Source of the DNA: a virus
Strand: one strand, 5' to 3'
DNA: 64,000 nucleotides
IMG/VR virus record: IMGVR_UViG_3300035670_000102
Coordinates: 1 to 64,000 of that record
Position 1 is the first letter of the stretch. Each line of letters starts with the position of its first letter. The notes under the pieces were generated by a model. It did no database searches. It saw nothing but the letters and a program-made list of their open reading frames with translations, and was not told the DNA's origin. This document shows positions 1-64,000 of the stretch, piece after piece. Position numbers and translations under genes: made by a program.

Positions 1-2
1 TT

Positions 3-272
3 CAGAAGGCAGAATATACTCGTCAAGTTGCAGTTCTTGAAGCACAAGCCAAGAAAGATTCTGCACAACAACTTGCTGATGCTGAGGTGATTCGTGCGCA
101 AGGTGTTGCCAAAGCAAACCAAATCATTGGCAATTCTTTGAAAGATAATCGTGAATACCTTCAATATCTTTATATCACTGGTCTGGAAGATGGTAGCAAG
201 AATGGTAATGTCACCATCTATGTTCCGACTGAAAATGGTATGCCCGTCCCTACTCTTCAAATGAATAAGTGA
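3..272 (+). CDS. SPFH/prohibitin-like protein, C-terminal part (cut by window edge)
   Basis: Open from the window edge to a TGA at 270-272; 89 residues are visible. The first ~45 residues are an Ala/Glu/Gln-rich helix (QKAEYTRQVAVLEAQAKKD, then DAEVIRAQGVAKANQI), typical of the coiled-coil that follows the SPFH/band-7 domain. The end has the AKANQIIGNSL...YLQYLYITGLED pattern of prohibitin/HflC-like proteins. Cyanophages commonly carry such a gene; its role in infection is unknown, membrane scaffolding or protease modulation being guesses from the family. The N-terminal membrane anchor and SPFH core lie outside the window. The next gene overlaps the stop by one base. Confidence 0.75.
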   Translation, partial: QKAEYTRQVAVLEAQAKKDSAQQLADAEVIRAQGVAKANQIIGNSLKDNREYLQYLYITGLEDGSKNGNVTIYVPTENGMPVPTLQMNK

Positions 273-409
273 TGAAAAAGTATCTGATTGTTATGGTGAT
301 CGGTTTTGTTGTTGGATTTGTGCCGACAATAATGACAAGTCAAACAAATACAAACTATCAAAGCTCAACTGATCTTTGTACCAATTCATTAAATTGTAAT
401 GTGAAGTAA
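272..409 (+). CDS. small membrane protein (45 aa)
   Basis: Starts at an ATG that shares its A with the stop of the SPFH gene (TGATG), so it is translationally coupled. The N-terminus is one hydrophobic segment (residues 4-21, MKKYLIVMVIGFVVGFVP), either an uncleaved anchor or a signal peptide, followed by a polar Ser/Thr/Asn tail with two Cys. Not recognised by family. The coupling suggests it works with the SPFH membrane protein; this is inference. Confidence 0.6.
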   Translation: MKKYLIVMVIGFVVGFVPTIMTSQTNTNYQSSTDLCTNSLNCNVK

Positions 410-410
410 A

Positions 411-560
411 ATGTTTAATTTCATTTCTGGAACTGTTTTTGGAATTATCGTTGCAACGATTGGGTTTGGTCCTATTGCAAAAACCCTGGATGGTGCAATG
501 TTCAATCTCCAAAAGACAACTGTAGAAATGAATCGTCCTCAACTTCCACCACCACAGTGA
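411..560 (+). CDS. small membrane protein (49 aa)
   Basis: Begins one base after the previous TAA. Residues 3-24 are hydrophobic and Gly-rich (FISGTVFGIIVATIGFG), followed by an amphipathic stretch and a proline-rich C-terminus (PQLPPPQ). It resembles the tiny single-span proteins found after prohibitin-like genes in cyanophages. No function can be assigned. Third member of a tight operon with the SPFH gene. Confidence 0.6.
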   Translation: MFNFISGTVFGIIVATIGFGPIAKTLDGAMFNLQKTTVEMNRPQLPPPQ

Positions 561-579
561 CAGTTGCAGAGCTGTCACT
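556..579 (+). terminator. stem-loop over the stop of the SPFH operon
   Basis: Perfect 8-bp inverted repeat AGTGACAG / CTGTCACT with an 8-nt loop, overlapping the TGA of the preceding gene. There is no U-tract after it, so intrinsic termination is uncertain; it could be an mRNA 3' end stabiliser. Confidence 0.4.
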
Positions 580-609
580 ACACCCCTCTCCCTGCCCCTT
601 CAGTACCCC

Positions 610-615
610 TATAAT
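610..615 (+). promoter_or_regulatory. possible -10 box TATAAT
   Basis: TATAAT lies 29 bp before the ATG at 644 and just after the stem-loop that ends the previous operon. No good -35 (TTGACA) is visible upstream, so it may be an activator-dependent or extended promoter. Confidence 0.35.
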
Positions 616-643
616 AAGAAGGTAATCAATCACCACATTACTC

Positions 644-805
644 ATGACTCGCTACGATGTGATCTGCCCCTCCGCTCCTTGGGAGAACACTACTACCGAT
701 GAGGATCGTGCCTGGGATCTGTGTCTTGATCTCTCTGAGGAGTATGGTTATGCTCAGGTTCGCCAGAATGGTATGATCATCGGAGAATACACCAACGGGC
801 AGTGA
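644..805 (+). CDS. hypothetical protein (53 aa)
   Basis: Short acidic protein MTRYDVICPSAPWENTTTDE..., ending IIGEYTNGQ. GC content and codon use are more balanced than in the structural genes. The central DRAWDLCLDLSEEYGYAQVR looks helical, followed by a beta hairpin. No family recognised. It is flanked by a putative promoter upstream and by another small gene 39 bp downstream. Confidence 0.5.
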   Translation: MTRYDVICPSAPWENTTTDEDRAWDLCLDLSEEYGYAQVRQNGMIIGEYTNGQ

Positions 806-844
806 CCCGCGTGCTACAATTGACAAATCAACCAAATTACTTCC

Positions 845-1003
845 ATGATCACTGATACCGTTCAAGATCAACAAATCCGGCGCACCATTCAGAAATCAGT
901 TGAAGACATGCCACTTCGTCTTCTGAAGCGCATTGCTTATGAAGTGCGTTGTGATGAGATGGGTATTTTTTCCGACTCCTGGAAACTGTATCCTGAAGAC
1001 TGA
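845..1003 (+). CDS. hypothetical protein (52 aa)
   Basis: MITDTVQDQQIRRTIQ... to WKLYPED. Mostly helical, with a mixed charged surface; a single Cys at residue 37. A similar small protein is common in cyanophage hyperplastic regions, but I cannot name a family. Lies between two similar-sized genes in the same direction with short spacers. Confidence 0.5.
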   Translation: MITDTVQDQQIRRTIQKSVEDMPLRLLKRIAYEVRCDEMGIFSDSWKLYPED

Positions 1004-1020
1004 AATTCTCCGTAAAACCA

Positions 1021-1191
1021 ATGAACTCTGAACTCTACAATCGCTCTGACCTGCACCAGTATTATGCAGAGAAGCAACGTGATCTTCCTGGTCCTGCGAC
1101 TTCGTATGAAGTTCCTGCTAGCATGAAGGAACGCTTTGCAACTTATGAAGAGTATCAAGAAGCACTGCACGACTTTCTGAACGGTATCTGA
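1021..1191 (+). CDS. hypothetical protein (56 aa)
   Basis: Charged small protein MNSELYNRSDLHQYYAEKQR..., C-terminus EYQEALHDFLNGI. Probably two helices. Its stop is one base from the next ATG, so it is part of a tight small-gene run (1021-1936). No function recognised. Confidence 0.5.
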   Translation: MNSELYNRSDLHQYYAEKQRDLPGPATSYEVPASMKERFATYEEYQEALHDFLNGI

Positions 1192-1192
1192 A

Positions 1193-1408
1193 ATGAATCT
1201 CTACATCATTAACAACATTTTGTCTGATTATAGCAGTGGTATGATTGTAATCGCTGCTGAATCAAAAGAACATTGTCGCGAATTGTTTATCAAAGAGTTT
1301 CCTGGTGACTGGTATGCTGGTGAGTTTGATGAGTATGCAACATTCACGATTATTGAAGGTGTGAATCATGATGCTGGTGTAATTGATTATGTGTATGGGG
1401 GAAGTTGA
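1193..1408 (+). CDS. hypothetical protein (71 aa)
   Basis: MNLYIINNILSDYSSGMIVIAAESKEHCRELF... alternates beta strands and one helix, as in small alpha/beta domains. No catalytic motif is seen. The last codons carry a GGGGGA stretch (1397-1402) that is a good ribosome binding site for the next gene at 1410. Confidence 0.6.
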   Translation: MNLYIINNILSDYSSGMIVIAAESKEHCRELFIKEFPGDWYAGEFDEYATFTIIEGVNHDAGVIDYVYGGS

Positions 1409-1409
1409 A

Positions 1410-1601
1410 ATGATGCAAGAACAACTGATTGCCACAATCGAACAACGATTGGAAGATCTCATGGTCTATGATGAAGATCTTGCATATCAGTATGATTGTG
1501 ATTTGTATTATGCTGATAATATGGATCAACCAATTGTAGAATTATTCACACCACAGCTTCTTCAAGAAATCGAACATCACATTGAAAAACTTGATCAATG
1601 A
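1410..1601 (+). CDS. hypothetical acidic protein (63 aa)
   Basis: An in-frame ATG exists at 1383 inside the previous gene, but ATG 1410 sits just after a GGGGGA Shine-Dalgarno-like run and is preferred. Product MMQEQLIATIEQRLEDLMVY... is very acidic and mostly helical, with a DEDLAYQYDCDLYY loop. No family recognised. Its end overlaps the next gene by 4 bases (ATGA). Confidence 0.6.
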   Translation: MMQEQLIATIEQRLEDLMVYDEDLAYQYDCDLYYADNMDQPIVELFTPQLLQEIEHHIEKLDQ

Positions 1602-1936
1602 AATTGACGAAAACACTTTTTAGTCTGTCATTCTTAGTTGCACTGTCATTTCCTTCACAGGTAAATGCTCAGTATTATCAACAAGTGTGTTATGGTAAGG
1701 TATATGTTCCAGAAGGATATGATCGCTATGGAAACTATCACAGTGGTTATTATGCTGAGCGTGAGGTTCCTTGTAATGTTCCTCAACCCAGAGCCTATTG
1801 TGATCCTTCAAGAACGTTCTTAGGTGCTATATTGGGTGGAGGAGTCGCAGCAAGTATGAGTCGTGGTGATGGATATAGATGGTCTGTTCCCCTAGGCGCC
1901 TTCATCGGTGGCGCTGGTTTTGGTTGTAATTATTGA
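1598..1936 (+). CDS. secreted/periplasmic glycine-zipper-like protein (112 aa)
   Basis: Starts with a clear signal peptide: MKLTKTLFSLSFLVALSFPSQVNA, cleavage likely after NA at residue 24. The mature part has a Tyr-rich region with Cys residues (VCYGKVYVPEGYDRYGNYHSGYY) and a C-terminal Gly-rich hydrophobic stretch (FLGAILGGGVAASMS and FIGGAGFGCNY). This resembles the glycine-zipper motif of small outer-envelope proteins. Export to the host periplasm or membrane is expected; the function during infection is unknown. Confidence 0.65.
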   Translation: MKLTKTLFSLSFLVALSFPSQVNAQYYQQVCYGKVYVPEGYDRYGNYHSGYYAEREVPCNVPQPRAYCDPSRTFLGAILGGGVAASMSRGDGYRWSVPLGAFIGGAGFGCNY

Positions 1937-1937
1937 A

Positions 1938-2825
1938 ATGAAAAACCTTCATCTTGAACATCCAGAAGACACAATCTTCACAGGTGATCTTTCTATTCTG
2001 AATTGGTTGAGTGCTGATTCAAAAATCAGTATTAAGATGGATGGATCTCCTGCAATCGTATGGGGAACAAATCCTGCAACTGGTAAATTCTTTGTTGGGA
2101 CAAAATCAGTCTTTAATAAAGTTAAAATCAAAATCAATCATTCTCATGAAGAAATTGATGCGAATCATGAAGGCAAAGTTGCAGATGTTTTGCACGTTGC
2201 TTTTGATTGTTTACCTCGCATCTCTGGTATCATTCAAGGTGATTTTCTTGGTTTTGGTGGTTCTGACACTTATTCTCCTAACACAATCACTTACAAGTTC
2301 CCGCAGATCATAACACAAGACATTTTAGTCGCGCCTCATACTTGTTATGATGCCGAATATGATTTACGTGATGCTGTTGCTCATACACTTGATCAACAAT
2401 TGAAGACAACTGAATCAGTAAAGTGGATTCAACCAAAAGCATATCTTAAACCTCATCGTGAAGATATCGAAGATGTATGTAAGTTTGCCAAACAAATGGC
2501 AATGACATGTACGTTTGTATCTGTGAAGGAATCGAACGAAATTAAAAAACAAATCAATCATCATATTCGCAATCAAGAAGAGATTGTTGAAGAAAACTTC
2601 TCATGTGATTCTAATTTAATTCGTCTTTGGAAATTAATTGAATCTATCAAGTTAGATTTGATGGAGTGTTTTATACTGTGTGATGATAGTGTACAGTGTA
2701 TGATTGGTAATGAGTCTGTATCTCATGAAGGTTATGTCATGACTAATGATTGTGGTATGCACAAGCTTGTCAATCGGCGCATTTTCAGCTATTATAACTT
2801 TGTACTTCCAAAAAACTGGTCATGA
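1938..2825 (+). CDS. putative covalent nucleotidyltransferase (DNA/RNA-ligase-superfamily-like), 295 aa
   Basis: Start at ATG 1938, two bases after the upstream stop; an earlier in-frame ATG at 1908 would overlap the preceding gene. Residues 33-36 read KMDG, matching motif I (KxDG) of ATP-dependent ligases and capping enzymes, where the Lys is adenylated or guanylated. Downstream are FVGTKSVFNK, QGDFLGFG, EGYV at 264-267 (motif IV-like EGxV) and KLV at 276-278 (motif V-like). The order and spacing fit a nucleotidyltransferase fold of about 300 residues. Related proteins occur widely in cyanophages without a proven activity. The substrate (RNA or DNA ends) is not predictable from here. Coupled by 4-bp overlap to the next gene. 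Confidence 0.55.
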   Translation: MKNLHLEHPEDTIFTGDLSILNWLSADSKISIKMDGSPAIVWGTNPATGKFFVGTKSVFNKVKIKINHSHEEIDANHEGKVADVLHVAFDCLPRISGIIQGDFLGFGGSDTYSPNTITYKFPQIITQDILVAPHTCYDAEYDLRDAVAHTLDQQLKTTESVKWIQPKAYLKPHREDIEDVCKFAKQMAMTCTFVSVKESNEIKKQINHHIRNQEEIVEENFSCDSNLIRLWKLIESIKLDLMECFILCDDSVQCMIGNESVSHEGYVMTNDCGMHKLVNRRIFSYYNFVLPKNWS

Positions 2826-3022
2826 CTGAACGAGCACAAAATGTAATGAATGCTATCTGGGAATCAAGAAACTCTGGTGCAGATACAGAGAATAAATTGA
2901 TTGCATCCACACTGCGTATTGTATCTGAAAGTATTGTTCATTATCAAGCTCAAAATAATATGATTGTACTTGATAAGAATGATCTTTTAAGTCTTGCATC
3001 TGAAATCGAATCATTAGAATAA
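2822..3022 (+). CDS. hypothetical protein (66 aa)
   Basis: Overlaps the nucleotidyltransferase-like gene by ATGA, so it is translationally coupled. Sequence MTERAQNVMNAIWESRNSGA... is two amphipathic helices with an acidic end (ASEIESLE). Small helical partner protein is possible, but nothing is recognised. Confidence 0.6.
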   Translation: MTERAQNVMNAIWESRNSGADTENKLIASTLRIVSESIVHYQAQNNMIVLDKNDLLSLASEIESLE

Positions 3023-3046
3023 ATAGCATAAAAAGATTCTGTTCAG

Positions 3047-4306
3047 ATGAAGTCATATTCTCAGTTTATTGACGAGGCACTTTTACCATCTCTGATTAAG
3101 GCAGTAGCAAGATCTACATTTCGAAATAAAGGATTGATATCAAAAGTTGCATCATTAGAAGCAAAACCCATTGCTAAAACTACTTCAAAAATAATTTCAA
3201 AACCAGCAAAAATCACTGGATTTCAAACTGCAAGAGGATCCAAATATACCTATAAACCACAAACAAAATCCTGGCCCCAAACACAAAGAACGGCACTAAA
3301 AGATCCTTATCATCCTACAGCACCTGGAGTTAAACAAAAGTCTGACTACACAATGTTTACAACTCCTGATGCATCAATGGTGATGAGACAGAGATTTGTA
3401 TCAGGATCAAAAGAACCATTCTATCAAGGATTGCCACAATCTACAAAACCTAAAGTAGGAAGAGCACCAGTTGAGGTATGGAATCAATATGCAGAAAAAG
3501 GTGGAAAACAAGCAATACACCCTGGTAGTCCAATCACTGATATTCAAACAGCAACACCAGGTAGTGGTGTAGGATTATATAGAGCACAAAGAAAAGAAAT
3601 CAAAGATAGAGTGAAAACGGCACTTCAAAAATCAGCAAATAAAAAACAACTGAAGAAAGAATTAGGTATTAAACCTATAGAAGATTCTAAACCTTTCACG
3701 TCATATCGTAATGTTGGTGTAGGAAGAAAAGAGAGTGTAAGAGAACAAAGAAGTTTTTTGTTGTTCATCACCGAAGCAAAAAGAAGAATGAGAGTTCTTC
3801 GCACGGCACATTATACGACTGCATCAAATAAAGAAAACATTCTAAGATCAGGATTTAAAGATTCACCATCTACTGGTACATATCATCCTGATGAAAGAAA
3901 AGATATTGTTTATACGACACCATCATCCAGAGTCGGATCTGATTACAGTACGTCCAGAGTCAATTTAAAAATCGTTAATCCAAATGTTACAAGTACTGAT
4001 TCACCTAGAGATTTCGGACCAAAGATTCGTCAATGGATGGCATCTGCATCTGATGAAGAGATTGCAAATAAGGAGGGTAAGCCAATCAGTGCTCCTGATC
4101 AGGCAAAGTCAGCATTTAAGAGAGGAGACAAAGTTGTAAGAGTACCAGATGCTCATGGTGGGTTTGTACCTAAAGAAGGGCAACCAAGAGGATCTTATAT
4201 TGTGGTAGATAAAGAGACTGCAAATAAATCCATTGATAAGAATCCATCTCCCACAGTTAGAGCAAAGAATAAAGAAAGAAGAACCAAAACTTCACCAAAG
4301 AATTAA
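3047..4306 (+). CDS. putative head-packaged protein with capsid-targeting leader and ADP-ribosyltransferase-like domain (419 aa)
   Basis: The N-terminus MKSYSQFIDEA matches the leader of T4 internal head proteins (MKTYQEFIAEA type), which target proteins into the prohead and are cut by protease gp21 after I/LxE. A second leader-like motif, RSFLLFITEA, occurs internally at residues 235-244. Residues 11-235 are basic and low in predicted fold. After the second motif comes AHYTTASNKENILRSGF (H255) and, about 20 residues later, DIVYTTP (Y289). This is the spacing of the His...Tyr core in diphtheria-toxin/PARP-type ADP-ribosyltransferases; a third catalytic residue is not obvious. T4 Alt is a packaged ADP-ribosyltransferase, so a comparable role is plausible. 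The assignment is inference from motifs. Confidence 0.5.
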   Translation: MKSYSQFIDEALLPSLIKAVARSTFRNKGLISKVASLEAKPIAKTTSKIISKPAKITGFQTARGSKYTYKPQTKSWPQTQRTALKDPYHPTAPGVKQKSDYTMFTTPDASMVMRQRFVSGSKEPFYQGLPQSTKPKVGRAPVEVWNQYAEKGGKQAIHPGSPITDIQTATPGSGVGLYRAQRKEIKDRVKTALQKSANKKQLKKELGIKPIEDSKPFTSYRNVGVGRKESVREQRSFLLFITEAKRRMRVLRTAHYTTASNKENILRSGFKDSPSTGTYHPDERKDIVYTTPSSRVGSDYSTSRVNLKIVNPNVTSTDSPRDFGPKIRQWMASASDEEIANKEGKPISAPDQAKSAFKRGDKVVRVPDAHGGFVPKEGQPRGSYIVVDKETANKSIDKNPSPTVRAKNKERRTKTSPKN

Positions 4307-4696
4307 ATTTTAATAATTTATTAATTAAAAATATATTAAAAAACATATAGTAGTGTTTTGTTTGAATGCATAATGTTAGTGTTATATGGTGTTATTATGT
4401 GTCTAAACCTCTCCTGGTCTCTTATAAACCCCTCCTGGTCTCTTATAAACCCCTCCTGGTCTTGTGAGTTTAGCGAGCGTATCATAAGAAGTGCAGTTTG
4501 TCAAGCCCCAGGACACCAAAAAAACTGGCACAAGGCGTTGAGACAATCATAAAATCATATAATGCTAACATTATATTACATTTTTACATTATAAGACCTA
4601 TATAATCTTATAAAAATCTCGACGAGATTGCAGATACTTGCATCTAGTCGAGATTCATGCTATAATCACACAGTTCTCATAGGATCTCGACGAGTT
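4307..4696 (+). other. AT-rich non-coding stretch with tandem repeats and promoter-like boxes
   Basis: No convincing gene. It contains three copies of a 21-bp tandem repeat (4411-4462), an AACTGGCACAA motif near 4524, AT-rich blocks with several TATAAT-like strings (for example 4558-4563), and the first copies of the ATCTCGACGAGAT palindrome (4616, 4642, 4684). It probably serves as a control region for the small genes that follow. Confidence 0.5.
4411..4462 (+). repeat. 21-bp direct tandem repeat, 2.5 copies
   Basis: Unit CTCCTGGTCTCTTATAAACC plus C repeats at 4411, 4432 and (first 10 bases) 4453. Preceded by TAAACC, the tail of a unit. An ORF through it would encode a WSLINPS repeat, which I regard as spurious. 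Confidence 0.8.
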
Positions 4697-4783
4697 ATGT
4701 ACGACGACTACAATCTCGACTATACATACGCAACAGATTATTCATACGATCTCGACGAGGATTATGCACAAGATCTCGACGAG
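4616..4783 (+). repeat. cluster of ATCTCGACGAGAT palindromes
   Basis: Odd-length inverted repeat ATCTCG-A-CGAGAT with one central base. Full copy at 4616-4628, variant ATCTAGTCGAGAT at 4642-4654, and truncated copies ATCTCGACGAG at 4684, 4749 and 4773. The last two lie inside a coding region. Further copies occur at 7731, 7769, 10358 and 10382. Nothing similar is seen in the structural genes. Confidence 0.75.
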
Positions 4784-4840
4784 GATTATGCACGAGATGG
4801 GCAAGATTATGAATCACTTGCTTATCGCCATTATGCATGA
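4697..4840 (+). CDS. hypothetical Tyr/Asp-rich repeat protein (47 aa)
   Basis: Start chosen at ATG 4697; the open frame continues upstream through the repeat cluster but without support. Sequence MYDDYNLDYTYATDYSYDL... contains the repeat LDEDYAQD LDEDYARD, encoded by two copies of the ATCTCGACGAGGATTATGCA unit. Extremely acidic and aromatic; no family. It may be a genuine small protein or an ORF created by repeat expansion. Followed directly by a TATAAT box. Confidence 0.4.
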   Translation: MYDDYNLDYTYATDYSYDLDEDYAQDLDEDYARDGQDYESLAYRHYA

Positions 4841-4846
4841 TATAAT
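4841..4846 (+). promoter_or_regulatory. possible -10 box TATAAT
   Basis: TATAAT 25 bp before the ATG at 4871, immediately after the stop of the Tyr/Asp-rich ORF. No clear -35. Confidence 0.35.
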
Positions 4847-4870
4847 CTAGAACACATCGCAACGAGAATC

Positions 4871-5029
4871 ATGTTAGCACAGAAGCGCCTGGTACAAGTT
4901 ACATTAGATATCGAGTGTTATGATGACCTCGATCTAGAGTCTATGGATTGGAAAGACCTTTTGGAGTTAGAGGGTGATGAAAAAGTGCATGTGCATATTA
5001 AAGATAAATACTTTGATCCATTCGCCTGA
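4871..5029 (+). CDS. hypothetical protein (52 aa)
   Basis: MLAQKRLVQVTLDIECYDDL... then DWKDLLELEGDEKVHVHIKD. A beta-helix-beta pattern with an acidic middle. Resembles small conserved cyanophage proteins; function unknown. Separated by 9 bp from the next gene, probably co-transcribed from the box at 4841. Confidence 0.55.
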   Translation: MLAQKRLVQVTLDIECYDDLDLESMDWKDLLELEGDEKVHVHIKDKYFDPFA

Positions 5030-5038
5030 TTATAATAC

Positions 5039-5296
5039 ATGAAATTCTACGTGGATGAGAAGTGGGTTTACTTCGTTAAAGAATATTTAAATTCTGATAG
5101 TACAACCCAGTATATCCTGCATAAGACTCAATTAGATTCTTATGGTTTCTTCAATACAGCTAACTCGATTCCAATTAATGATATTTTTATGGAATCGCAA
5201 AATATGAATGACTTCAACAATTTGAAGCGTCTTCAGGATCTGCTTATGCCAAAATCCAAACTGTCACAAGACGGCATCCAGCTCACGCTCTTCTGA
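5039..5296 (+). CDS. hypothetical protein (85 aa)
   Basis: MKFYVDEKWVYFVKEYLNSD... to SQDGIQLTLF. The N-terminal half looks like a beta hairpin with a helix; the C-terminal half is helical (MNDFNNLKRLQDLLMP). The C-terminal QLTLF resembles a clamp-binding (PIP-like) peptide QxxLF, but one short motif is weak evidence. No family recognised. Confidence 0.6.
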   Translation: MKFYVDEKWVYFVKEYLNSDSTTQYILHKTQLDSYGFFNTANSIPINDIFMESQNMNDFNNLKRLQDLLMPKSKLSQDGIQLTLF

Positions 5297-5329
5297 CGTA
5301 CATTTGGCATGTTCAACACCTGAACTGTC

Positions 5330-5497
5330 ATGTCGGTTTACACTGAGAACGGTTACGCCAATCGCAAAGAGTACCTGAACGAACTTCGGGATGAGTACGG
5401 TGCAGATCTGGTCAACACCCTGATCACGGTGCTTCCTGCCAGCGAAGACTTCGACGGTCTGATCTGTGCTCTGGAAGATGCAATGGACGGTTATTGA
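5330..5497 (+). CDS. hypothetical protein (55 aa)
   Basis: MSVYTENGYANRKEYLNELR... to CALEDAMDGY. Compact helical protein with higher GC than its left neighbours. Proteins of this shape occur in cyanophages and cyanobacteria without a known role. A hairpin follows 10 bp after the stop, so it is probably the last gene of its transcript. Confidence 0.6.
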   Translation: MSVYTENGYANRKEYLNELRDEYGADLVNTLITVLPASEDFDGLICALEDAMDGY

Positions 5498-5506
5498 ACT
5501 GTCCAC

Positions 5507-5535
5507 CAGGGGGTTGCGGATTCCGTGATCCCCTG
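5507..5535 (+). terminator. G-run/C-run hairpin
   Basis: CAGGGG (5507-5512) pairs with CCCCTG (5530-5535) around a 17-nt loop, between two convergent-independent same-strand genes. No T-tract; moderate support as a terminator. Confidence 0.4.
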
Positions 5536-5565
5536 CCATACTGAACTCGTTCACCACTCAACACC

Positions 5566-6033
5566 ATGGGAACTCGCTCACGCATCGGTATTGAAATGCC
5601 TGACCACACTGTGGTTAGCGTCTACTGCCACTGGGATGGTTATGTATCCCACAATGGTAAGATTCTGGTAGAACACTATCAGAACCGTGAAGATGTACAA
5701 GAACTCATCGACGGTGGATCTATGAGTCATCTGCGTACTCGTGGAAGTTGGAATCATGATATTCCCCTCCGTGATGAGAACGGAGAGTATGTTCATGATG
5801 CTGCAGGTTATCTTACCTATGAGAATGATCGTGAACCTCAACCACTCTATCATTCAGAACGTGGTGAGGAAGTTAGCGTTCAACATACCAGTTTCGATGA
5901 GTTTGTTTCTGGAAATCTTGGTGGTGAAGAGTATGCTTACCTCTTCGACCTGAATGATAACTGGAAAGCTTTCAAGATCAACTGGAAGGGACCTGTGGAG
6001 CGTGTTGAGATCCCAAACTATGTGACAGCCTAG
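5566..6033 (+). CDS. conserved phage protein, MGTRSRIGIE family (155 aa)
   Basis: The N-terminus MGTRSRIGIEMPDHTVVSVY and the following CHWDGYVSHNGKILVEHY belong to a widespread phage/cyanophage family of unknown function with the invariant CHWDGYxxxNG signature. The rest is acidic and ends in a beta-rich part (EEYAYLFDLNDNWKAFKI). The fold suggests a small single-domain cytoplasmic protein. No role is established. A strong stem-loop follows the stop. Confidence 0.75.
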   Translation: MGTRSRIGIEMPDHTVVSVYCHWDGYVSHNGKILVEHYQNREDVQELIDGGSMSHLRTRGSWNHDIPLRDENGEYVHDAAGYLTYENDREPQPLYHSERGEEVSVQHTSFDEFVSGNLGGEEYAYLFDLNDNWKAFKINWKGPVERVEIPNYVTA

Positions 6034-6045
6034 GAACTGGAACAC

Positions 6046-6075
6046 AGGGGCATCAGAGGAGATCCTGGTGCCCTT
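6046..6075 (+). terminator. stem-loop after the MGTRSRIGIE gene
   Basis: AGGGGCATCA (6046-6055) pairs with TGGTGCCCTT (6066-6075), 10 bp with two G-U pairs and a 10-nt loop. Position right after the stop codon fits a terminator. Confidence 0.5.
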
Positions 6076-6103
6076 AGAATGAACAAGTCAACCAATCAAA
6101 CTC

Positions 6104-6367
6104 ATGAGAACTCCAAAGGTTGCTGACTTCTCAAATGTTCATGCTACAGAAAAAGCATTGAACTACATCAAGATCGTTAATTTTGCAAGAGCTCGTGGAA
6201 TGTCCTATAGTGATCTTTCGGAAGCTCTAGATCTCAGTGAGCGAACTGTTCGCAGATACTATTGGGGAATCCATAGTATCAATGAGTTTCCTAGAAAGAG
6301 TCGGGAACAGGTTAGAATTGGTGCTTCTGTTCCAATTCATCTAGCACGACCTGGATTCAAACTGTGA
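6104..6367 (+). CDS. helix-turn-helix protein (87 aa)
   Basis: Residues ~28-52 (FARARGMSYSDLSEALDL then SERTVRRYYWGI) form a clear helix-turn-helix, with SERTVRRYY as recognition helix. A basic C-terminus follows. Likely a small DNA-binding regulator of phage or host genes. Start at ATG 6104; another ATG at 6079 is in a different frame that closes soon. A TATAAT box begins right at its stop, in front of the tRNA gene. Confidence 0.6.
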   Translation: MRTPKVADFSNVHATEKALNYIKIVNFARARGMSYSDLSEALDLSERTVRRYYWGIHSINEFPRKSREQVRIGASVPIHLARPGFKL

Positions 6368-6373
6368 TATAAT
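6368..6373 (+). promoter_or_regulatory. -10 box of the tRNA-Leu gene
   Basis: TATAAT starts one base after the stop of the HTH gene and 31 bp before the tRNA 5' end. Between them is a GGGAG...CTCCC stem (6375-6399) that could be removed during tRNA maturation. Confidence 0.5.
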
Positions 6374-6404
6374 GGGAGCGGTAGTTCGCCTAACTCCCAA
6401 ACCT

Positions 6405-6489
6405 GGGGCGGTGGTGGAATCGGTAGACACACCAGACTTAAAATCTGTTGGGCATTACGCCCGTGAGAGTTCAAGTCTCTCTCGCCCTA
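6405..6489 (+). tRNA. trnL: tRNA-Leu (anticodon UAA)
   Basis: 85 nt, type II. Acceptor stem GGGGCGG (6405-6411) pairs with TCGCCCT (6482-6488) with two G-U pairs; discriminator A at 6489. The anticodon loop CTTAAAA (6437-6443) has anticodon TAA at 6439-6441; the top pair of the anticodon stem (C6432/T6448) is a mismatch. Long variable arm GGGC-ATTAC-GCCC, T arm GAGAG-TTCAAGT-CTCTC. CCA is not encoded. It reads UUA, a codon used very often in the AT-rich structural genes of this window, which fits translational compensation in a host richer in GC. Confidence 0.95.
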
Positions 6490-6490
6490 T

Positions 6491-6511
6491 TGGCACAATT
6501 CTGTGCCATTT
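6491..6511 (+). terminator. hairpin terminator of tRNA-Leu
   Basis: Perfect TGGCACA-ATTC-TGTGCCA (6491-6508) followed by TTTGT, directly after the tRNA. Contains the TGGCACA motif seen in several other intergenic spots. Confidence 0.65.
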
Positions 6512-6533
6512 GTCCACTTTGTTACTATAAAAC

Positions 6534-6761
6534 ATGACTCGTCAATTTGATGTGAACTCCTCTGCAATTTCTGCTCTGAGCATGAATGAGGATCTGGTGA
6601 CTGTCACCTTTTCATCTAACGGCAAAGAGTATAGCTACCGTGCTCAAGATCCTGGAACCTTTGTTGCTGATCTGGAGCAGGTGATCGCTGATCCTGAGGG
6701 TTCTGTGGGTCGGTTTGTCAATCAGGCAATCCGCACCGACAAGACCCTTGTGGAGGTCTGA
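6534..6761 (+). CDS. KTSC-domain-like protein (75 aa)
   Basis: MTRQFDVNSSAISALSMNED... matches the small KTSC pattern: VxSSxI near the start, a central beta sheet (LVTVTFSSNGKEYSYR), and GRFVNQAIR near the end, equivalent to the usual GKYFNxxIR. KTSC domains are short, found in phages, and have been linked to RNA or nucleic-acid contexts, but no activity is established. Single gene between the tRNA terminator and a strong hairpin. Confidence 0.6.
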   Translation: MTRQFDVNSSAISALSMNEDLVTVTFSSNGKEYSYRAQDPGTFVADLEQVIADPEGSVGRFVNQAIRTDKTLVEV

Positions 6762-6771
6762 CAACTGGCAC

Positions 6772-6800
6772 AGGGAGGGTTTCTGACCCTCCCTCTTCTT
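6772..6800 (+). terminator. G/C hairpin after KTSC gene
   Basis: AGGGAGGGT (6772-6780) pairs with ACCCTCCCT (6786-6794), 9 bp, loop TTCTG, followed by CTTCTT. Preceded by the AACTGGCACA motif. Confidence 0.75.
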
Positions 6801-6832
6801 GGTATTCTACGTTTGTCCCTGAGACACATCCT

Positions 6833-6979
6833 ATGGACTTCGACACTGATTTCTGGTCTGAGATTCAAGATGCTCCTGGTGAGATCTTCGACATTCCTGA
6901 ACTTCGTGAACTTGATGAAGACTATCAGAATGATGAAGCAACTTGGAACGCATTTCTTAACAGCAACTGGGACTTCTAA
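6833..6979 (+). CDS. hypothetical acidic protein (48 aa)
   Basis: MDFDTDFWSEIQDAPGEIFD... to FLNSNWDF. Strongly acidic. First gene of a chain of six tiny genes (6833-7727) linked by overlapping stop/start codons. No family recognised; such acidic mini-proteins are frequent in cyanophage hyperplastic regions. Confidence 0.55.
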   Translation: MDFDTDFWSEIQDAPGEIFDIPELRELDEDYQNDEATWNAFLNSNWDF

Positions 6980-7131
6980 TGATGACACTGACTTCTCTGA
7001 CTTTTGAGGAACTGGATGCAATTCTGGCACTCATTGAGTTTCATGATGATTGGGACGAAGTGAGTGAGAAACTGAATGTAGATGTTTCTGCACTCTATGA
7101 AAAACTCTCTGAAATGAGGGATGAAGTATGA
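6979..7131 (+). CDS. hypothetical protein (50 aa)
   Basis: Overlaps the previous stop (TAATG). MMTLTSLTFEELDAILALIE... to LSEMRDEV, a helical acidic protein. The WDEVSEKLNVDVSALYEKL part resembles a helix-turn-helix-like element, but it is too short to assign. Stop overlaps the next start by ATGA. Confidence 0.55.
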   Translation: MMTLTSLTFEELDAILALIEFHDDWDEVSEKLNVDVSALYEKLSEMRDEV

Positions 7132-7262
7132 TTACTGCAATCGTGGGTGGCGTGATTCTCGCCACCTTTGGCATCATGTTCTACCTTGATGATCGTATGG
7201 GTGGCGGTCTTTATGATCCCGACCCTACTGCTTTTGACCGTTATCGGAGAAATCGCAAATGA
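7128..7262 (+). CDS. small membrane protein (44 aa)
   Basis: One hydrophobic segment (MITAIVGGVILATFGIMFYL) followed by a short charged tail (DPTAFDRYRRNRK), consistent with a single-span protein, N-terminus in the periplasm and basic tail inside. Coupled by ATGA to both neighbours. No family recognised. Confidence 0.55.
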   Translation: MITAIVGGVILATFGIMFYLDDRMGGGLYDPDPTAFDRYRRNRK

Positions 7263-7387
7263 TGCCTGACACTTACAACTTCGCTGGCGACACTGTGACA
7301 GTTCTCGGACTGGTCGGTGTCATCTCCACTGGCATCATCCTGGTGCTATGCTTCACTCGTTACTTCAATTCTCCTCTTCGGAAATGA
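7259..7387 (+). CDS. small membrane protein (42 aa)
   Basis: Residues 13-34 are hydrophobic (VTVLGLVGVISTGIILVLCF), with a basic end (RYFNSPLRK). Second single-span mini-protein in a row, so the pair may act together in the host membrane. Overlaps both neighbours by ATGA. Confidence 0.55.
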   Translation: MMPDTYNFAGDTVTVLGLVGVISTGIILVLCFTRYFNSPLRK

Positions 7388-7584
7388 TCTTCCAAGTTAC
7401 TGACATTGAGTTTGACTTTGAGTCTGATGATGAGGAACTCGATGCTTTCAATCGTGGTATCATCACAGATGAAACCATCGGTCAAATCTGGGAGGCAGAT
7501 GATGAGGAAGATCTAATCGAAGAGATCACATGCGCTACAGGTTGGTGCATCAAATCCATTGATTATCGTCACATTCTCTCATGA
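7384..7584 (+). CDS. hypothetical acidic protein (66 aa)
   Basis: ATG 7384 overlaps the previous stop and is preferred over an in-frame ATG at 7348. MIFQVTDIEFDFESDDEELD... continues IGQIWEADDEEDLIEEITCA and ends YRHILS. Beta-strand start, very acidic helix and a beta hairpin. A recurrent cyanophage small protein; function unknown. Confidence 0.6.
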   Translation: MIFQVTDIEFDFESDDEELDAFNRGIITDETIGQIWEADDEEDLIEEITCATGWCIKSIDYRHILS

Positions 7585-7727
7585 CTAAAGAACTTCTGAT
7601 CGCTCAACTTCGTCTTGGTAAAAATGGGAACGACATCCTTTCGATTCTTGATGCACTGCACAATGGGATGGACAGTGGTGAATCTAGTCAAGATAATGTT
7701 CCAACCCTAGACGAGATCCAGTTCTAG
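7581..7727 (+). CDS. hypothetical protein (48 aa)
   Basis: MTKELLIAQLRLGKNGNDIL... to PTLDEIQF. Amphipathic helices at both ends. Last gene of the ATGA-linked chain; the palindromic repeat CTCGACGAGAT begins 3 bp after its stop. No family recognised. Confidence 0.55.
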   Translation: MTKELLIAQLRLGKNGNDILSILDALHNGMDSGESSQDNVPTLDEIQF

Positions 7728-7730
7728 AAA

Positions 7731-7780
7731 CTCGACGAGATGTGCCACATCATCTAGTGGCACATTCAATCTCGACGAGA
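7731..7780 (+). repeat. two ATCTCGACGAGAT-type repeats around a TGTGCCAC hairpin
   Basis: CTCGACGAGAT at 7731-7741 and ATCTCGACGAGA at 7769-7780. Between them TGTGCCAC (7741-7748) and GTGGCACA (7757-7764) form a perfect 8-bp stem. A degenerate copy (CATCGAGATCGAGATC) follows near 7807. Confidence 0.7.
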
Positions 7781-7822
7781 CCTGCATCATCATCTAGATT
7801 ACACACATCGAGATCGAGATCC

Positions 7823-8011
7823 ATGCAAACCGCATTCATCACTCCTATTTCACGCAAGGCAAAGAATCGCTTTGCAAATCTTATGGACAACAATCCTCAA
7901 TGTATTGTCGAACAACACAAGGGAGGAAAACTGTTCATTGCATCTCAGAATCGTAATAATTTCTTCTGGATGCAACTTGACAAAGATCCTGATTGGATGC
8001 TACAATTCTAA
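7823..8011 (+). CDS. hypothetical protein (62 aa)
   Basis: Start chosen at ATG 7823, after the repeat block; the frame is open further upstream but through repeats. MQTAFITPISRKAKNRFANL... then CIVEQHKGGKLFIASQNRNN and DWMLQF: a basic helix followed by a beta hairpin. Similar short proteins occur in cyanophages. Closed by a GGGAGG/CCTCCC hairpin. Confidence 0.6.
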   Translation: MQTAFITPISRKAKNRFANLMDNNPQCIVEQHKGGKLFIASQNRNNFFWMQLDKDPDWMLQF

Positions 8012-8016
8012 CATAA

Positions 8017-8038
8017 GGGAGGAAGGGGTTTGCCTCCC
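8017..8038 (+). terminator. GGGAGG/CCTCCC hairpin
   Basis: GGGAGG (8017-8022) pairs with CCTCCC (8033-8038), loop of 10 nt, six bases after the stop of the preceding gene. No long T-tract. Confidence 0.5.
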
Positions 8039-8114
8039 GCTTGATGAAAGTCACCCTGCGCGAATGAGTACAGATAATTATAGCATATGGGCGTAGGTTC
8101 TATGGGATGTTCAT

Positions 8115-8145
8115 AGGTTGGGGTGGTGCCCAACCTATTTTTTTT
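8115..8145 (+). terminator. strong rho-independent terminator
   Basis: AGGTTGGG (8115-8122), loop GTGGTG, CCCAACCT (8129-8136), then A and eight T residues. The most canonical intrinsic terminator of the left half; it separates the small-gene region from the cassette array. Confidence 0.9.
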
Positions 8146-8365
8146 ATATAATCATATAATACTAGTGTTATATTGTATTGCAGGTTCGGTGGCGATGTGT
8201 TGTTCAGTAGGGATACCCTTCCCCCTTTGGTGCTGGTTGTCCATCTAAAATACCATCAAACCGCCATCAAACCCAGATGCTGTGCCAGTTCGCAAGGTGG
8301 CACAATGGGTCTGGACGGGGGTGGTTTCTGCGCCGTATTGTGTGCTCAGTTCACACCACACCACC

Positions 8366-9100
8366 ATGCTGAACTTCACCAAAGGCAACGCCAAACTGGG
8401 CAAGCAAACCCTGATCTTTAATCTTCCTGCAGGTAAAACCTGCCCCGGTGCATTATTCTGCAAGTCTTTTGCTGTTGTTGATGACAATGGCAAGCGTACC
8501 ATTCAAGACGGCGAGCACACTATCTTCCGTTGCTTCGCTGCATCTTCAGAGGTGCAATATGATGCAGCGTTTGAGAATCGCGCCAACAATTTGCGCCTGA
8601 TTGTTGATGCTCTGCAGAATGGATCTGCTGCAGATCTTATCAACCAAGGCATCCAAGAGTACCGCACAAAGAATACTAAACTCGTGAGAATCCATGAGTC
8701 TGGTGACTTCTTCTCTGGCGCTTATCTTGATGCTTGGATTGAAGTTGCACAGCGCAATCCTGACCTAAAGTTTTATTGCTACTCCAAGAGTTTGCAACTG
8801 TTTCTGAACTTTAATCTTCCTGCTAACTTCTACTTCACCGCATCATATGGTGGCAAGTGGGATCACCTAATTGATGCAGGATTCTTTAAGCGTTACGCTA
8901 AAGTCTTCATGACCGAAGGTGATGCTAACTCTGCAGGGTTAGAAGTTGATCACGACGATTCACACTGTTTCGGTGATAAACCGTTTGCGCTGTTAGTGCA
9001 TGGAACTCAACCTAAAGGTTCTATCTGGGGTGCTGCAATCCGTGCCCGTCGTTCACAACATCAGTTCAGCGGTTACAGTAAGAAACCCGTTGCAGTGTAA
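8366..9100 (+). CDS. phage Gp88-family-like protein (244 aa)
   Basis: Start at ATG 8366, just after a CTCAGTTCACACCACACCAC leader; an in-frame ATG at 8282 lies in the leader region. Sequence LNFTKGNAKLGKQTLIFNLP then KTCPGALFCKS (Cys26, Cys32), RCFAASSE (Cys56) and RIHESGDFFSGAYLDAW fits the phage Gp88 family, in which LP...tCPGA..C and R.H.sGDF..Y...W are conserved. The Cys pattern suggests metal binding. No biochemical role is established. It stands alone with its own leader and terminator, and its GC content is higher than that of the structural genes. Confidence 0.6.
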   Translation: MLNFTKGNAKLGKQTLIFNLPAGKTCPGALFCKSFAVVDDNGKRTIQDGEHTIFRCFAASSEVQYDAAFENRANNLRLIVDALQNGSAADLINQGIQEYRTKNTKLVRIHESGDFFSGAYLDAWIEVAQRNPDLKFYCYSKSLQLFLNFNLPANFYFTASYGGKWDHLIDAGFFKRYAKVFMTEGDANSAGLEVDHDDSHCFGDKPFALLVHGTQPKGSIWGAAIRARRSQHQFSGYSKKPVAV

Positions 9101-9109
9101 GGTATACTT

Positions 9110-9137
9110 AAGGGGGGCAATCGCTCCCCTTTCTTTA
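9110..9137 (+). terminator. G-run/C-run terminator
   Basis: AAGGGGGGC (9110-9118), loop AATC, GCTCCCCTT (9123-9131) with one G-U pair, then TTCTTTA. Ten bases after the stop. Confidence 0.8.
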
Positions 9138-9164
9138 TACTCATTTGTAACAATTAATTCCGCG

Positions 9165-9216
9165 CAGGAGGGGTGGCGACCTTTTTCGTCTTCAGGGCTA
9201 CCCCGCCCCTCTCCTG
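9165..9216 (+). other. possible structured RNA element
   Basis: CAGGAG (9165-9170) pairs with CTCCTG (9211-9216); inside, GGGTGG (9171-9176) pairs with CTACCC (9198-9203), and GAC...GTC closes a small apical loop. The extended hairpin stands in a 245-bp spacer without a gene. It could be a terminator or a leader element. Confidence 0.3.
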
Positions 9217-9315
9217 ATTGTCCCCATATCCTACAGACACCACAGACCCATAAAACCCCAGCAGTGGACAGTTCCACCACTGGCACAAGCTGGTTGATCA
9301 GTGCCCATGATGCTG

Positions 9316-9339
9316 TAGGATTCTCTCAGTTCACACCAC
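9316..9339 (+). promoter_or_regulatory. repeated leader/promoter block, copy A
   Basis: 24 bases starting TAGGATTCTCTCAGTTC and ending ACACCAC, identical to 9682-9705. It ends 6 bp before the ATG of the wHTH-like gene. TAGGAT could act as the -10 box. A shorter relative (CTCAGTTCACACCAC) precedes the ATG at 8366. Confidence 0.5.
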
Positions 9340-9345
9340 TGAACC

Positions 9346-9645
9346 ATGTTCACCTCTCTCACCGATCGCAACACGTTTGGCGCTACGTACCGCTGGGCGA
9401 TCCTGTCGGTTCTGCCGATGGATGATGGCAGCGGTTGCACCGATCAGGATGGGATGCGCCCCACCGACATTAACAACGCTCTGGGGATGCCAAATGAGGC
9501 CCGCACAGCCCTCTCCCTGACCCTTAAGCGTATGGCTGCAGAAGGGCTGATTAAGCGCCATGAGCTGGGCGCCCACTGGGTTGAGTACACTCGCCTGCTA
9601 CCGCTCCGCAAGCGCGAGCGCGTCGCCCGCTGGATTCAAGGGTGA
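9346..9645 (+). CDS. winged-helix-like protein (99 aa)
   Basis: MFTSLTDRNTFGATYRWAIL... then DINNALGMPNEARTALSLTL and KRMAAEGLIKRHELGAHWVE. The helix - recognition helix (EARTALSLTLKRMAAEGL) - beta wing (IKRHELGAHWVEYTRL) order is that of MarR/winged-helix DNA-binding domains; the C-terminus is very basic (LRKRERVARW). Probably a small transcription regulator. Own leader (copy A) and own terminator. Confidence 0.55.
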   Translation: MFTSLTDRNTFGATYRWAILSVLPMDDGSGCTDQDGMRPTDINNALGMPNEARTALSLTLKRMAAEGLIKRHELGAHWVEYTRLLPLRKRERVARWIQG

Positions 9646-9652
9646 TTCAAAC

Positions 9653-9673
9653 GGGGGGCACCAACCGCCCCCC
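9653..9673 (+). terminator. G6/C6 hairpin terminator
   Basis: GGGGGGC (9653-9659), loop ACCAACC, GCCCCCC (9667-9673), eight bases after the stop codon. Confidence 0.7.
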
Positions 9674-9681
9674 ATCCGTGC

Positions 9682-9705
9682 TAGGATTCTCTCAGTTCAC
9701 ACCAC
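9682..9705 (+). promoter_or_regulatory. repeated leader/promoter block, copy B
   Basis: Exact 24-base copy of 9316-9339, starting 8 bp after the previous hairpin and ending 9 bp before the next ATG. The pair shows that single-gene cassettes here share a control element. Confidence 0.5.
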
Positions 9706-9714
9706 ACCACTCCG

Positions 9715-9969
9715 ATGAACTTTTCCTCTCTGACCTTTTCCGATCACAGTGTCATCAAAGGTGGCACAAAAGCACAACATACCTTTGAGAATGGTTGGGC
9801 GATCAGTGTTGTAGCGGGTCCAAAAAATTCGGGACTCTACGGTGACATTCAGCACGACACTTTTGAGGTTGCTGTGATTCGCCCAAATGGTAACATGCTG
9901 GAGGATGTTATCTGCTGGCAAACTCCAGTTCAGATCACAACATTGATGCACCTGATTGAGATGCTCTGA
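9715..9969 (+). CDS. hypothetical protein (84 aa)
   Basis: MNFSSLTFSDHSVIKGGTKA... is beta-rich (WAISVVAGPKNSGLYG, TFEVAVIRPNGNML), with a C-terminal helix (VQITTLMHLIEML). A recurrent small cyanophage protein as far as I can tell; no function. It has leader copy B and its own terminator. Confidence 0.6.
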   Translation: MNFSSLTFSDHSVIKGGTKAQHTFENGWAISVVAGPKNSGLYGDIQHDTFEVAVIRPNGNMLEDVICWQTPVQITTLMHLIEML

Positions 9970-9980
9970 GGTATCATAAA

Positions 9981-9999
9981 GGGGGAGCAATTCTCCCCC
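9981..9999 (+). terminator. GGGGGAG/CTCCCCC terminator
   Basis: GGGGGAG (9981-9987), loop CAATT, CTCCCCC (9993-9999), then C and TTCC. Eleven bases after the stop. Confidence 0.75.
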
Positions 10000-10020
10000 C
10001 TTCCTATCATCACCACTACC

Positions 10021-10203
10021 ATGGCACTATTCTCTCAGGCAACAGATCTTAAAACCCACCAAACAATATGGGTCGGCACTAATGTTCTCAAAGGTAAATC
10101 GCAAGGTAACTCTCACACTCGCAACTGGGATTATGATGGTCTCACTGCAGTAGAGTTAGCTTATCTGCATACTGATTATCACGGCAACGTTAATCCTTCC
10201 TGA
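10021..10203 (+). CDS. hypothetical protein (60 aa)
   Basis: MALFSQATDLKTHQTIWVGT... to DYHGNVNPS, preceded by a CACCACTACC leader. Polar, probably beta-rich at the start. No family recognised. Next gene begins one base after its stop, so these two share a transcript. Confidence 0.5.
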   Translation: MALFSQATDLKTHQTIWVGTNVLKGKSQGNSHTRNWDYDGLTAVELAYLHTDYHGNVNPS

Positions 10204-10204
10204 C

Positions 10205-10342
10205 ATGTATCCTGCTTTCCTTTCTAACATTCAAATCGAAGAACTTGAGACCTTCGGTGTAATTGAAATGACTGAAGAATTGTTTGACGCTATGATGAAT
10301 TGGTGTCAAGGTGACGGTCCAATTGTAGAAAATCTAGACTAG
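10205..10342 (+). CDS. hypothetical acidic protein (45 aa)
   Basis: MYPAFLSNIQIEELETFGVI... to GDGPIVENLD. Acidic helical mini-protein. The stop TAG lies in an AATCTAGACTAGATT palindrome-like sequence that runs into the repeat pair at 10347. Confidence 0.5.
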   Translation: MYPAFLSNIQIEELETFGVIEMTEELFDAMMNWCQGDGPIVENLD

Positions 10343-10346
10343 ATTG

Positions 10347-10394
10347 CGCACACATTAATCTCGACGAGATCGCACACATTAATCTCGTCGAGAT
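10347..10394 (+). repeat. two 24-bp direct repeats each ending in the ATCTCGWCGAGAT palindrome
   Basis: Units 10347-10370 and 10371-10394 are identical (CGCACACATTA then ATCTCGNCGAGAT) except for the palindrome's central base, A in the first and T in the second. As the palindrome is otherwise self-complementary, the second is the same site on the other strand. They lie 37 bp before the next ATG. Confidence 0.85.
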
Positions 10395-10430
10395 ACACAC
10401 ATAACACACATTCACATCTAGATTCACATC

Positions 10431-10595
10431 ATGAACAACAATCAAAAGCAAATTAATTCAATTGGTTTCACAATTAAATATCAAACACCATATAACAATT
10501 GTGAATGGCGCACACAATCATTCACTACAATAGAAGAGGCAAAAAGAATGATAGAGTTCTATAAGTCTTGTGGATCACCTGCTGAATTAGTATAA
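10431..10595 (+). CDS. hypothetical protein (54 aa)
   Basis: MNNNQKQINSIGFTIKYQTP... then EWRTQSFTTIEEAKRMIEFY. Beta hairpin followed by a helix, like small SPOR-type or host-factor-like folds, but too short to assign. AT-rich, unlike the cassettes on either side. Preceded by CATCTAGATTCACATC. Confidence 0.5.
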   Translation: MNNNQKQINSIGFTIKYQTPYNNCEWRTQSFTTIEEAKRMIEFYKSCGSPAELV

Positions 10596-10596
10596 T

Positions 10597-10675
10597 AAAA
10601 GAATAAAAGAATGAAGAATAAAAGAATGAAGAATAAAAGAATAAAAGAATAAAAGAATAAAAGAATAAAAGAATG
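10597..10675 (+). repeat. AAAAGAAT/GAAGAAT tandem repeat tract
   Basis: About ten near-perfect units of AAAAGAAT with some GAAGAAT variants, purine only on the + strand. Its sequence is the complement of the TTATTCTTTATACT repeats downstream, so the two could pair. Confidence 0.85.
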
Positions 10676-10677
10676 AG

Positions 10678-10854
10678 AGTATAAAGAATAGAGAATGAAT
10701 CTTAAGTAGTTCTTTATTCTTTATACTTTACAATCCTAATTGATTCTTTATTCTTTATACTCTCCATTCAGAAGTGCATTGTGATTCTTATAGTCAGTGG
10801 TGTGGTTAATTCTAATCACAATGCACTTCTCAATGGACAGTTATTCTTTATACT
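10678..10854 (+). repeat. 24-nt inverted repeat flanked by three TTATTCTTTATACT direct repeats
   Basis: Arms 10763-10786 and 10814-10837 are complementary over 24 nt with a single C/C mismatch (core AGAAGTGCATTGTGATT / AATCACAATGCACTTCT), 27-nt spacer. Direct repeats TTATTCTTTATACT at 10714, 10748 and 10841 flank it, and AGTATAAAGAATA (10678-10690) is their inverse. Looks like a cruciform-forming, recombination- or replication-related site. Confidence 0.85.
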
Positions 10855-11047
10855 TTGCAATCGCAATCGGTTCTTGATTTTAATTCAGGTGCAATCGCAA
10901 TCGGTTCTGTGTTTGTGTCAGGTGCAATTGCAATTGATTCTGTATTTGTGAGACCTTAAGGTGCAATCGGTTCTTAATTCTAATTCAGGTGCAATCGCAA
11001 TCGGTTCTTGATTCTTTACACTTTGCAATCGTTGTTTGATTCTAATT
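10855..11047 (+). repeat. iteron-like direct repeats (GGTGCAATCGCAATCGGTTC)
   Basis: Six related units starting at 10855, 10888, 10921, 10960, 10988 and 11022, spaced 28-39 bp; units 1-2 are 33 bp apart. Each has GCAATCG (or GCAATTG), most twice, followed by GGTTCT/GATTCT and an AT-rich tail. No coding potential. The arrangement resembles iterons bound by replication initiators, but no such protein is recognised nearby. Confidence 0.75.
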
Positions 11048-11059
11048 AACATTCAAACT

Positions 11060-11326
11060 TGCCAATGCTGGTATCACCTCCGGTGCCGATCCGTCAAGCG
11101 TTTAACCCATAAGCGTCGCCGATCAAACGGATCTGCTTTTTTGTATCCTGGGATACCGTTTGCCCCTTGTGGGATCGGACGCTGGCGCTTACAGTGAGCG
11201 GAGCGAACCTTGAAAACCGAATAGGGCGATGGGCGGAGCGCGGGTGGCGCTGCGCTTCGCGGGCGACGTGTCGGGCGGGATCCCACGCGCCACCATCGCG
11301 CTATTTAATACTTTCAAGATTCGCCA
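11060..11326 (+). other. GC-rich non-coding island
   Basis: Between the AT-rich repeats and the next gene, with a core at 11167-11300 that is strikingly GC-rich for this genome. It has GATCCGT/ACGGATC (7 bp), GTATCC-TG-GGATAC, and GGTGGCGC/GCGCCACC inverted repeats. Frames across it on both strands give low-complexity Arg/Ala-rich peptides, so I do not call a protein. A structured RNA or an acquired fragment is possible. Confidence 0.5.
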
Positions 11327-11353
11327 TTAGTTACACTTTCACCCTACACTTTC
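11327..11353 (+). promoter_or_regulatory. TTAGTTACACTTTC leader repeat, copy A
   Basis: 27 bases (TTAGTTACACTTTC then ACCCTACACTTTC) nearly identical to 11926-11953. It contains TACACTTTC twice and ends 8 bp before the ATG at 11362. Probably a promoter/leader: TACACT can serve as -10. Confidence 0.45.
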
Positions 11354-11361
11354 ACAGTCCC

Positions 11362-11670
11362 ATGACTATTCTTGTCGGACAAGTTGAAACTCTCATGCCT
11401 GAACTTTTGCAGGCAATGAGTGACGCTGACGCTGCAAAGCGTCGCGTTGATGATCTCAAAGCGCAGATGATTGCGCTGATTGAAGAACCTCAAACGGTCA
11501 AAACTTGCTGGGGTTCGGTTACACTTAACAAGGGCAAACGCTCAGTCAAAGTAACTGACAAGGCGTTAAATGCACAGATCACACTACTCAAAGAGAATGG
11601 AATCTCTGAGGGTAAGTGTCAAGAATCCATCTCCGATCCGTTCATCACGGTTCGAAAGTTGGACCGCTGA
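11362..11670 (+). CDS. hypothetical coiled-coil protein (102 aa)
   Basis: Start at ATG 11362 directly after the leader repeat; the frame stays open upstream through the GC island without support. Residues 1-45 are helical/coiled-coil (ETLMPELLQAMSDADAAKRR, VDDLKAQMIALIEE). The rest is a small basic domain (CWGSVTLNKGKRSVKVTDKA ... ITVRKLDR). The plan, coiled coil plus small C-terminal domain, recalls Gam-like DNA-end-binding proteins, but the similarity is only architectural. Closed by a G/C hairpin. Confidence 0.55.
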   Translation: MTILVGQVETLMPELLQAMSDADAAKRRVDDLKAQMIALIEEPQTVKTCWGSVTLNKGKRSVKVTDKALNAQITLLKENGISEGKCQESISDPFITVRKLDR

Positions 11671-11681
11671 GTTACACTTAG

Positions 11682-11701
11682 GGGGGAGACAATCCTCCCC
11701 C
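11682..11701 (+). terminator. GGGGGAG/CTCCCCC terminator
   Basis: GGGGGAG (11682-11688), loop ACAATC, CTCCCCC (11695-11701), then TTTCTTTTT. Good intrinsic terminator. Confidence 0.85.
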
Positions 11702-11735
11702 TTTCTTTTTACAAACCACACCACACTTTTACGCC

Positions 11736-11921
11736 ATGATGACACTTTCTCTCTGCGATGAGCGTATAGTTTATGAAGCAATCTTCCGCCATGTTGAACA
11801 CTTAGCGGAACAGAATTGGGGCAGTTCCGATTCTATTCTGGCAGCAAAAGTTGCCGTCGATTGCTTCCCCAAACTTGGGTATCCTGTGCCCCATTGGATT
11901 ACTGTTCTGGCACAATCCTGA
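11736..11921 (+). CDS. hypothetical protein (61 aa)
   Basis: Preceded by an ACAAACCACACCACAC leader. MMTLSLCDERIVYEAIFRHV... to HWITVLAQS, mainly helical with a Trp/Pro end. No family recognised. It has no hairpin of its own; the leader repeat copy B follows 4 bp after the stop. Confidence 0.5.
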   Translation: MMTLSLCDERIVYEAIFRHVEHLAEQNWGSSDSILAAKVAVDCFPKLGYPVPHWITVLAQS

Positions 11922-11925
11922 TCAG

Positions 11926-11953
11926 TTAGTTACACTTTCCACCCTACACTTTC
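11926..11953 (+). promoter_or_regulatory. TTAGTTACACTTTC leader repeat, copy B
   Basis: Second copy of the 11327 block with one inserted base (TTTCC instead of TTTC), ending 5 bp before the ATG at 11959. Confidence 0.45.
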
Positions 11954-11958
11954 GACCC

Positions 11959-12162
11959 ATGCGCATCACCACACCGCTGCACTTTTCTGAGATTTTCTAC
12001 TTTAATTTCAACCCTAAGTGTGCAGAATGGGATGAGATTTTCGGTCTTAGCGTAGGTAAACTCTACGTGGGTTTGTATAACAAATGCCTCAGCGTTGGTA
12101 TTTTAAACTCTAACGGTGGGTTAGAGTCAAAAAACCAGGTTAAAGTTCGCGTTCTTCCCTGA
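11959..12162 (+). CDS. hypothetical protein (67 aa)
   Basis: MRITTPLHFSEIFYFNFNPK... continues CAEWDEIFGLSVGKLYVGLY; beta-rich. An upstream in-frame ATG (11851) would lie inside the previous gene. No family recognised. Own leader (copy B) and own perfect hairpin terminator. Confidence 0.5.
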   Translation: MRITTPLHFSEIFYFNFNPKCAEWDEIFGLSVGKLYVGLYNKCLSVGILNSNGGLESKNQVKVRVLP

Positions 12163-12167
12163 CATTC

Positions 12168-12195
12168 AAGGGGTGACATTCTCACCCCTTTCTTC
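12168..12195 (+). terminator. perfect 9-bp hairpin terminator
   Basis: AAGGGGTGA (12168-12176), loop CATTC, TCACCCCTT (12182-12190), then TCTTC. Confidence 0.8.
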
Positions 12196-12219
12196 ACACA
12201 AACCACACAGGTCAGCACA

Positions 12220-12639
12220 ATGCGCCACCCTATCATCCGTCACAATGCCCGCCCCGTTTATAGTTTCGCTGGCATCGTTGATGCAATCGAAACCGCTAAA
12301 TCTAAGGGTCTTAAGCGTATCACAATGCGCTTCGATCAGTTTATAGCGAAGCCCTCTAAGTATGATGGCAAGGTTTATATTTTCTCCCATGAAAAAGAAT
12401 TGAATCAGTGGGGCACAATGAGCAACGTTTACCTGGGTTGGATCACTGCAACTGAAACCAATTTGGGTGAAATGGCACTCATTCAAGCGGTGCAATCCGC
12501 TGCGTCTGACCCATACGCCGCAGCCAAACTCTACGGGATGCACACCGGAACCTGTTCATGTTGCGGTCGTGAATTAACCAATTCCCTGTCAATTGCGTTG
12601 GGGATTGGTCCTATTTGCAGGGAAAAGTTCGGACTCTAA
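12220..12639 (+). CDS. zinc-finger-like protein (139 aa, DUF6011-like C-terminus)
   Basis: The C-terminal part reads TGTCSCCGRELTNSLSIALG then IGPICREKF: CxCCGRxL...S...GIGPxC, the small treble-clef-like module (DUF6011 type) found at the end of many phage proteins. The N-terminal 90 residues (IVDAIETAKSKGLKRITMRF...) look like an alpha/beta domain. Probably metal-binding and possibly nucleic-acid-binding. Single-gene cassette with its own terminator. Confidence 0.6.
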   Translation: MRHPIIRHNARPVYSFAGIVDAIETAKSKGLKRITMRFDQFIAKPSKYDGKVYIFSHEKELNQWGTMSNVYLGWITATETNLGEMALIQAVQSAASDPYAAAKLYGMHTGTCSCCGRELTNSLSIALGIGPICREKFGL

Positions 12640-12647
12640 GTTATATC

Positions 12648-12675
12648 GGGGGAGGCGCAATCCTCCCCCTTTATA
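12648..12675 (+). terminator. perfect GGGGGAGG/CCTCCCCC terminator
   Basis: GGGGGAGG (12648-12655), loop CGCAAT, CCTCCCCC (12662-12669), then TTTATATA. Last of the hairpin series. Confidence 0.85.
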
Positions 12676-12906
12676 TACCGATCAGCAGTTCTTATCATTC
12701 GTTCGTTCGTGATTGGCAGTCCTTATCGGTCGGGGGGGCGGTCGCCGCGGCCCCATGGGGCGGTTTATAATGCACGGGTCCCCTTAGGCTACAAAGTGTT
12801 ACGAAAGCGATCGATATATAACACTCAAGATAAAAAAATTCCCGCCATAAAAAATTCACAAATAGGTTGATATATAAAATGAAAAAATTAATAGTAATAT
12901 ATCTTG
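12676..12906 (+). promoter_or_regulatory. intergenic control region with palindromes and a TATAAT box
   Basis: No gene. Contains GCAGT(T/C)CTTATC twice (12685, 12716 region), a G7 run, the perfect palindrome GCCCCATGGGGC (12750-12761), TATAAT at 12766-12771, and an AGTGTTA/TAACACT inverted repeat (12795-12801/12819-12825). The palindrome ends 4 bp before the TATAAT, a position where an operator or activator site would act. It marks the switch from the GC-richer cassettes to the AT-rich region. Confidence 0.45.
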
Positions 12907-13083
12907 ATGGAAAAAAAATTCGGAAAAAATTTTCAGCCCCTACAAGTCGATCAAATTAATGGAGATTATTATATCATTATCCCCGAATGGATAGCGAATG
13001 AACTTTCTTGGTATGAAGATACTGAGATTGAACTTAAGGTTGAATCAAATGAACTTATACTGAGAGAAAAAGAAGATGAGTAA
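12907..13083 (+). CDS. AbrB/MazE-like small protein (58 aa)
   Basis: MEKKFGKNFQPLQVDQINGD... then YYIIIPEWIANELSWYEDTE and IELKVESNELILREKEDE. The order beta (YYIIIP), short helix (WIANELSW), beta (EIELKVE), beta (ELILRE) is that of swapped-hairpin AbrB/SpoVT/MazE DNA-binding domains. The protein is too acidic for a typical DNA binder, so the fold call is tentative. Common in cyanophages upstream of the structural block. No toxin partner is visible. Overlaps the next gene by 8 bp. Confidence 0.5.
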   Translation: MEKKFGKNFQPLQVDQINGDYYIIIPEWIANELSWYEDTEIELKVESNELILREKEDE

Positions 13084-13267
13084 AATTTATCACATTTATG
13101 CAAAAGATAAATGTATATTTCATTCTATTAGTGAAGATGAATTTCAATTGACTTGGAAAACATTGCAATATATGATTGGTATTATTGAGAGTAATTACAC
13201 ACCCAAAGATTTTTCATATGAGGAATTGATCATAAACAAAGAAACTTGCTTAAACTCTTCATATTGA
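13076..13267 (+). CDS. conserved cyanophage hypothetical (63 aa)
   Basis: MSKIYHIYAKDKCIFHSISE... to ELIINKETCLNSSY. Beta strand, helix, helix; the SYEEL end recurs in related cyanophage proteins that I recall. Function unknown. Coupled by overlap to the AbrB-like gene. Confidence 0.6.
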   Translation: MSKIYHIYAKDKCIFHSISEDEFQLTWKTLQYMIGIIESNYTPKDFSYEELIINKETCLNSSY

Positions 13268-13314
13268 CAGATAATACATAATAAGGTATGATACTGAAGT
13301 AAATTAACTCAATT

Positions 13315-14079
13315 ATGGCTAAAGGATTTACAGTAAAAGCAAAAACGCCCATGGCTTCACAGCAACAGCAACAAGAGGAATGGGACTATAATCTCGCAAG
13401 AGAAATGATTAAGGGCAAATCAATTGTATTTTGTCTTCCTGGAAGAGGAGTTTCTTATACATACTTGAAAAATTTTGTTCAACTTTGTTTTGATCTTGTT
13501 CAGAACGGAGCGAGTATTCAAATTTCTCAAGACTATTCATCCATGGTTAATTTTGCTCGTTGCAAATGTCTTGGAGCAAATGTACTACGTGGCCCAGATC
13601 AACTTCCATGGGACGGAAAATTAAATTATGATTATCAACTTTGGATTGATTCGGACATCGTGTTCGACACTTCAAAGTTTTATCAGTTAGTCTTAATGGA
13701 TAAGGATATTGCCGCAGGATGGTACTGCACTGAAGATGGTCATACGACTTCAGTTGCACATTGGTTAGAAGAAGATGATTTCCGCAGTAATGGTGGAGTC
13801 ATGAATCACGAAACTCTTGAGAGTATCTCAAAGCGTCGCAAACCATTTACTGTCGATTACACTGGATTTGGTTGGCTTCTGATTAAAAACGGAGTATTTG
13901 AACATCCAGAAATGAAGTATCCTTGGTTTGCTCCAAAAATGCAAGTTTTTGAATCTGGAGATGTTCAAGATATGTGTGGAGAAGATGTAAGTTTCTGCCT
14001 CGATGCAAAAGAAGCTGGCTTTGAAATTTGGTGCGACCCACGGGTACGAGTCGGTCACGAAAAAACAAGAATTATCTGA
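13315..14079 (+). CDS. glycosyltransferase-like protein (254 aa)
   Basis: After a Gln-rich N-terminus the protein has IVFCLPGRGVSYTYLKNF, then ISQDYSSMVNFARCK and YQLWIDSDIVFD. The IDSD sequence is a GT-A type DxD motif for metal and nucleotide-sugar binding; GFGWLLIKNGVF and CGEDVSFCLDAKEAGFEI (ED acceptor region) continue the GT-A pattern. Widespread in T4-like cyanophages. The substrate is unknown; virion or DNA glycosylation are the usual guesses. Confidence 0.6.
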   Translation: MAKGFTVKAKTPMASQQQQQEEWDYNLAREMIKGKSIVFCLPGRGVSYTYLKNFVQLCFDLVQNGASIQISQDYSSMVNFARCKCLGANVLRGPDQLPWDGKLNYDYQLWIDSDIVFDTSKFYQLVLMDKDIAAGWYCTEDGHTTSVAHWLEEDDFRSNGGVMNHETLESISKRRKPFTVDYTGFGWLLIKNGVFEHPEMKYPWFAPKMQVFESGDVQDMCGEDVSFCLDAKEAGFEIWCDPRVRVGHEKTRII

Positions 14080-14083
14080 TAAA

Positions 14084-14242
14084 ATGGCAGATAGGTACAA
14101 TATTCTCTGTAAAGGTAGAAAAATTTATTCCAATCTTACAGAAGAAGAATATTTCAATATTATGGGAGATTTGGCAGATGAATATTATCAGACCGGATCT
14201 CCCAATCCTGATGAAATTGAAACTGAAATTATTGGAGGTTAA
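14084..14242 (+). CDS. conserved cyanophage hypothetical (52 aa)
   Basis: MADRYNILCKGRKIYSNLTE... to ETEIIGG. Start at ATG 14084, 4 bp after the upstream stop; an in-frame ATG at 14003 lies in the glycosyltransferase-like gene. The NLTEEEYFNIMGDLADEYY segment is an amphipathic helix. Function unknown. Confidence 0.65.
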   Translation: MADRYNILCKGRKIYSNLTEEEYFNIMGDLADEYYQTGSPNPDEIETEIIGG

Positions 14243-14244
14243 TT

Positions 14245-14397
14245 ATGGCAGTTAAAGCAAAGGGTGGATTAAGTAAGAACTCTTACATTCCTGGTCCTCC
14301 TAAGAAAAGCAGGCAAGGAGATGGTGATGGTACTAAGTATTCCGCCACGTCTCGCAATGGAGCTCGTAAAAAATATAGAGGACAAGGAAAGGGATGA
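14245..14397 (+). CDS. small basic conserved cyanophage protein (50 aa)
   Basis: MAVKAKGGLSKNSYIPGPPK..., Gly/Lys/Arg-rich and probably disordered, ending ARKKYRGQGKG. Well preceded by GGAGG (14234-14238) at the end of the previous gene. Basic composition suggests nucleic-acid contact or a virion-associated role; not proven. Overlaps the next gene by ATGA. Confidence 0.65.
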   Translation: MAVKAKGGLSKNSYIPGPPKKSRQGDGDGTKYSATSRNGARKKYRGQGKG

Positions 14398-14897
14398 AAT
14401 CATTACTCTTTATCTCGGAAGATAAAGAAAAGTCTTTAATTCAGGAGATGACTTATCATTTAAAAATGGCAAATTTAGATATTCATCCTTCTAATACTTG
14501 CTTTTTAATGGTCTCTCCTGACTATTCCGCTATTGTAACACAACATCTCTCACATTCATTATCAATGGATGGAGAGATTTTTCATATTGAAGCAGTCAAT
14601 GTACCATTTCCTGATGAAAATGTACTAGATTATAAGGTTGAATTTAGTCAAAATTTAATGAAATGGAAAACAAAATGGGATAATTTTGTTTTAATTGAGG
14701 CTGGAGTCATTCGTGGAGGAAATTATACCTGGATTGTGGAGATAATGCGCCGTATGATAAGTGGAAATGTTTATACTGTGGCGCTTTGTGAGAATATTCA
14801 TAGTATGTTTAAGAGTGATTTTGTCAGTTTATACTACGATGACAACCAAAAAGACCTTCATTTTTGGTGGGAACAGCCAAATAACCATTGGAAATAG
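14394..14897 (+). CDS. conserved cyanophage protein, possibly phosphoribosyltransferase-fold (167 aa)
   Basis: MKSLLFISEDKEKSLIQEMT... contains CFLMVSPDYSAIVTQHLSHS and WDNFVLIEAGVIRGGNYTWI. The last looks like a degenerate PRPP-binding loop of type I phosphoribosyltransferases (hydrophobic strand, acidic residue, Gly-rich turn), but the acidic pair is incomplete. Enzymatic activity is doubtful. It sits directly before speD and may belong to the same metabolic unit. Confidence 0.45.
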   Translation: MKSLLFISEDKEKSLIQEMTYHLKMANLDIHPSNTCFLMVSPDYSAIVTQHLSHSLSMDGEIFHIEAVNVPFPDENVLDYKVEFSQNLMKWKTKWDNFVLIEAGVIRGGNYTWIVEIMRRMISGNVYTVALCENIHSMFKSDFVSLYYDDNQKDLHFWWEQPNNHWK

Positions 14898-14941
14898 TAA
14901 ATAAATATTTTTTTACATTTGTTGAATTGGAAAAATTTTCA

Positions 14942-15268
14942 ATGGGTAAACACCTCTTATTAGAGGTGTACAATGTAAACTTTAATCTTATAAATGACGC
15001 AATATCTCTTCAAGAAGTGATGGAAAGAGGTATTGTGCGTGCGGGAATGACGATTTTAAATATATTTTCTCATTGTTTTATCCCACAAGGATGTACAATT
15101 GTAATTACACTTGCAGAAAGTCATGTTTCTTGCCATACTTGGCCCGAAAATGGGTGTATTGCAATTGATGTTTATACATGTGGTGAAAAAAATCCAAAAA
15201 TAATTGCCATTGAACTACTTAAATATTTAAATTCTGATAATTATTCGCTAAGATACTTGAATCGTTAA
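14942..15268 (+). CDS. speD: S-adenosylmethionine decarboxylase proenzyme SpeD (108 aa)
   Basis: Makes decarboxylated AdoMet, the aminopropyl donor for spermidine. Start set at ATG 14942 (MGKHLLLEVY), the usual N-terminus of class II bacterial enzymes; an in-frame ATG at 14888 overlaps the previous gene. The self-processing site AESHVSCHTWPE has Glu59/Ser60 (pyruvoyl Ser), His65, and Cys80 in DVYTCGE. The Ser-His-Cys spacings (5 and 15) are those of the Thermotoga enzyme, so the protein is probably active. Phage speD is a known auxiliary metabolic gene in cyanophages; polyamines help DNA condensation. Confidence 0.85.
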   Translation: MGKHLLLEVYNVNFNLINDAISLQEVMERGIVRAGMTILNIFSHCFIPQGCTIVITLAESHVSCHTWPENGCIAIDVYTCGEKNPKIIAIELLKYLNSDNYSLRYLNR

Positions 15269-15307
15269 ATAAAGATGAGGAGATAGCAACCTCCTACCAA
15301 AAAAGTT

Positions 15308-15332
15308 CTGTTTTATTAACTAAAACAGGAGC
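15308..15332 (+). promoter_or_regulatory. hairpin overlapping the ribosome binding site of the next gene
   Basis: CTGTTTTA (15308-15315), loop TTAAC, TAAAACAG (15321-15328). The last two bases are part of the AGGAG ribosome site before ATG 15337. Pairing could lower translation initiation; it is also preceded by GTTAAATA (15264-15271), a weak late-promoter match. Confidence 0.4.
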
Positions 15333-15336
15333 TAAA

Positions 15337-15585
15337 ATGTCAAATTTACCAGTTGATAGAGACAAAGATTACATGTATCAAATGTGGGGAACTACAAAAT
15401 TAATAACTGATTATGAAAACTCATCTCCAAAGAAAACAATTCAGGAGATTATGCATGATGAGATTCCAAGTCGAAAGCATTGTTTAAAAGAACAGTTTGA
15501 AATGCATCAAAAAATTAGAAATGATTTCGACTATGATGACTGGGATTATGGAACAGAACCATCTTATGGTTCTTCATGGAAATAG
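15337..15585 (+). CDS. conserved cyanophage protein (82 aa)
   Basis: MSNLPVDRDKDYMYQMWGTT... to PSYGSSWK. Acidic helix-rich protein with a Tyr/Asp/Gly tail. Found in front of the baseplate block in T4-like cyanophages as far as I recall. Function unknown. Good AGGAG ribosome site. Confidence 0.65.
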   Translation: MSNLPVDRDKDYMYQMWGTTKLITDYENSSPKKTIQEIMHDEIPSRKHCLKEQFEMHQKIRNDFDYDDWDYGTEPSYGSSWK

Positions 15586-15586
15586 T

Positions 15587-15594
15587 CATAAATA
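15587..15594 (+). promoter_or_regulatory. late promoter CATAAATA before gp25
   Basis: One mismatch from the T4 late -10 consensus TATAAATA, 24 bp before the gp25 start. No -35 needed for gp55-type promoters. Confidence 0.55.
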
Positions 15595-15617
15595 ATTGAA
15601 GAAATTTCTAGACGTAC

Positions 15618-16019
15618 ATGGCAGTAACAAGGATATCTAGATCCTTTAAAGATATTAGTTTATCCTTTGAACCCCATCCAGTGACAAAGGATCTACCAAT
15701 ATTGAAAGATCAAAATGCGATTATGAGATCAATTCGTAATTTGGTAGAAACAATACCGTCTGAAAGATTTTTTGATGTTAACATAGGCTCAAATGTTAGA
15801 TCAAGTTTATTTGATTTTGTAGACTATGGAACTGCTTCTATAATTGAAACGCAGATCAAAACAACGATTCGAAACTTTGAGCCTAGAGTTACAAATGTAA
15901 ATGTGGGCGTATCACCAAACCCAGATAGAAATGAATTTGAAGTTACTGTCATTTTTGACATAATTGGTCAAGAAATTCCAACCCAACAATATTCATTCAT
16001 ATTAGAGGCAACAAGATAA
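15618..16019 (+). CDS. gp25: baseplate wedge protein gp25 (133 aa)
   Basis: Same length as T4 gp25 (132 aa). MAVTRISRSFKDISLSFEPH, ..NAIMRSIRNLVETIPSERFF and GSNVRSSLFDF are the GPW/gp25 domain signatures; the Arg-rich contact and the conserved Pro-x-Glu-Arg (PSERFF) are present. It forms part of the wedge core and contacts the first sheath ring. Followed directly by gp6 with one base between them. Confidence 0.95.
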   Translation: MAVTRISRSFKDISLSFEPHPVTKDLPILKDQNAIMRSIRNLVETIPSERFFDVNIGSNVRSSLFDFVDYGTASIIETQIKTTIRNFEPRVTNVNVGVSPNPDRNEFEVTVIFDIIGQEIPTQQYSFILEATR

Positions 16020-16020
16020 A

Positions 16021-17934
16021 ATGCCTTTCACTAAGTTTACCAATTTAGATTTTGATCAGATAAAAACTTCGATTAAAGATTATCTTCGTGCGAATTCTAA
16101 TTTTACCGATTTTGATTTTGAAGGATCGAATTTTTCAGTTTTAATTGATACCTTAGCTTATAATACTTATATAACGGCCTTTAATTCAAACATGGTCGTA
16201 AATGAATCATTTTTAGATTCAGCAACTCTAAGAGAGAATGTGGTTTCTCTTGCAAGAAATATTGGATATGTTCCCAAATCCAGGCAGTGTGCAGAAGCCT
16301 TAGTATCCTTTACAATTCAAACAGATTCTGAAACACCAACAGTTTCTTTACAAGCAGGACTTGTATGTGTTGGTTCAATAGATGGAAGTACGTATATTTT
16401 TTCAATTCCAGAAAATGTCTCTAAAAATGTCGTAAACGGGACAGTTTCCTTTGATAATTTGACAATTTATCAAGGAACATATTTAACTAAGCAATTTACT
16501 GTAGATGGATCGTTAGATCAAAAATTTATTTTAGATAATCCATATATTGATACAAAAACAATTGTTGCTCATGTAAAAGGACCAAGTGATAGTGGTCTGG
16601 GCACAAAATATTCTTTAGTTGACAATATTGTAAAAATTGATGAGTTATCTGAAATTTATCTAATACAAGAAGTTAAGGATGAAAAATATCAACTTATTTT
16701 TGGTGATGGTAGATTTGGTAAAAAATTAGAAAATGGAAGCATAATTACTGTAAGTTACATAGTCACTGATGGCAAATCTGGAAATGGTGCTAAAGAATTT
16801 TCATTTGCGGGAACATTTAAAAATGCAAGTGATGTTTTAATCGTACCAACAAATACAGTTAATGTAACTACAAGTTCTTCTTCTGTAAATGGATCAGATA
16901 TAGAACCGATTGACTCAATCAAATATTTTGCACCTAGATTATATTCGTCCCAATATAGGGCAGTTACTGCAAAAGATTATGAAGCTATAATTCCGCAACT
17001 ATATCAAAATACAGAATCAGTTTCTGTAGTTGGTGGTGAAGAAATGGATCCCCCAGAATACGGATCGGTAACAATCAGTATTAAACCAAAAAATGGAATT
17101 TATGTTTCTGATTTTGATAAACAACAACTTTTGTCAAAATTAAAACAATATAGCCTTACTGGAATTAATCAAAAAATTGTAGATCTTAAAATTTTATACG
17201 TTGAAATAGATTCATCAGTTTATTATGATTATTCTAAAGTGTCCAGTGTTGAGAATTTAAAAACAAAGGTTACATCTCTTTTAACCACATATTCAAAATC
17301 TGTAGATTTAAATAAATTTGGTGGTAGATTTAAATATAGTAAAATATTACAAGTAATTGATAACAGTGATATTTCAATTACATCTAATATAACAAAGGTA
17401 AGAATACGTAGAAATCTAAAAGTTGCCATAAATGACTTTTCTCAATATGAGCTTTGTTATGGTAACAGATTTCATATAAAGCAAAATGGTTATAATATTA
17501 AATCCACAGGATTTACAATTGCAAATTATCCAAATACAATTGTATATTTTACAGATACTCCAAATACGGATGGAAAAACAGGAGTTTTATCAATTATTAA
17601 ACTTCCAAATATTTCATCATCATCTTCAAATAATAAACCAAACATTTTAGTTCAGTCAGCAGGAACTATAGATTATGAAAAAGGAGAAATTATGATTAAT
17701 ACTATTAAAATAATTTCTACCGAACTTCCTAATGATGTAATAGAAATGCAAGCATATCCAGAATCAAATGATGTCATAGGATTAAAAGATTTATATCTAG
17801 AATTTGATATTTCAAAAAGTCAAATAAATATGGTAAAGGATGTTATTGCATCTGGAGAGGATATTTCCGGAGTAGTTTTTTCAAAAGATTCTTATAGATC
17901 AAGTTATTCAAATGGGGAGATAACAAGAGGATAA
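16021..17934 (+). CDS. gp6: baseplate wedge protein gp6 (637 aa)
   Basis: Close in size to T4 gp6 (660 aa). MPFTKFTNLDFDQIKTSIKD, then NFSVLIDTLAYNTYITAFNS and NESFLDSATLRENVVSLARN are the baseplate J/gp6 N-terminal domain. YLIQEVKDEKYQLIFGDGRFGKKL and RAVTAKDYEAIIPQLYQNTE are conserved later segments. gp6 forms the wedge dimer that links neighbouring wedges and opens in tail contraction. AT-rich, many TTA codons. Start of gp7 comes two bases after its stop. Confidence 0.9.
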   Translation: MPFTKFTNLDFDQIKTSIKDYLRANSNFTDFDFEGSNFSVLIDTLAYNTYITAFNSNMVVNESFLDSATLRENVVSLARNIGYVPKSRQCAEALVSFTIQTDSETPTVSLQAGLVCVGSIDGSTYIFSIPENVSKNVVNGTVSFDNLTIYQGTYLTKQFTVDGSLDQKFILDNPYIDTKTIVAHVKGPSDSGLGTKYSLVDNIVKIDELSEIYLIQEVKDEKYQLIFGDGRFGKKLENGSIITVSYIVTDGKSGNGAKEFSFAGTFKNASDVLIVPTNTVNVTTSSSSVNGSDIEPIDSIKYFAPRLYSSQYRAVTAKDYEAIIPQLYQNTESVSVVGGEEMDPPEYGSVTISIKPKNGIYVSDFDKQQLLSKLKQYSLTGINQKIVDLKILYVEIDSSVYYDYSKVSSVENLKTKVTSLLTTYSKSVDLNKFGGRFKYSKILQVIDNSDISITSNITKVRIRRNLKVAINDFSQYELCYGNRFHIKQNGYNIKSTGFTIANYPNTIVYFTDTPNTDGKTGVLSIIKLPNISSSSSNNKPNILVQSAGTIDYEKGEIMINTIKIISTELPNDVIEMQAYPESNDVIGLKDLYLEFDISKSQINMVKDVIASGEDISGVVFSKDSYRSSYSNGEITRG

Positions 17935-17935
17935 T

Positions 17936-20900
17936 ATGATAAAAACAGGATTTGAAAACAGAGTAAAAGTACAACAAATAATTCAAAATCAACTTCCAGA
18001 ATTTATTTTGGATGAGAGTCCAAAAACTATTGACTTTTTAAAACAGTATTACATATCACAAGAGTATCAGGGTGGTCCGATTGATATTTCGGATAATCTG
18101 GACCAATACTTAAATCTGGATAATTTAACCCCAGAGGTTATTCAGGGATCGACTACTTTATCTTATAATATTTCAGAAGCTGTTGGGATTGTTACTGTAT
18201 CATCAACAAAGGGATTTCCGTCTAAATATGGTCTTTTGAAAATTGACGATGAAATTATTACTTACACGGGAATTACTACAAACACATTTACTGGATGTAT
18301 TCGTGGTTTTAGTGGAATAACAAACTATCACAAAGATTTAGAATATGAAGAGTTAGTTTTTTCATCAACAAGTAGTTCTTCACATTTTGCAGAATCTGAA
18401 GTAGAAAATCTTAGTGTATTATTTCTTCAAGAATTTTATAAAAAATTAAAATATACTTTAGCTCCAGGTTTAGAAAATATTGATTTTGTATCAAATTTAA
18501 ATGTTGGCACATTTCTTAAAAATGCCAGAAGTTTTTACCAATCAAAAGGGACAAAAGAATCATTTAGAATACTTTTTAATATTTTATATGGAGTAAATCC
18601 AAAAATTATTGATTTGGAGAATTTCCTTATAAAACCTTCTGATGCAAAATATATCAGAAGAGAAGTAATTTTGGTGGAACAAATAACTGGAAATCCACTG
18701 AGATTAATCGGTCAAACTTTAAAATCTAAACAAAGTGATGATTTATCAGCTTCAATATCTGAAGTTGAAATTGTTACTAGAGGTGGAAAAAGCTATTATA
18801 AATTTTTTATTTTTGTCGGATATGATGATACCCAAACTACTTCATTTTCTAACTTTACAATAACACCAAATACTAAATGTATTGATAAGATCTTATCTGG
18901 TGATACAGTTATTACGGTTGATTCTACTTTAGGATTTCCTGATTCTGGTATTTTATATGCAAATGATCAGAAAATTAATTATTCTAGTAAATCAATAAAT
19001 CAATTTTTTGGTTGCTATACTATTGGATATAATGCAATTTTATCAGATATTGATAAAACTACTCCTATTATATCAGATTATACCTATTATGGATATGAAA
19101 ATGGAGATACATCTAAAGAAGTTGTTGTAAGAATAACAGGAGTATTATCAAATTTTAAAATTGATTCTACAGATTACAGCTTAGTAACTGGAGATGTAAT
19201 TACTGTAAAGAGTTTAGGAGACAATATTTCTCCCAATCAAAGTGGAAAAAATGCAACATATAAGCAAATAAATGCAAATAGTTGGATTTATAATACAAGT
19301 TCTAGATACCAATTAGATTCTTTTTCGGAATCTTTTGCGTTTACAAAGTCTAGTGTACATAAATCAAGTTTGAAAGTAAATGATTACGTAGAATTTTTAC
19401 AAAGAAATACAGAAATTCCCGTAGCTGGTTTGGATAATGTAAGGATTACAAACATTATAGACAATAAAAAAGTATTTTTTGATACTAATATCTCTTCTTT
19501 AAATTCAAGAAAAAAATATGATATTAGAAGAAAAGTTAAAAAATCTAATAGCACATTAGTGCCGATAGGAATTGGTACTATAAACTTAAATAATAAAGTT
19601 TTTTCGGATGTGCAAAATGTTTACTCTGATGGAGATGAGTACTTATATGTTGCTTCAAACTCTTTACCATCTTATGAAATTAACTCGGATATTTTTGAAT
19701 ATGTTGTAAGTTCTATACCAAATTCAGGTCTTAATAATTCTACAGGAAAATATTCAATATTAGAATTTAGTGATTATATTTCATTTTTAACTGGAGATGA
19801 AGTTTATTATAGTTTTTCTGATCAACCAATAAGCGGATTATCTGAAGGAAAGTATTATGTAAAATTATTGTCTAACAGGCAATTGCAGTTGTTTTCCGCC
19901 AGAAACTTTATTGATACGAATAAGTATCTAGAGTTTTCTAATGTTTTACCTACAGGAAACCATACTTTTACTTTATTATCTCAAAAAGAAAAAATAATTT
20001 CACCCCAAAAGATATTAAAAAAAATTAAGTTAAACCCAGAGATTAGTGATAAAATTGGAGATGATACTCTTCCAGGATCATCTGGAATTTTGATTAATGG
20101 TGTTGAAATATTTAATTATAAATCTAATGATAAAATTTATTATGGACCACTAGAAAAAGTAAGAGTTTTGAATTCTGGTAGTGATTATGATGTAATTAAT
20201 CCACCAAAAATTGAAATTTCGGGAAATGCTCTGGTACAACCTATAGTTCAGGGATCTATAACTTCAGTTTATGTAGATCCACAGGAATTTGATATAGATG
20301 TTTTTATCACAATAAGTGTAACGGGTGGAAACGGTAGTGATGTTTCATTAAAACCCATAATTGTAAAAAATAGAAGAGAAATAGAATTTGATGCAAGACA
20401 AACCACAAGAGGTGGTGGAATAGATGTAGTTAATGAAAGAATTACTTTTTTAAATAATCATAATTTATTTACGGGCCAAGAAATAATATATGATACTAAT
20501 GGAAATGATGAAATTGGTATTGGTTCATTTAGGGGAGTAAATTATGATCAAGGAAATCTGGTCGATAATGCAATTTACTATGCAAAAGTATTAAATGATA
20601 GGACCATTCAAATACACCAAACAAAGAGTGATGCAATAACTGGTGTAAACACAGTAGGTTTTACAACGATTGGAACTTCTGGAATTCAAAAATTCAAAAC
20701 TTCCATAAGAAATACATTATCAGAAATTAAAGTTTTAAATGGTGGAAATGGATTTACCAATAGAGAATTAATTGTAAAGTCATCTGGGATATCGACAAGC
20801 AAACATACAATTAATTTCAAAAACCATGGATTTTTGACTGGAGAAATAATTACCTACACATATACATCTTCACCTGTAGTTGGATTATCATCTGAAAATA

Positions 20901-23900
20901 GCTACTATGTTGGCAAATTAACTGATGATTCTTTCCGTTTATATAATGCAGGAATAGGTGTAACAATATCTGAAAATTATGAAAAAAATAATTATGTTAA
21001 ATTTTCTTCTACTGGATCGGGATATCAAATATTTAATTATCCAGAAATAGCAGTTGTTGCTAATTATTCTGGAATAGGTATTGGTAGTACTCAAATTAGA
21101 GGTAATATTGTTTGTACACCAACTGTAAGGGGTGAAATTGTTGATGCGTATGTTTATGAAACTGGATCTAACTATGGTTCCACTATTTTAAATTACCACA
21201 AAAAACCAACTATTAAAATTAAAACTGGAACTACTGCACAACTAAAACCAGTTATTAGTAATGGTAAAATAATTAAAGTTTTGGTTCTTTTTGGTGGATC
21301 TAATTATGATTCAACACCAGACTTAGAAGTTTTTGGTGATGGTACTGGAGCTGTACTAAGAGCAATTACTTCTAATGGAAAAATCAACTCGGTAAAGATA
21401 ATTAATTCTGGGTTTGGGTACTTAGATACATCAACTTCAATCTTAGTAAAAAGACCTGGAAAAAATGCTGTTTTTGATGGTGTTGTTAGATCACTATCGG
21501 TTAATAAATCTTATCAATATGGTGTCCAAGATGCACTTTACAGAGAGTCTGCGAATGAAATAATAGTAAAATCGACTGATAACTTACAATATTTTGTTTG
21601 TGGATATTCAGAAAACTTAAAAAATAATTTTAATGAAGTAAGTAATAAGCATTCTCCAATTATTGGATGGGCTTATGATGGCAACCCAATTTATGGTCCA
21701 TATGGTTATTCTGATCCATATAATTCAAGCTCTCCATTAAAATTAATTAAAACTGGTTATGCAACAACCGATGTTTCAAATAGACCTTCTGGATTTGATT
21801 TAGGATTTTTTAATGAAGACTATATTTTCAATAATTCTGGAGATTTGGATAGTCATAATGGAAGATTTTGTAAAACACCAGAATTTCCAAATGGAGTATA
21901 TGCATATTTTGCATCTACAAAGCTTAATCCTTCCGGAGAATTAACTGGAGAATTTCCTTATTTTATCGGAAAAAATTATAGATCCCAATTCGTAACTGAT
22001 AATATATTCTTAAATCAATATACTTATGATTTAAATAATTCCGGATTAATTAGAAATACTTTTCCATATAGAGTTGATGACGAATACTCTGGAAATGATT
22101 TTATCACAGAATCGAATGAACTTATTAACCAAACAACGGTTATTGAATCTGTTACCCCCGGAGAAGTTACTTCATTTGAAGTAATAGAATCTGGTTCTGG
22201 ATATAAAGTTGGGGATAAACTTATTTTTGATCAAGATGGAACTTCAGGATACGGCGTTGACGCTGCGGTTTCTGAAATTTCTGGTGGTCAAATTGCAAAT
22301 ATCAACACAACTAAAGTTACTTATTCAAATGCTGTTATTGAAAGAAAAAATTCCGATGAGTTAATGATAACTATTAAACCATATCACAATTTAAACAGTG
22401 GTGATATAGTTTCAATTTCTGGGTTATCAACTAATTTATTCTCTTTGAATGGCTTCTATAAAGTAGGATTTAATACTCAAACATCATACATTTTAAAAGA
22501 TGTCCCTGCACCTGCAGTAACTGGAGTAGTAACTTTCATATCATTGCCCAATATACCAGATAGTGTTTCTATTGGGAGTAGTATCAAAGTTGATAATGAA
22601 ATTTTCTCAATTTTAGACATATACAAAACAAATGGTGCTTTAAAAGTTCTGCGAACTGGTGCCGGAGTTTCTCATTCCCAAAGAGCTCCAATTTATTTTT
22701 TCCCAGATTCATTTACAATTTATAAAAAAACTGATGGTTTTGATTCTAAAAATAATGTAAAGGTATTTTTTAATCCAAGAAATACTTTGGGAGTTGGAAC
22801 AACTCCGGGAGAAGGAAATAATAAATCATATTTTATAGATGGTGTACAATATTACACATATAACACAACTCAATCAATATTTGTACCTAATCATCCATTT
22901 AAAACTGGAGAAAAGGTAATAGTTACAAAACCATCTGGGACCTCTGCAATCACAGTCTCAACTTCTCCAGATAGTGGAGCATATGGAATACTTGTGGGGG
23001 CAAGTGAAATACTTTATATAATTAATAAATCAAAGGATTATATTGGTCTCGTAACAAGTGTTGGTGTTACTACAAATACAAGTGGATTATTTTTCCCAGT
23101 GGCTGGGGGAAGTAATAATGAACTTTACAGTATAGAATCCGATAAAAATCAAATTAAATGTGATGTCAATAAATTAGAAGCTACTGTTTCTATATCCTCA
23201 TCGCATCTTTTAAATAATAATGATATTATAAACTTACAAATTAAACCAAATTTAAAAGTTGGTATTGGTACAACTGCAAATATATTATTAAGATACAATA
23301 ATACTTATAAAAAATTATTAATCGATAAAGTAATTTTTGATTCATCATCAGTAAATACTACCAATAGTACAATTGGAATAACATCACACTATTACAAAAC
23401 TGGAGATAGTGTTTTCTATGATTCTGGAGATACTGTTGCTTCTGGCTTAAGCACAGGAAAATATTTTATTTGTAAAATAGATGATAATATTGTCAAATTG
23501 TCAGAGACATATTATGATTGTTTCTTAGATACTCCTAAAACCGTTTCAATTACTAGTACTGGAGGAGATCTTCAGGAGTTAAGTTTAATCAATCCAAAAT
23601 TAAAATCCATAAAAAATAATAAAATAATATTCAATGTATCAGATTCATCTTTACTTGGATATAATTTTAATTTATATTATGATAGGGAATTCAAAAATAA
23701 GTTTGAAATTAATCTTACTAATGGATCAAATGTTATTTTAGGATTTGGAACTGTTGGAAATCCCGGAATAGGAACAATTTCAACCAGAATTGTCAACTAT
23801 TCGACAGTAGGATTTCCAGAAAGATTATATTATAATTTTGAAAAAGATGGTACACCATTGGAAATTGATAATGATGTTGCAGATTTTTGTCAAATATCAT

Positions 23901-26900
23901 TTGTAGATAGTACTTATAATGGACAGCATGATGTTTATGGTGTAGGAAATACTACTTTCAAAATTTCATTAGATCAAACACCAGAAAAATTAAATTATTA
24001 TCAGGAAGATTGTGATTTATTAAAATATTCTACTAAGTCTAAAACTGCTAATGGACCAGTAGAAAAAATAAAAATTATTTCATCTGGTGGTGGATATAAG
24101 AAATTGCCAATATATATTGGTTCCTTATCTAAAAATGGAGATGGAGCTTATATACTACCAAAATCTTCATCAATAGGTAAATTGAATAGATTTAGGATAG
24201 TTAATGAAGGTTTTGAATATGCTTCTGATAAAACTATTTCTCCATCTGCAAATATTCCCAAGGTAATTTCAATTACATCTTCAAGTTCTTTAAAATCAAT
24301 ATCAGTTCTTGATGGTGGAAAAAATTATACATCAGCTCCAAATCTGGTAACTGTAAATTCAATAACTGGAGAAAAAATAAATTCTGGTGTATTAATTCCA
24401 AAATTAATTGGAAACTCTATTTCTTCCGTTGAAATAAGAGAAATACCTAGAGGTTTGCCATTTAAAAAAGTTAGAATAATGGCAATTAGTAATACTAATG
24501 GAATAAAAATTGATGAGGTACAATCCTCAGTTAGTGGTATAGGAACATTAATTATAAGCACACCAATTGCTGGTTTTTCAACAGATCCATTTATAACTGG
24601 TGATGAAATATATGTAGAAGGTGTCACTAATCACAATCCAGGAGATGGTAATATTGGATACGGATTTAATAGTGAAAATCACGGTTATCAATTTTTCAAA
24701 GTTACTAGATATTATCAACAATCAAATCCAGGTAAATTAGAATTTCAAATACCAAAACTTTATGGAAATCCTGGTTTAGCAAAAACAATTCAAGATTCTT
24801 TTGCGTCTGTTATTAAATCTACAAATTATCCAAAATTTTCTGTAGAACAAGAACTTAGCGTATTTTTAGATAGTGAAAAAATATATTCTTCTATAAATGG
24901 CTTCCCATTTGAAAAAAGAGATTTATATGTATCATCTTCAAATGGAAATTATGTCAGACTAATTGGTAAATATGAATTAACCACTGGTGAAATTATAAAA
25001 GGTGAATATTCATCTACAGTTGCAACAGTAAGTGAAATTAAAAATGTTGATGGAATGTTTGAAATTAATTTTTCAAAAAATGAAAAAATAGGATGGCTTG
25101 ATGATACTGGAAAAACTAATTTAGAAACTCAAGTTATACAAAATAATGATTATTACCAAAGTCTTTCATATACAATTAAAAGTCCAAAGGAGTGGGATCA
25201 AATTGTAACTCCAGTTAATAATTTAGTTCATCCAAGTGGATTTAAAAATTTTGCAGATACTGAAATAACTCAAAATGCAGAATCTGGAATTGCAACTGCA
25301 AGTCAAATACCCTTTTCAATAATTAAAGATTTTATAACTGAAAGTGATGTAACAACAATCAACAATATTGATTTTGCAGTTGACATAGAGCCTTTATTAG
25401 ATTCTACAAATGTTGTTAAATTTAAAAATATTAAGTTAGCAGATTATGTTGAGTGTAGAACTAATCGGGTTTTACAAATAGATGATATAAGTCCTCTATT
25501 TTCTAGTATAGAAGACGAAAAAAATAAAACATTTTCAATTATTTTACCTTTAGAATTAACAAAAAAATTAACAAAAGCTTTAATTCAAGTTATAAAAACT
25601 GATTATAGTGAAATTCAATTATCTGAGATTGTTGTAATTAATACGCAAAATAATGTTTATACCTTACAAAAAGCAAATCTATCAAATAAGGGATCAAAAA
25701 TAGCTACAATATCCGGTGTTATTGATAGTTTCAATACATTCTATTTACAATTTGAACCTGATGATATATTTAACTCAGATTATGAAATAAAAATATTGAA
25801 AACAGAATTTAATACTCCTCTAACCGGAATTTCGACACAATCAATTGGTTTTAATAAACTTACTGCTTCAAATAAGCTTGTTAATCCTGGCGTAACAACT
25901 TCTGTAGTTTCATTTAATTCTTCACAAGTAAAATCATTTTACACAAGTATTCAAGTTTATAATACTTTAACAAATGAAATGAATTATGTTGAATTTTACA
26001 TAACTCATGATGGAACAGATACCTATATGAGTGAATTTTATTTTGATGATAAAAATGATAATCTCGGCAATTATATCGGATCTTTTGGTGTTAGTTTATC
26101 AAACCAAATAATTTCTCTTAATCTTACAAATACTTATACGGGTCTTAATAAACTTAGATTTAGTAGTAAAACAGTTGGTTTTGGTTCTACATCAGCTGGA
26201 ATTGGAACATATAGATTTAAATATCCAAAACAAAGAGATGGAAGTGAGCAAACTGCATTGTATGAATCCAAGTATGTTTTATCATCAACAAATACGGATA
26301 TAATTTCGGTTGATAGCAATAGGATTAGTTCTTTGAAAAGCACAGTAAGGGTTGGATATGGTAAGACAACCGCTTTACATCAGTTACTAATGGTTTATGA
26401 TGGATCTAATGTTATTACTACACAATATCCATTTTTATCTATTGGTAGTACCTCCGGAATAGGAACTTTTGGTGGATATTTAAGTGGTTCCAACTTAAGA
26501 TTAAGGTTCTATCCAGATACTAGTACCAATAATGCAGATTTAGAAATATTGATGTTTAACGAGGTATTTTATAAAGGATTTGATGAGATCAATATACCTC
26601 CTAAATTATTTTATTCTCCAATTACAGAAGCTTTTAGTATTGCAAAATATTTTGGAACTAATTCACAAAGAACTAACAGATTAAATTTTGATTTAAATTA
26701 TAATGGATATCCTATATTTAAAAAATCCTTTGATCCTGAAGATAGTACAATACTAGATCCAACAAATCACATTTTTACTATAGAAAATCATTTCTTTAGC
26801 ACTGGTGAAGAATTATATTACAGACCAAAATCGACTTTTATTGGTGTAGGTACAGCACCAATAGGTATTGGGACAACTCTAAGTTATTCTGGAATAACCA

Positions 26901-29900
26901 CGAATAAGCTTCCTGATGTAGTATATCCAATTAAAATTAATAATTCTCAATTCAGACTAGCTACAAGAAAAGAATATGCTCAAGCTGGAATTTATGTAAC
27001 ATTTACTTCTTTTGGTGAAGGAAATGCTCATGAACTTGAAATGGTTAAGAAAAATGAAAAGTCTTTTATTACTATTGCAAATTTAACTCAATATCCTTTA
27101 GCATGGACAAAAAATAAACAAACATTATCAGGAAATCCTGGAAGTTTGATTGGAATTGGCAATACTATTATATCATTAAGTGGAATTAGTACAGTAAACA
27201 TTACTGATATTTTAAGAGTTGATAATGAATATATGAAAGTAACAAATGTTGGATTTGGTACTACAAATATTGGTCCAATAACATTTAGTGGAAATGTTCC
27301 TTTAGTTGAAGTAGTTCGTGGTTTTTGCGGAACAGCCGCAACTAGTCATACTGATGGATCTATTGCTAGAATTTATAAAGGTTCTTATAATATTTCCGGA
27401 AATGAAATTTTCTTCACTGATCCACCAAGGGGTAATATCTTTGATTTAGTTGGACTTAATGAAAGCAATCTTACCAGAGAAAGGGCAAAGTTTTCTGGAA
27501 GGGTTTTCTTAAGAAAAGATTACACTAGAAACACTGTTTATGATAATATATCAGAATCATTTACTGGGATTGGACGAACTCACACATTAACAGTTCAAGG
27601 AATTAATACAGTAGGTCTTGGTACAACTGCAGGAAACGGATTGGTTTTCATTAATAGTATTTTCCAAACTCCTACAACAGAAAATGCAACAATTTCTAAT
27701 TTTGAAATAATAGAAGATTTTTCAGCTGGAATTACTAGTATAAGATTTAGTGGCATTACTAGTTCAAATGGTTCACAAATAGTATCAAATTATGATCAAA
27801 ATCAAAATCAATTGCCAAGAGGAGGTTTAATTGTATCTTTAGGTTCAACCCCAGGTCTTGGTTATGCTCCACTCGTAGGTGCTTCATTCAAGCCTATTAT
27901 TAATGGAAGTGGATCAATTGTTGGATTTGGAACTACTTCTATTTTTGGATCTGGATATAGAGGTTCTGTTTCTATTGCCGTAACTGAAAGTGGTCATTCA
28001 GGAACACCTGCAGTTATAACTGCAACTGTTGGTGCTGGTGGAACATTATCTTTAAATATTGTAAATGGTGGAACAGATTATACAAATCCAGCAATCATTA
28101 TTCCATCTCCAAGTTATGAAAATTTACCAATTATTGGTATATCACGCCTATCAGTTGGTTCAACTACAGAAACTGGAACTGGATTGTTGATGAATTTGGA
28201 AATGGGTCCAAGTTCTAGAACTGGAATTGGTTCTACCTTGTTTGAAGTATCTTCATTTAAGATTACTAGATCTGGGTTTAATTTCCAAATAGGAGATGTA
28301 TTTACACCAGTTGGTCTTGTAACCGCTAAAGGACTCAATCAACCATTAGAGCAATTTAAAGTTACTGTAGTAGAAATATTCAATGATTCATTTGGAGCTA
28401 TACAGCTTGGTGAAATGAATTATATTGATTCAATTAGGAATTTGCAAGATGGAAGAAGAACTAGATTCCCATTATATTACAATTCAGAACTTTTAAGTTT
28501 TGAATCAAATAGAGATGATCCAGATTCTTCTTTAATAGATTTTGATTCTTTATTAGTTATTTTCATTAATGGAATCTTACAAGAACCAAAAAAAGCATAC
28601 AATTTCAATGGTGGAACCACATTTAATTTCTTAACTGCACCAAAAAAAGAAGATAATGTTTCTATATTCTTCTATGTTGGAACCAGGGATGAGGATAGTG
28701 TAAGAATCTCTGTGGATCAAAGAATAAAAGAAGGAGATACTATACAAATCTATAGTGATAATAATAATTTACAGAATACAATTACACAAGATTCAAGAAC
28801 TGTGAATGTTATTTCTGGTTCAGATAGAATAGAAACTAATATTTACAGAGGAGAAGGTATTGATCCAATTAACTTTAAACCATTAAATTGGACAAAACAA
28901 AAAAGAGATATACTAATTAATGAAACTATTGTTTCTAAAGCCAGAGATTCTATCGAAAGTCAAGTATATCCAACCTCCAAAGTAATTAAAAATTTTGGAA
29001 CAACTGATTCAAATTTATTTGTCGATAATGCAGAATTTTTTGATTATGAAGAAGGACTACCAGTTGATAATTTTGATTGTTTAATAGTCAATGATCAAAA
29101 TACTTTAGTCTCGGCTGCAATTACTGCAACAGTGTCTATAGCAGGAACAATTAGTTCATTAACTATAGTTGATTCTGGGGAGGGTTATTCTGGAGCATCA
29201 ATTATTGTAAAGATTTCTCCACCTAAAAAAATTGGAGTTGGAGTTGGAACAACAGCTACTGCTTCTATTGCCATAAGTAATGGGAAATTGGTAGGACCAA
29301 TAACTATTACAAATCCAGGTTATGGATATACTATAACATCTCCTCCTCAAGTTTTAGTTCCTTCTCCACAAGTTGATAGTGAATTAATAAAAGGAATATC
29401 CATTGTTCAAGGATTTGATGGTGTAATTACTGGAATTGCTACTACTTCTGGATTAAATGGTGCTTCTTTAGCCCTCTCATTTACAATTGTCAGAGATCCA
29501 GCAGTTTATACTGATCTGGAAATAGGTTATCCAATATTTGTCAATAGTACCAGAGTTGGTAATGGTATTACCTCAATAGATAATGATAACGCACAAATTA
29601 TTGGGATTGGAACACAATTTTTGGACAATATTTATTATATACATGGAATTAATAAAACATTAGGTATAATTACTTGTAATATATCATCATCTTCTTCGGT
29701 AGTTGGAATTGCAACTACGGGAACATTGAATTACCCTGTGGGAAGATTTTCTTGGGGAAGATTTGCAGGTTTTTCGAGATCATCAAATCCAATTTCAATT
29801 GCAGTTACTGGAAAAACTATTGATGTTGGTTTAACAACATTTTCTTCAGTTCAAAGAAGAAATTATGGTTTAAGAAATACTGGATCATTGAAGAAACGTG

Positions 29901-29914
29901 TAATGGGATTATAA
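17936..29914 (+). CDS. gp7: giant baseplate wedge protein gp7-like (3992 aa) with YHYH domain
   Basis: Almost four times the length of T4 gp7 (1032 aa). Position between gp6 and gp8, and residues ~196-225 (NARSFYQSKGTKESFRILFN ...) parallel the T4 gp7 segment RSYDFYSTKGIEASYKFLFK, so the N-terminal ~300 residues carry the gp7 core. A YHYH-type module lies near 1245-1257 (WAYDGNPIYGPYG). Much of the rest is repeated beta modules with NSGSGY/PP.I or GIGTT motifs. In the family gp7 initiates wedge assembly; the extra mass could form fibres or host-recognition arms on the baseplate, which is inference. The frame is open over 12 kb with no stop, so it is real. Confidence 0.8.
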   Translation: MIKTGFENRVKVQQIIQNQLPEFILDESPKTIDFLKQYYISQEYQGGPIDISDNLDQYLNLDNLTPEVIQGSTTLSYNISEAVGIVTVSSTKGFPSKYGLLKIDDEIITYTGITTNTFTGCIRGFSGITNYHKDLEYEELVFSSTSSSSHFAESEVENLSVLFLQEFYKKLKYTLAPGLENIDFVSNLNVGTFLKNARSFYQSKGTKESFRILFNILYGVNPKIIDLENFLIKPSDAKYIRREVILVEQITGNPLRLIGQTLKSKQSDDLSASISEVEIVTRGGKSYYKFFIFVGYDDTQTTSFSNFTITPNTKCIDKILSGDTVITVDSTLGFPDSGILYANDQKINYSSKSINQFFGCYTIGYNAILSDIDKTTPIISDYTYYGYENGDTSKEVVVRITGVLSNFKIDSTDYSLVTGDVITVKSLGDNISPNQSGKNATYKQINANSWIYNTSSRYQLDSFSESFAFTKSSVHKSSLKVNDYVEFLQRNTEIPVAGLDNVRITNIIDNKKVFFDTNISSLNSRKKYDIRRKVKKSNSTLVPIGIGTINLNNKVFSDVQNVYSDGDEYLYVASNSLPSYEINSDIFEYVVSSIPNSGLNNSTGKYSILEFSDYISFLTGDEVYYSFSDQPISGLSEGKYYVKLLSNRQLQLFSARNFIDTNKYLEFSNVLPTGNHTFTLLSQKEKIISPQKILKKIKLNPEISDKIGDDTLPGSSGILINGVEIFNYKSNDKIYYGPLEKVRVLNSGSDYDVINPPKIEISGNALVQPIVQGSITSVYVDPQEFDIDVFITISVTGGNGSDVSLKPIIVKNRREIEFDARQTTRGGGIDVVNERITFLNNHNLFTGQEIIYDTNGNDEIGIGSFRGVNYDQGNLVDNAIYYAKVLNDRTIQIHQTKSDAITGVNTVGFTTIGTSGIQKFKTSIRNTLSEIKVLNGGNGFTNRELIVKSSGISTSKHTINFKNHGFLTGEIITYTYTSSPVVGLSSENSYYVGKLTDDSFRLYNAGIGVTISENYEKNNYVKFSSTGSGYQIFNYPEIAVVANYSGIGIGSTQIRGNIVCTPTVRGEIVDAYVYETGSNYGSTILNYHKKPTIKIKTGTTAQLKPVISNGKIIKVLVLFGGSNYDSTPDLEVFGDGTGAVLRAITSNGKINSVKIINSGFGYLDTSTSILVKRPGKNAVFDGVVRSLSVNKSYQYGVQDALYRESANEIIVKSTDNLQYFVCGYSENLKNNFNEVSNKHSPIIGWAYDGNPIYGPYGYSDPYNSSSPLKLIKTGYATTDVSNRPSGFDLGFFNEDYIFNNSGDLDSHNGRFCKTPEFPNGVYAYFASTKLNPSGELTGEFPYFIGKNYRSQFVTDNIFLNQYTYDLNNSGLIRNTFPYRVDDEYSGNDFITESNELINQTTVIESVTPGEVTSFEVIESGSGYKVGDKLIFDQDGTSGYGVDAAVSEISGGQIANINTTKVTYSNAVIERKNSDELMITIKPYHNLNSGDIVSISGLSTNLFSLNGFYKVGFNTQTSYILKDVPAPAVTGVVTFISLPNIPDSVSIGSSIKVDNEIFSILDIYKTNGALKVLRTGAGVSHSQRAPIYFFPDSFTIYKKTDGFDSKNNVKVFFNPRNTLGVGTTPGEGNNKSYFIDGVQYYTYNTTQSIFVPNHPFKTGEKVIVTKPSGTSAITVSTSPDSGAYGILVGASEILYIINKSKDYIGLVTSVGVTTNTSGLFFPVAGGSNNELYSIESDKNQIKCDVNKLEATVSISSSHLLNNNDIINLQIKPNLKVGIGTTANILLRYNNTYKKLLIDKVIFDSSSVNTTNSTIGITSHYYKTGDSVFYDSGDTVASGLSTGKYFICKIDDNIVKLSETYYDCFLDTPKTVSITSTGGDLQELSLINPKLKSIKNNKIIFNVSDSSLLGYNFNLYYDREFKNKFEINLTNGSNVILGFGTVGNPGIGTISTRIVNYSTVGFPERLYYNFEKDGTPLEIDNDVADFCQISFVDSTYNGQHDVYGVGNTTFKISLDQTPEKLNYYQEDCDLLKYSTKSKTANGPVEKIKIISSGGGYKKLPIYIGSLSKNGDGAYILPKSSSIGKLNRFRIVNEGFEYASDKTISPSANIPKVISITSSSSLKSISVLDGGKNYTSAPNLVTVNSITGEKINSGVLIPKLIGNSISSVEIREIPRGLPFKKVRIMAISNTNGIKIDEVQSSVSGIGTLIISTPIAGFSTDPFITGDEIYVEGVTNHNPGDGNIGYGFNSENHGYQFFKVTRYYQQSNPGKLEFQIPKLYGNPGLAKTIQDSFASVIKSTNYPKFSVEQELSVFLDSEKIYSSINGFPFEKRDLYVSSSNGNYVRLIGKYELTTGEIIKGEYSSTVATVSEIKNVDGMFEINFSKNEKIGWLDDTGKTNLETQVIQNNDYYQSLSYTIKSPKEWDQIVTPVNNLVHPSGFKNFADTEITQNAESGIATASQIPFSIIKDFITESDVTTINNIDFAVDIEPLLDSTNVVKFKNIKLADYVECRTNRVLQIDDISPLFSSIEDEKNKTFSIILPLELTKKLTKALIQVIKTDYSEIQLSEIVVINTQNNVYTLQKANLSNKGSKIATISGVIDSFNTFYLQFEPDDIFNSDYEIKILKTEFNTPLTGISTQSIGFNKLTASNKLVNPGVTTSVVSFNSSQVKSFYTSIQVYNTLTNEMNYVEFYITHDGTDTYMSEFYFDDKNDNLGNYIGSFGVSLSNQIISLNLTNTYTGLNKLRFSSKTVGFGSTSAGIGTYRFKYPKQRDGSEQTALYESKYVLSSTNTDIISVDSNRISSLKSTVRVGYGKTTALHQLLMVYDGSNVITTQYPFLSIGSTSGIGTFGGYLSGSNLRLRFYPDTSTNNADLEILMFNEVFYKGFDEINIPPKLFYSPITEAFSIAKYFGTNSQRTNRLNFDLNYNGYPIFKKSFDPEDSTILDPTNHIFTIENHFFSTGEELYYRPKSTFIGVGTAPIGIGTTLSYSGITTNKLPDVVYPIKINNSQFRLATRKEYAQAGIYVTFTSFGEGNAHELEMVKKNEKSFITIANLTQYPLAWTKNKQTLSGNPGSLIGIGNTIISLSGISTVNITDILRVDNEYMKVTNVGFGTTNIGPITFSGNVPLVEVVRGFCGTAATSHTDGSIARIYKGSYNISGNEIFFTDPPRGNIFDLVGLNESNLTRERAKFSGRVFLRKDYTRNTVYDNISESFTGIGRTHTLTVQGINTVGLGTTAGNGLVFINSIFQTPTTENATISNFEIIEDFSAGITSIRFSGITSSNGSQIVSNYDQNQNQLPRGGLIVSLGSTPGLGYAPLVGASFKPIINGSGSIVGFGTTSIFGSGYRGSVSIAVTESGHSGTPAVITATVGAGGTLSLNIVNGGTDYTNPAIIIPSPSYENLPIIGISRLSVGSTTETGTGLLMNLEMGPSSRTGIGSTLFEVSSFKITRSGFNFQIGDVFTPVGLVTAKGLNQPLEQFKVTVVEIFNDSFGAIQLGEMNYIDSIRNLQDGRRTRFPLYYNSELLSFESNRDDPDSSLIDFDSLLVIFINGILQEPKKAYNFNGGTTFNFLTAPKKEDNVSIFFYVGTRDEDSVRISVDQRIKEGDTIQIYSDNNNLQNTITQDSRTVNVISGSDRIETNIYRGEGIDPINFKPLNWTKQKRDILINETIVSKARDSIESQVYPTSKVIKNFGTTDSNLFVDNAEFFDYEEGLPVDNFDCLIVNDQNTLVSAAITATVSIAGTISSLTIVDSGEGYSGASIIVKISPPKKIGVGVGTTATASIAISNGKLVGPITITNPGYGYTITSPPQVLVPSPQVDSELIKGISIVQGFDGVITGIATTSGLNGASLALSFTIVRDPAVYTDLEIGYPIFVNSTRVGNGITSIDNDNAQIIGIGTQFLDNIYYIHGINKTLGIITCNISSSSSVVGIATTGTLNYPVGRFSWGRFAGFSRSSNPISIAVTGKTIDVGLTTFSSVQRRNYGLRNTGSLKKRVMGL

Positions 29915-29917
29915 ATA
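29910..29917 (+). promoter_or_regulatory. late promoter TATAAATA before gp8
   Basis: Exact T4 late consensus, overlapping the last codons and stop of gp7 and 16 bp before the gp8 start. Confidence 0.75.
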
Positions 29918-29932
29918 TAGAAAAAACGGTAT

Positions 29933-31528
29933 ATGTCTGCACTCGTAACAGATCAATTTAGAATATTAAATGCGACGAATTTTATAAATTCTATTGAAAC
30001 TGAAGAAAGTTACTATTACGTTTTTGTTGGCTTACCAAATCCACAAATAAATGATGGGTTTGGTAGGAATGAAAATTGGGATAGATTAGATATTCCGGAT
30101 CCAAATTTGGCTGTCATTCCAAATCCAATAGATAATTTTGATTATCTACCACACTATGGTGATTTATCTTTATATGGAAAAAGAATTACAAATTCAAATG
30201 TAAGAAGGGCAATAAGAAAAGTTAGTTGGGTTTCTGGAAATCGATATGAAATGTATAGACATGATTATAGTATCGAAAATCCTGCTCCAATATCTAATAG
30301 CTCTAGACTATATGATACAAATTATTATGTAATTAATTCGGATTATCAAGTATATATTTGTATAGACAATGGTTCATCTGGAATTAATACCACAGGAAAT
30401 CAATCTAAAGATGAACCACTTTTTACTGATCTAGAACCATCTAGAGCTGGTGAAAGTGATGATGGTTATATTTGGAAATATCTATTTACAATTTCGCCAA
30501 GTGATATTGTAAAGTTTGATTCTACGGAATATATTACGCTTCCCAATGAGTGGAATACTTCCACAAGTCCTCAAATTGTTGCGGTGAGGGAAAATGGTGA
30601 TTCTACAGTAAATGAAAATCAAATTAAAAAAGTTTATATTGAAAATCCAGGAGTAAATTATACGTCGGGGGAAGTTGATATATTAGGTGATGGTACTGGA
30701 GGTAGGGTCTTTATTGATGTAAACGAAAATGGAGAAATTACAACTGCTACAGTAACTGCTGGTGGAAAAAATTATACTTATGGAATTGTAGACTTAGGAC
30801 CTTTACAACCAGCCGGAAGTATTCCATTTCCAGCAAAGTTAGTTCCAATTATACCGCCATCTAGAGGTCATGGATACGATTTATATCGAGAACTTGGTGC
30901 AGATAAAGTTTTAATTTATACAAGATTTGACGATTCTTCTAAAGATTTTCCAACAGATACTAAGTTTGCTCAAATAGGAATAGTAAAAAATCCAACTAAA
31001 TTTATTTCTTCTGAGAGATTTTCTGATCCACAATTTTCTAGTTGTTATGCTATGAAAGTTATTCCAACTACTTCAAGTTCCCCATTAGTTGGTGAAAAAA
31101 TATCTCAGGATACTGATGGAACGGGAAATAATATCGCAGTTGGGTATGTTGCATCATATGATTCAGAAACTAATGTTTTAAAATATTTTAGAGATAGATC
31201 CTTATATTTAAATCCATCTTTTTATGACACCACAGATTATCTTGATGTTAGTATTAAGGCAAACGCTAATGTTGAATTTACATATACTGGAGGTGCAGTT
31301 TTTACAACAAGCGGTTTCACTGGATCAATAGATGGGAATTTTACGGGAATTCAAACTAGCCCAACAAATTCAAATAAAGTGATACCTTTAGACGTGGAAT
31401 TTATTAGAGGCTTAGCAAATCCGGAGATAAATAAAGGATCGGGGGATATTATTTACATAGATAATAGACCTTTAGTTTCAAGAAATCTCAGACAAAAAGA
31501 AGACATTAAAATTATCCTGGAATTTTAA
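29933..31528 (+). CDS. gp8: baseplate wedge protein gp8 (531 aa)
   Basis: T4 gp8 is 334 aa; this one is longer. MSALVTDQFRILNATNFINS opens the domain; DGYIWKYLFTISPSD and the end GSGDIIYIDNRPLVSRNL...EDIKIILEF match T4 gp8 (DGYVWEYLFEIPP, SGEMIYMENRP...EEINILFTF). The additional residues (~235-285) are a GxGY-type repeat (IENPGVNYTSGEVDILGDGT) shared with gp7, the 2491-aa protein and gp14. Dimer in the wedge. Confidence 0.9.
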   Translation: MSALVTDQFRILNATNFINSIETEESYYYVFVGLPNPQINDGFGRNENWDRLDIPDPNLAVIPNPIDNFDYLPHYGDLSLYGKRITNSNVRRAIRKVSWVSGNRYEMYRHDYSIENPAPISNSSRLYDTNYYVINSDYQVYICIDNGSSGINTTGNQSKDEPLFTDLEPSRAGESDDGYIWKYLFTISPSDIVKFDSTEYITLPNEWNTSTSPQIVAVRENGDSTVNENQIKKVYIENPGVNYTSGEVDILGDGTGGRVFIDVNENGEITTATVTAGGKNYTYGIVDLGPLQPAGSIPFPAKLVPIIPPSRGHGYDLYRELGADKVLIYTRFDDSSKDFPTDTKFAQIGIVKNPTKFISSERFSDPQFSSCYAMKVIPTTSSSPLVGEKISQDTDGTGNNIAVGYVASYDSETNVLKYFRDRSLYLNPSFYDTTDYLDVSIKANANVEFTYTGGAVFTTSGFTGSIDGNFTGIQTSPTNSNKVIPLDVEFIRGLANPEINKGSGDIIYIDNRPLVSRNLRQKEDIKIILEF

Positions 31529-31533
31529 AAACA

Positions 31534-34500
31534 ATGGCACAAAAAACAAACCTTAATGTAAGTCCATATTTTGACGATTTTAATTCTGATAAAAATTTTT
31601 ATAAGGTTTTATTTAATCCAGGACGAGCAATTCAGTCTAGAGAATTAAATACATTACAGTCAATATTACAAAATCAAATTGAGTCTTTTGGAAGTCATAT
31701 ATTCAAAGAAGGATCTATAGTAATACCAGGAAATATTAGTTACGATTCAAAATTTTATGCAGTAAAATTAAATCCATCCAATTTCAATATTGATATTGGA
31801 TTATATATTAATAATTTTATTGGCAAAAAAATAAAAGGTCAGGTTTCTGGAATTACAGCATCTATCCAATCAGTTGCCTTTCCAAACAACGATGAGATTG
31901 ATTATATTACAATATATGTAAAATATCTTGACTCTAATAATGATTTTATAAATTCCACATTTACTAGTGGTGAAGGATTAGTTTGTACTGAAAATGTAAC
32001 TTATGGAAATACAACTATTAATGCTGGCACTATATTTGCATCTTTAATATCAGATAACCCAACTTTTATTGGCTCATCAGCATCAATTAATGAAGGTATA
32101 GTTTTTGTTAGGGGTTCATTCGTAAAAGTATCAAAGCAAACTTTAATATTAGATTACTATTCAAACACACCTTCTTACAGAGTTGGATTAAGAGTAGTTG
32201 AAGAAATTATAACTGCAAAAGATGATTCATCATTGTATGATAATGCAAAAGGTTTTACAAACTATGCAGCTCCTGGAGCAGATAGATTCAAAATATCATT
32301 AGTTTTAACTAAAAAACCTCTAAATGAATATAATACTGATACTGACTTTATAGAATTACTTAGAGTTAAAGATGGTTTAATTCAAAAAATTGAAACAAAA
32401 AGTGATTATGGAATCATCAAAGATTACTTAGCACAGAGAACATTTGACGAATCTGGAAATTATACTGTTGTTCCATTTACAATATCAGTAAATAATTCAT
32501 TAAATGATAGATTAGGTAATGATGGATTATATTTTGATACAGAAGAAACTGATGAAAGGAATAAACCAAATGATGATTTGATGTGTATAAAAATTTCACC
32601 AGGAAAAGCTTATGTTAGAGGGTATGATATTGAAAAAACAGGAACTACTATAATTGATGTAAAAAAACCTAGAGATAAGCAATTAATATCTGGTATTGGT
32701 TTACCATTTGAAATGGGTAACTTGATTAGAGTAAATAATGTTACTGGTTGCCCAACAGAAAGATTAACAATAGACTTATACAATAGAAGAGTTGATGATA
32801 GTGGTTCAATAAAAATTGGCGATGCTCGTGTTTATACATTCAATTTAACAGATTCCAGATATGTTGATGATACTACAACTTGGGATCTATACTTATATGA
32901 TATTCAAACTTATGTTAGATTAACTCTCAATAATACACTTTCAAATACTGAATTAGTATCAACTTCATATATTGTTGGAAAAAGTAGTGGAGCTTCTGGT
33001 TATGCAGTTTCTTCAGGAAATAATTCTCAAATAGTTAATATTCGCCAAGTTTCGGGAAATTTTATTGTTGGTGAAAAAATATTAATTAATGGAATTGAAG
33101 ATACATCAAGAATAATTAAAAGTATCCAAGCTTTTAATTCTAGTGATATTAAATCCGTTTATCAATCTGGATCTCCAGCATTTACTGCAGACACTGTATT
33201 ATCAAATACGACTCCATATGGATTCAACAGTCAGGATCAAATAACAATAACTTCTGGTGGTACAGTAACTTCACCAAACAAATTATTCACAGGTATAAGT
33301 ACAAATTCAATAATAAAGTATTCAATATCTGGATTTAGTACGGAATCTTATAATAGAGTAACATCAGTATCAAATGATGGTCTCTCAATGACTGTTGTTG
33401 CTATACCTAATGTTAATGGAGTTTGTGTTGGAAGTTTACCATCTTCTCAAATTTCATCTAGATTTTCTCTAGGGGCTTCATCAATTTTGAATGAGGAAAA
33501 TGCTTACCTTTATTGTAAATTACCAAATTCAAATATAGCAAATGTAGATTTATCAGATTCTAATATTAGTTTTTCTGCACAATCTAATATAAGTCCCACA
33601 GTTAGTGGAAATACTTTAACAGTATTTCCAGGTGACTTCAACTTACCATCCGGAATTTCTACAGCTTCTTTCCAAGCATATGATGAAAAAAGATATTCAA
33701 TTCATTATACTGATGGAACAGTTGAAACTTTGTCTAGTGATGAAGTAACAATATTACCAACTTCTGTTAGATTTAATGGAATTAGTAATAAAACTGTTCA
33801 TAAAATTAATGCATCATTTATTAAGCAAGGAATTCAAAGTAAGTTAAAAACTTATTCTCGTAGCAAAATAATTGGTGTTTCATTATCCAAATACCAATCT
33901 TCAGGAACAGGAATTAGTACATCGATATATGATGGGTTGAATTATAATCCATATTATGGTTTAAGAGTTCAAGATGAAGAAATTTGTTTAAATTATCCAG
34001 ATGTTGTAAAAGTTTTGGCTGTTTACGAATCTTTAGATGTTAATGAACCCATATTAGATTCAATTTCCTTTTCAGCAACAGTAAATGTTTTATCAAATGC
34101 AATTATTGGAGAAAATATAGTAGGAAAAGAAAGTAATACCGTTGCTAGGGTTGTTCGTAAACCTAATGAGTATCCAAACAATTTAGAAATTGTTTATTTA
34201 AATTCAAATAGATTTTCAAAAAATGAATTAGTTACTTTTGGAGAATCAAATATTGAGGCTGAAATTGATAGTATAATTTTTGGAAAATATAAAGATATAA
34301 CAAATTCATTTAAACTTGATAAGGGTCAAAGAGATCAATATTACGATTATTCCCGTTTAATAAGAAATCGTGGAGAATCTGAACCATCTAGAAGATTATT
34401 AATTGTTTTTGATCATTATGAAGTTTCTGGCAGTGATAATGGGGATGCTTTTACTGTATTGAGCTATAATTCTGATAGATTTTTAAAAGATATTCCTAAT

Positions 34501-37500
34501 ATAGGATTAGCTCAAGTGAGAGGAACTGATACTTTGGATTTTAGACCAAGAGTAACTACATTTTCTGGATCAGAATCATCACCATTTGATTTTTCATCTA
34601 GAAATTTTTCCACAGCACCAAGAACAATTTTAAAACCAAATGAAAGTTCTATAGTAACATATGAATATTATTTGCCAAGAATTGATAAATTATATTTGGA
34701 TAAATTTGGTGGATTAATTGTTGATAGAGGAGTTTCTTCACCAAATCCAAAAGAACCAATAAAAGACGAAAATGTTTTAGAATTAGCTTCGATTTATTTA
34801 CCACCATATCTTTATAGTCCCAAAGATGCAAAAATAAATTTGGTGGATAATAGAAGATATACTATGAAAGATATTGGTAAAATTGAAGATAGAGTTGAAA
34901 ACTTAGAAAAAGTAACATCACTTTCTTTATTAGAGTTAAATACCCAATCTTTACAAATTAGAGATGCTGATGGATTTAATAGATTTAAAACTGGATTTTT
35001 TGTGGATGATTTTAAAACTACAAATTTTATCGATTTAAATGTATCTCTTTCCGAAGTAAATAGAAATACAAATCAATTAACACCATTAATTTCTAGAAAT
35101 AGTTTAAAAAGTCAACTTACTCCAGCATCAAATGTATCAATTTCAAATTTAGATTTATCAACAAATTATGAACTATTAGATAACAGAGTTCAAAAAACTG
35201 GTAGAGTTGTAACATTAAAATATACAGAAGTTGATTGGATTGAGCAACCATTTGCAACTAGAGTAGAAAATGTAAATCCTTTCCATGTAATAAATTATGC
35301 TGGTCAGGTTACATTAAATCCAGCTAGAGACAATTGGATTAGAACTATACAATTGCCAAACAGAATTTTAACTCATAACAATACTCTCAATCTTCAAATA
35401 AGAACTGAGACAAATAGAGTTAATTTGCAAAATATTGATAATAGATCTTCCGCTGGAACAAATTTAACAGGGAGACAAGTTACTGTAGCTGATACATTTA
35501 CAACTTTAAGTAGTAATACACAAACAACAACAAGAACAACTAGATCTAGTGACACAAGCACATCAGAAACTAGTGAAACTGCATTTATTACGAGTGAAAA
35601 TGAAACTTTTATAAGATCTAGAAATACCGAATTTGTAGCATCTAATCTAAAACCATATACTCGTTTTTATCAGTTTTTTGATGGAAGTAGTGCTGTTGAT
35701 TTTATACCAAAATTAATAGAAATATCTAGTGATTTAGATCTTATAAATTATGGATCTATCGGATCATTTCAAGTTGGTGAAACAGTTTTTGGATACTTTA
35801 ATAATCAAAATATTATAAGATTTAGAGTAGCTAGACCGGATCATAAATTTGGACCATTTAATAACCCTTCCACAAAATATGATGTTAATCCATATTTTAG
35901 AGACGAAGCTCTTTCTACATCTTATAGTTCATCATCTAAAATTTTAAATGTTGATACTTTTTCATTATGTGAAGAAGCTCAGGGAAGATTTTCTGGTTAT
36001 ATTTTACCAACTACAGTATTAATTGGTTCAACAAGCCAGGCAGTAGCTTACGTTAAAGATATTAGATTAATATCCGATAATTATGGAGACTTAATAGGTT
36101 CTTTCTTTATTAGAGATCCTAATACAACTCCACCACCTGCAATTAGAATAACTACTGGAAATAAAACATTTAAAATAACATCGAGTCAAACAAATGAATC
36201 GCAACAATTAGGTTCGACAGACATATCTTCAGCTCAAACTAACTATTTGTCTGAAGGAACTGTTCAGATGTATCAAGATATTATTAGAAGAAATACAGTT
36301 TCTGCGAATTTAGACCATTTTGAAACTATTAATACTACAACAATAACTGCAACAACACAGACTGCAGTATCACAATTTAATTTACCACCTGAAGAAGTAA
36401 ATTTCATAACAGAAATAACAAATAATATAACAAATGTTACTAATGTAACAAATAATAATATCACAAATATTATTCAACAACAAGCAGAAAGAGTGGATCC
36501 ATTAGCACAAACATTTGTAGTTGGTGCTAATATTGATGCCCCATCCAACCAAACATTTACTGAAGATGTTAACGGTGCTCACATAACTGCTGTAGATCTT
36601 TATTTTAGAAAGAAAGATCCTGGAAACAGCCCAGTTACTGTTCAAATAAGAACTGTTGAATTAGGGACCCCAACATTAACAGTTTTAGGTAATTCGGTAA
36701 CATTACGTCCAAATCAGGTTAATGTTTCTGAAGATGGTTTAACACCAACCAGATTTGAATTTGATTATCCAATATTACTACCACCCGGAAGAGAATATGC
36801 AATTGTTATTCTTGCACCAGAAAGTGATCAATATGAAGTATGGATTGCTGAAATGGGTGAAAAAACAGTTAGTACTGCATTTTTACCAGATTCAGAAAGT
36901 GTTCGTTACACAACTCAGTTTGCAATAGGAAGTTTATTTAAATCTCAAAATGGATCTATTTGGACTGCAAATCAATATCAAGATCTAAAATTTAAATTAC
37001 ATAAAGCAATTTTTACTTCATCTAGTGGAGTTGTATTTTTCCAAAATCCCGTTCTTGATAGAAGTAATGGATATATTAGAAGATTGATTAATAATCCAAT
37101 TACATCTTATCCAAGAAAAATTAATGTTGGTGTAACTACCATAACTGATAGTAGTTTAATTAACATATTAAAGCCAGGAAGAAAAGTTGGAGAGAATTTT
37201 AAAACATATAACTATGGCTATATTGTAGGAACTGGTTGTTCAGTATCTTCTTTAGAAGTTACTGATGGTGGAAAAAATTATGTTACAGACTCTTTAGTTT
37301 CAACCTATAACATTACTGGAAATGGTTCTGGTCTTACATTAAATATTACAGCATCCAATGGAGTTATTATTGGAACTCCAACAATAGTTAGTTATGGAAA
37401 TGGGTACGCTATTGGTGATGTTGTTGGAATTGTTACATCCACAGTATCATCTAATACTGGTGAAGGTGCAAAAATTACTATAACTGGAAATAATAATGGA

Positions 37501-39009
37501 ATTGACACTTTGTATTTAACTAATGTACAAGGTGATACTTTCAATGATGGGACAAGGTTGGTTTATTATGATAATTCCAACAATAGAATAACATTAGGAT
37601 CGACATATATTAGGGGAGACTCTACTCCTGTTGGTGGAATTTATGCTGGAAATGTTGTTAAGGTTGATCATTTTGATCATGGCATGTACGCAGATAACAA
37701 TAAAATTTCTATAAGTGATGTAGAATCAAATGTTGCACCAGTTACATTATCCACTGAATTAGGAATTACTGATACAATTATTAATGTTTCTACAGCAGAT
37801 ACTACAAATTTTGGAACATTTGAAGGTGGTCCTGTAAGTGCATTAAATCCAGGCTACTTAAAAATTAATAATGAAATAATCAAATATACCTCAGTTACAT
37901 CATCTTCTATTGAAGGTTTAACTAGAGGTCAAAATTCCACAATTCCAATTAAACACTCAGTTAATTCTTTACTGTATAAGTATGAACTTAATGGAATATC
38001 TTTGAGAAGAATTAATACAACACATGATATTAGTGATATTTCTAGTGATATTGATAGTTATTATTTGGAAATAGACTTACAAAATAATGGTCCAGATAGA
38101 AGATATGATGGTCTCATTGATGGCAATGGTGGAAATTACCCAAGAGCTGGATTTAATTTGGAATCTTCTGGTGGTGGAATAAATGCATATGCTTCAGAAA
38201 ATATAATTTATAATAGCATAATGCCAATGTATCAGATTATTAATCCAGGTTCTGCAACAAATGTCAGTGCTCAAATTAGAACTGTAAGTGGAACAAGTGT
38301 AAATGGAAATGAAATTTCTTTCCAAGATCAAGGTTATGAAGATGTCAAATTAAACAGTGAAAATTTATTATCATCGACTAGAATTGTTTGTTCCGAAGTT
38401 AATGAAGCAGAATTTCTTTCTGCTATGCCAAATAATAAATCTTTTATAACTGCAATAACTTTAAATACGAGAAACTATAACATATCCCCAATGATAATGT
38501 TAGACACATCATTTACTGAGTTTGTTTCGGCAAGATTAAATAAACCAATTGAAGATTATATTAATGACAATAGAGTAAATTCACTAACTGATGATCCCCA
38601 TTCAGCGATATATGTTTCCAACACCGTAAGGTTATCACAACCATCAAATACCTTAAAAGTGTTTATTTCTGCTTATAAGCACTCCTCTGCTGATTTTAGA
38701 GTTTTATATAGTTTATTAAGACCAAATTCAAGTGAAATTGACCAATCCTATGAACTTTTCCCAGGTTATCAAAATTTAACTATTGATAATAATCAAGATG
38801 GTTATCTTGATGTAATTGATGTGAACAAAAATAATGGTTTACCTGACATATTTGTTCCTGATAGTTTAGAAAATCAATTTTTAGAATATCAGTACACTGC
38901 AACGGATATAGGTCCATTTACTGGATTTAAAATTAAAATAGTAATGTCTGGAACTGATCAGGCAAATTATCCAAGATTCAAAGACATAAGAACAATTGCT
39001 TTGGCGTGA
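31534..39009 (+). CDS. very large virion protein, DUF4815-type N-terminus (2491 aa)
   Basis: Residues ~14-58 (DDFNSDKNFYKVLFNPGRAI then QSRELNTLQSILQNQIESFG) match the DUF4815 start found in large phage tail/baseplate proteins. Later there is a Thr/Ser-rich linker near 1320-1350, an Asn/Thr repeat near 1630-1650 (ITNNITNVTNVTNNNITNII) like a trimerisation stalk, and RVDPLAQTFVV with a beta domain after it. A GxGY repeat (DGGKNYVTDSLV) is near 1907-1925. It occupies the position of T4 genes 9-12/wac and probably forms the outer baseplate or tail fibre part. Exact role unknown. Confidence 0.75.
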   Translation: MAQKTNLNVSPYFDDFNSDKNFYKVLFNPGRAIQSRELNTLQSILQNQIESFGSHIFKEGSIVIPGNISYDSKFYAVKLNPSNFNIDIGLYINNFIGKKIKGQVSGITASIQSVAFPNNDEIDYITIYVKYLDSNNDFINSTFTSGEGLVCTENVTYGNTTINAGTIFASLISDNPTFIGSSASINEGIVFVRGSFVKVSKQTLILDYYSNTPSYRVGLRVVEEIITAKDDSSLYDNAKGFTNYAAPGADRFKISLVLTKKPLNEYNTDTDFIELLRVKDGLIQKIETKSDYGIIKDYLAQRTFDESGNYTVVPFTISVNNSLNDRLGNDGLYFDTEETDERNKPNDDLMCIKISPGKAYVRGYDIEKTGTTIIDVKKPRDKQLISGIGLPFEMGNLIRVNNVTGCPTERLTIDLYNRRVDDSGSIKIGDARVYTFNLTDSRYVDDTTTWDLYLYDIQTYVRLTLNNTLSNTELVSTSYIVGKSSGASGYAVSSGNNSQIVNIRQVSGNFIVGEKILINGIEDTSRIIKSIQAFNSSDIKSVYQSGSPAFTADTVLSNTTPYGFNSQDQITITSGGTVTSPNKLFTGISTNSIIKYSISGFSTESYNRVTSVSNDGLSMTVVAIPNVNGVCVGSLPSSQISSRFSLGASSILNEENAYLYCKLPNSNIANVDLSDSNISFSAQSNISPTVSGNTLTVFPGDFNLPSGISTASFQAYDEKRYSIHYTDGTVETLSSDEVTILPTSVRFNGISNKTVHKINASFIKQGIQSKLKTYSRSKIIGVSLSKYQSSGTGISTSIYDGLNYNPYYGLRVQDEEICLNYPDVVKVLAVYESLDVNEPILDSISFSATVNVLSNAIIGENIVGKESNTVARVVRKPNEYPNNLEIVYLNSNRFSKNELVTFGESNIEAEIDSIIFGKYKDITNSFKLDKGQRDQYYDYSRLIRNRGESEPSRRLLIVFDHYEVSGSDNGDAFTVLSYNSDRFLKDIPNIGLAQVRGTDTLDFRPRVTTFSGSESSPFDFSSRNFSTAPRTILKPNESSIVTYEYYLPRIDKLYLDKFGGLIVDRGVSSPNPKEPIKDENVLELASIYLPPYLYSPKDAKINLVDNRRYTMKDIGKIEDRVENLEKVTSLSLLELNTQSLQIRDADGFNRFKTGFFVDDFKTTNFIDLNVSLSEVNRNTNQLTPLISRNSLKSQLTPASNVSISNLDLSTNYELLDNRVQKTGRVVTLKYTEVDWIEQPFATRVENVNPFHVINYAGQVTLNPARDNWIRTIQLPNRILTHNNTLNLQIRTETNRVNLQNIDNRSSAGTNLTGRQVTVADTFTTLSSNTQTTTRTTRSSDTSTSETSETAFITSENETFIRSRNTEFVASNLKPYTRFYQFFDGSSAVDFIPKLIEISSDLDLINYGSIGSFQVGETVFGYFNNQNIIRFRVARPDHKFGPFNNPSTKYDVNPYFRDEALSTSYSSSSKILNVDTFSLCEEAQGRFSGYILPTTVLIGSTSQAVAYVKDIRLISDNYGDLIGSFFIRDPNTTPPPAIRITTGNKTFKITSSQTNESQQLGSTDISSAQTNYLSEGTVQMYQDIIRRNTVSANLDHFETINTTTITATTQTAVSQFNLPPEEVNFITEITNNITNVTNVTNNNITNIIQQQAERVDPLAQTFVVGANIDAPSNQTFTEDVNGAHITAVDLYFRKKDPGNSPVTVQIRTVELGTPTLTVLGNSVTLRPNQVNVSEDGLTPTRFEFDYPILLPPGREYAIVILAPESDQYEVWIAEMGEKTVSTAFLPDSESVRYTTQFAIGSLFKSQNGSIWTANQYQDLKFKLHKAIFTSSSGVVFFQNPVLDRSNGYIRRLINNPITSYPRKINVGVTTITDSSLINILKPGRKVGENFKTYNYGYIVGTGCSVSSLEVTDGGKNYVTDSLVSTYNITGNGSGLTLNITASNGVIIGTPTIVSYGNGYAIGDVVGIVTSTVSSNTGEGAKITITGNNNGIDTLYLTNVQGDTFNDGTRLVYYDNSNNRITLGSTYIRGDSTPVGGIYAGNVVKVDHFDHGMYADNNKISISDVESNVAPVTLSTELGITDTIINVSTADTTNFGTFEGGPVSALNPGYLKINNEIIKYTSVTSSSIEGLTRGQNSTIPIKHSVNSLLYKYELNGISLRRINTTHDISDISSDIDSYYLEIDLQNNGPDRRYDGLIDGNGGNYPRAGFNLESSGGGINAYASENIIYNSIMPMYQIINPGSATNVSAQIRTVSGTSVNGNEISFQDQGYEDVKLNSENLLSSTRIVCSEVNEAEFLSAMPNNKSFITAITLNTRNYNISPMIMLDTSFTEFVSARLNKPIEDYINDNRVNSLTDDPHSAIYVSNTVRLSQPSNTLKVFISAYKHSSADFRVLYSLLRPNSSEIDQSYELFPGYQNLTIDNNQDGYLDVIDVNKNNGLPDIFVPDSLENQFLEYQYTATDIGPFTGFKIKIVMSGTDQANYPRFKDIRTIALA

Positions 39010-39209
39010 TGATACGAGTAGAAGGGCATTCAAATTTATTTCGTGATGAAAAAAGTGGAGCTATAATTAATACAGATACAGTTGGATATGAACAGTATTT
39101 GAATACTATCAATAATAGAATATCCCAAAGAAAGGAAATTGAGATTTTAAAACAAGATATTTCCGAAATTAAAAATTTATTAAAGGAGTTAATAAATGGA
39201 TCCAAATGA
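39009..39209 (+). CDS. conserved cyanophage protein (66 aa)
   Basis: ATG 39009 overlaps the stop of the giant protein (TGATG); a GTG three bases earlier is less likely. MIRVEGHSNLFRDEKSGAII... has a short beta part and then a coiled coil (RISQRKEIEILKQDISEIKN LLKELI). Usually next to the neck genes in cyanophages. Possibly a virion component; unproven. Confidence 0.7.
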   Translation: MIRVEGHSNLFRDEKSGAIINTDTVGYEQYLNTINNRISQRKEIEILKQDISEIKNLLKELINGSK

Positions 39210-39381
39210 CATTGAATTGAAAAATATTGATAAACTTTTTGAATATGAAAAACATTCTAGATTTATTGATAATTTAGATGGTAGTGATGAATTAAAAAAT
39301 TTTGCAAAATTATATTGTAAGATGTATCTCCAACAACAGGAAGTTATTACTTTAATTGAATCTATTAGGATAAATAACTAA
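39196..39381 (+). CDS. conserved cyanophage protein (61 aa)
   Basis: Overlaps the previous gene by 14 bp, preceded by AAAGGAG at 39182-39188. MDPNDIELKNIDKLFEYEKH... to ESIRINN; all-helical, acidic. Function unknown. Confidence 0.65.
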   Translation: MDPNDIELKNIDKLFEYEKHSRFIDNLDGSDELKNFAKLYCKMYLQQQEVITLIESIRINN

Positions 39382-39399
39382 TCATAGATATTATCAATA

Positions 39400-40239
39400 A
39401 TGTCAAAGCCATCATCAAGACAAGAACTTATTGATTACTGCTTGCGACGTTTGGGAGCACCAGTTTTAGAAATTAATGTAGATGATGATCAAATTGATGA
39501 TTGTGTCGATGATGCTTTACAGTATTTTCATGAAAGGCATTTTGATGGTGTTGAAAGAATGTATCTTAAATACAAGATAACTCAGGCAGATATTGACAGA
39601 GGACAAGCAAGAAATACCTCAGGGCCGGGAATTGTTACAACTACTGGAACATCAACAATTGATGGTAATGCAACTAGTTTTAATTTTTATGAGACTGCGA
39701 ATTATATTCAAGTTCCAGATTCTGTAATTGGTATTGAGAAAGTTTTTAAATTTGATACTAGTTCAATTTCTGGTGGCATGTTCAGTATCAAATATCAGCT
39801 GTTCTTGAATGATCTTTATTATTTCAACTCAGTAGAACTTCTACAATATGCAATGGTAAAAAGTTACTTGGAAGATATTGACTTTTTACTCACAACTGAT
39901 AAACAAATTAGATTTAATAAAAGACAGAATAGAATGTATCTTGATATTGAATGGGGTGCTCAAAAAGCAGATTCATTTTTGGTTATCGATTGTTATAGAA
40001 TTTTGGATCCTAATGATTTTACTAAAGTTTGGAACGATAGTTTCATAAAAAGATATTTGACTGCTCTAATTAAAAAACAATGGGGCCAGAACCTAATTAA
40101 ATTTAGGGGTGTTAAGTTGCCTGGAGGAATTGAATTGAATGGTAGGGAAATATATGATGATGCAGAAAGAGAAATTGAAGATTTAAGATCAAAAATGGCA
40201 TTAGAATACGAACTTCCACCTTACGATTTTATTGGATAA
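39400..40239 (+). CDS. gp13: neck protein gp13 (279 aa)
   Basis: T4 gp13 is 309 aa. The start RQELIDYCLRRLGAPVLEIN, VDDDQIDDCVDDALQYFHER and HFDGV closely parallel T4 ([40 protein letters not shown]). gp13 and gp14 form the head-to-tail connector that attaches the packaged head to the tail. Overlaps gp14 by one base. Confidence 0.9.
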   Translation: MSKPSSRQELIDYCLRRLGAPVLEINVDDDQIDDCVDDALQYFHERHFDGVERMYLKYKITQADIDRGQARNTSGPGIVTTTGTSTIDGNATSFNFYETANYIQVPDSVIGIEKVFKFDTSSISGGMFSIKYQLFLNDLYYFNSVELLQYAMVKSYLEDIDFLLTTDKQIRFNKRQNRMYLDIEWGAQKADSFLVIDCYRILDPNDFTKVWNDSFIKRYLTALIKKQWGQNLIKFRGVKLPGGIELNGREIYDDAEREIEDLRSKMALEYELPPYDFIG

Positions 40240-41672
40240 TGGCATTAAATCCTTTTTTTCAGCAAGGTTCTCCCAGTGAACAGCGATTATTACAACAACT
40301 TATAAATGAACAACTAAAAATATATGGAATAGAAGTTGCGTATATTCCTAGAAAATTTGTAAAGGTTGAAACTATAATAAGGGAAGTAACATCTTCAAAA
40401 TTTAATGACGCTTTTATGATAGAAGCTTATTTAAATACTTATGATGGTCATACTGGTGCTGGAGATATTCTTACAAAATTTGGAATGAGTTTAAAAGATG
40501 AGATGTCAATTATAATTTCAAGAGAAAGATTTGAAGATTTTATATCTCCATTTTTAGAATCTATGAGTGATGAAGAAATAACTGTTACAACAAGACCAAG
40601 AGAGGGAGACTTAATTTATTTTCCACTTGGAAAAAGATTATTTGAAGTTAAATTTGTTGAGCATGAAAAACCTTTTTACCAATTAGGAAATTTGTATGTG
40701 TATGAATTACAATGTGAACTCTTTGAATATGAAGATGAAGTTGGTGGATGGGAAGGACTTGATACAACAGTTAAGGAAATCGATAGTGTTTTAGCAGATC
40801 AAGGATACATAACATCTTTGGAACTTTTCCCAATTACATATCCTGCCCAAGTTAGTGGAAGTTATAGTGCTGAAACTGGCTATGTTAGAAAAATTATATT
40901 AAATGATGATGGATCTGGTTATACATCAAGACCAAACGTTGCTATTTCTTCAGCTCCTATAGGAGGAACAAATGCATCCGCAGTAGCTATTACTACTTGC
41001 AAAGGTGGAGTTTGCTCTATTAAAGAAATTCTTTTAACTGAAGTTGGATCCGGATATACCATAGCACCGTCAATAATTATTTCTGGTGGGGGTGGTGTAG
41101 GAGCATCAGCAACTTGTGAGATTGTAAACACACCAAATTATTTTGGTTTTAAATTTGGAAACATAACCAATGCCGGAAATGGATATGTTTCAAATCCAAT
41201 TGTGGCAATTGGTACAGCATCAAATTCTTTGGTTCCATCTTCAGATAGAAAGCAAGCATATGGTGTTGCAATTGTTGGAGCTGGAAGTTCGGTTGGAATT
41301 ATAACACAAGTTTTAATATCAGATGCTGGAATTGGATATACTTCTCAAGCACCAGTCAGCATAACTTCTCCTCCAGGATTAACTGGAATTGGTACATATA
41401 TTTTCAATGAAGTTATTACTGGACAAACATCAGGATCTAAGGCTAGAGTTAAAAGTTGGAATGATAGTACAAGTATTTTACAAGTTGGAATGACATCGGG
41501 AGAATTTTTTAAAGGTGAAACTATAGTTGGATCAGCTTCATCTGCTAGATATAGTATCAAAGTTGTTCAAGTTGCTACATCTTCTGATAAATATGAACAG
41601 AATGATGAGATCGAACAAGAAGCCGATTTAATTGTAGATTTTTCAGAGTCAAATCCGTTTGGTAATTACTAA
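40239..41672 (+). CDS. gp14: neck protein gp14 with a GxGY-repeat insertion (477 aa)
   Basis: Residues 1-170 match T4 gp14 (256 aa): EQLKIYGIEVAYIPRKFVKV, FMIEAYLNTYDGHTGAGDIL, DLIYFPLGKRLFEVKFVEHE, KPFYQLGNLYVYEL. About 220 extra residues follow, with four repeats near 217, 265, 310 and 370 (DDGSGYTSRPNV, EVGSGYTIAPSI, NAGNGYVSNPIV, DAGIGYTSQAPV). The very end (SNPFGNY) matches the usual T4 end SSPFDND. The insertion could decorate the neck. Overlaps gp15 by one base. Confidence 0.9.
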   Translation: MALNPFFQQGSPSEQRLLQQLINEQLKIYGIEVAYIPRKFVKVETIIREVTSSKFNDAFMIEAYLNTYDGHTGAGDILTKFGMSLKDEMSIIISRERFEDFISPFLESMSDEEITVTTRPREGDLIYFPLGKRLFEVKFVEHEKPFYQLGNLYVYELQCELFEYEDEVGGWEGLDTTVKEIDSVLADQGYITSLELFPITYPAQVSGSYSAETGYVRKIILNDDGSGYTSRPNVAISSAPIGGTNASAVAITTCKGGVCSIKEILLTEVGSGYTIAPSIIISGGGGVGASATCEIVNTPNYFGFKFGNITNAGNGYVSNPIVAIGTASNSLVPSSDRKQAYGVAIVGAGSSVGIITQVLISDAGIGYTSQAPVSITSPPGLTGIGTYIFNEVITGQTSGSKARVKSWNDSTSILQVGMTSGEFFKGETIVGSASSARYSIKVVQVATSSDKYEQNDEIEQEADLIVDFSESNPFGNY

Positions 41673-42472
41673 TGTTAGGAACCTATTATTATCATCAAAT
41701 TATAAGAAAAACTATCATAGCTTTTGGAACCTTATTTAATCAAATTTACATTAAACATTTAGATTCCAATGAGAATGTATATAATGAGATGAGAGTTCCT
41801 TTATCTTATTCACCAACACAAAAGTTTTTAGCCCGTTTACAACAACAGTCAGAATTAAACAAACCCGTCCAAATAACATTACCAAGAATGTCTTTTGAGA
41901 TGGTTTCTATAACTTACGATGCAAGCAGAAAGGCGAATATAACTCAAACATTTAAAACTGTAGATCAGCAGGGAAATTTTAAAAAAGTATTTTTACCAGT
42001 TCCATATAATATTGGTTTTCAATTAAATATTTTTACAAAATTAAATGATGATGCTTTACAAATAATTGAGCAGATTTTACCATTTTTTCAACCAGCATTT
42101 AATCTTACCGTAGATCTTGTAGATTCTATTGGGGAAAAAAGAGATATACCAATTGTTCTCGATGATGTATCTTTTAAAGATGAGTATGAAGGTGATTTTT
42201 CTACTAGAAGAGCTTTAATATATACACTTACCTTTACAGCAAAAACGTATTTATTTGGACCTATAGTAAATAGTACAGATGGTCTAATCCGTAAAGTTCA
42301 AGTTGATATGTATAGCACTACGGATGTTCAAACTGCAAAAAGAGAAATGAGATATACCGTTGTTCCAGATCCAATAGATGCTAATCCCGAAGATGATTTT
42401 GGATTTAATGAAAATTGGGAACAGTTTGAAGATTCAAAAGTTTATAGTCCAACACAACAAAGTGATGTTTGA
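41672..42472 (+). CDS. gp15: tail terminator protein gp15 (266 aa)
   Basis: Size and sequence fit T4 gp15 (272 aa): the start MLGTYYYHQIIRKTIIAFGT LFNQI, PLSYSPTQKFLARL, LPRMSFEMVSITYD and IIEQILPFFQPAFNLTVDL are the hallmark regions. Forms the hexameric ring that ends the tail tube and sheath and connects to the neck. Confidence 0.93.
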   Translation: MLGTYYYHQIIRKTIIAFGTLFNQIYIKHLDSNENVYNEMRVPLSYSPTQKFLARLQQQSELNKPVQITLPRMSFEMVSITYDASRKANITQTFKTVDQQGNFKKVFLPVPYNIGFQLNIFTKLNDDALQIIEQILPFFQPAFNLTVDLVDSIGEKRDIPIVLDDVSFKDEYEGDFSTRRALIYTLTFTAKTYLFGPIVNSTDGLIRKVQVDMYSTTDVQTAKREMRYTVVPDPIDANPEDDFGFNENWEQFEDSKVYSPTQQSDV

Positions 42473-42477
42473 TAACT

Positions 42478-42903
42478 ATGAAAGAAAATTATGATTCAAT
42501 CAGTAAAGTTCTTAATGTTGAAAACGAAATTGTAGAGATTGATGTTCAGGATAAAGAAACAGTAATTAATTCCTTAAAGGATGAAGACATAAAAAAAGAT
42601 TATGAATACACTCGTGCAAATTTGTATTCTTTAATTGAAAAAGGACAAGAAGCAATAAATGGAATAATGGAGCTTGCTGGAGAGGGAGGTAGTCCAAGAG
42701 CATATGAAGTTGCAGGACAATTAATTAAAAATGTCGGTGATGTTACTGATAAACTCATAGATTTACAAAAAAAACTTAAAGAAGTTGAAGAAAATACTAC
42801 AAAGACTACTAATAATGTAACTAACAATGCGGTATTTGTTGGATCAACATCGGATCTTTCAAAATTACTTAAACAAGGTTTTCTAAATAATAAAGAGAAA
42901 TAA
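42478..42903 (+). CDS. gp16: small terminase subunit gp16 (141 aa)
   Basis: Start at ATG 42478; a TTG three codons earlier overlaps gp15. T4 gp16 is 164 aa. Central helices (YEYTRANLYSLIEKGQEAIN, GSPRAYEVAGQLIKNVGDVT) match the T4 DNA-recognition/oligomerisation core (SPRHMEVFATLMGQM), and NNVTNNAVFVGSTSDLSKLL matches [20 protein letters not shown]. Recognises DNA and stimulates gp17. Unlike in T4, gp17 does not follow directly: three genes intervene. Confidence 0.9.
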   Translation: MKENYDSISKVLNVENEIVEIDVQDKETVINSLKDEDIKKDYEYTRANLYSLIEKGQEAINGIMELAGEGGSPRAYEVAGQLIKNVGDVTDKLIDLQKKLKEVEENTTKTTNNVTNNAVFVGSTSDLSKLLKQGFLNNKEK

Positions 42904-42914
42904 TACTTTTTTAA

Positions 42915-44648
42915 ATGATTTGGTCTGATAATTATAAAAGATCAATAGATTGTGATAATCCGAAAGGATTTTCTCAAAAAGCACATTGTGCAGCTCGCAA
43001 AAAAAAATTGAAAGATGTAAAAGAGCACTGTGGATGTGAAGATGATGCTGTTCAAGAACTTGAAGATAAATTGAAGACTTTGAATGATACTTCTTATGAT
43101 TCTATAGATAAAGTAATGCATCGTATTATGAAAAAGCACGATATGACTGCAAAACAATTGCATAATGCTTTTGTCGATAAACATCAAAAAACGCCAGATG
43201 ATTGGATTAATGAGGGAACTCTTCATCATTGGTTCAAAGGTTCAAAGTCAAAAGACGGAAAACCAGGTTGGGTTCAGGCAGATGGATCACCTTGCGCTAA
43301 CGAACCAGGAGAAACTAAAACACCAAAATGTTTTAGTAGTGGAAGACTAAAGGCACTAAAAAGAAAAGGTAAAAAAGGATTAGCACTTATCAAATCTGCA
43401 GTAAGAAGAAAAAGAAAAAAAGATAAAGGTCAACAAGCAAAGTCTGGTGGAGCAAGACCAACGATGGTCTCCACTTTTGCTAAAGGTAAAAAAGATCCCA
43501 ACTACGTCAAAGCAGAACCAGGAATCAAAGAATCAATGGAACTCAACGAAGCATCAAAAGACAAGCCAGGCAAAGGTAGTGGTAAAAAAGATGCCTGTTA
43601 CCATAAAGTAAGATCAAGATATGATGTTTGGCCAAGTGCATATGCATCTGGAGCACTTGTCAAATGTCGTAAAGTTGGTGCTGCAAATTGGGGAACTAAA
43701 TCGGAGGCCACGGAAATGATTAGATATTGTCCAAAATGTCAAAAAAATGAGGCTCGTTCAGAATGTAAGTATGGTCCAAAGTTTTGGGATATGTATTCGA
43801 TGCCAAGCATTTTACGCAAAGACTACGATCCAAATAAACCACATCCAGGTAATTTCCCAGAGTCATATGACCACGAATACTCTATGGCTCGTTCTGAAAT
43901 TTCTACCATTATTAAAGCTGCAAAAAGACTTCGTAAAAAAATGAAGGGTGAGGGTAATATTGAAGCATGGGTACAATCAAAAATTACAAAAGCGGCAGAT
44001 TATATTGATTCTGCGGCAGATTATGTTGATAGTGGAGAAATGAAAGAACAGGTTGCTGGTACTGATGCAATGTCAGATAAAAAACCTTTTGATATTGCTG
44101 TTGAAAAAATTATGAAGAGAAAGGATAAAATGACTCCAAGACAAAGAATCGTTGCTTTGAAACAAGCAGGAAAACTTCAAGGAATCGATGAACAACAAGT
44201 TGGCGGATCTGTAAAATTAAAATCTGGATCTGGTCTTGGTGGAGCAGTTATTTCATATCCAGAAGGTAAAGCACCTAAAAAGCATGGAGATAAAGAACCA
44301 AAACTTCCTGTTCTTCAGCAAGCACATTATAAACCAGAAAATGATCTAGTAGAATATTCAAATTGGAGAGCAGACTTTGGATTATCGGAAGATTGGCAAA
44401 AAGTCAATCGTAAAGATAAAACTGATGGTCTAAGTCAAGCAGCAGTTAATGCATATCGTCGTGAGAATCCAGGTTCAAAATTGCAAACTGCAGTAACTGA
44501 GAAGAAACCAAAAGGTAAAAGAGCAAAACGCCGTGCTAACTTCTGTCGTCGCATGAAAGGTATGAAGTCCAAACTAACTTCAACAAAAACTGCAAGAGAC
44601 CCAGATTCAAGAATCAACAAAGCACTTCGTCGTTGGAGATGTAACTAA
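42915..44648 (+). CDS. Lys/Arg-rich protein between terminase genes (577 aa)
   Basis: Very basic. Residues ~104-157 contain HHWFKGSKSKDGKPGWVQAD ... CFSSGRLKALKRKGKKG and the C-terminus RANFCRRMKGMKSKLTSTKT ... RWRCN; both are of the DUF6321 type I recall from phages and giant viruses. Residues ~226-256 (KDACYHKVRSRYDVWPSAYA ...) resemble DUF5872. GIKESMELNEASKDK contains a LxEA site that gp21 could cut. A Cys4-like CPKC...C patch is at ~277-290. Could be a packaged DNA-binding protein; function not known. Confidence 0.6.
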   Translation: MIWSDNYKRSIDCDNPKGFSQKAHCAARKKKLKDVKEHCGCEDDAVQELEDKLKTLNDTSYDSIDKVMHRIMKKHDMTAKQLHNAFVDKHQKTPDDWINEGTLHHWFKGSKSKDGKPGWVQADGSPCANEPGETKTPKCFSSGRLKALKRKGKKGLALIKSAVRRKRKKDKGQQAKSGGARPTMVSTFAKGKKDPNYVKAEPGIKESMELNEASKDKPGKGSGKKDACYHKVRSRYDVWPSAYASGALVKCRKVGAANWGTKSEATEMIRYCPKCQKNEARSECKYGPKFWDMYSMPSILRKDYDPNKPHPGNFPESYDHEYSMARSEISTIIKAAKRLRKKMKGEGNIEAWVQSKITKAADYIDSAADYVDSGEMKEQVAGTDAMSDKKPFDIAVEKIMKRKDKMTPRQRIVALKQAGKLQGIDEQQVGGSVKLKSGSGLGGAVISYPEGKAPKKHGDKEPKLPVLQQAHYKPENDLVEYSNWRADFGLSEDWQKVNRKDKTDGLSQAAVNAYRRENPGSKLQTAVTEKKPKGKRAKRRANFCRRMKGMKSKLTSTKTARDPDSRINKALRRWRCN

Positions 44649-44649
44649 A

Positions 44650-44958
44650 ATGAAATCTTTTCAACAATTTATTTCAGAAAGTATCAATATTGCGGGAGAT
44701 TTCAATGGAAATCTCTATATGAACAGTTCTCAACCAGAACAAGCAACTGAATCTTTTCTTGCCGATGTAGTTTGGCAGGGTAAGATCTATCGTATGGAAG
44801 TTGAAGGTAAGATGATGAGTAAGAATGAACTTGCAGAACAACTGCAAGATGAATATCCAGGTGCAATTGTTCATAACATTTATCCAAACTCAACTAGTTC
44901 AGTAAAAGTTAAAAACGCACAAAGATATCAACCAGAAAGATTGACTTGGGGTGAGTGA
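44650..44958 (+). CDS. conserved cyanophage protein with capsid-targeting leader (102 aa)
   Basis: Starts MKSFQQFISES, matching the T4 internal-protein leader pattern M-K-[ST]-[FY]-x-x-F-[IL]-x-E-[AS]; gp21 cleavage after FISE is expected. The mature part NIAGDFNGNLYMNSSQPEQA, ...ADVVWQGKIYRMEVEGKM and ELAEQLQDEYPGAIVHNIY looks like one alpha/beta domain. Probably in the prohead core or packaged; function unknown. Start one base after the previous stop. Confidence 0.7.
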   Translation: MKSFQQFISESINIAGDFNGNLYMNSSQPEQATESFLADVVWQGKIYRMEVEGKMMSKNELAEQLQDEYPGAIVHNIYPNSTSSVKVKNAQRYQPERLTWGE

Positions 44959-44961
44959 TTT

Positions 44962-46236
44962 ATGGCACAATGGAATAAGAATACACAAGACTTCTTAAAC
45001 CAAGAAAGAAGTCTCTTTGAAACTTTTAATATTGCAGATCATTGGGGAAACCAGACAGATTGGAGACCACAGTTTTCTAATAACAATAGACTCAAGACCG
45101 CACCCTTCCAAACAGTTTTCTTTAATACATTCCAGTATGGTAAAGAAACTGATGTTTGGGATGAGAGAATAGTTGGAGTTGGAACTGCAACTTGGAACCA
45201 ATATTCAAGTAATGTGATTATGCAGGTTGGGGTCACTACAGGAAGCAAAGTTATTAGACAGACCAAGAATGTGATGAGATACATTCCTGGTAGACCCGCA
45301 ACACTCGCATTTGCAATCAGATTGGAACAACCTCAAGTAGGTATTCGTAGAAGATTTGGATTGTTTGACGATAATAATGGTGCTTACTTTGAGGATGATG
45401 GTGGAACATACTCTTATGTGATTCGTACAAGCACATCAGGAATTACTACAGAAATAAGAGTTGGTAGAGATGAATGGAATGGTGAAAAGTTTGATGGTAA
45501 TGGTTGGACTGGTGTAATCGCAGACCCAACAAAACAACAGATGATTTCCATAAGTTATGAGTGGTATGGTGCAGGAACAGTAGAATTTAATTGGTTAATG
45601 AAAGGTGAGACTATTAGAAGTCATCAATTTGATAACTCAAATAATCTCGATAAAGTTTGGTGTTCCACTCCATTCCTTCCAATTCGTTGTGAGATTGAGA
45701 ATGTAACTGGTGTTGCAGGAACTCATTATCTTTATCAAGGTTCCAATTCACTTATTCAAGAAGGTGGTGCAGATAAACTCGGAACTCTTTTGAGTCAGTC
45801 TAACGGGATTACTGGAACTACAATGGCAGTTGCAAATACATTCTACCCAATTATTAGTTTGAGACTTAAGTCAAGTGCTCTGAATGCAGTAATGCTTTTA
45901 AGATCTTTGCAAGCAGTAACTAATGATAATACGAATGTGTATTGGCAACTTTTACAAAATGCAACATTAACTAATCCAAACTGGACAAACCATCCAGATG
46001 TAGATTCATTTGTTCAATATGATATTTCTGCAACTGCACTTTCTGGGGGAAGAGATATTCTTTCTGGATTTACTATCTCTGGTGGTTCTTCTTTGACCGA
46101 AATTGATAGACTTGCAGACTTACAAATTGGAAGATCTGGGATTGGGACAATTAGTGACACAATTACTCTTGCTTGTGCATCTCCCAACACTAATAAAGCA
46201 GCACTTGTAGTATTGAACTGGATTGAGCAGAGGTAA
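44962..46236 (+). CDS. conserved virion structural protein (424 aa)
   Basis: MAQWNKNTQDFLNQERSLFE... continues YIPGRPATLAFAIRLEQPQV, IRRRFGLFDDNNGAYFEDDG and ISYEWYGAGTVEFNW. This RFGLFDxxNGAYFEDxG pattern is widespread in T4-like cyanophages and marine phages, usually annotated as a structural protein. Beta-sandwich rich. Could decorate head or tail; a fibre-like or glycan-binding role is inference. Ends two codons before the gp17 start. Confidence 0.65.
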   Translation: MAQWNKNTQDFLNQERSLFETFNIADHWGNQTDWRPQFSNNNRLKTAPFQTVFFNTFQYGKETDVWDERIVGVGTATWNQYSSNVIMQVGVTTGSKVIRQTKNVMRYIPGRPATLAFAIRLEQPQVGIRRRFGLFDDNNGAYFEDDGGTYSYVIRTSTSGITTEIRVGRDEWNGEKFDGNGWTGVIADPTKQQMISISYEWYGAGTVEFNWLMKGETIRSHQFDNSNNLDKVWCSTPFLPIRCEIENVTGVAGTHYLYQGSNSLIQEGGADKLGTLLSQSNGITGTTMAVANTFYPIISLRLKSSALNAVMLLRSLQAVTNDNTNVYWQLLQNATLTNPNWTNHPDVDSFVQYDISATALSGGRDILSGFTISGGSSLTEIDRLADLQIGRSGIGTISDTITLACASPNTNKAALVVLNWIEQR

Positions 46237-46241
46237 TTTTT

Positions 46242-47939
46242 ATGTCTGATAACGTTTATCTTGGCAATCCTAATTTAAAAAAGGCAAATACGCCTATTCA
46301 GTTCACTGAAGAACAAATTATTGAGTTCTTGAAGTGCAAAGAAGATCCCGTATACTTTGCAAAGAATTATATTAAGATTGTTTCTTTGGATCACGGTCTT
46401 GTTCCTTTCCAAATGTATCCGTTTCAGGAGAAACTTGTAAGGAACTTCCACGAAAATAGATTTAATATTTGCAAGATGCCCCGACAGACGGGTAAATCAA
46501 CTACTTGCGTTTCATACTTGTTACATTATGCAGTATTTAATGATAACGTTAATATTGCAATTCTAGCAAACAAAGCGTCTACTGCTAGAGACCTTCTCGG
46601 AAGATTGCAACTTGCTTATGAGAATTTGCCAAAATGGATGCAGCAAGGTATTATATCCTGGAACAAAGGATCACTTGAATTAGAAAATGGATCAAAAATT
46701 TCATCAAACTCCACTTCTTCATCTGCGGTTAGAGGTGGATCATACAATGTCATCTTTTTGGACGAATTTGCATTCATTCCGAATCACATTGCAGATGACT
46801 TTTTTGCTTCTGTTTATCCTACTATTTCTTCTGGACAAAGCACAAAGGTAATTATTGTTTCTACACCTCGCGGTATGAACCACTTCTACCGCATGTGGCA
46901 TGACGCTGAGAGGGGCAAGAACGAATATATACCCACAGATGTCCATTGGTCTGAAGTACCAGGTAGAGACGAAGCGTGGAAAGCACAGACGATTGCAAAC
47001 ACTTCAGAGCAACAATTCAAAGTTGAGTTTGAGTGTGAATTTTTAGGGTCAGTTAACACTCTTATTAATGCATCAAAACTTCGTAATCTTGCGTATGACG
47101 ATCCTATCAAAAGAAATGCTGGTTTAGATATCTATGAGCATCCAAAGGAAGAGCATAATTATCTAATTACAGTTGACGTTGCTCGTGGACTTGGAAATGA
47201 TTATTCAGCATTTGTTGTTTTTGATATTACCAATTTTCCTTATAAAGTTGTAGGAAAATATAAAAACAATGAAATTAAACCAATGTTGTTTCCCAGCATC
47301 ATTCACGAAGTGGCAAAAGGATACAATGATGCCTGGTTATTAATTGAAGTTAATGATATTGGAGATCAGGTAGCAAGTATTCTTCATTTTGATTTAGAAT
47401 ATGATAATGTTTTGATGTGTGCAATGAGAGGTCGTGCTGGGCAAATTGTTGGTTCGGGATTTAGTGGAAAGAAATCTCAACTTGGTGTCAGAATGACTGC
47501 AGCTGTTAAAAAATTAGGATGCTCTAATCTTAAGACCCTACTTGAAGATGATAAACTTTTAACAGTAGATTATGATATTATTAGCGAACTCACAACATTT
47601 TCTCAAAAACATAATTCATTTGAGGCAGAAGAAGGTTGTAATGATGACTTAGCAATGTGTCTTGTCATTTTCTCTTGGTTGGTTGCTCAAGATTATTTCA
47701 AAGAAATGACAGATAATGATGTTCGTAAGAGAATATATGAAGAGCAGAAAAATCAAATAGAACAAGATATGTCTCCTTTTGGATTTATCTCTGATGGATT
47801 AGAAGAAATGGAAGTCACTGTAGATTCTAACACTGGTGAAAAATGGATGTTTGCTAATGAAAATAATAAAATTCAAAGTTTGGAAGTTTGGAATGTAGAT
47901 GAATATGGTGATAGATCTTACATGTGGGATTATTTGTAA
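46242..47939 (+). CDS. gp17: large terminase subunit gp17 (565 aa)
   Basis: DNA-packaging ATPase and headful nuclease; T4 gp17 is 610 aa. Walker A MPRQTGKSTT (79-88, with K85), Walker B NVIFLDEFAF (D174, E175), a motif III-like VSTPRG, then the RNase-H-like nuclease with TVDVARG (D312) and later acidic residues (EVNDIGDQ, EGCNDDLA). All active residues are present. The protein is intact. Confidence 0.96.
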   Translation: MSDNVYLGNPNLKKANTPIQFTEEQIIEFLKCKEDPVYFAKNYIKIVSLDHGLVPFQMYPFQEKLVRNFHENRFNICKMPRQTGKSTTCVSYLLHYAVFNDNVNIAILANKASTARDLLGRLQLAYENLPKWMQQGIISWNKGSLELENGSKISSNSTSSSAVRGGSYNVIFLDEFAFIPNHIADDFFASVYPTISSGQSTKVIIVSTPRGMNHFYRMWHDAERGKNEYIPTDVHWSEVPGRDEAWKAQTIANTSEQQFKVEFECEFLGSVNTLINASKLRNLAYDDPIKRNAGLDIYEHPKEEHNYLITVDVARGLGNDYSAFVVFDITNFPYKVVGKYKNNEIKPMLFPSIIHEVAKGYNDAWLLIEVNDIGDQVASILHFDLEYDNVLMCAMRGRAGQIVGSGFSGKKSQLGVRMTAAVKKLGCSNLKTLLEDDKLLTVDYDIISELTTFSQKHNSFEAEEGCNDDLAMCLVIFSWLVAQDYFKEMTDNDVRKRIYEEQKNQIEQDMSPFGFISDGLEEMEVTVDSNTGEKWMFANENNKIQSLEVWNVDEYGDRSYMWDYL

Positions 47940-47950
47940 CACGGGTAATT

Positions 47951-47958
47951 TATAAATA
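47951..47958 (+). promoter_or_regulatory. late promoter TATAAATA before gp18
   Basis: Exact late consensus 37 bp before the gp18 ATG and 11 bp after gp17. A good AGGAG-like ribosome site (CGGAGAGAG) follows. Confidence 0.85.
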
Positions 47959-47995
47959 ATTTTAGAATAAATTCTGGTAAAACGGAGAGAGTAAG

Positions 47996-50149
47996 ATGCC
48001 GCTAAATTTAGCATCTCCTGGAATTGTAGTAAGAGAGGTTGACTTAACCATTGGGAGAGCAACACCATCATCAGATAAAATTGGAGCAATTGTTGCACCT
48101 TTTGCGAAAGGTCCGGTTGAATCTCCAACTGTGGTTGAAAATGAAAATGATTTATTAAAGATTTTTGGTGAGCCATATGATGTTGATAAGCATTACGAAT
48201 ATTGGTTAACTGCATCATCATATCTTTCATACGGTGGATCACTTAGAGTTGTTAGATCTAATGATTCCCAACTCACAAATGGATTTGTTGGTGCAGCTTC
48301 TAGTGTAAAAATTAAAAGTCTGGATCATTACAATGAGTTAGGATATGGTAGTAATACAATCACTAATGTAACTTTTGTAGCACAAAATCCAGGTTCTTGG
48401 TCTAATGGGGTACGAGTTGCAATCATTGACTCTAAAGCTGATCAAACTTTAGGAGTAACCACAACAAATATTGTAGTTGGTTACGGTGTAACTCAATCAG
48501 TCTCTGGTAAAGTTTTAGCAGGTTCGGGTACAACTTCCGTTTTAGATGGCTATTTAAGAGGAATTGTTACTGAAATCGGAACAGGAACAATAGGTGTTAA
48601 GGTTCTTTCTCATGTTTCTGCTGGAGGAACTGAAACAAAGTTAGATTATACTCCAAATGGTGTATATTCGTATGAAACTGGTTCAAATATAATTATTAAA
48701 GATAATAGCAATGTTGGTGTTGCTACAACAACTGTTAATACCAAGTTAGATTGGTTTGATCAACAGACCATAGGAATTACCACATCATCAATAGTTTATT
48801 GGAATACATTAGCACAGAGACCATCTACAACAGAATTTGCAGTTGCTAGAGGTTCTAGATTTGATGAAGTTCATGTAGTGGTAATTGATGCGTTAGGTAC
48901 GATTACCGGAAACGCAGGAACTATTTTAGAAAAGCACTTAGGTTTATCAAAGGCATCTGATGCACAATTTTCCGTTGGTTCTCCATCTTATTGGAGAAAA
49001 TATCTTTCAAATACGTCGGCTTATATTTTTGGAGGAAGTTCTCCAACCGGAATCGTAACTACTGGATTTTCAAATTCAAATAATACTTTAGAATCTGATG
49101 TTGGTTGGGACCAAGAAGCTGATGGAATCACTTTTGCCGCATGTGGATCAAATACTTATATTTTAGGTGGTGGCAAAAACTATGATGGAACATCTACTTT
49201 AACTTCAGGATCTCTTACTGCAACTATTGGAGATTTATCTTCTGGATATGATTTATTTGAAAACACAGATAATTTCAAAGTTGACTTTTTATTGATGGGA
49301 TCTGCAAATTATGCAAAAGAAAATGCACAATCTTTAGCGAATAAATTAATTTCTGTTGCAGAATTAAGAAAAGATGCAATTGCATTTATTTCACCATATA
49401 GAGCTTCTTCACTTACAGATACTTCAAATCAAAATGAAGTAACTGTAAGGTCAGCTTCCGATATTACAGATAATGTACTTTCATTCTATTCTGCAGTTGC
49501 ATCATCCACTTATGCAGTGTTTGATTCTGGTTATAAGTACATGTATGATAGATTTTCTGATACTTTTAGATATGTTCCATTAAATGGAGATATTGCAGGA
49601 ACTTGTGCAAGAAATGATATTAATAATTTCCCATGGTATTCACCTGCAGGTACTGCCAGAGGTTCTATTTTGAATGCAGTAAAACTTGCATACAATCCAT
49701 CTAAAACACAAAGAGATAGATTATATTCAAATAGAATTAATTCCGTTATATTTTCACCAGGTGCTGGAATTATTCTATTTGGAGATAAAACTGGTTATGC
49801 AAAATCTTCTGCATTTGATAGAATCAATGTTAGAAGATTGTTTATCTATCTTGAAAACGCAATTTCGCAAGCAGCTAAAGATCAACTTTTTGAATTCAAT
49901 GATTCTTTAACTAGAACAAACTTTGTAAATACAATAGAACCATTTTTGCGTGATGTTCAAGCTAAAAGAGGTATTTTTGATTATGTAGTGGTTTGTGACG
50001 AAACTAATAATACTGCTGCGGTGATTGATAATAATGAATTTATTGCTGATATCTACATTAAACCATCCAGATCAATTAATTTTATTGGTCTTAACTTCAT
50101 TGCAACCAAAACTGGTGTTGCTTTTGAAGAAGTAATCGGAAACTTTTAA
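47996..50149 (+). CDS. gp18: tail sheath protein gp18 (717 aa)
   Basis: Contractile sheath subunit. MPLNLASPGIVVREVDLTIG, GAIVAPFAKGPVESPTVVEN and GEPYDVDKHYEYWLTASSYL YGGSLRVVR match the start of T4-type sheath proteins (T4 659 aa). The C-terminal part GDKTGYAKSSAFDRINVRRL, ENAISQAAKDQLFEFNDSLT ends in the conserved sheath core FVNTIEPFLRDVQAKRGI. The middle is a variable surface domain. Driven by the late promoter at 47951. Confidence 0.95.
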   Translation: MPLNLASPGIVVREVDLTIGRATPSSDKIGAIVAPFAKGPVESPTVVENENDLLKIFGEPYDVDKHYEYWLTASSYLSYGGSLRVVRSNDSQLTNGFVGAASSVKIKSLDHYNELGYGSNTITNVTFVAQNPGSWSNGVRVAIIDSKADQTLGVTTTNIVVGYGVTQSVSGKVLAGSGTTSVLDGYLRGIVTEIGTGTIGVKVLSHVSAGGTETKLDYTPNGVYSYETGSNIIIKDNSNVGVATTTVNTKLDWFDQQTIGITTSSIVYWNTLAQRPSTTEFAVARGSRFDEVHVVVIDALGTITGNAGTILEKHLGLSKASDAQFSVGSPSYWRKYLSNTSAYIFGGSSPTGIVTTGFSNSNNTLESDVGWDQEADGITFAACGSNTYILGGGKNYDGTSTLTSGSLTATIGDLSSGYDLFENTDNFKVDFLLMGSANYAKENAQSLANKLISVAELRKDAIAFISPYRASSLTDTSNQNEVTVRSASDITDNVLSFYSAVASSTYAVFDSGYKYMYDRFSDTFRYVPLNGDIAGTCARNDINNFPWYSPAGTARGSILNAVKLAYNPSKTQRDRLYSNRINSVIFSPGAGIILFGDKTGYAKSSAFDRINVRRLFIYLENAISQAAKDQLFEFNDSLTRTNFVNTIEPFLRDVQAKRGIFDYVVVCDETNNTAAVIDNNEFIADIYIKPSRSINFIGLNFIATKTGVAFEEVIGNF

Positions 50150-50172
50150 TTAACTAAGAGGTTTTAACAGCT

Positions 50173-50763
50173 ATGGCAACTAGAAATCAATTAAATCCAC
50201 CTCCTTTAAGAAAGATTACGGATTTCAAAAGTAAATTAACTGGCGGTGGCGCAAGAAGTAATCTTTTTGAAGTTGTATTATCATTCCCAGATTTGGCAGC
50301 AACCGATACTAATGTTTTGGATAAGTCTAGATTTTTAGTTAAATCTGCGGCTCTTCCGGCATCAAATATTGCACCTTTAGATGTTGCATTTAGAGGTAGA
50401 GTTTTAAAAGTTGCTGGAGATAGAACTTTTGATAGTTGGACAATTACAATTATTAATGATACTGATTTTGCAATCAGATCTGCTTTTGAAAATTGGATGA
50501 ATAAAATTAATAGATTATCTGATAATACAGGTTCAACTGATCCATCAACGTATCAGGCAGACGCTTTTGTTTATCAATTAGATCGTGATGGTAGTACATT
50601 ACGCGCATATCACATGTACGATTTATTCCCAACTTCAATTAGCCAGATTCCTTTAGATTATGGTACTAGCACAATCCAAGAATTTACAGTAGAAATGCAA
50701 GTTCTTTGGTGGGAAGCAATTAAAGGAGATTCTCCTGTTGCAGGTGGTCAGGATATTAACTAA
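50173..50763 (+). CDS. gp19: tail tube protein gp19 (196 aa)
   Basis: MATRNQLNPPPLRKITDFKS, then ARSNLFEVVLSFPDLAATDT, FLVKSAALPASNIAPLDVAF and GRVLKVAGDRTFDSWTITII NDTDF belong to the T4 tube family (T4 gp19 163 aa; cyanophage versions are slightly longer). Hexameric rings stack into the inner tube. Co-transcribed with gp18; next late promoter overlaps its stop. Confidence 0.95.
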   Translation: MATRNQLNPPPLRKITDFKSKLTGGGARSNLFEVVLSFPDLAATDTNVLDKSRFLVKSAALPASNIAPLDVAFRGRVLKVAGDRTFDSWTITIINDTDFAIRSAFENWMNKINRLSDNTGSTDPSTYQADAFVYQLDRDGSTLRAYHMYDLFPTSISQIPLDYGTSTIQEFTVEMQVLWWEAIKGDSPVAGGQDIN

Positions 50764-50766
50764 ATA
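50760..50766 (+). promoter_or_regulatory. late-promoter-like CTAAATA before gp20
   Basis: CTAAATA overlaps the gp19 stop, 31 bp before the gp20 start. CTAAATA is a common variant of late promoters in cyanophages. Confidence 0.5.
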
Positions 50767-50797
50767 ATATATAATTAAGAGATTTAAAATTTATAAT

Positions 50798-52447
50798 ATG
50801 GCAAAACTTTTTGGTTTTTCAATTGAACCTAATGAGAAAAAACCAGATTCTATAGTTTCCCCCGTCCCCCCTAATAATGAGGACGGGGTTGATTATTTTA
50901 TTCAATCTGGTTTTTATGGTCAATATGTAGATATTGAAGGGGTATACAGAACAGAATACGATTTAATTCGTAGATATAGGGAAATGGCACTCCATCCAGA
51001 ATGTGATGGGGCAATAGAAGATGTTGTAAATGAAGCTATAGTCAGTGATTTGTATGATTCTCCAGTAGAAATTGAATTAAGTAATTTAAATGCTAGCGAT
51101 AAATTAAAAGAAATTATAAGATCTGAATTTAGATACATTAAAGAAATTATGGATTTTGATAAAAAATGCCATGAGATCTTTAGAAATTGGTATATTGATG
51201 GGAGAATTTATTATCTCAAAGTTATAGATTTGAAGAAACCTGAAGAAGGTATTCAGGAATTGAGATATATCGATCCAATGAAAATGAAACATATTCGCCA
51301 AGAAAAAAAGGATAAAAATAACGGATATGTGAACATAAACAGAGGTTATGAAGAAAATAAATTTCCAGAGATAGAAGAATATTTTGTTTATACACCAACT
51401 CCAAATTTTCCAGCTGGAACAATAAGTGGAGGATCTAAAAAAGGAGTAAAAATTGCAAAAGATGCAATTGCATATACTACTTCAGGTTTAGTAGATAGAA
51501 ATAAAGGAACTATTCTTTCATATCTCCATAAAGCAATTAAAGCTCTTAATCAACTTAGAATGATTGAAGATTCGCTAGTCATTTATAGATTATCGAGAGC
51601 ACCAGAACGTCGTATTTTTTATATCGATGTTGGCAACCTTCCAAAATTAAAGGCTGAACAATATCTAAAAGAAGTGATGTCTCGCTATAGAAACAAGTTA
51701 ACTTATGATGCAAATACTGGAGAAGTACGAGATGATCGTAAGTTTATGAGTATGATGGAAGATTTTTGGCTTCCCCGTCGTGAAGGTGGTAGAGGAACTG
51801 AAATTACAACTCTTCCAGGTGGGCAAAATCTTGGAGAAATTACAGATATTAACTATTTTCAGAAAAAGCTTTATAGGGCACTAGGTGTACCTGAATCCAG
51901 AATTGCTGGAAGTGGTGATGGCTTTAATCTTGGAAGATCATCAGAAATTTTAAGAGATGAACTTAAATTTTCAAAATTTGTTGGACGCTTAAGAAAAAGA
52001 TTTTCAAACATATTTAATGATTTGTTGCGCACTCAATTATTATTAAAAAATATAGTCTCAACAGAAGATTGGGACAAAATGACAGATCATATTCAATATG
52101 ACTTTTTATATGACAATCATTTTGCAGAATTAAAAGAGGCAGAATTATTAACAAATAGATTAACATTGGCAACAACAATTGAACCTTATATTGGTAAGTA
52201 TTATTCAGTTGAATATGTACGTAGAAAAATATTAAGACAGACTGATACTGAAATTGTAGAAATTGATATTCAAATTGATGATGAAATTCAAAAGGGTATT
52301 CTACCAGATCCAAATGCGCCTGTAGATGAGATGGGTAATCCATTACCACCAGAAGGAAGCGTACCTCCAGAAACAAATACTTCTGAAGTTATTGCAGAAC
52401 CAGAAGTGCCTCCAGCCCCACCAGAACCTAAAGGTGGCAAAATATAA
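50798..52447 (+). CDS. gp20: portal protein gp20 (549 aa)
   Basis: Dodecameric portal through which DNA is packaged; T4 gp20 is 524 aa. YREMALHPECDGAIEDVVNE, GRIYYLKVIDLKKPEEGIQE LRYIDP, LSRAPERRIFYIDVGNLPK and WLPRREGGRGTEITTLPGGQ NLGEI are the strongly conserved gp20 regions used for cyanophage typing. C-terminal Pro-rich tail. Intact. Confidence 0.97.
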   Translation: MAKLFGFSIEPNEKKPDSIVSPVPPNNEDGVDYFIQSGFYGQYVDIEGVYRTEYDLIRRYREMALHPECDGAIEDVVNEAIVSDLYDSPVEIELSNLNASDKLKEIIRSEFRYIKEIMDFDKKCHEIFRNWYIDGRIYYLKVIDLKKPEEGIQELRYIDPMKMKHIRQEKKDKNNGYVNINRGYEENKFPEIEEYFVYTPTPNFPAGTISGGSKKGVKIAKDAIAYTTSGLVDRNKGTILSYLHKAIKALNQLRMIEDSLVIYRLSRAPERRIFYIDVGNLPKLKAEQYLKEVMSRYRNKLTYDANTGEVRDDRKFMSMMEDFWLPRREGGRGTEITTLPGGQNLGEITDINYFQKKLYRALGVPESRIAGSGDGFNLGRSSEILRDELKFSKFVGRLRKRFSNIFNDLLRTQLLLKNIVSTEDWDKMTDHIQYDFLYDNHFAELKEAELLTNRLTLATTIEPYIGKYYSVEYVRRKILRQTDTEIVEIDIQIDDEIQKGILPDPNAPVDEMGNPLPPEGSVPPETNTSEVIAEPEVPPAPPEPKGGKI

Positions 52448-52450
52448 ATA
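52443..52450 (+). promoter_or_regulatory. late promoter TATAAATA
   Basis: Exact late consensus overlapping the gp20 stop, 24 bp before the gp67-like gene. Confidence 0.75.
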
Positions 52451-52474
52451 ACTCTATAATAATAATAAAATTGT

Positions 52475-52669
52475 ATGGAAAATGTTATCGATTTGATTGC
52501 AACGGATAGTTCACCATCTGAAATTTCAGATGCGATCAAGTCCGTTATCTATAGTAAAGCTATGGATAGACTTGATGCTATAAAACCACAAATTGCTTCA
52601 TCTCTTTTTGATTTAGATGATGAAAATGATAATGGTGAAAGTTCAGATGATTCAGAGGATTTAGAATAA
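52475..52669 (+). CDS. gp67: prohead core protein gp67-like (64 aa)
   Basis: MENVIDLIATDSSPSEISDA... helix, then a strongly acidic tail (DLDDENDNGESSDDSEDLE). Position between gp20 and gp21 and the acidic helical composition match T4 gp67 (80 aa), a prohead core protein degraded by gp21. Sequence identity itself is low, so the name rests on synteny and composition. Confidence 0.7.
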   Translation: MENVIDLIATDSSPSEISDAIKSVIYSKAMDRLDAIKPQIASSLFDLDDENDNGESSDDSEDLE

Positions 52670-53199
52670 TGGCAGTAAAAATTGTTCAAACTGTTAATAA
52701 AATAACTGCAAACCCTGGAGTTGCTGGAACTAGCAATCCTATAGCGTTGAAAAGTGGATATATCAGGATTTCTATCGCATCTTCGGGAGTTGGTTGTTAT
52801 GTTGCAACTGGAAATGATCCAGTAGCAACAACAAATGATTTTCACATTTCAACATATAGTGCTGAAGTATTAAAGGAAAGAATTGCCAGACAAAAAATTG
52901 TTGGCATTACTACCGGAACAACTACAACCGTCACTTTTGACAATAATGCAGGAAATCCATTTTTATCAACGGATTATGTAACTATTCAAAATGCTCCAAC
53001 TGCAGGAATTAATACAACACATAGATCCATAGTATCATTAACTGATTCATCTGTCACAATTAATTTTAATAGTTCTTCAATTACTTCACCAGATATTACT
53101 GGTGCAGATTTAGTCAGAAGTGTAAAAGTTTCCGCATACACAACAGATCCTAATATAGGCATTAGTGTTACAGAAATTGTTTCTCTAGTTTCCGAGTAA
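52669..53199 (+). CDS. virion-associated beta-rich protein (176 aa)
   Basis: Start overlaps the stop of the gp67-like gene (TAATG). MAVKIVQTVNKITANPGVAG... is Thr/Ser/Val/Ile rich with GVGCYVATGNDPVATTNDFH, HRSIVSLTDSSVTINF. It occupies the place of T4 gp68 but does not look like it; a head decoration or head-associated protein is more likely. Conserved in cyanophages at this location. Confidence 0.6.
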   Translation: MAVKIVQTVNKITANPGVAGTSNPIALKSGYIRISIASSGVGCYVATGNDPVATTNDFHISTYSAEVLKERIARQKIVGITTGTTTTVTFDNNAGNPFLSTDYVTIQNAPTAGINTTHRSIVSLTDSSVTINFNSSSITSPDITGADLVRSVKVSAYTTDPNIGISVTEIVSLVSE

Positions 53200-53203
53200 A
53201 AAA

Positions 53204-53854
53204 ATGAAACTCATCACAGAAGAAGTACAACAGGTTAAGTTCATAACTGAAGGTAAAGGTACTGAAAAGAAAATGTTTATTGAAGGTATTTTCCTTCAGG
53301 GAGACATTTGCAATCGTAATGGAAGAATGTATCCTATGGAAACTCTTTCCCGCGAGGTTAAGAGATATACAGAAGCATTTATTAATAAAGGACGTGCTCT
53401 TGGAGAACTTGGGCATCCAGATGGTCCAACCGTAAATCTTGATCGTGTTTCTCATAAAATTGTTTCTCTTGAACAAGATGGATGCAATTTTAAAGGAAAA
53501 GCTCAGATTCTTGAAACTCCCATGGGTAAAATTGCTAAATCTCTTTTAGATTCTGGCGTTTGTCTTGGTGTTTCTTCTCGTGGTGTTGGATCACTTCAAA
53601 TGACTAATGAAGGTCATAAAGTTGTTGGTAAAGATTTTATGCTGGCAACTGCTGCTGATATTGTTGCAGATCCTTCTGCCCCTGATGCATTTGTTCAGGG
53701 AATTATGGAAGGTAAAGAATGGGTTTGGGAAGGAGGAATCCTTCGTGAAAAACTCGCAGAATCAACAAAGCGTAGAATAAATACCCTAGTTGACGAAAGA
53801 AAACTTCAGGAACATAAGTTAAATTTATTCAATGAATTTCTTTCAAATCTTTAA
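53204..53854 (+). CDS. gp21: prohead core protease gp21 (216 aa)
   Basis: Serine protease that cuts scaffold, core and capsid proteins after (I/L)xE (T4 212 aa). FIEGIFLQGDICNRNGRMYP is the N-terminal signature. LGELGHPDG supplies the catalytic His71, and LGVSSRGVG the catalytic Ser (124 or 125). Together with gp22 and gp23 it forms the prohead assembly unit; its cleavage rule is the basis for reading the leader peptides at 3047, 44650 and 56623. Confidence 0.95.
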   Translation: MKLITEEVQQVKFITEGKGTEKKMFIEGIFLQGDICNRNGRMYPMETLSREVKRYTEAFINKGRALGELGHPDGPTVNLDRVSHKIVSLEQDGCNFKGKAQILETPMGKIAKSLLDSGVCLGVSSRGVGSLQMTNEGHKVVGKDFMLATAADIVADPSAPDAFVQGIMEGKEWVWEGGILREKLAESTKRRINTLVDERKLQEHKLNLFNEFLSNL

Positions 53855-53856
53855 TT

Positions 53857-53864
53857 TATAAATA
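53857..53864 (+). promoter_or_regulatory. late promoter TATAAATA before gp22
   Basis: Exact consensus, 29 bp before the gp22 start, in the short gap after gp21. Confidence 0.85.
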
Positions 53865-53893
53865 AATATAGATTATAACACAATCAAACTAAA

Positions 53894-55081
53894 ATGTCCG
53901 TTGGTAGAAATTTACAAGAAATGGAAAACGTAGTAACCAAAGGGGCTGCACCTGCCGAACCAATGCACAATATTGCTCAGAATGCATCTGGAGTTGCAAC
54001 TCCAGGTCAAACTGGTGCATGGGAAGATTTAGGTGGTCCTACTCCAGAAAATTACACAAACGATCCAGAAGGTCCAGCAAAACTTAAGGATCCAGGAGCA
54101 ACTCTCGCTCAAGTTAGAGATGTTGTAAACGCTAAAGCCGTTAAAGCTTCTGCAGTTAAAGAAGAAACTGAAGAAGATGAAGAAGATCTTATTGATGAAG
54201 AAGAAATCGATGAAGAAGAAATCGATGAAGAAGAAATCGATGAAGATGAAGTAGTAGCAGAAGCTAAGAAAGAAGAGGAAGAAGAAGAGGAAGAAGAAGA
54301 GGAAGAAGGTGGTAAGAAAAAAGGTAAAAAGGAAATGGAAGAAGAGTTTGACATTGAGGAAGATGTCAATGCTCTCCTTGCTGGTGAAGAGCTTTCTGAG
54401 GAATTCCAGGAGAAAGCACGTACCATCTTTGAGGCCGCAATTCGCTCAAAAGTTTTTGAGATCAAAGAGTCTCTTCAAGAAACTTATGAATCTGCACTCG
54501 TAGAAGAGGTAGAATTTATTAAGCAAGAACTTATTGAGCGTGTTGACGCATACCTTGAATATGTTGCTGACGAGTGGATCCAAGAAAATGCACTCGCAGT
54601 TGAGCATGGTCTCAAGACCGAAATGACCGAATCATTCCTCCAAGGAATGAAGGGTCTTTTTGAAGATCATTATGTTTCAATCCCTGAAGATAGATATGAT
54701 GTAATCGAGAGTATGGTAGATAAACTTGATGAAATGGAAGAAAAACTCAACGAGCAAATCGAAAGAAATGTTGCTCTGAATAGAAGATTAGCAGAGTCGG
54801 TTGCTGATGTAATTTTTGCAGATGTCGCTGAGGGTCTTGCACTTTCTCAGAAGGACAAACTCGCTTCTCTTGCCGAAAATGTTGAGTTTGATGGTGAAGC
54901 AAACTATCGTGAGAAACTGGTAACTCTGAGGGAATCTTATTTCCCAACAAATACTGGTACTCAAAGAGATATGACTGAGAATTTATCAGAAGAAGTTTCT
55001 TATGAAGGAACTGAAGGTTCTTCAGTTTCCCCAACAATGGAAGCATATCTTCAAACTCTCAGCAGAGTCGCTAAAAAGTGA
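53894..55081 (+). CDS. gp22: prohead scaffold protein gp22 (395 aa)
   Basis: Major scaffold, longer than T4 gp22 (269 aa). The extra length is an N-terminal Ala/Pro/Gly part and a very acidic, low-complexity segment near residues 90-145 (repeats of DEEEID and a long Glu run coded by GAAGAA). The helical scaffold core follows (FEIKESLQETYESALVEEVE, EEKLNEQIERNVALNRRLA). Many LxE sites for gp21. Repetitive GAAGAA codons make this part prone to slippage. Confidence 0.9.
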   Translation: MSVGRNLQEMENVVTKGAAPAEPMHNIAQNASGVATPGQTGAWEDLGGPTPENYTNDPEGPAKLKDPGATLAQVRDVVNAKAVKASAVKEETEEDEEDLIDEEEIDEEEIDEEEIDEDEVVAEAKKEEEEEEEEEEEEGGKKKGKKEMEEEFDIEEDVNALLAGEELSEEFQEKARTIFEAAIRSKVFEIKESLQETYESALVEEVEFIKQELIERVDAYLEYVADEWIQENALAVEHGLKTEMTESFLQGMKGLFEDHYVSIPEDRYDVIESMVDKLDEMEEKLNEQIERNVALNRRLAESVADVIFADVAEGLALSQKDKLASLAENVEFDGEANYREKLVTLRESYFPTNTGTQRDMTENLSEEVSYEGTEGSSVSPTMEAYLQTLSRVAKK

Positions 55082-55131
55082 TTTTTAAATTATACAAATC
55101 AAACTAAAACTTTTTAAAAGAGGTAAAACCA

Positions 55132-56550
55132 ATGCAAATGTTCAACGCAGAATATTTGCAGGAGAAGTGGGCTCCAATCCTTGACTATCAGGGACTCGAT
55201 GAAATCAAAGATTCACATCGTAGAGCTGTAACCGCTATCCTGCTCGAAAACCAAGAAAGAGAACTCCGTGAGTCACGCGAGTTCCTGTATGAGACTCCAA
55301 CCAATTTCACTGCTTCATCTGCAGGCGCAGCTGGTTTTGGTGGTAGTGCTCAAGGATTTAGTGCTGGTCCTACTGCAGGTTTCGACCCTGTTTTGATCAG
55401 CCTCATCCGTCGTTCAATGCCTAACCTGATCGCGTATGATCTGTGTGGCGTTCAACCAATGAATGGTCCTACTGGACTTATCTTCGCAATGCGTTCGCGC
55501 TATAACAACCAGAGTGGTGCTGAGACCTTCTACAACGAAGTAGATTCTGCATTCTCCGGTCAAGATGCTGGATTAAACGTTGAAACTGGTTTCAGTGGTG
55601 GAAGCGTTGGTATGGGTACTACCGCTCAGGGTGGATCCAATCCAAGTATTCTTGATGCTTCAAACCAAGCAAACAACGCAGGTACAGGTGATAACCAGTA
55701 CAACGTTGGTCAAGGTATGCGTACTGATAGTGCAGAGAATCTTGACGGAACTGGTGGTGATGCGTTCAACCAGATGGCATTCTCGATCGAGAAAGTCACT
55801 GTTACTGCTAAGTCACGTGCTCTGAAAGCTGAGTACTCGCTCGAACTCGCACAAGACCTGAAGGCAATTCACGGTCTGAATGCAGAAGCTGAGCTTGCTA
55901 ACATCCTCAGCACTGAGATTCTCGCTGAAATCAACCGCGAAATCATCCGTACCATCTATAAGGTTGCTAAGCCTGGTGCTCAGGTTAACACCGCTACCGC
56001 TGGTACTTTTGACCTCGACGTTGACTCCAACGGTCGTTGGTCGGTTGAGAAGTTCAAAGGTCTTATTTTCCAAATCGAGCGCGATGCAAACGCAATTGCA
56101 CAGCAAACTCGTAGAGGAAAGGGTAACATGATCCTCTGCTCGGCTGACGTTGCTTCGGCACTCACCATGGCAGGTGTTCTTGATTACACCCCAGCACTCA
56201 ACTCTAACCTTCAGGTTGATGACACTGGTAATACCTTCGCTGGTGTTCTCCAAGGTAAGTATAGAGTCTACATTGACCCATATTCGGCAAACGTAAACGC
56301 CAATCAGTTCTACGTTGTTGGTTATAAGGGTGCATCTCCTTATGATGCTGGTCTTTTCTATTGCCCATATGTACCTCTCCAGATGGTACGTGCAGTTGGT
56401 CAAGATTCATTCCAGCCACGTATTGGATTCAAGACCAGATATGGTCTGGTTGCGAACCCATTTGCTGAGGGTATTACCCAAGGTCAAGGTGCTCTTACCA
56501 CCAATGCAAACACCTACTACAGAAGAGTTAAGGTTGCCAACCTTATGTGA
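55132..56550 (+). CDS. gp23: major capsid protein gp23 (472 aa)
   Basis: T4 gp23 is 521 aa. NAEYLQEKWAPILDYQGLDE I and AVTAILLENQERELRE are the N-terminal delta domain removed by gp21 (an LYE site at 52-54 is a likely cleavage point). SMPNLIAYDLCGVQPMNGPT, LELAQDL..HGLNAEAEL and VAGVLQGKYRVYIDPYSAN-type segments (FAGVLQGKYRVYIDPYSANV) are the conserved shell parts. GC content is clearly higher than in flanking structural genes, as is usual for this highly expressed gene. Followed by a strong terminator. Confidence 0.97.
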   Translation: MQMFNAEYLQEKWAPILDYQGLDEIKDSHRRAVTAILLENQERELRESREFLYETPTNFTASSAGAAGFGGSAQGFSAGPTAGFDPVLISLIRRSMPNLIAYDLCGVQPMNGPTGLIFAMRSRYNNQSGAETFYNEVDSAFSGQDAGLNVETGFSGGSVGMGTTAQGGSNPSILDASNQANNAGTGDNQYNVGQGMRTDSAENLDGTGGDAFNQMAFSIEKVTVTAKSRALKAEYSLELAQDLKAIHGLNAEAELANILSTEILAEINREIIRTIYKVAKPGAQVNTATAGTFDLDVDSNGRWSVEKFKGLIFQIERDANAIAQQTRRGKGNMILCSADVASALTMAGVLDYTPALNSNLQVDDTGNTFAGVLQGKYRVYIDPYSANVNANQFYVVGYKGASPYDAGLFYCPYVPLQMVRAVGQDSFQPRIGFKTRYGLVANPFAEGITQGQGALTTNANTYYRRVKVANLM

Positions 56551-56568
56551 GTTAGTTTACAAGGTTAC

Positions 56569-56596
56569 AGGGGACCCCACTGGGGTCCTTTTTTTT
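56569..56596 (+). terminator. rho-independent terminator after gp23
   Basis: AGGGGACCCC (56569-56578), loop ACT, GGGGTCCTTT (56582-56591) with two G-U pairs, then a T-tract (eight Ts from 56589). Confidence 0.92.
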
Positions 56597-56598
56597 AT

Positions 56599-56605
56599 CT
56601 AAATA
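56599..56605 (+). promoter_or_regulatory. late-promoter-like CTAAATA
   Basis: CTAAATA right after the gp23 terminator and 17 bp before the ATG at 56623, making the RlpA-like gene an independent late unit. Confidence 0.5.
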
Positions 56606-56622
56606 CAAATAAAACTATAAGA

Positions 56623-57039
56623 ATGAAAACCTTCAAGCAGTTTATATCAGAAGCACCAGTTTTTGGTGCAATGGTCCAAACTAGTTCATATGGACCAGGT
56701 TTATATGGAAATCCAACTGCTTCAGGAGCAAAATTAACACCATCCACAAGAGGAGTTGCCCACAAATCTTTACCTCTTGGAAGTCAAGTTAGAATTACAG
56801 ATCCAAAAACTAAAAAATCAATAACTGCACCAGTAGTTGATCGAGGTCCTTATCATGGAAATCGTCAATATGATTTGACAACTCAAACAACAAAAGATCT
56901 GGGATATAAAGATTATAAACAATTTGGTGTAAGAACTCTCGATGTTTCTCCAATAAAAAAGGAAAAATCAAAAATTCCAGATTTAGGTGTAAAGGTTGAT
57001 ATGAGTATTCCCAAAATTATTCCTTCAAAAAGAAAATAA
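56623..57039 (+). CDS. RlpA-like double-psi beta-barrel protein with capsid-targeting leader (138 aa)
   Basis: Starts MKTFKQFISEA, the T4 internal-protein leader; gp21 should cut after E10. The mature part has SSYGPGLYGNPTASGAKL, GVAHKSLPLGSQVRI and VVDRGPYHGNRQYDLT, the three signature regions of RlpA-type double-psi beta-barrels. H47 and D73 match the His and Asp required in RlpA lytic transglycosylases, so cleavage of peptidoglycan glycan strands is possible. C-terminal tail is Lys-rich (KKEKSKIPDLGVK, PSKRK). No signal peptide. Likely packaged in the head and delivered with DNA, or used at assembly; this is inference. Confidence 0.75.
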   Translation: MKTFKQFISEAPVFGAMVQTSSYGPGLYGNPTASGAKLTPSTRGVAHKSLPLGSQVRITDPKTKKSITAPVVDRGPYHGNRQYDLTTQTTKDLGYKDYKQFGVRTLDVSPIKKEKSKIPDLGVKVDMSIPKIIPSKRK

Positions 57040-57567
57040 ATGGCATCCATAACATCATCACAAATTTCAAATAGAAATTTTTTATCTCCAGTTGGATTTG
57101 AATTTAATATTATGAGACATCCTAAAATAACATTTTTTTGCAATTCTGCAAAACTTCCAGATATAACTTTACCAACACTAACTCAACCATCATATTTGAA
57201 AGATATTGATATTGCCGGTAATAAAGTTGAATATGGAGATTTGGTGATTAAATTTTTAGTTGATGAAAATATGGTCAACTATATTGCAATACACAATTGG
57301 ATAACTGGTATAGGATTTCCAGAGTCAACAGAGCAATATAAAAAATTAATAACTAATCAAGATGGTATATCCGATCCACTGATACAATTCAGTGATGGTA
57401 TACTTAAGGTTTTAAATAGCAATTATGTACCATCGATCACAATTGCATTTAAAGATTTGTATCCTGTCAGTTTAACTCCTTTGGAATTTAGCTCAGATGT
57501 TCAGGATATTAAGTACTTTACAGCTCAAGCATCTTTCAAGTATACTATTTACGACATTGAAAATTAA
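57040..57567 (+). CDS. gp3: tail completion / sheath stabiliser protein gp3-like (175 aa)
   Basis: MASITSSQISNRNFLSPVGF... then FNIMRHPKITFFCNSAKLPD, IDIAGNKVEYGDLVIKFLVD ENMVNYIAIHNWI. This is the tail-tube fold shared by T4-type tube, initiator and completion proteins. Length equals T4 gp3 (176 aa), and gp3 next to uvsY and uvsW is the known order in cyanophages. A gp54-like tube initiator is the alternative. Begins immediately after the previous stop. Confidence 0.7.
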   Translation: MASITSSQISNRNFLSPVGFEFNIMRHPKITFFCNSAKLPDITLPTLTQPSYLKDIDIAGNKVEYGDLVIKFLVDENMVNYIAIHNWITGIGFPESTEQYKKLITNQDGISDPLIQFSDGILKVLNSNYVPSITIAFKDLYPVSLTPLEFSSDVQDIKYFTAQASFKYTIYDIEN

Positions 57568-57572
57568 TACTT

Positions 57573-58004
57573 ATGAATCTTGAACAAATTCAGGAAATGT
57601 GGCAGAGAGATGCTGTCATTGACCCTGATAATTTACACGATGAATCTTTAAAAATTCCTCAACTTCACGCAAAATATTATACTGTATACAATACTATCAC
57701 CTTATTAAGAGAAAAGGCAAGAGATACATACAATAGGGTCAAACTTGAACGATATAACTACTACACCGGAAAGGCACCTGCAGAGGTTTATGTAGAAGAA
57801 CCGTTTCCGTATAAGGTGAGAGATAAAGAGGCGTTACAGAGGCATATGGACGCCGATGAGAAGTTGAATAAAATTGATCTTAAAATCAGATATTATGATA
57901 TTATGCTGAAGTTTCTTGAAGAAGTAATTAGATGCATTTCCAATCGCACTTACCAAATCAAGAACAGTATTGAATGGCATCGATTCCAGTCGGGATTTAA
58001 TTAA
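57573..58004 (+). CDS. uvsY: recombination mediator UvsY (143 aa)
   Basis: Loads UvsX recombinase on gp32-coated ssDNA. T4 UvsY is 137 aa. MNLEQIQEMWQRDAVIDPDN LHDES parallels T4 MRLEDLQEELKKDVFIDSTK L; NYYTGKAP and DADEKLNKIDLKIRYYDIML KFLEEVI match YYSGRG and SADKDVLKVDTSLQYWGILL. The C-terminal helix (ISNRTYQIKNSIEWHRFQSG) is typical. Intact. Confidence 0.92.
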   Translation: MNLEQIQEMWQRDAVIDPDNLHDESLKIPQLHAKYYTVYNTITLLREKARDTYNRVKLERYNYYTGKAPAEVYVEEPFPYKVRDKEALQRHMDADEKLNKIDLKIRYYDIMLKFLEEVIRCISNRTYQIKNSIEWHRFQSGFN

Positions 58005-58036
58005 TGAAATAAATATTCATAACTGATATGTTATGA

Positions 58037-59500
58037 ATGTCACATTTGATTATTTCAAAAAAGAATGAGGTTTATCTGCACGTGGAAGCAGAACCTCATA
58101 TCTACTATGAATTAAGAGACGCATTTCAGTTTGAAGTGCCGAACGCAAAGTTCGCTCCTGCTTACAAGAATAAGTGGTGGGATGGTCACATTTATTTGTT
58201 TAATATCAATACACAAGAAATATACGTTGGTCTATTAGACAAACTTATAAGATTTTGTGAACAACATAATTATACTTATGAATTTAAAGACAATAAGTAT
58301 TATGGTCTTCCTTTTGAGGTCAATGAGATGATTTCAAAGGAAGGTGTAAAAGATTATATGACTTCTATTTCAAAGTATGCTCCCCGTGACTACCAAGTTG
58401 AGGGAGTATACGACGCTTTAAGACATAATAGAAAGTTGATGATATCTCCAACTGCTTCTGGAAAGTCGTTGATGATATATTCAATTGTGAGATATTACGT
58501 TGAGAAAGAACAAAATATTCTGATAGTCGTTCCAACGACATCCCTTGTAGAGCAGATGTATAAAGATTTTGCAGATTACGGATGGGATGTGGGGTCATTT
58601 TGCCACAAAATCTACGCCGGAAAGGAAAGAGAAACTGATTCTCAAGTAATTATTACAACTTGGCAATCCATTTATAAACTACCCAAACAATATTTTTCAA
58701 GATTTAACGTGGTAGTTGGTGATGAAGCACATAATTTTAAATCCAAGTCATTAGTATCTATAATGACAAAACTTTTCGATGCCAAGTATCGTTTTGGATT
58801 TACAGGAACACTTGATGGATCCCAAACTCATAAGTGGGTATTAGAAGGTTTATTTGGTCCTTCTTATAAAATCATTCGCACAGATGAATTGATGCAAAAG
58901 GGTCATGTTGCCAAACTGGACATTAATATTCTTCTATTGAAACACCCACCAAATAAGTTTGAAACGTTTGAAGATGAAGTTCAGTACATTATCAATCACG
59001 AGAAACGCAATAAGTTCATCAAGAACCTTGCCTTAGATCTTAAAGGTAATACTTTGATTCTATTTTCAAGAGTCGAAGGTCATGGACAACCTTTATATGA
59101 ACTCATAAATAAGAGTATCGCTGAAAATCGTCATGTGTTTTTTGTTCACGGTGGTGTAGATACGGAAGATCGAGAAAAGGTCAGAGAAATTACTGAAAAG
59201 GAAAATAATGCAATCATTGTGGCATCATATGGAACTTTTAGTACGGGAATTAACATTAAGAATTTACATAATGTTATTTTTGCTTCACCTTCAAAGTCTA
59301 GAATACGCAATCTCCAATCAATCGGAAGAGTCCTAAGAAAAAGTGATAGTAAAACAAAAGCAACTCTATATGACATTGCCGATGATATCAGTTATAAGTC
59401 AAGAAAAAATTATACACTTAACCACCTTATTGAAAGAATCAAAGTTTATAACGAAGAAAACTTCAATTACGATATTGTAAACATACCGCTTAAAAACTAA
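58037..59500 (+). CDS. uvsW: helicase UvsW (487 aa)
   Basis: SF2 helicase that remodels R-loops, forks and recombination intermediates, moving T4-type replication from origin to recombination mode. Walker A SPTASGKSLM (K143), DEAH box D229-E230-A231-H232, motif III FTGTL, motif VI IGRVLRKSD. The N-terminal WHxxY-type domain (KFAPAYKNKWWDGHIYLFNI) is also T4-like. An AAATAAATA late-type box precedes it. Confidence 0.95.
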   Translation: MSHLIISKKNEVYLHVEAEPHIYYELRDAFQFEVPNAKFAPAYKNKWWDGHIYLFNINTQEIYVGLLDKLIRFCEQHNYTYEFKDNKYYGLPFEVNEMISKEGVKDYMTSISKYAPRDYQVEGVYDALRHNRKLMISPTASGKSLMIYSIVRYYVEKEQNILIVVPTTSLVEQMYKDFADYGWDVGSFCHKIYAGKERETDSQVIITTWQSIYKLPKQYFSRFNVVVGDEAHNFKSKSLVSIMTKLFDAKYRFGFTGTLDGSQTHKWVLEGLFGPSYKIIRTDELMQKGHVAKLDINILLLKHPPNKFETFEDEVQYIINHEKRNKFIKNLALDLKGNTLILFSRVEGHGQPLYELINKSIAENRHVFFVHGGVDTEDREKVREITEKENNAIIVASYGTFSTGINIKNLHNVIFASPSKSRIRNLQSIGRVLRKSDSKTKATLYDIADDISYKSRKNYTLNHLIERIKVYNEENFNYDIVNIPLKN

Positions 59501-59916
59501 TGGGAGAAGAATTTTACGCAATCATTAAATTAGTATCTGGTGAAGAAATATTTTCATTAATATGTCTTGATGAAAATGATGGAGATCCTGTCATTGTTCT
59601 TCAAAATCCAGTTATTATGAAATTATCACATACTGCTCAAGGATCTTATCTTAAAGTTAAATCTTGGATTGAAATGTCTAATGAAAACTTCTTCATAGTT
59701 AAATTAAATAAAATTATTACAATGACCGAATCAAAAGATGATACATTAATAAATGTCTATAATAATTATATCTCAAATAGTTTTGAGGATGATGCAATAG
59801 ATGTTTACAATCCTTCTGGCAAAGTAAAACCATCTTCGAAAATGGGATATATTTCTTCTGTTGAAGATGCTCGTAAAAAACTTGAAAATCTCTTTAAAGA
59901 TCTTAAAGAAGGTTAG
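59500..59916 (+). CDS. conserved cyanophage hypothetical (138 aa)
   Basis: Starts on the stop of uvsW (TAATG). MGEEFYAIIKLVSGEEIFSL I, then VIVLQNPVIMKLSH and FFIVKLNKIITMTES form an Sm-like beta barrel pattern; the C-terminus is helical (SVEDARKKLENLFKDLKEG). Common between uvsW and gp55 in cyanophages. RNA binding would fit an Sm-like fold but is inference. Confidence 0.65.
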   Translation: MGEEFYAIIKLVSGEEIFSLICLDENDGDPVIVLQNPVIMKLSHTAQGSYLKVKSWIEMSNENFFIVKLNKIITMTESKDDTLINVYNNYISNSFEDDAIDVYNPSGKVKPSSKMGYISSVEDARKKLENLFKDLKEG

Positions 59917-59965
59917 ATTTTTATCTTCAACGGGAACAAAGCGATTCTACTTACATTTTTATGAT

Positions 59966-59996
59966 TTGTCAAGTCTTTGAAAATATATGCTATAAT
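59966..59996 (+). promoter_or_regulatory. sigma70-type promoter before gp55
   Basis: TTGTCA (59966-59971), 19-bp spacer, TATAAT (59991-59996), 32 bp before the gp55 start. It differs from the TATAAATA late boxes, as expected for a gene that must be made before late transcription. Confidence 0.6.
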
Positions 59997-60028
59997 AAAC
60001 AAAAGTTATAACATTTGAGTAAAATGGT

Positions 60029-60547
60029 ATGTCAAGAAAAAAGACTGAGCATTACGTAAATAATAAAGAATTATTAGAAGCGATGATTGTTTATCGTTCT
60101 AAGGTTGAAAGTTCATTCTTGAAGAAGTATGATAGAAAACCAACTAAAGAAGATAGAGGAAAGCATTGGGATGGTAAACCTTCGATTCCAAATTATCTTG
60201 GAGAATGTTTTTTGAAGATCGCCACTCATTTATCATATAAACCAAATTTTGTTAATTATATGTTTAGGGATGATATGATCTCTGACGGAATTGAAAATTG
60301 CGTCCAATACATTCACAATTTTGATCCAGAAAAATCAAAGAATCCTTTTGCCTACTTCACTCAGATTATTCACTACGCATTCCTGAGAAGAATTCAAAAG
60401 GAAAAGAAGCAGTTGGATATTAAGACCAAGATCATTGAACGCACAGGGTTTGATGAGGTTATGATGGTTGACGATAGCTTGCTTTCTGGCAGCAGTTCGG
60501 ACTATAATACCATTAAAGATAATATTCAATACAGAAATAACAGATGA
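60029..60547 (+). CDS. gp55: late sigma factor gp55 (172 aa)
   Basis: Directs host RNA polymerase to TATAAATA late promoters; T4 gp55 is 185 aa. The region-2 core FRDDMISDGIENCVQYIHNF DPEKSKNPFAYFTQIIHYAF LRRIQKEKKQ is highly typical. The C-terminus lacks extended sigma region 4, as in T4. Overlaps gp47 by ATGA. Confidence 0.95.
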   Translation: MSRKKTEHYVNNKELLEAMIVYRSKVESSFLKKYDRKPTKEDRGKHWDGKPSIPNYLGECFLKIATHLSYKPNFVNYMFRDDMISDGIENCVQYIHNFDPEKSKNPFAYFTQIIHYAFLRRIQKEKKQLDIKTKIIERTGFDEVMMVDDSLLSGSSSDYNTIKDNIQYRNNR

Positions 60548-61581
60548 AGATTGCCATTTTAACCGATAGTCACTACGGGGCAAGAAAAGGTTCTAAGTAT
60601 CTTCACGATCACTTTGAACTCTTTTATAAGAATGTCTTCTTCCCTGCTTTAAAAGAACACGGGGTAGAAGCAGTTATTCATATGGGTGATGCTTTTGATA
60701 GTCGCAAATCAATTGATTATCAAAGTTTGGAATGGGCAAAGAGAGTTGTATTTGAACCTCTGCGGGATTATGAGGTTCATATGATTGTTGGTAATCACGA
60801 TTGTTATTATAAGAATACCAATAGCGTCAATTCTCCAAGCCTGCTTCTTCAGACCTATCCTAACATTCGCACTTATAGTTCCCCACAAACGGTCAAAGTT
60901 GGCGGTCTAGACATTATGATGGTTCCTTGGATTTGTAGTGAGAATTATGATGAAACTTTAAATCAAATCAAAAAGACCAAAGCAAATGTTGCGATGGGGC
61001 ATTTGGAACTTCAAGGATTTCGTGTAAATAGAAATCTTATAATGGAAGAACATGGAATCGATCCAAAGATTTTTGATAAGTTTACCAAAGTATTTTCAGG
61101 TCACTATCACACTCGTTCTGATAATGGGAAGATTTTTTATCTTGGCAATCCTTATGAGATGTATTGGAATGACGTAAATGATCAAAGAGGATTTCATATT
61201 TTTGATACGGAAATCCTTACTCATACACCAATTAATAATCCTTATAAATTGTTTTATCACATTTATTATGAAGACACTCCTTATCAGATTTTTGATGCAA
61301 CTGAGTATGAAAATAAAATTGTTAAGGTAATTGTTCGTAAAAAGTCAAAACCAAAAGATTTTGAAAAGTTCATTGATAAGCTATATACTGCTGGTATTCA
61401 AGAGCTCAAGATCGTTGAAAACTTTGATATTCGAGAGAGTGAAGATTTTGAGATTGATGAAGAAGAGAGTACTATTTCAATTCTAAATCGATATATTGAT
61501 GAAGCAGAATTTGAATTTGATAAGAACATTATTAAGGGCATATTTCAAGATCTTTACAAACAAGTTTGCGAAGTAGAGTAA
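60544..61581 (+). CDS. gp47: recombination nuclease subunit gp47 (Mre11/SbcD-type, 345 aa)
   Basis: T4 gp47 is 339 aa. Metallophosphoesterase motifs: LTDSHYG (D8, H10), MGDAFDS, VGNHDC, GHLELQG and FSGHYHTRSD. Works with gp46 as the Mre11-Rad50-type complex that resects DNA ends for recombination-dependent replication and degrades host DNA. Active-site residues are all present. Confidence 0.95.
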   Translation: MKIAILTDSHYGARKGSKYLHDHFELFYKNVFFPALKEHGVEAVIHMGDAFDSRKSIDYQSLEWAKRVVFEPLRDYEVHMIVGNHDCYYKNTNSVNSPSLLLQTYPNIRTYSSPQTVKVGGLDIMMVPWICSENYDETLNQIKKTKANVAMGHLELQGFRVNRNLIMEEHGIDPKIFDKFTKVFSGHYHTRSDNGKIFYLGNPYEMYWNDVNDQRGFHIFDTEILTHTPINNPYKLFYHIYYEDTPYQIFDATEYENKIVKVIVRKKSKPKDFEKFIDKLYTAGIQELKIVENFDIRESEDFEIDEEESTISILNRYIDEAEFEFDKNIIKGIFQDLYKQVCEVE

Positions 61582-61857
61582 ATGTTTCTTCTTACACTCA
61601 GAGATAGAAAAGACGATGGAGCATACGCAGTTCAAGACCAATATGGTCATAAAGTATTATTTCTATTTGAGGAAGAAGATGATGCAACTCGTTACGCTTT
61701 GATGCTGGAAGATCAAGAAGATACTGAAATGGATGTTGTGGAAGTTGATGATGAGCTTGCAATTAAGACCTGTAAGATGTATAATTATCGGTATGCGGTC
61801 ATAACTCCTGACGACATTGTAATTCCTCCTAAGAATGTTAGTATTTCACAAGATTAA
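61582..61857 (+). CDS. conserved cyanophage hypothetical (91 aa)
   Basis: Starts directly after the gp47 stop: MFLLTLRDRKDDGAYAVQDQ ... YALMLEDQEDTEMDVVEVDD. Beta-alpha-beta acidic protein. Found between gp47 and gp46 in cyanophages. Its 3' end contains the gp46 start (23-bp overlap), so expression of the two is linked. Confidence 0.75.
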   Translation: MFLLTLRDRKDDGAYAVQDQYGHKVLFLFEEEDDATRYALMLEDQEDTEMDVVEVDDELAIKTCKMYNYRYAVITPDDIVIPPKNVSISQD

Positions 61858-63550
61858 ATGGAAAAATTTTCTTTCGACTGGAAATCAGTGGACGGAAGTT
61901 GATTTTGAAAAACACCATACAAATTTAATTATTGGTACGAATGGTGCGGGTAAATCCACTGTGTTGGATGCGCTTACATTTGTCCTTTTTAATAAACCGT
62001 TTAGACGTATTAATAAACCACAACTTGTTAACACAACAAACGAAAAGGATTGCCTTGTAGAGATTGAGTTTACAATTAATAATAAAGATTATTTGGTTCG
62101 TCGTGGAATTAAACCAAATATTTTTGACATAGAAGTAAATGGAATCGCTCTTCATAAAGAAGCAGATGATCGTGCCAATCAGAAAATACTTGAGGAAAAT
62201 ATTCTCAAATTAAATTATCGTAGTTTTACTCAAATTGTAATTTTGGGTAGTAGTACTTTTGTACCTTTTATGCAATTGGCGACATCGCATCGTCGTGAAG
62301 TGATTGAAGATCTTTTGGATATTCGTATTTTCTCTGCGATGAATAATCTTATCAAAGATAAGATTCGTGAGAAAAAGGATCAGATTAAATCTCTTGAATT
62401 TAAGAAAGAAACTCTTAAGGATAAGATGAAGATGCAGCAGAGTTTCATTGAGGAACTTGAGAATCGTGGTAATGCCAATATCAATGCCAATAAAGAAAAG
62501 ATTGCCAATTTAGATTCTGAAATTGGTGATTATATGACTCATATTTCTACCGTAGAATCTTCACTTGTTGACAAAACTAAATTGCAAGAAGAATTGATTG
62601 GTGCTGGAGATAAATTATTAAAATTGAATAATCTCAAAGGTAAACTCTCACAAAAAGTATCTACAATTACTCAAGAGCATAAGTTTTTTACAGAAAATAC
62701 GGTATGCCCTACTTGCACACAAACGATCGAAGAAGAGTTTCGATTAAATAGAATTGCAGACGCTCAAAATAAAGCAAAGGAACTCCAGAAAGGTTTTCAA
62801 GAACTTGAGGAGACTATAAAGTTAGAACAGGAACGAGAGCGTCAATTCACAGTTCTATCTAAGGAGATTACGAAACTCAACCATGAGATTTCTCAAAACA
62901 ATACTCGGATTTCACTCAACCAGAGGCAAATCAGAGACCTTGAATCTGAAATTCAAACTATTACCCAAAACCTTGCAAATAGAAATACTGAACATGAGAA
63001 GTTAGAGGAATTTCAAGACAATCTCCAAAAAACATTCGAAGACCTTTCAAAGAAAAAAGAAGAAATCGTTTATTACGATTTTGCCTACTCCTTACTTAAG
63101 GATGACGGTGTAAAAACAAAAATTATCAAAAAATATCTTCCATTCATCAATCAGCAAGTAAATCGTTATTTGCAAATGATGGACTTTTACATTAACTTCC
63201 AACTTGATGAAGAGTTTAATGAAAGTGTCAAATCTCCCATTCACGAAGACTTTTCTTATAGTTCTTTCAGTGAGGGTGAAAAGGCAAGAATTGATTTGAG
63301 TTTGTTATTTGCCTGGCGTGAAGTTGCAAGACTGAAGAATTCTGTAAACTGCAATATTCTCTTATTTGATGAAGTTTTTGATTCTTCTCTCGATGGATTT
63401 GGTGCTGATGAGTTTTTAAAGATTATTCGGTATGTTGTGAAAGATGCTAACATCTTTGTTATTTCGCACAAGTCTGATTTGCACGATAAGTTTGATAGTG
63501 TGATTAAGTTTGAAAAGAAAAACGGGTTCTCTTATAAAAATGAATTATGA
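61835..63550 (+). CDS. gp46: recombination nuclease subunit gp46 (Rad50/SbcC-type, 571 aa)
   Basis: T4 gp46 is 560 aa. Start at ATG 61835 inside the previous gene is needed for the conserved N-terminus FHKIKWKNFLSTG. Walker A GTNGAGKST (K40), long coiled coils around a zinc hook CPTC (C291, C294), ABC signature FSEGEKARIDLS (from 478), Walker B LLFDEVFD (D512, E513). Partner of gp47. Confidence 0.96.
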   Translation: MLVFHKIKWKNFLSTGNQWTEVDFEKHHTNLIIGTNGAGKSTVLDALTFVLFNKPFRRINKPQLVNTTNEKDCLVEIEFTINNKDYLVRRGIKPNIFDIEVNGIALHKEADDRANQKILEENILKLNYRSFTQIVILGSSTFVPFMQLATSHRREVIEDLLDIRIFSAMNNLIKDKIREKKDQIKSLEFKKETLKDKMKMQQSFIEELENRGNANINANKEKIANLDSEIGDYMTHISTVESSLVDKTKLQEELIGAGDKLLKLNNLKGKLSQKVSTITQEHKFFTENTVCPTCTQTIEEEFRLNRIADAQNKAKELQKGFQELEETIKLEQERERQFTVLSKEITKLNHEISQNNTRISLNQRQIRDLESEIQTITQNLANRNTEHEKLEEFQDNLQKTFEDLSKKKEEIVYYDFAYSLLKDDGVKTKIIKKYLPFINQQVNRYLQMMDFYINFQLDEEFNESVKSPIHEDFSYSSFSEGEKARIDLSLLFAWREVARLKNSVNCNILLFDEVFDSSLDGFGADEFLKIIRYVVKDANIFVISHKSDLHDKFDSVIKFEKKNGFSYKNEL

Positions 63551-63669
63551 CAGAAGATAAAGTGGTACAAGGACAAGACTGGTTGGACCGACTTGTTGAT
63601 AGAATTGGAGAATGGATGGATTCACTCACGGAGAAAAATGAAAGTTCCAAACTGGCAACACCACTCTAA
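63547..63669 (+). CDS. hypothetical protein (40 aa)
   Basis: Overlaps gp46 by ATGA. MTEDKVVQGQDWLDRLVDRI... to SKLATPL: one amphipathic helix. No family recognised; the tight coupling suggests it is translated. Confidence 0.5.
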   Translation: MTEDKVVQGQDWLDRLVDRIGEWMDSLTEKNESSKLATPL

Positions 63670-63784
63670 AAAGGATCAGAAGCGGACACTCAAACCGCAA
63701 GCACTCCGACAAGCAAAGGCACGTCGCCAAGCACTCAAGAAGCGTCTCCAACACGGGGACGCTTCTTCTTTTATAAATAACTAA
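63638..63784 (+). CDS. small very basic protein (48 aa)
   Basis: MKVPNWQHHSKKDQKRTLKP..., Lys/Arg/Gln-rich helix. It begins inside the preceding gene in another frame; its last 16 codons run through a terminator hairpin and the late promoter. An in-frame ATG at 63593 exists but is less likely. Could bind nucleic acid; moderate confidence that it is a gene. Confidence 0.45.
   Translation: MKVPNWQHHSKKDQKRTLKPQALRQAKARRQALKKRLQHGDASSFINN
63737..63771 (+). terminator. 13-bp terminator hairpin
   Basis: AAGAAGCGTCTCC (63737-63749), loop AACAC, GGGGACGCTTCTT (63755-63767) with one G-U pair, followed by CTTTT. Strong intrinsic terminator ending the gp46 transcript; it overlaps the 3' end of the 48-aa ORF. 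Confidence 0.85.
63772..63779 (+). promoter_or_regulatory. late promoter TATAAATA
   Basis: Exact consensus directly after the terminator and 20 bp before the last ATG of the window, so a new late unit starts here. Confidence 0.8.
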
Positions 63785-63799
63785 AAAGTATTCATAAAA

Positions 63800-64000
63800 A
63801 TGGCACAAGAAGAAGGAAGAAGAGCAAGAAAAAGATCTAAAAATGCACCATCTTATGATGAAGTAAAGACAAAAATTGATGCTAAAGAGAAGGCAGCGGC
63901 AGAAAGAAAAGCAGCAAGATCTGCCGCAAAAAAACCTTTAACTCCCGCAGAAAGATATGAGCAAGAAAAGGATGCAAGAGCAAAAAAAGGTTCATCTGGA
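63800..64000 (+). CDS. highly charged protein, N-terminal part (cut by window edge)
   Basis: 67 codons visible: MAQEEGRRARKRSKNAPSYD ... LTPAERYEQEKDARAKKGSS. Lys/Arg/Glu/Ala-rich, probably helical or disordered; no stop before the edge. The composition fits a DNA-associated virion or scaffold protein, but I do not recognise it. Driven by the late promoter at 63772. Confidence 0.65.
   Translation, partial: MAQEEGRRARKRSKNAPSYDEVKTKIDAKEKAAAERKAARSAAKKPLTPAERYEQEKDARAKKGSSG

What the first reader, a model, noticed from the sequence alone, without database searches (positions are those of the whole stretch)
56623..57039. RlpA-like peptidoglycan enzyme carrying a T4-type capsid-targeting leader
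MKTFKQFISEA is an almost textbook internal-protein leader, yet the mature part is an RlpA-type double-psi beta-barrel with the His (47) and Asp (73) of RlpA lytic transglycosylases. It has no signal peptide. This suggests a cell-wall enzyme stored in the capsid and released at infection, a location not normally expected for phage wall-degrading proteins, which sit on the baseplate.
Basis: partly seen in the sequence, partly recalled or inferred. Interest (0 to 1): 0.72.

Follow-up and report, generated by a model that had tools for sequence, protein, structure and literature searches.

The report
RlpA-like protein with capsid-targeting leader
A family of T4-like viruses of cyanobacteria carries, next to the capsid gene, a small cell-wall-enzyme-like protein whose first ten residues are the address label that T4-type phages use to load proteins into the head, so it is probably packed with the DNA and released into the next host; whether it really cuts cell wall is still open.

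Summary
ORF 56623-57039 starts MKTFKQFISEA, close to T4 IpII/IpIII (MKTYQEFIAEA), followed by a double-psi beta-barrel (Pfam DPBB_1, 2.6e-9). Among relatives found by mature-domain patterns alone, all 58 distinct proteins have the leader (one after a one-base frameshift). Residues 4 and 7 (targeting in T4) and 8 and 10 (cleavage in T4) are conserved; residue 9 is free. The gene always lies between gp23 and a tail-tube-like gene. The same leader heads about 45 unrelated cargo families, among them the cytidylyltransferase/NMNAT family that published proteomics found in purified cyanophage virions. The nearest isolate, S-SRM01, has another leader-bearing cargo in this slot. Head targeting is therefore well supported, though not shown by experiment. 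The enzymatic part is weaker: Asp73 is invariant and His47 nearly so, but the Glu usual in RlpA is mostly lost, and the family lies in a different subclade from true RlpA and from the exported RlpA-like proteins of other cyanophages. Internal-head wall enzymes exist already (T7 gp16), so this is a new variant, not a new kind.

The parts
56623..57039 (+). ORF, 138 aa: leader plus RlpA-like double-psi beta-barrel plus basic tail
56623..56655 (+). capsid-targeting leader MKTFKQFISE|A; predicted gp21 cleavage after codon 10 (Glu10, ending at 56652)
   Evidence: T4 leaders; T4 rule L/I-x-E and roles of residues 4, 7, 8, 10 in PMC9026906; conservation
56674..56946 (+). double-psi beta-barrel (residues 18-108), His47 and Asp73 present, Ala36 where RlpA has Glu
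56947..57036 (+). Lys/Pro-rich C-terminal tail (residues 109-138), low model confidence, variable in the family
56599..56605 (+). CTAAATA, late-promoter-like motif 17 bases before the start codon; only 4 copies in the window against 17.65 expected
   Evidence: kept in 17 of 29 relatives checked. Reading as a late promoter is inference
56572..56596 (+). terminator-like hairpin GGACCCC-ACT-GGGGTCC and T run after gp23
   Evidence: read from sequence
55132..56550 (+). gp23 major capsid protein, 84% identical to that of Synechococcus phage S-SRM01
53894..55081 (+). gp22 prohead core scaffold (T4 leaders dock to the prohead core)
   Evidence: Pfam T4_CASP 2.7e-80, PHROG 237 2e-107
53204..53854 (+). 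gp21 prohead protease (would cleave the leader)
   Evidence: Pfam Peptidase_S77 1.4e-34, PHROG 207 2e-80
57040..57567 (+). tail-tube-like protein (PHROG 45), conserved downstream neighbour
44650..44958 (+). second leader-bearing ORF, MKSFQQFISES.., PHROG 1742, between structural genes
3047..4306 (+). third leader-bearing ORF, MKSYSQFIDEA.., 419 aa

Best explanation
It is a T4-type internal head protein whose cargo is an RlpA-like double-psi beta-barrel. Shown by sequence: leader, cleavage motif, barrel, fixed place beside gp23, leader and barrel both under strong purifying selection. Inferred: it is made late, its leader docks it to the gp22 core, the shell closes round it, gp21 cuts after Glu10, and the mature barrel (about 14 kDa) stays with the DNA and is ejected through the tail at infection. 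Most likely cargo action, with lower confidence: it binds and perhaps cleaves host glycan (peptidoglycan), with Asp73 as the catalytic residue, during or just after DNA entry. Confidence by step: addressed to the head 0.85; delivered into the host 0.65; acts on peptidoglycan 0.4.
For: Leader nearly identical to T4 IpII/IpIII. In a search with mature-domain patterns only every distinct protein has the leader: 57 of 58 directly, the last after a one-base frameshift. Conserved positions (F/Y4 57/57, F7 57/57, hydrophobic 8 in 51/57, E10 53/57, A11 53/57, position 9 free) are those that T4 genetics assigns to targeting (4, 7) and processing (8, 10) (PMC9026906). Modularity: a leader DNA pattern gave 126 matches, median about 5 codons from the upstream in-frame stop, heading about 45 unrelated clusters. 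Virion evidence for the leader: leader-bearing cytidylyltransferase/NMNAT-like proteins are in MS virion lists of S-SCSM1 (MKSFLQFLKEA), S-SZBM1 (MRFRQFIIEA) and S-CREM2 (MKNFSSFLTEA), and the family in S-SM1; the window's own record has one at 80854. In S-CREM2, 5 of 6 ORFs with a strict leader start are virion proteins against 52 of 219 overall (Fisher p=0.003, motif written after inspection). Slot: 49 of 49 relatives with both flanks lie between gp23 and the tail-tube-like gene, and none of the 9 with one flank differs; S-SRM01 has another leader cargo there. dN/dS about 0.12 for leader and barrel, 0.48 for residues 12-17. Asp73 invariant, His47 in 53 of 57.
Against: No proteome of this phage or a close relative exists, so packaging of this protein is not observed. 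S-SZBM1's two good-leader ORFs (191, 192) were not in its MS list, so the leader does not guarantee detection. Glu36 of RlpA is kept in only 8 of 58 members, and 4 have Asn or Ser for His47. T4 internal proteins go to the cytoplasm, where there is no peptidoglycan. Four distinct members have Gln at position 10 (MKTFREFQEQ type), so they would be targeted but not cut at that site.
Confidence: 0.65

Rival explanations
1. The leader works as above, but the barrel is not an enzyme: it is a binding or inhibitor protein injected to block a host defence or alter a host process, as T4 IPI* does for a restriction enzyme.
For: Most members lack the RlpA Glu; closest cellular relatives form a subclade with other residues there and His or Asn at 47; the fold is also used by kiwellin and the Streptomyces papain inhibitor; T4 internal proteins are known anti-restriction proteins (PMC3012670).
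Against: Asp73 and a whole groove-type signature (S21, Y23, G24, P25, G29, N30, T32, G35, D73, R74, G75, P76) are invariant, and dN/dS is low, without the fast change expected of an arms-race protein.
Confidence: 0.35
2. It is an ordinary lysis or envelope-remodelling protein made late in infection; the leader is a relic or a general N-terminus of late proteins and the protein is not packaged.
For: Other cyanophages carry RlpA-like proteins that look exported and are not in the virion list (S-SZBM1_29).
Against: Those proteins have signal-peptide-like N-termini and belong to another clade; this family has no export signal; its leader is under purifying selection at the T4 targeting and cleavage residues and occurs on virion-detected cargo.
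Confidence: 0.12
3. It is a tail or neck protein; its place beside the tail-tube-like gene reflects a tail role.
For: Downstream neighbour is a tail-tube-like gene; DPBB domains occur in the baseplate hubs of A-1(L) (8kea) and S-CBWM1.
Against: The hub versions are parts of large tail proteins with the canonical Glu; this is a small free protein with a head leader; S-SRM01 keeps a leader-bearing non-DPBB protein in the same slot.
Confidence: 0.06

Closest known systems
T4 internal head proteins IPI, IPII, IPIII (and Alt)
   Same: 10-residue leader, same targeting and cleavage residues, gp21/gp22 system present, diverse mature parts
   Different: Mature part is an RlpA-like barrel; no T4 internal protein of this kind is known to me; cyanobacterial host
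RlpA septal lytic transglycosylase / PA4485 (PF03330)
   Same: Double-psi beta-barrel, Asp of the DRGP motif, His of the AH[KR] motif
   Different: No signal peptide, lipobox or SPOR domain; Glu of TASGE mostly lost; different subclade
T7 gp16 and other podovirus internal-head lytic enzymes
   Same: Cell-wall-type enzyme domain stored in the head (PMC5380687)
   Different: gp16 is a large core protein that forms part of the extensible tail; here a small barrel addressed by a T4-type leader in a myovirus
RlpA-like proteins of S-PM2, S-CREM1, S-CRM01, S-SZBM1; hub DPBB of S-CBWM1 and A-1(L)
   Same: DPBB domain in cyanophages
   Different: Signal-peptide-like N-terminus or part of the tail hub, canonical Glu, separate clade
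Leader-bearing cytidylyltransferase/NMNAT-like proteins of cyanomyoviruses (T4-GC190)
   Same: Same leader
   Different: Different cargo fold; presence in virions observed by MS rather than inferred

Membership tests
T4-type internal head protein (CTS cargo) | N-terminal 10-residue leader with aromatic residues at 4 and 7 | tested here: met
   F4, F7 in the window; F/Y4 and F7 in 57/57; T4 reference and PMC9026906
T4-type internal head protein (CTS cargo) | gp21 motif L/I-x-E ending at residue 10 | tested here: met
   I8-S9-E10|A11 in the window; hydrophobic 8 in 51/57, E10 in 53/57
T4-type internal head protein (CTS cargo) | phage encodes prohead protease gp21 and core scaffold gp22 | tested here: met
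   53204-53854 and 53894-55081
T4-type internal head protein (CTS cargo) | leader shared by proteins with unrelated mature parts | tested here: met
   about 45 clusters in 122 proteins
T4-type internal head protein (CTS cargo) | present in purified heads, leader removed | not testable with these tools
   only other leader-bearing cargo is in published virion lists
T4-type internal head protein (CTS cargo) | injected into the host | not testable with these tools
   none
RlpA lytic transglycosylase | double-psi beta-barrel matching DPBB_1 and known structure | tested here: met
RlpA lytic transglycosylase | conserved Asp of DRGP and His of AH[KR] | tested here: met
   D73 in 57 of 57 scored, H47 in 53 of 57
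RlpA lytic transglycosylase | conserved Glu of T[AN][SN]GE | tested here: not met
   Ala36 in the window; Glu in 8 of 58. That this Glu matters is from my own knowledge; the primary paper was not held
RlpA lytic transglycosylase | export signal or lipobox, and SPOR domain | tested here: not met
   sequence; only DPBB_1 passes its cut-off
RlpA lytic transglycosylase | groups with bona fide RlpA in a tree | tested here: not met
   leader-phage clade (98/92) sits with Melainabacteria/Sericytochromatia and Actinomycetota DPBBs, apart from the cyanobacterial and other phage RlpA clade (91 columns only)
RlpA lytic transglycosylase | transglycosylase activity on denuded glycan | not testable with these tools
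   none

The most novel reading that the evidence does not exclude
T4-like cyanophages use the capsid-targeting leader as a general address label for dozens of cargo proteins, and one lineage has put a glycan-cleaving barrel under it, so that a wall enzyme is stored in the head of a myovirus and ejected with the DNA instead of sitting on the baseplate.
Probability: 0.35. Interest if true: 0.75.

Novelty: new variant of a known kind. Interest (0 to 1): 0.62.

Why it matters
If right, it gives a sequence rule (ten N-terminal residues) for predicting which of the many unknown cyanophage proteins are packaged and delivered at infection; it explains why enzymes such as the NMNAT-like proteins keep turning up in cyanophage virion proteomes (the authors left open that they are carry-over from the lysate); and it places an RlpA-type barrel in a compartment where none has been described for a myovirus. 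In the held library only one paper, a T4 review, mentions both capsid targeting and cyanophages.

Tried and rejected
Chance leader: rejected. Homologues of the same clade without the leader: looked for with mature-domain patterns in IMG/VR; none, L267 being a one-base frameshift. Direct proteomic evidence for the DPBB itself: none of the phages with published virion lists that I read carries this family. Catalytic residues of RlpA from the primary paper: not held; two RlpA papers that are held give no residue numbers. Photosystem gene as host marker: absent from the 93-kb fragment, so the host rests on gp23 similarity to cyanophages. Phage lysozyme PF00959 in the fragment: none, uninformative because the record is partial. 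RNA families near the gene: none. ADP-ribosyltransferase reading of the leader-bearing ORF 3047-4306: no Pfam or PHROG support, left as an impression.

Full report
WHAT IS THERE. The ORF at 56623-57039 is real: ATG start, 138 codons, preceded by a terminator-like hairpin after gp23 and by CTAAATA 17 bases before the start. CTAAATA occurs only 4 times in the window against 17.65 expected, three of them 17-31 bases before structural or late genes, which fits a late-promoter motif (inference). The product starts MKTFKQFISEA. T4 IpII and IpIII, read from the T4 record, start MKTYQEFIAEA and IpI MKTFKEF. The rest matches Pfam DPBB_1 (2.6e-9, above cut-off), PHROG 7930 and PDB 4avr; an AlphaFold2 model (mean pLDDT 74, barrel about 80-90) matches 4avr and the DPBB domain of the cyanophage A-1(L) baseplate initiator, then kiwellins, expansins, barwins and, weakly, MltA.

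SURROUNDINGS. The window is part of a 92,965-bp virus record of a T4-like cyanophage: gp20, gp21, gp22, gp23 upstream, tail-tube-like protein and UvsY downstream; gp23 is 84% identical to that of Synechococcus phage S-SRM01 from a Singapore reservoir. The known partners of a T4-type leader (gp21 protease, gp22 core) are present.

THE FAMILY. A first IMG/VR search gave 55 loci; a second, using only mature-domain patterns (YGPGLYGN and G[VI]A[HN]K[TKS]LPL), gave 99 relatives, 80 kept. Of 58 distinct proteins, 57 carry the leader, and the remaining one (L267) has MKTFQQFMVEATPFAVI in the neighbouring frame, a one-base indel. In all 49 loci with both flanks the gene lies between gp23 and the tail-tube-like gene, and none of 9 loci with one flank contradicts this (L054, a remote 39% match, is a different RlpA-like protein). 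Leader and barrel both evolve under strong constraint (median dN/dS 0.12 each) while residues 12-17 just behind the cut site are loose (0.48) (short segments, so rough).

RESIDUE-LEVEL TEST OF THE LEADER. T4 work showed that residues 4 and 7 of the leader direct targeting, 8 and 10 direct processing, that L/I-x-E is the gp21 motif and that ten residues suffice (PMC9026906). In this family position 4 is F/Y (57/57), 7 is F (57/57), 8 is I/M/L/V (51/57), 9 is anything, 10 is E (53/57), 11 is A (53/57). The few exceptions (MKTFREFQEQ type) keep 4 and 7 and lose 8 and 10.

THE LEADER IS A MODULE. Behind it are about 45 unrelated sequence clusters, including a GNAT acetyltransferase and DUF6267, cytidylyltransferase-like proteins and, without being asked for, four DPBB proteins in the same gp23-adjacent slot. 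The window's own record has five leader starts, one of them a cytidylyltransferase/NMNAT-like protein. The slot itself is exchangeable: S-SRM01 has MKSFQQFQEDLSKN.. (56 aa, no barrel) there, and L057 a 63-aa leader protein; L057 ends in YGKY like DPBB members L101 and L155, hinting that a barrel was inserted into a small leader protein (conjecture).

IS THE LEADER LINKED TO VIRIONS IN CYANOPHAGES? Published lists: S-SM1 T4-GC190 cytidylyltransferase (PMC3037559); S-SCSM1 NMNAT ORF91 (PMC9602691); S-SZBM1_140 (PMC9146016); S-CREM2 ORF154 (PMC10665884). I read the N-termini of the last three: MKSFLQFLKEA, MRFRQFIIEA and MKNFSSFLTEA. In S-CREM2 other non-structural virion proteins also have leader-like starts: SAM hydrolase MKDFDSFLEE, kinase VKRFDAFLTEE, ORF13 MKDLHSFLTEQ, ORF136 MQTFSMFFSED, and the Cas9-like protein has RFASFMAEA close to its start. 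Over all 219 ORFs, strict leader starts are virion proteins in 5 of 6 cases versus 52 of 219 overall (p=0.003; looser motif 7 of 11, p=0.004). The motifs were written after I had looked at these sequences, so the p-values are optimistic. Counter-example: S-SZBM1_191 and _192 have good leaders but are not in its list.

THE BARREL. Asp73 is invariant, His47 is kept in 53 of 57 (Asn or Ser otherwise), but the Glu of TASGE is Ala, Gln, Ser or Thr in most and Glu in only 8 of 58. Cellular proteins of the same subclade (Caenarcaniphilales, Sericytochromatia, Solirubrobacterales) mostly lack it too. A tree of 79 domains (91 columns, low resolution) makes the leader-bearing phage proteins one clade (98/92) within that subclade and apart from cyanobacterial RlpA and from the RlpA-like proteins of S-PM2, S-CREM1, S-CRM01, S-SZBM1 and the S-CBWM1 hub, which have signal-peptide-like starts or are tail-bound. 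MltA-type transglycosylases work with one catalytic Asp (PMC4499186), so activity with Asp73 alone is possible, not shown.

HOW IT MOST LIKELY WORKS. Late synthesis, docking on the gp22 core through residues 4 and 7, gp21 cut after Glu10, retention in the filled head, ejection with DNA. Foreign proteins fused to the T4 leader are packaged and delivered in this way (PMC9026906). In the host it probably engages glycan; a non-catalytic role against a host defence is nearly as likely. T4 internal proteins end in the cytoplasm, so a peptidoglycan role needs action during passage, as for T7 gp16, which is itself an internal-head lytic transglycosylase (PMC5380687).

VERDICT. Observation confirmed; head targeting well supported; wall-enzyme function open. 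New variant of a known kind. The broader value lies in the leader as a predictor of packaged cargo in cyanophages.

Noticed in passing
window 3047-4306 (+): 419-aa ORF with leader MKSYSQFIDEA and a second internal leader-like stretch FLLFITEAKRRMRVLRTAHYT; the part from there resembles a separate leader-bearing protein in L087 (MKTFSEFIAEARRMRVLRTAHYT), so it looks like a fusion of two capsid cargoes. No Pfam, PHROG or phage-record match.
   Followed up: partly
window 44650-44958 (+): 102-aa leader-bearing ORF (PHROG 1742, unknown function) with matches in 135 cyanophage records; a conserved candidate head cargo.
   Followed up: partly
own record G000:C1:80854 (outside the window): Leader-bearing cytidylyltransferase/NMNAT-like protein (MKTFFQFIVEA...), the family repeatedly found in cyanophage virion proteomes.
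   Followed up: yes
S-CREM2 record OR473000 (L177), 7704-13331 (-): The Cas9-like protein detected in S-CREM2 virions has a leader-like segment RFASFMAEA near its start, and neighbours gp13-gp15 also start leader-like; possibly a cluster of capsid-delivered effectors.
   Followed up: no
window, CTAAATA at 42883, 50760, 56599 (and 18222): CTAAATA is strongly depleted (4 against 17.65 expected) and three copies sit 17-31 bases before structural or late genes; probably the late promoter of this phage.
   Followed up: partly
L193 (S-SRM01) 6487-6657; L057 1970-2158: The slot after gp23 holds other leader-bearing small proteins in related phages; L057 shares the C-terminal YGKY with some DPBB members.
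   Followed up: partly
L016 from 288: In this contig the DPBB frame runs on into the downstream tail-tube-like protein: a frameshift or assembly error, or a real fusion.
   Followed up: no
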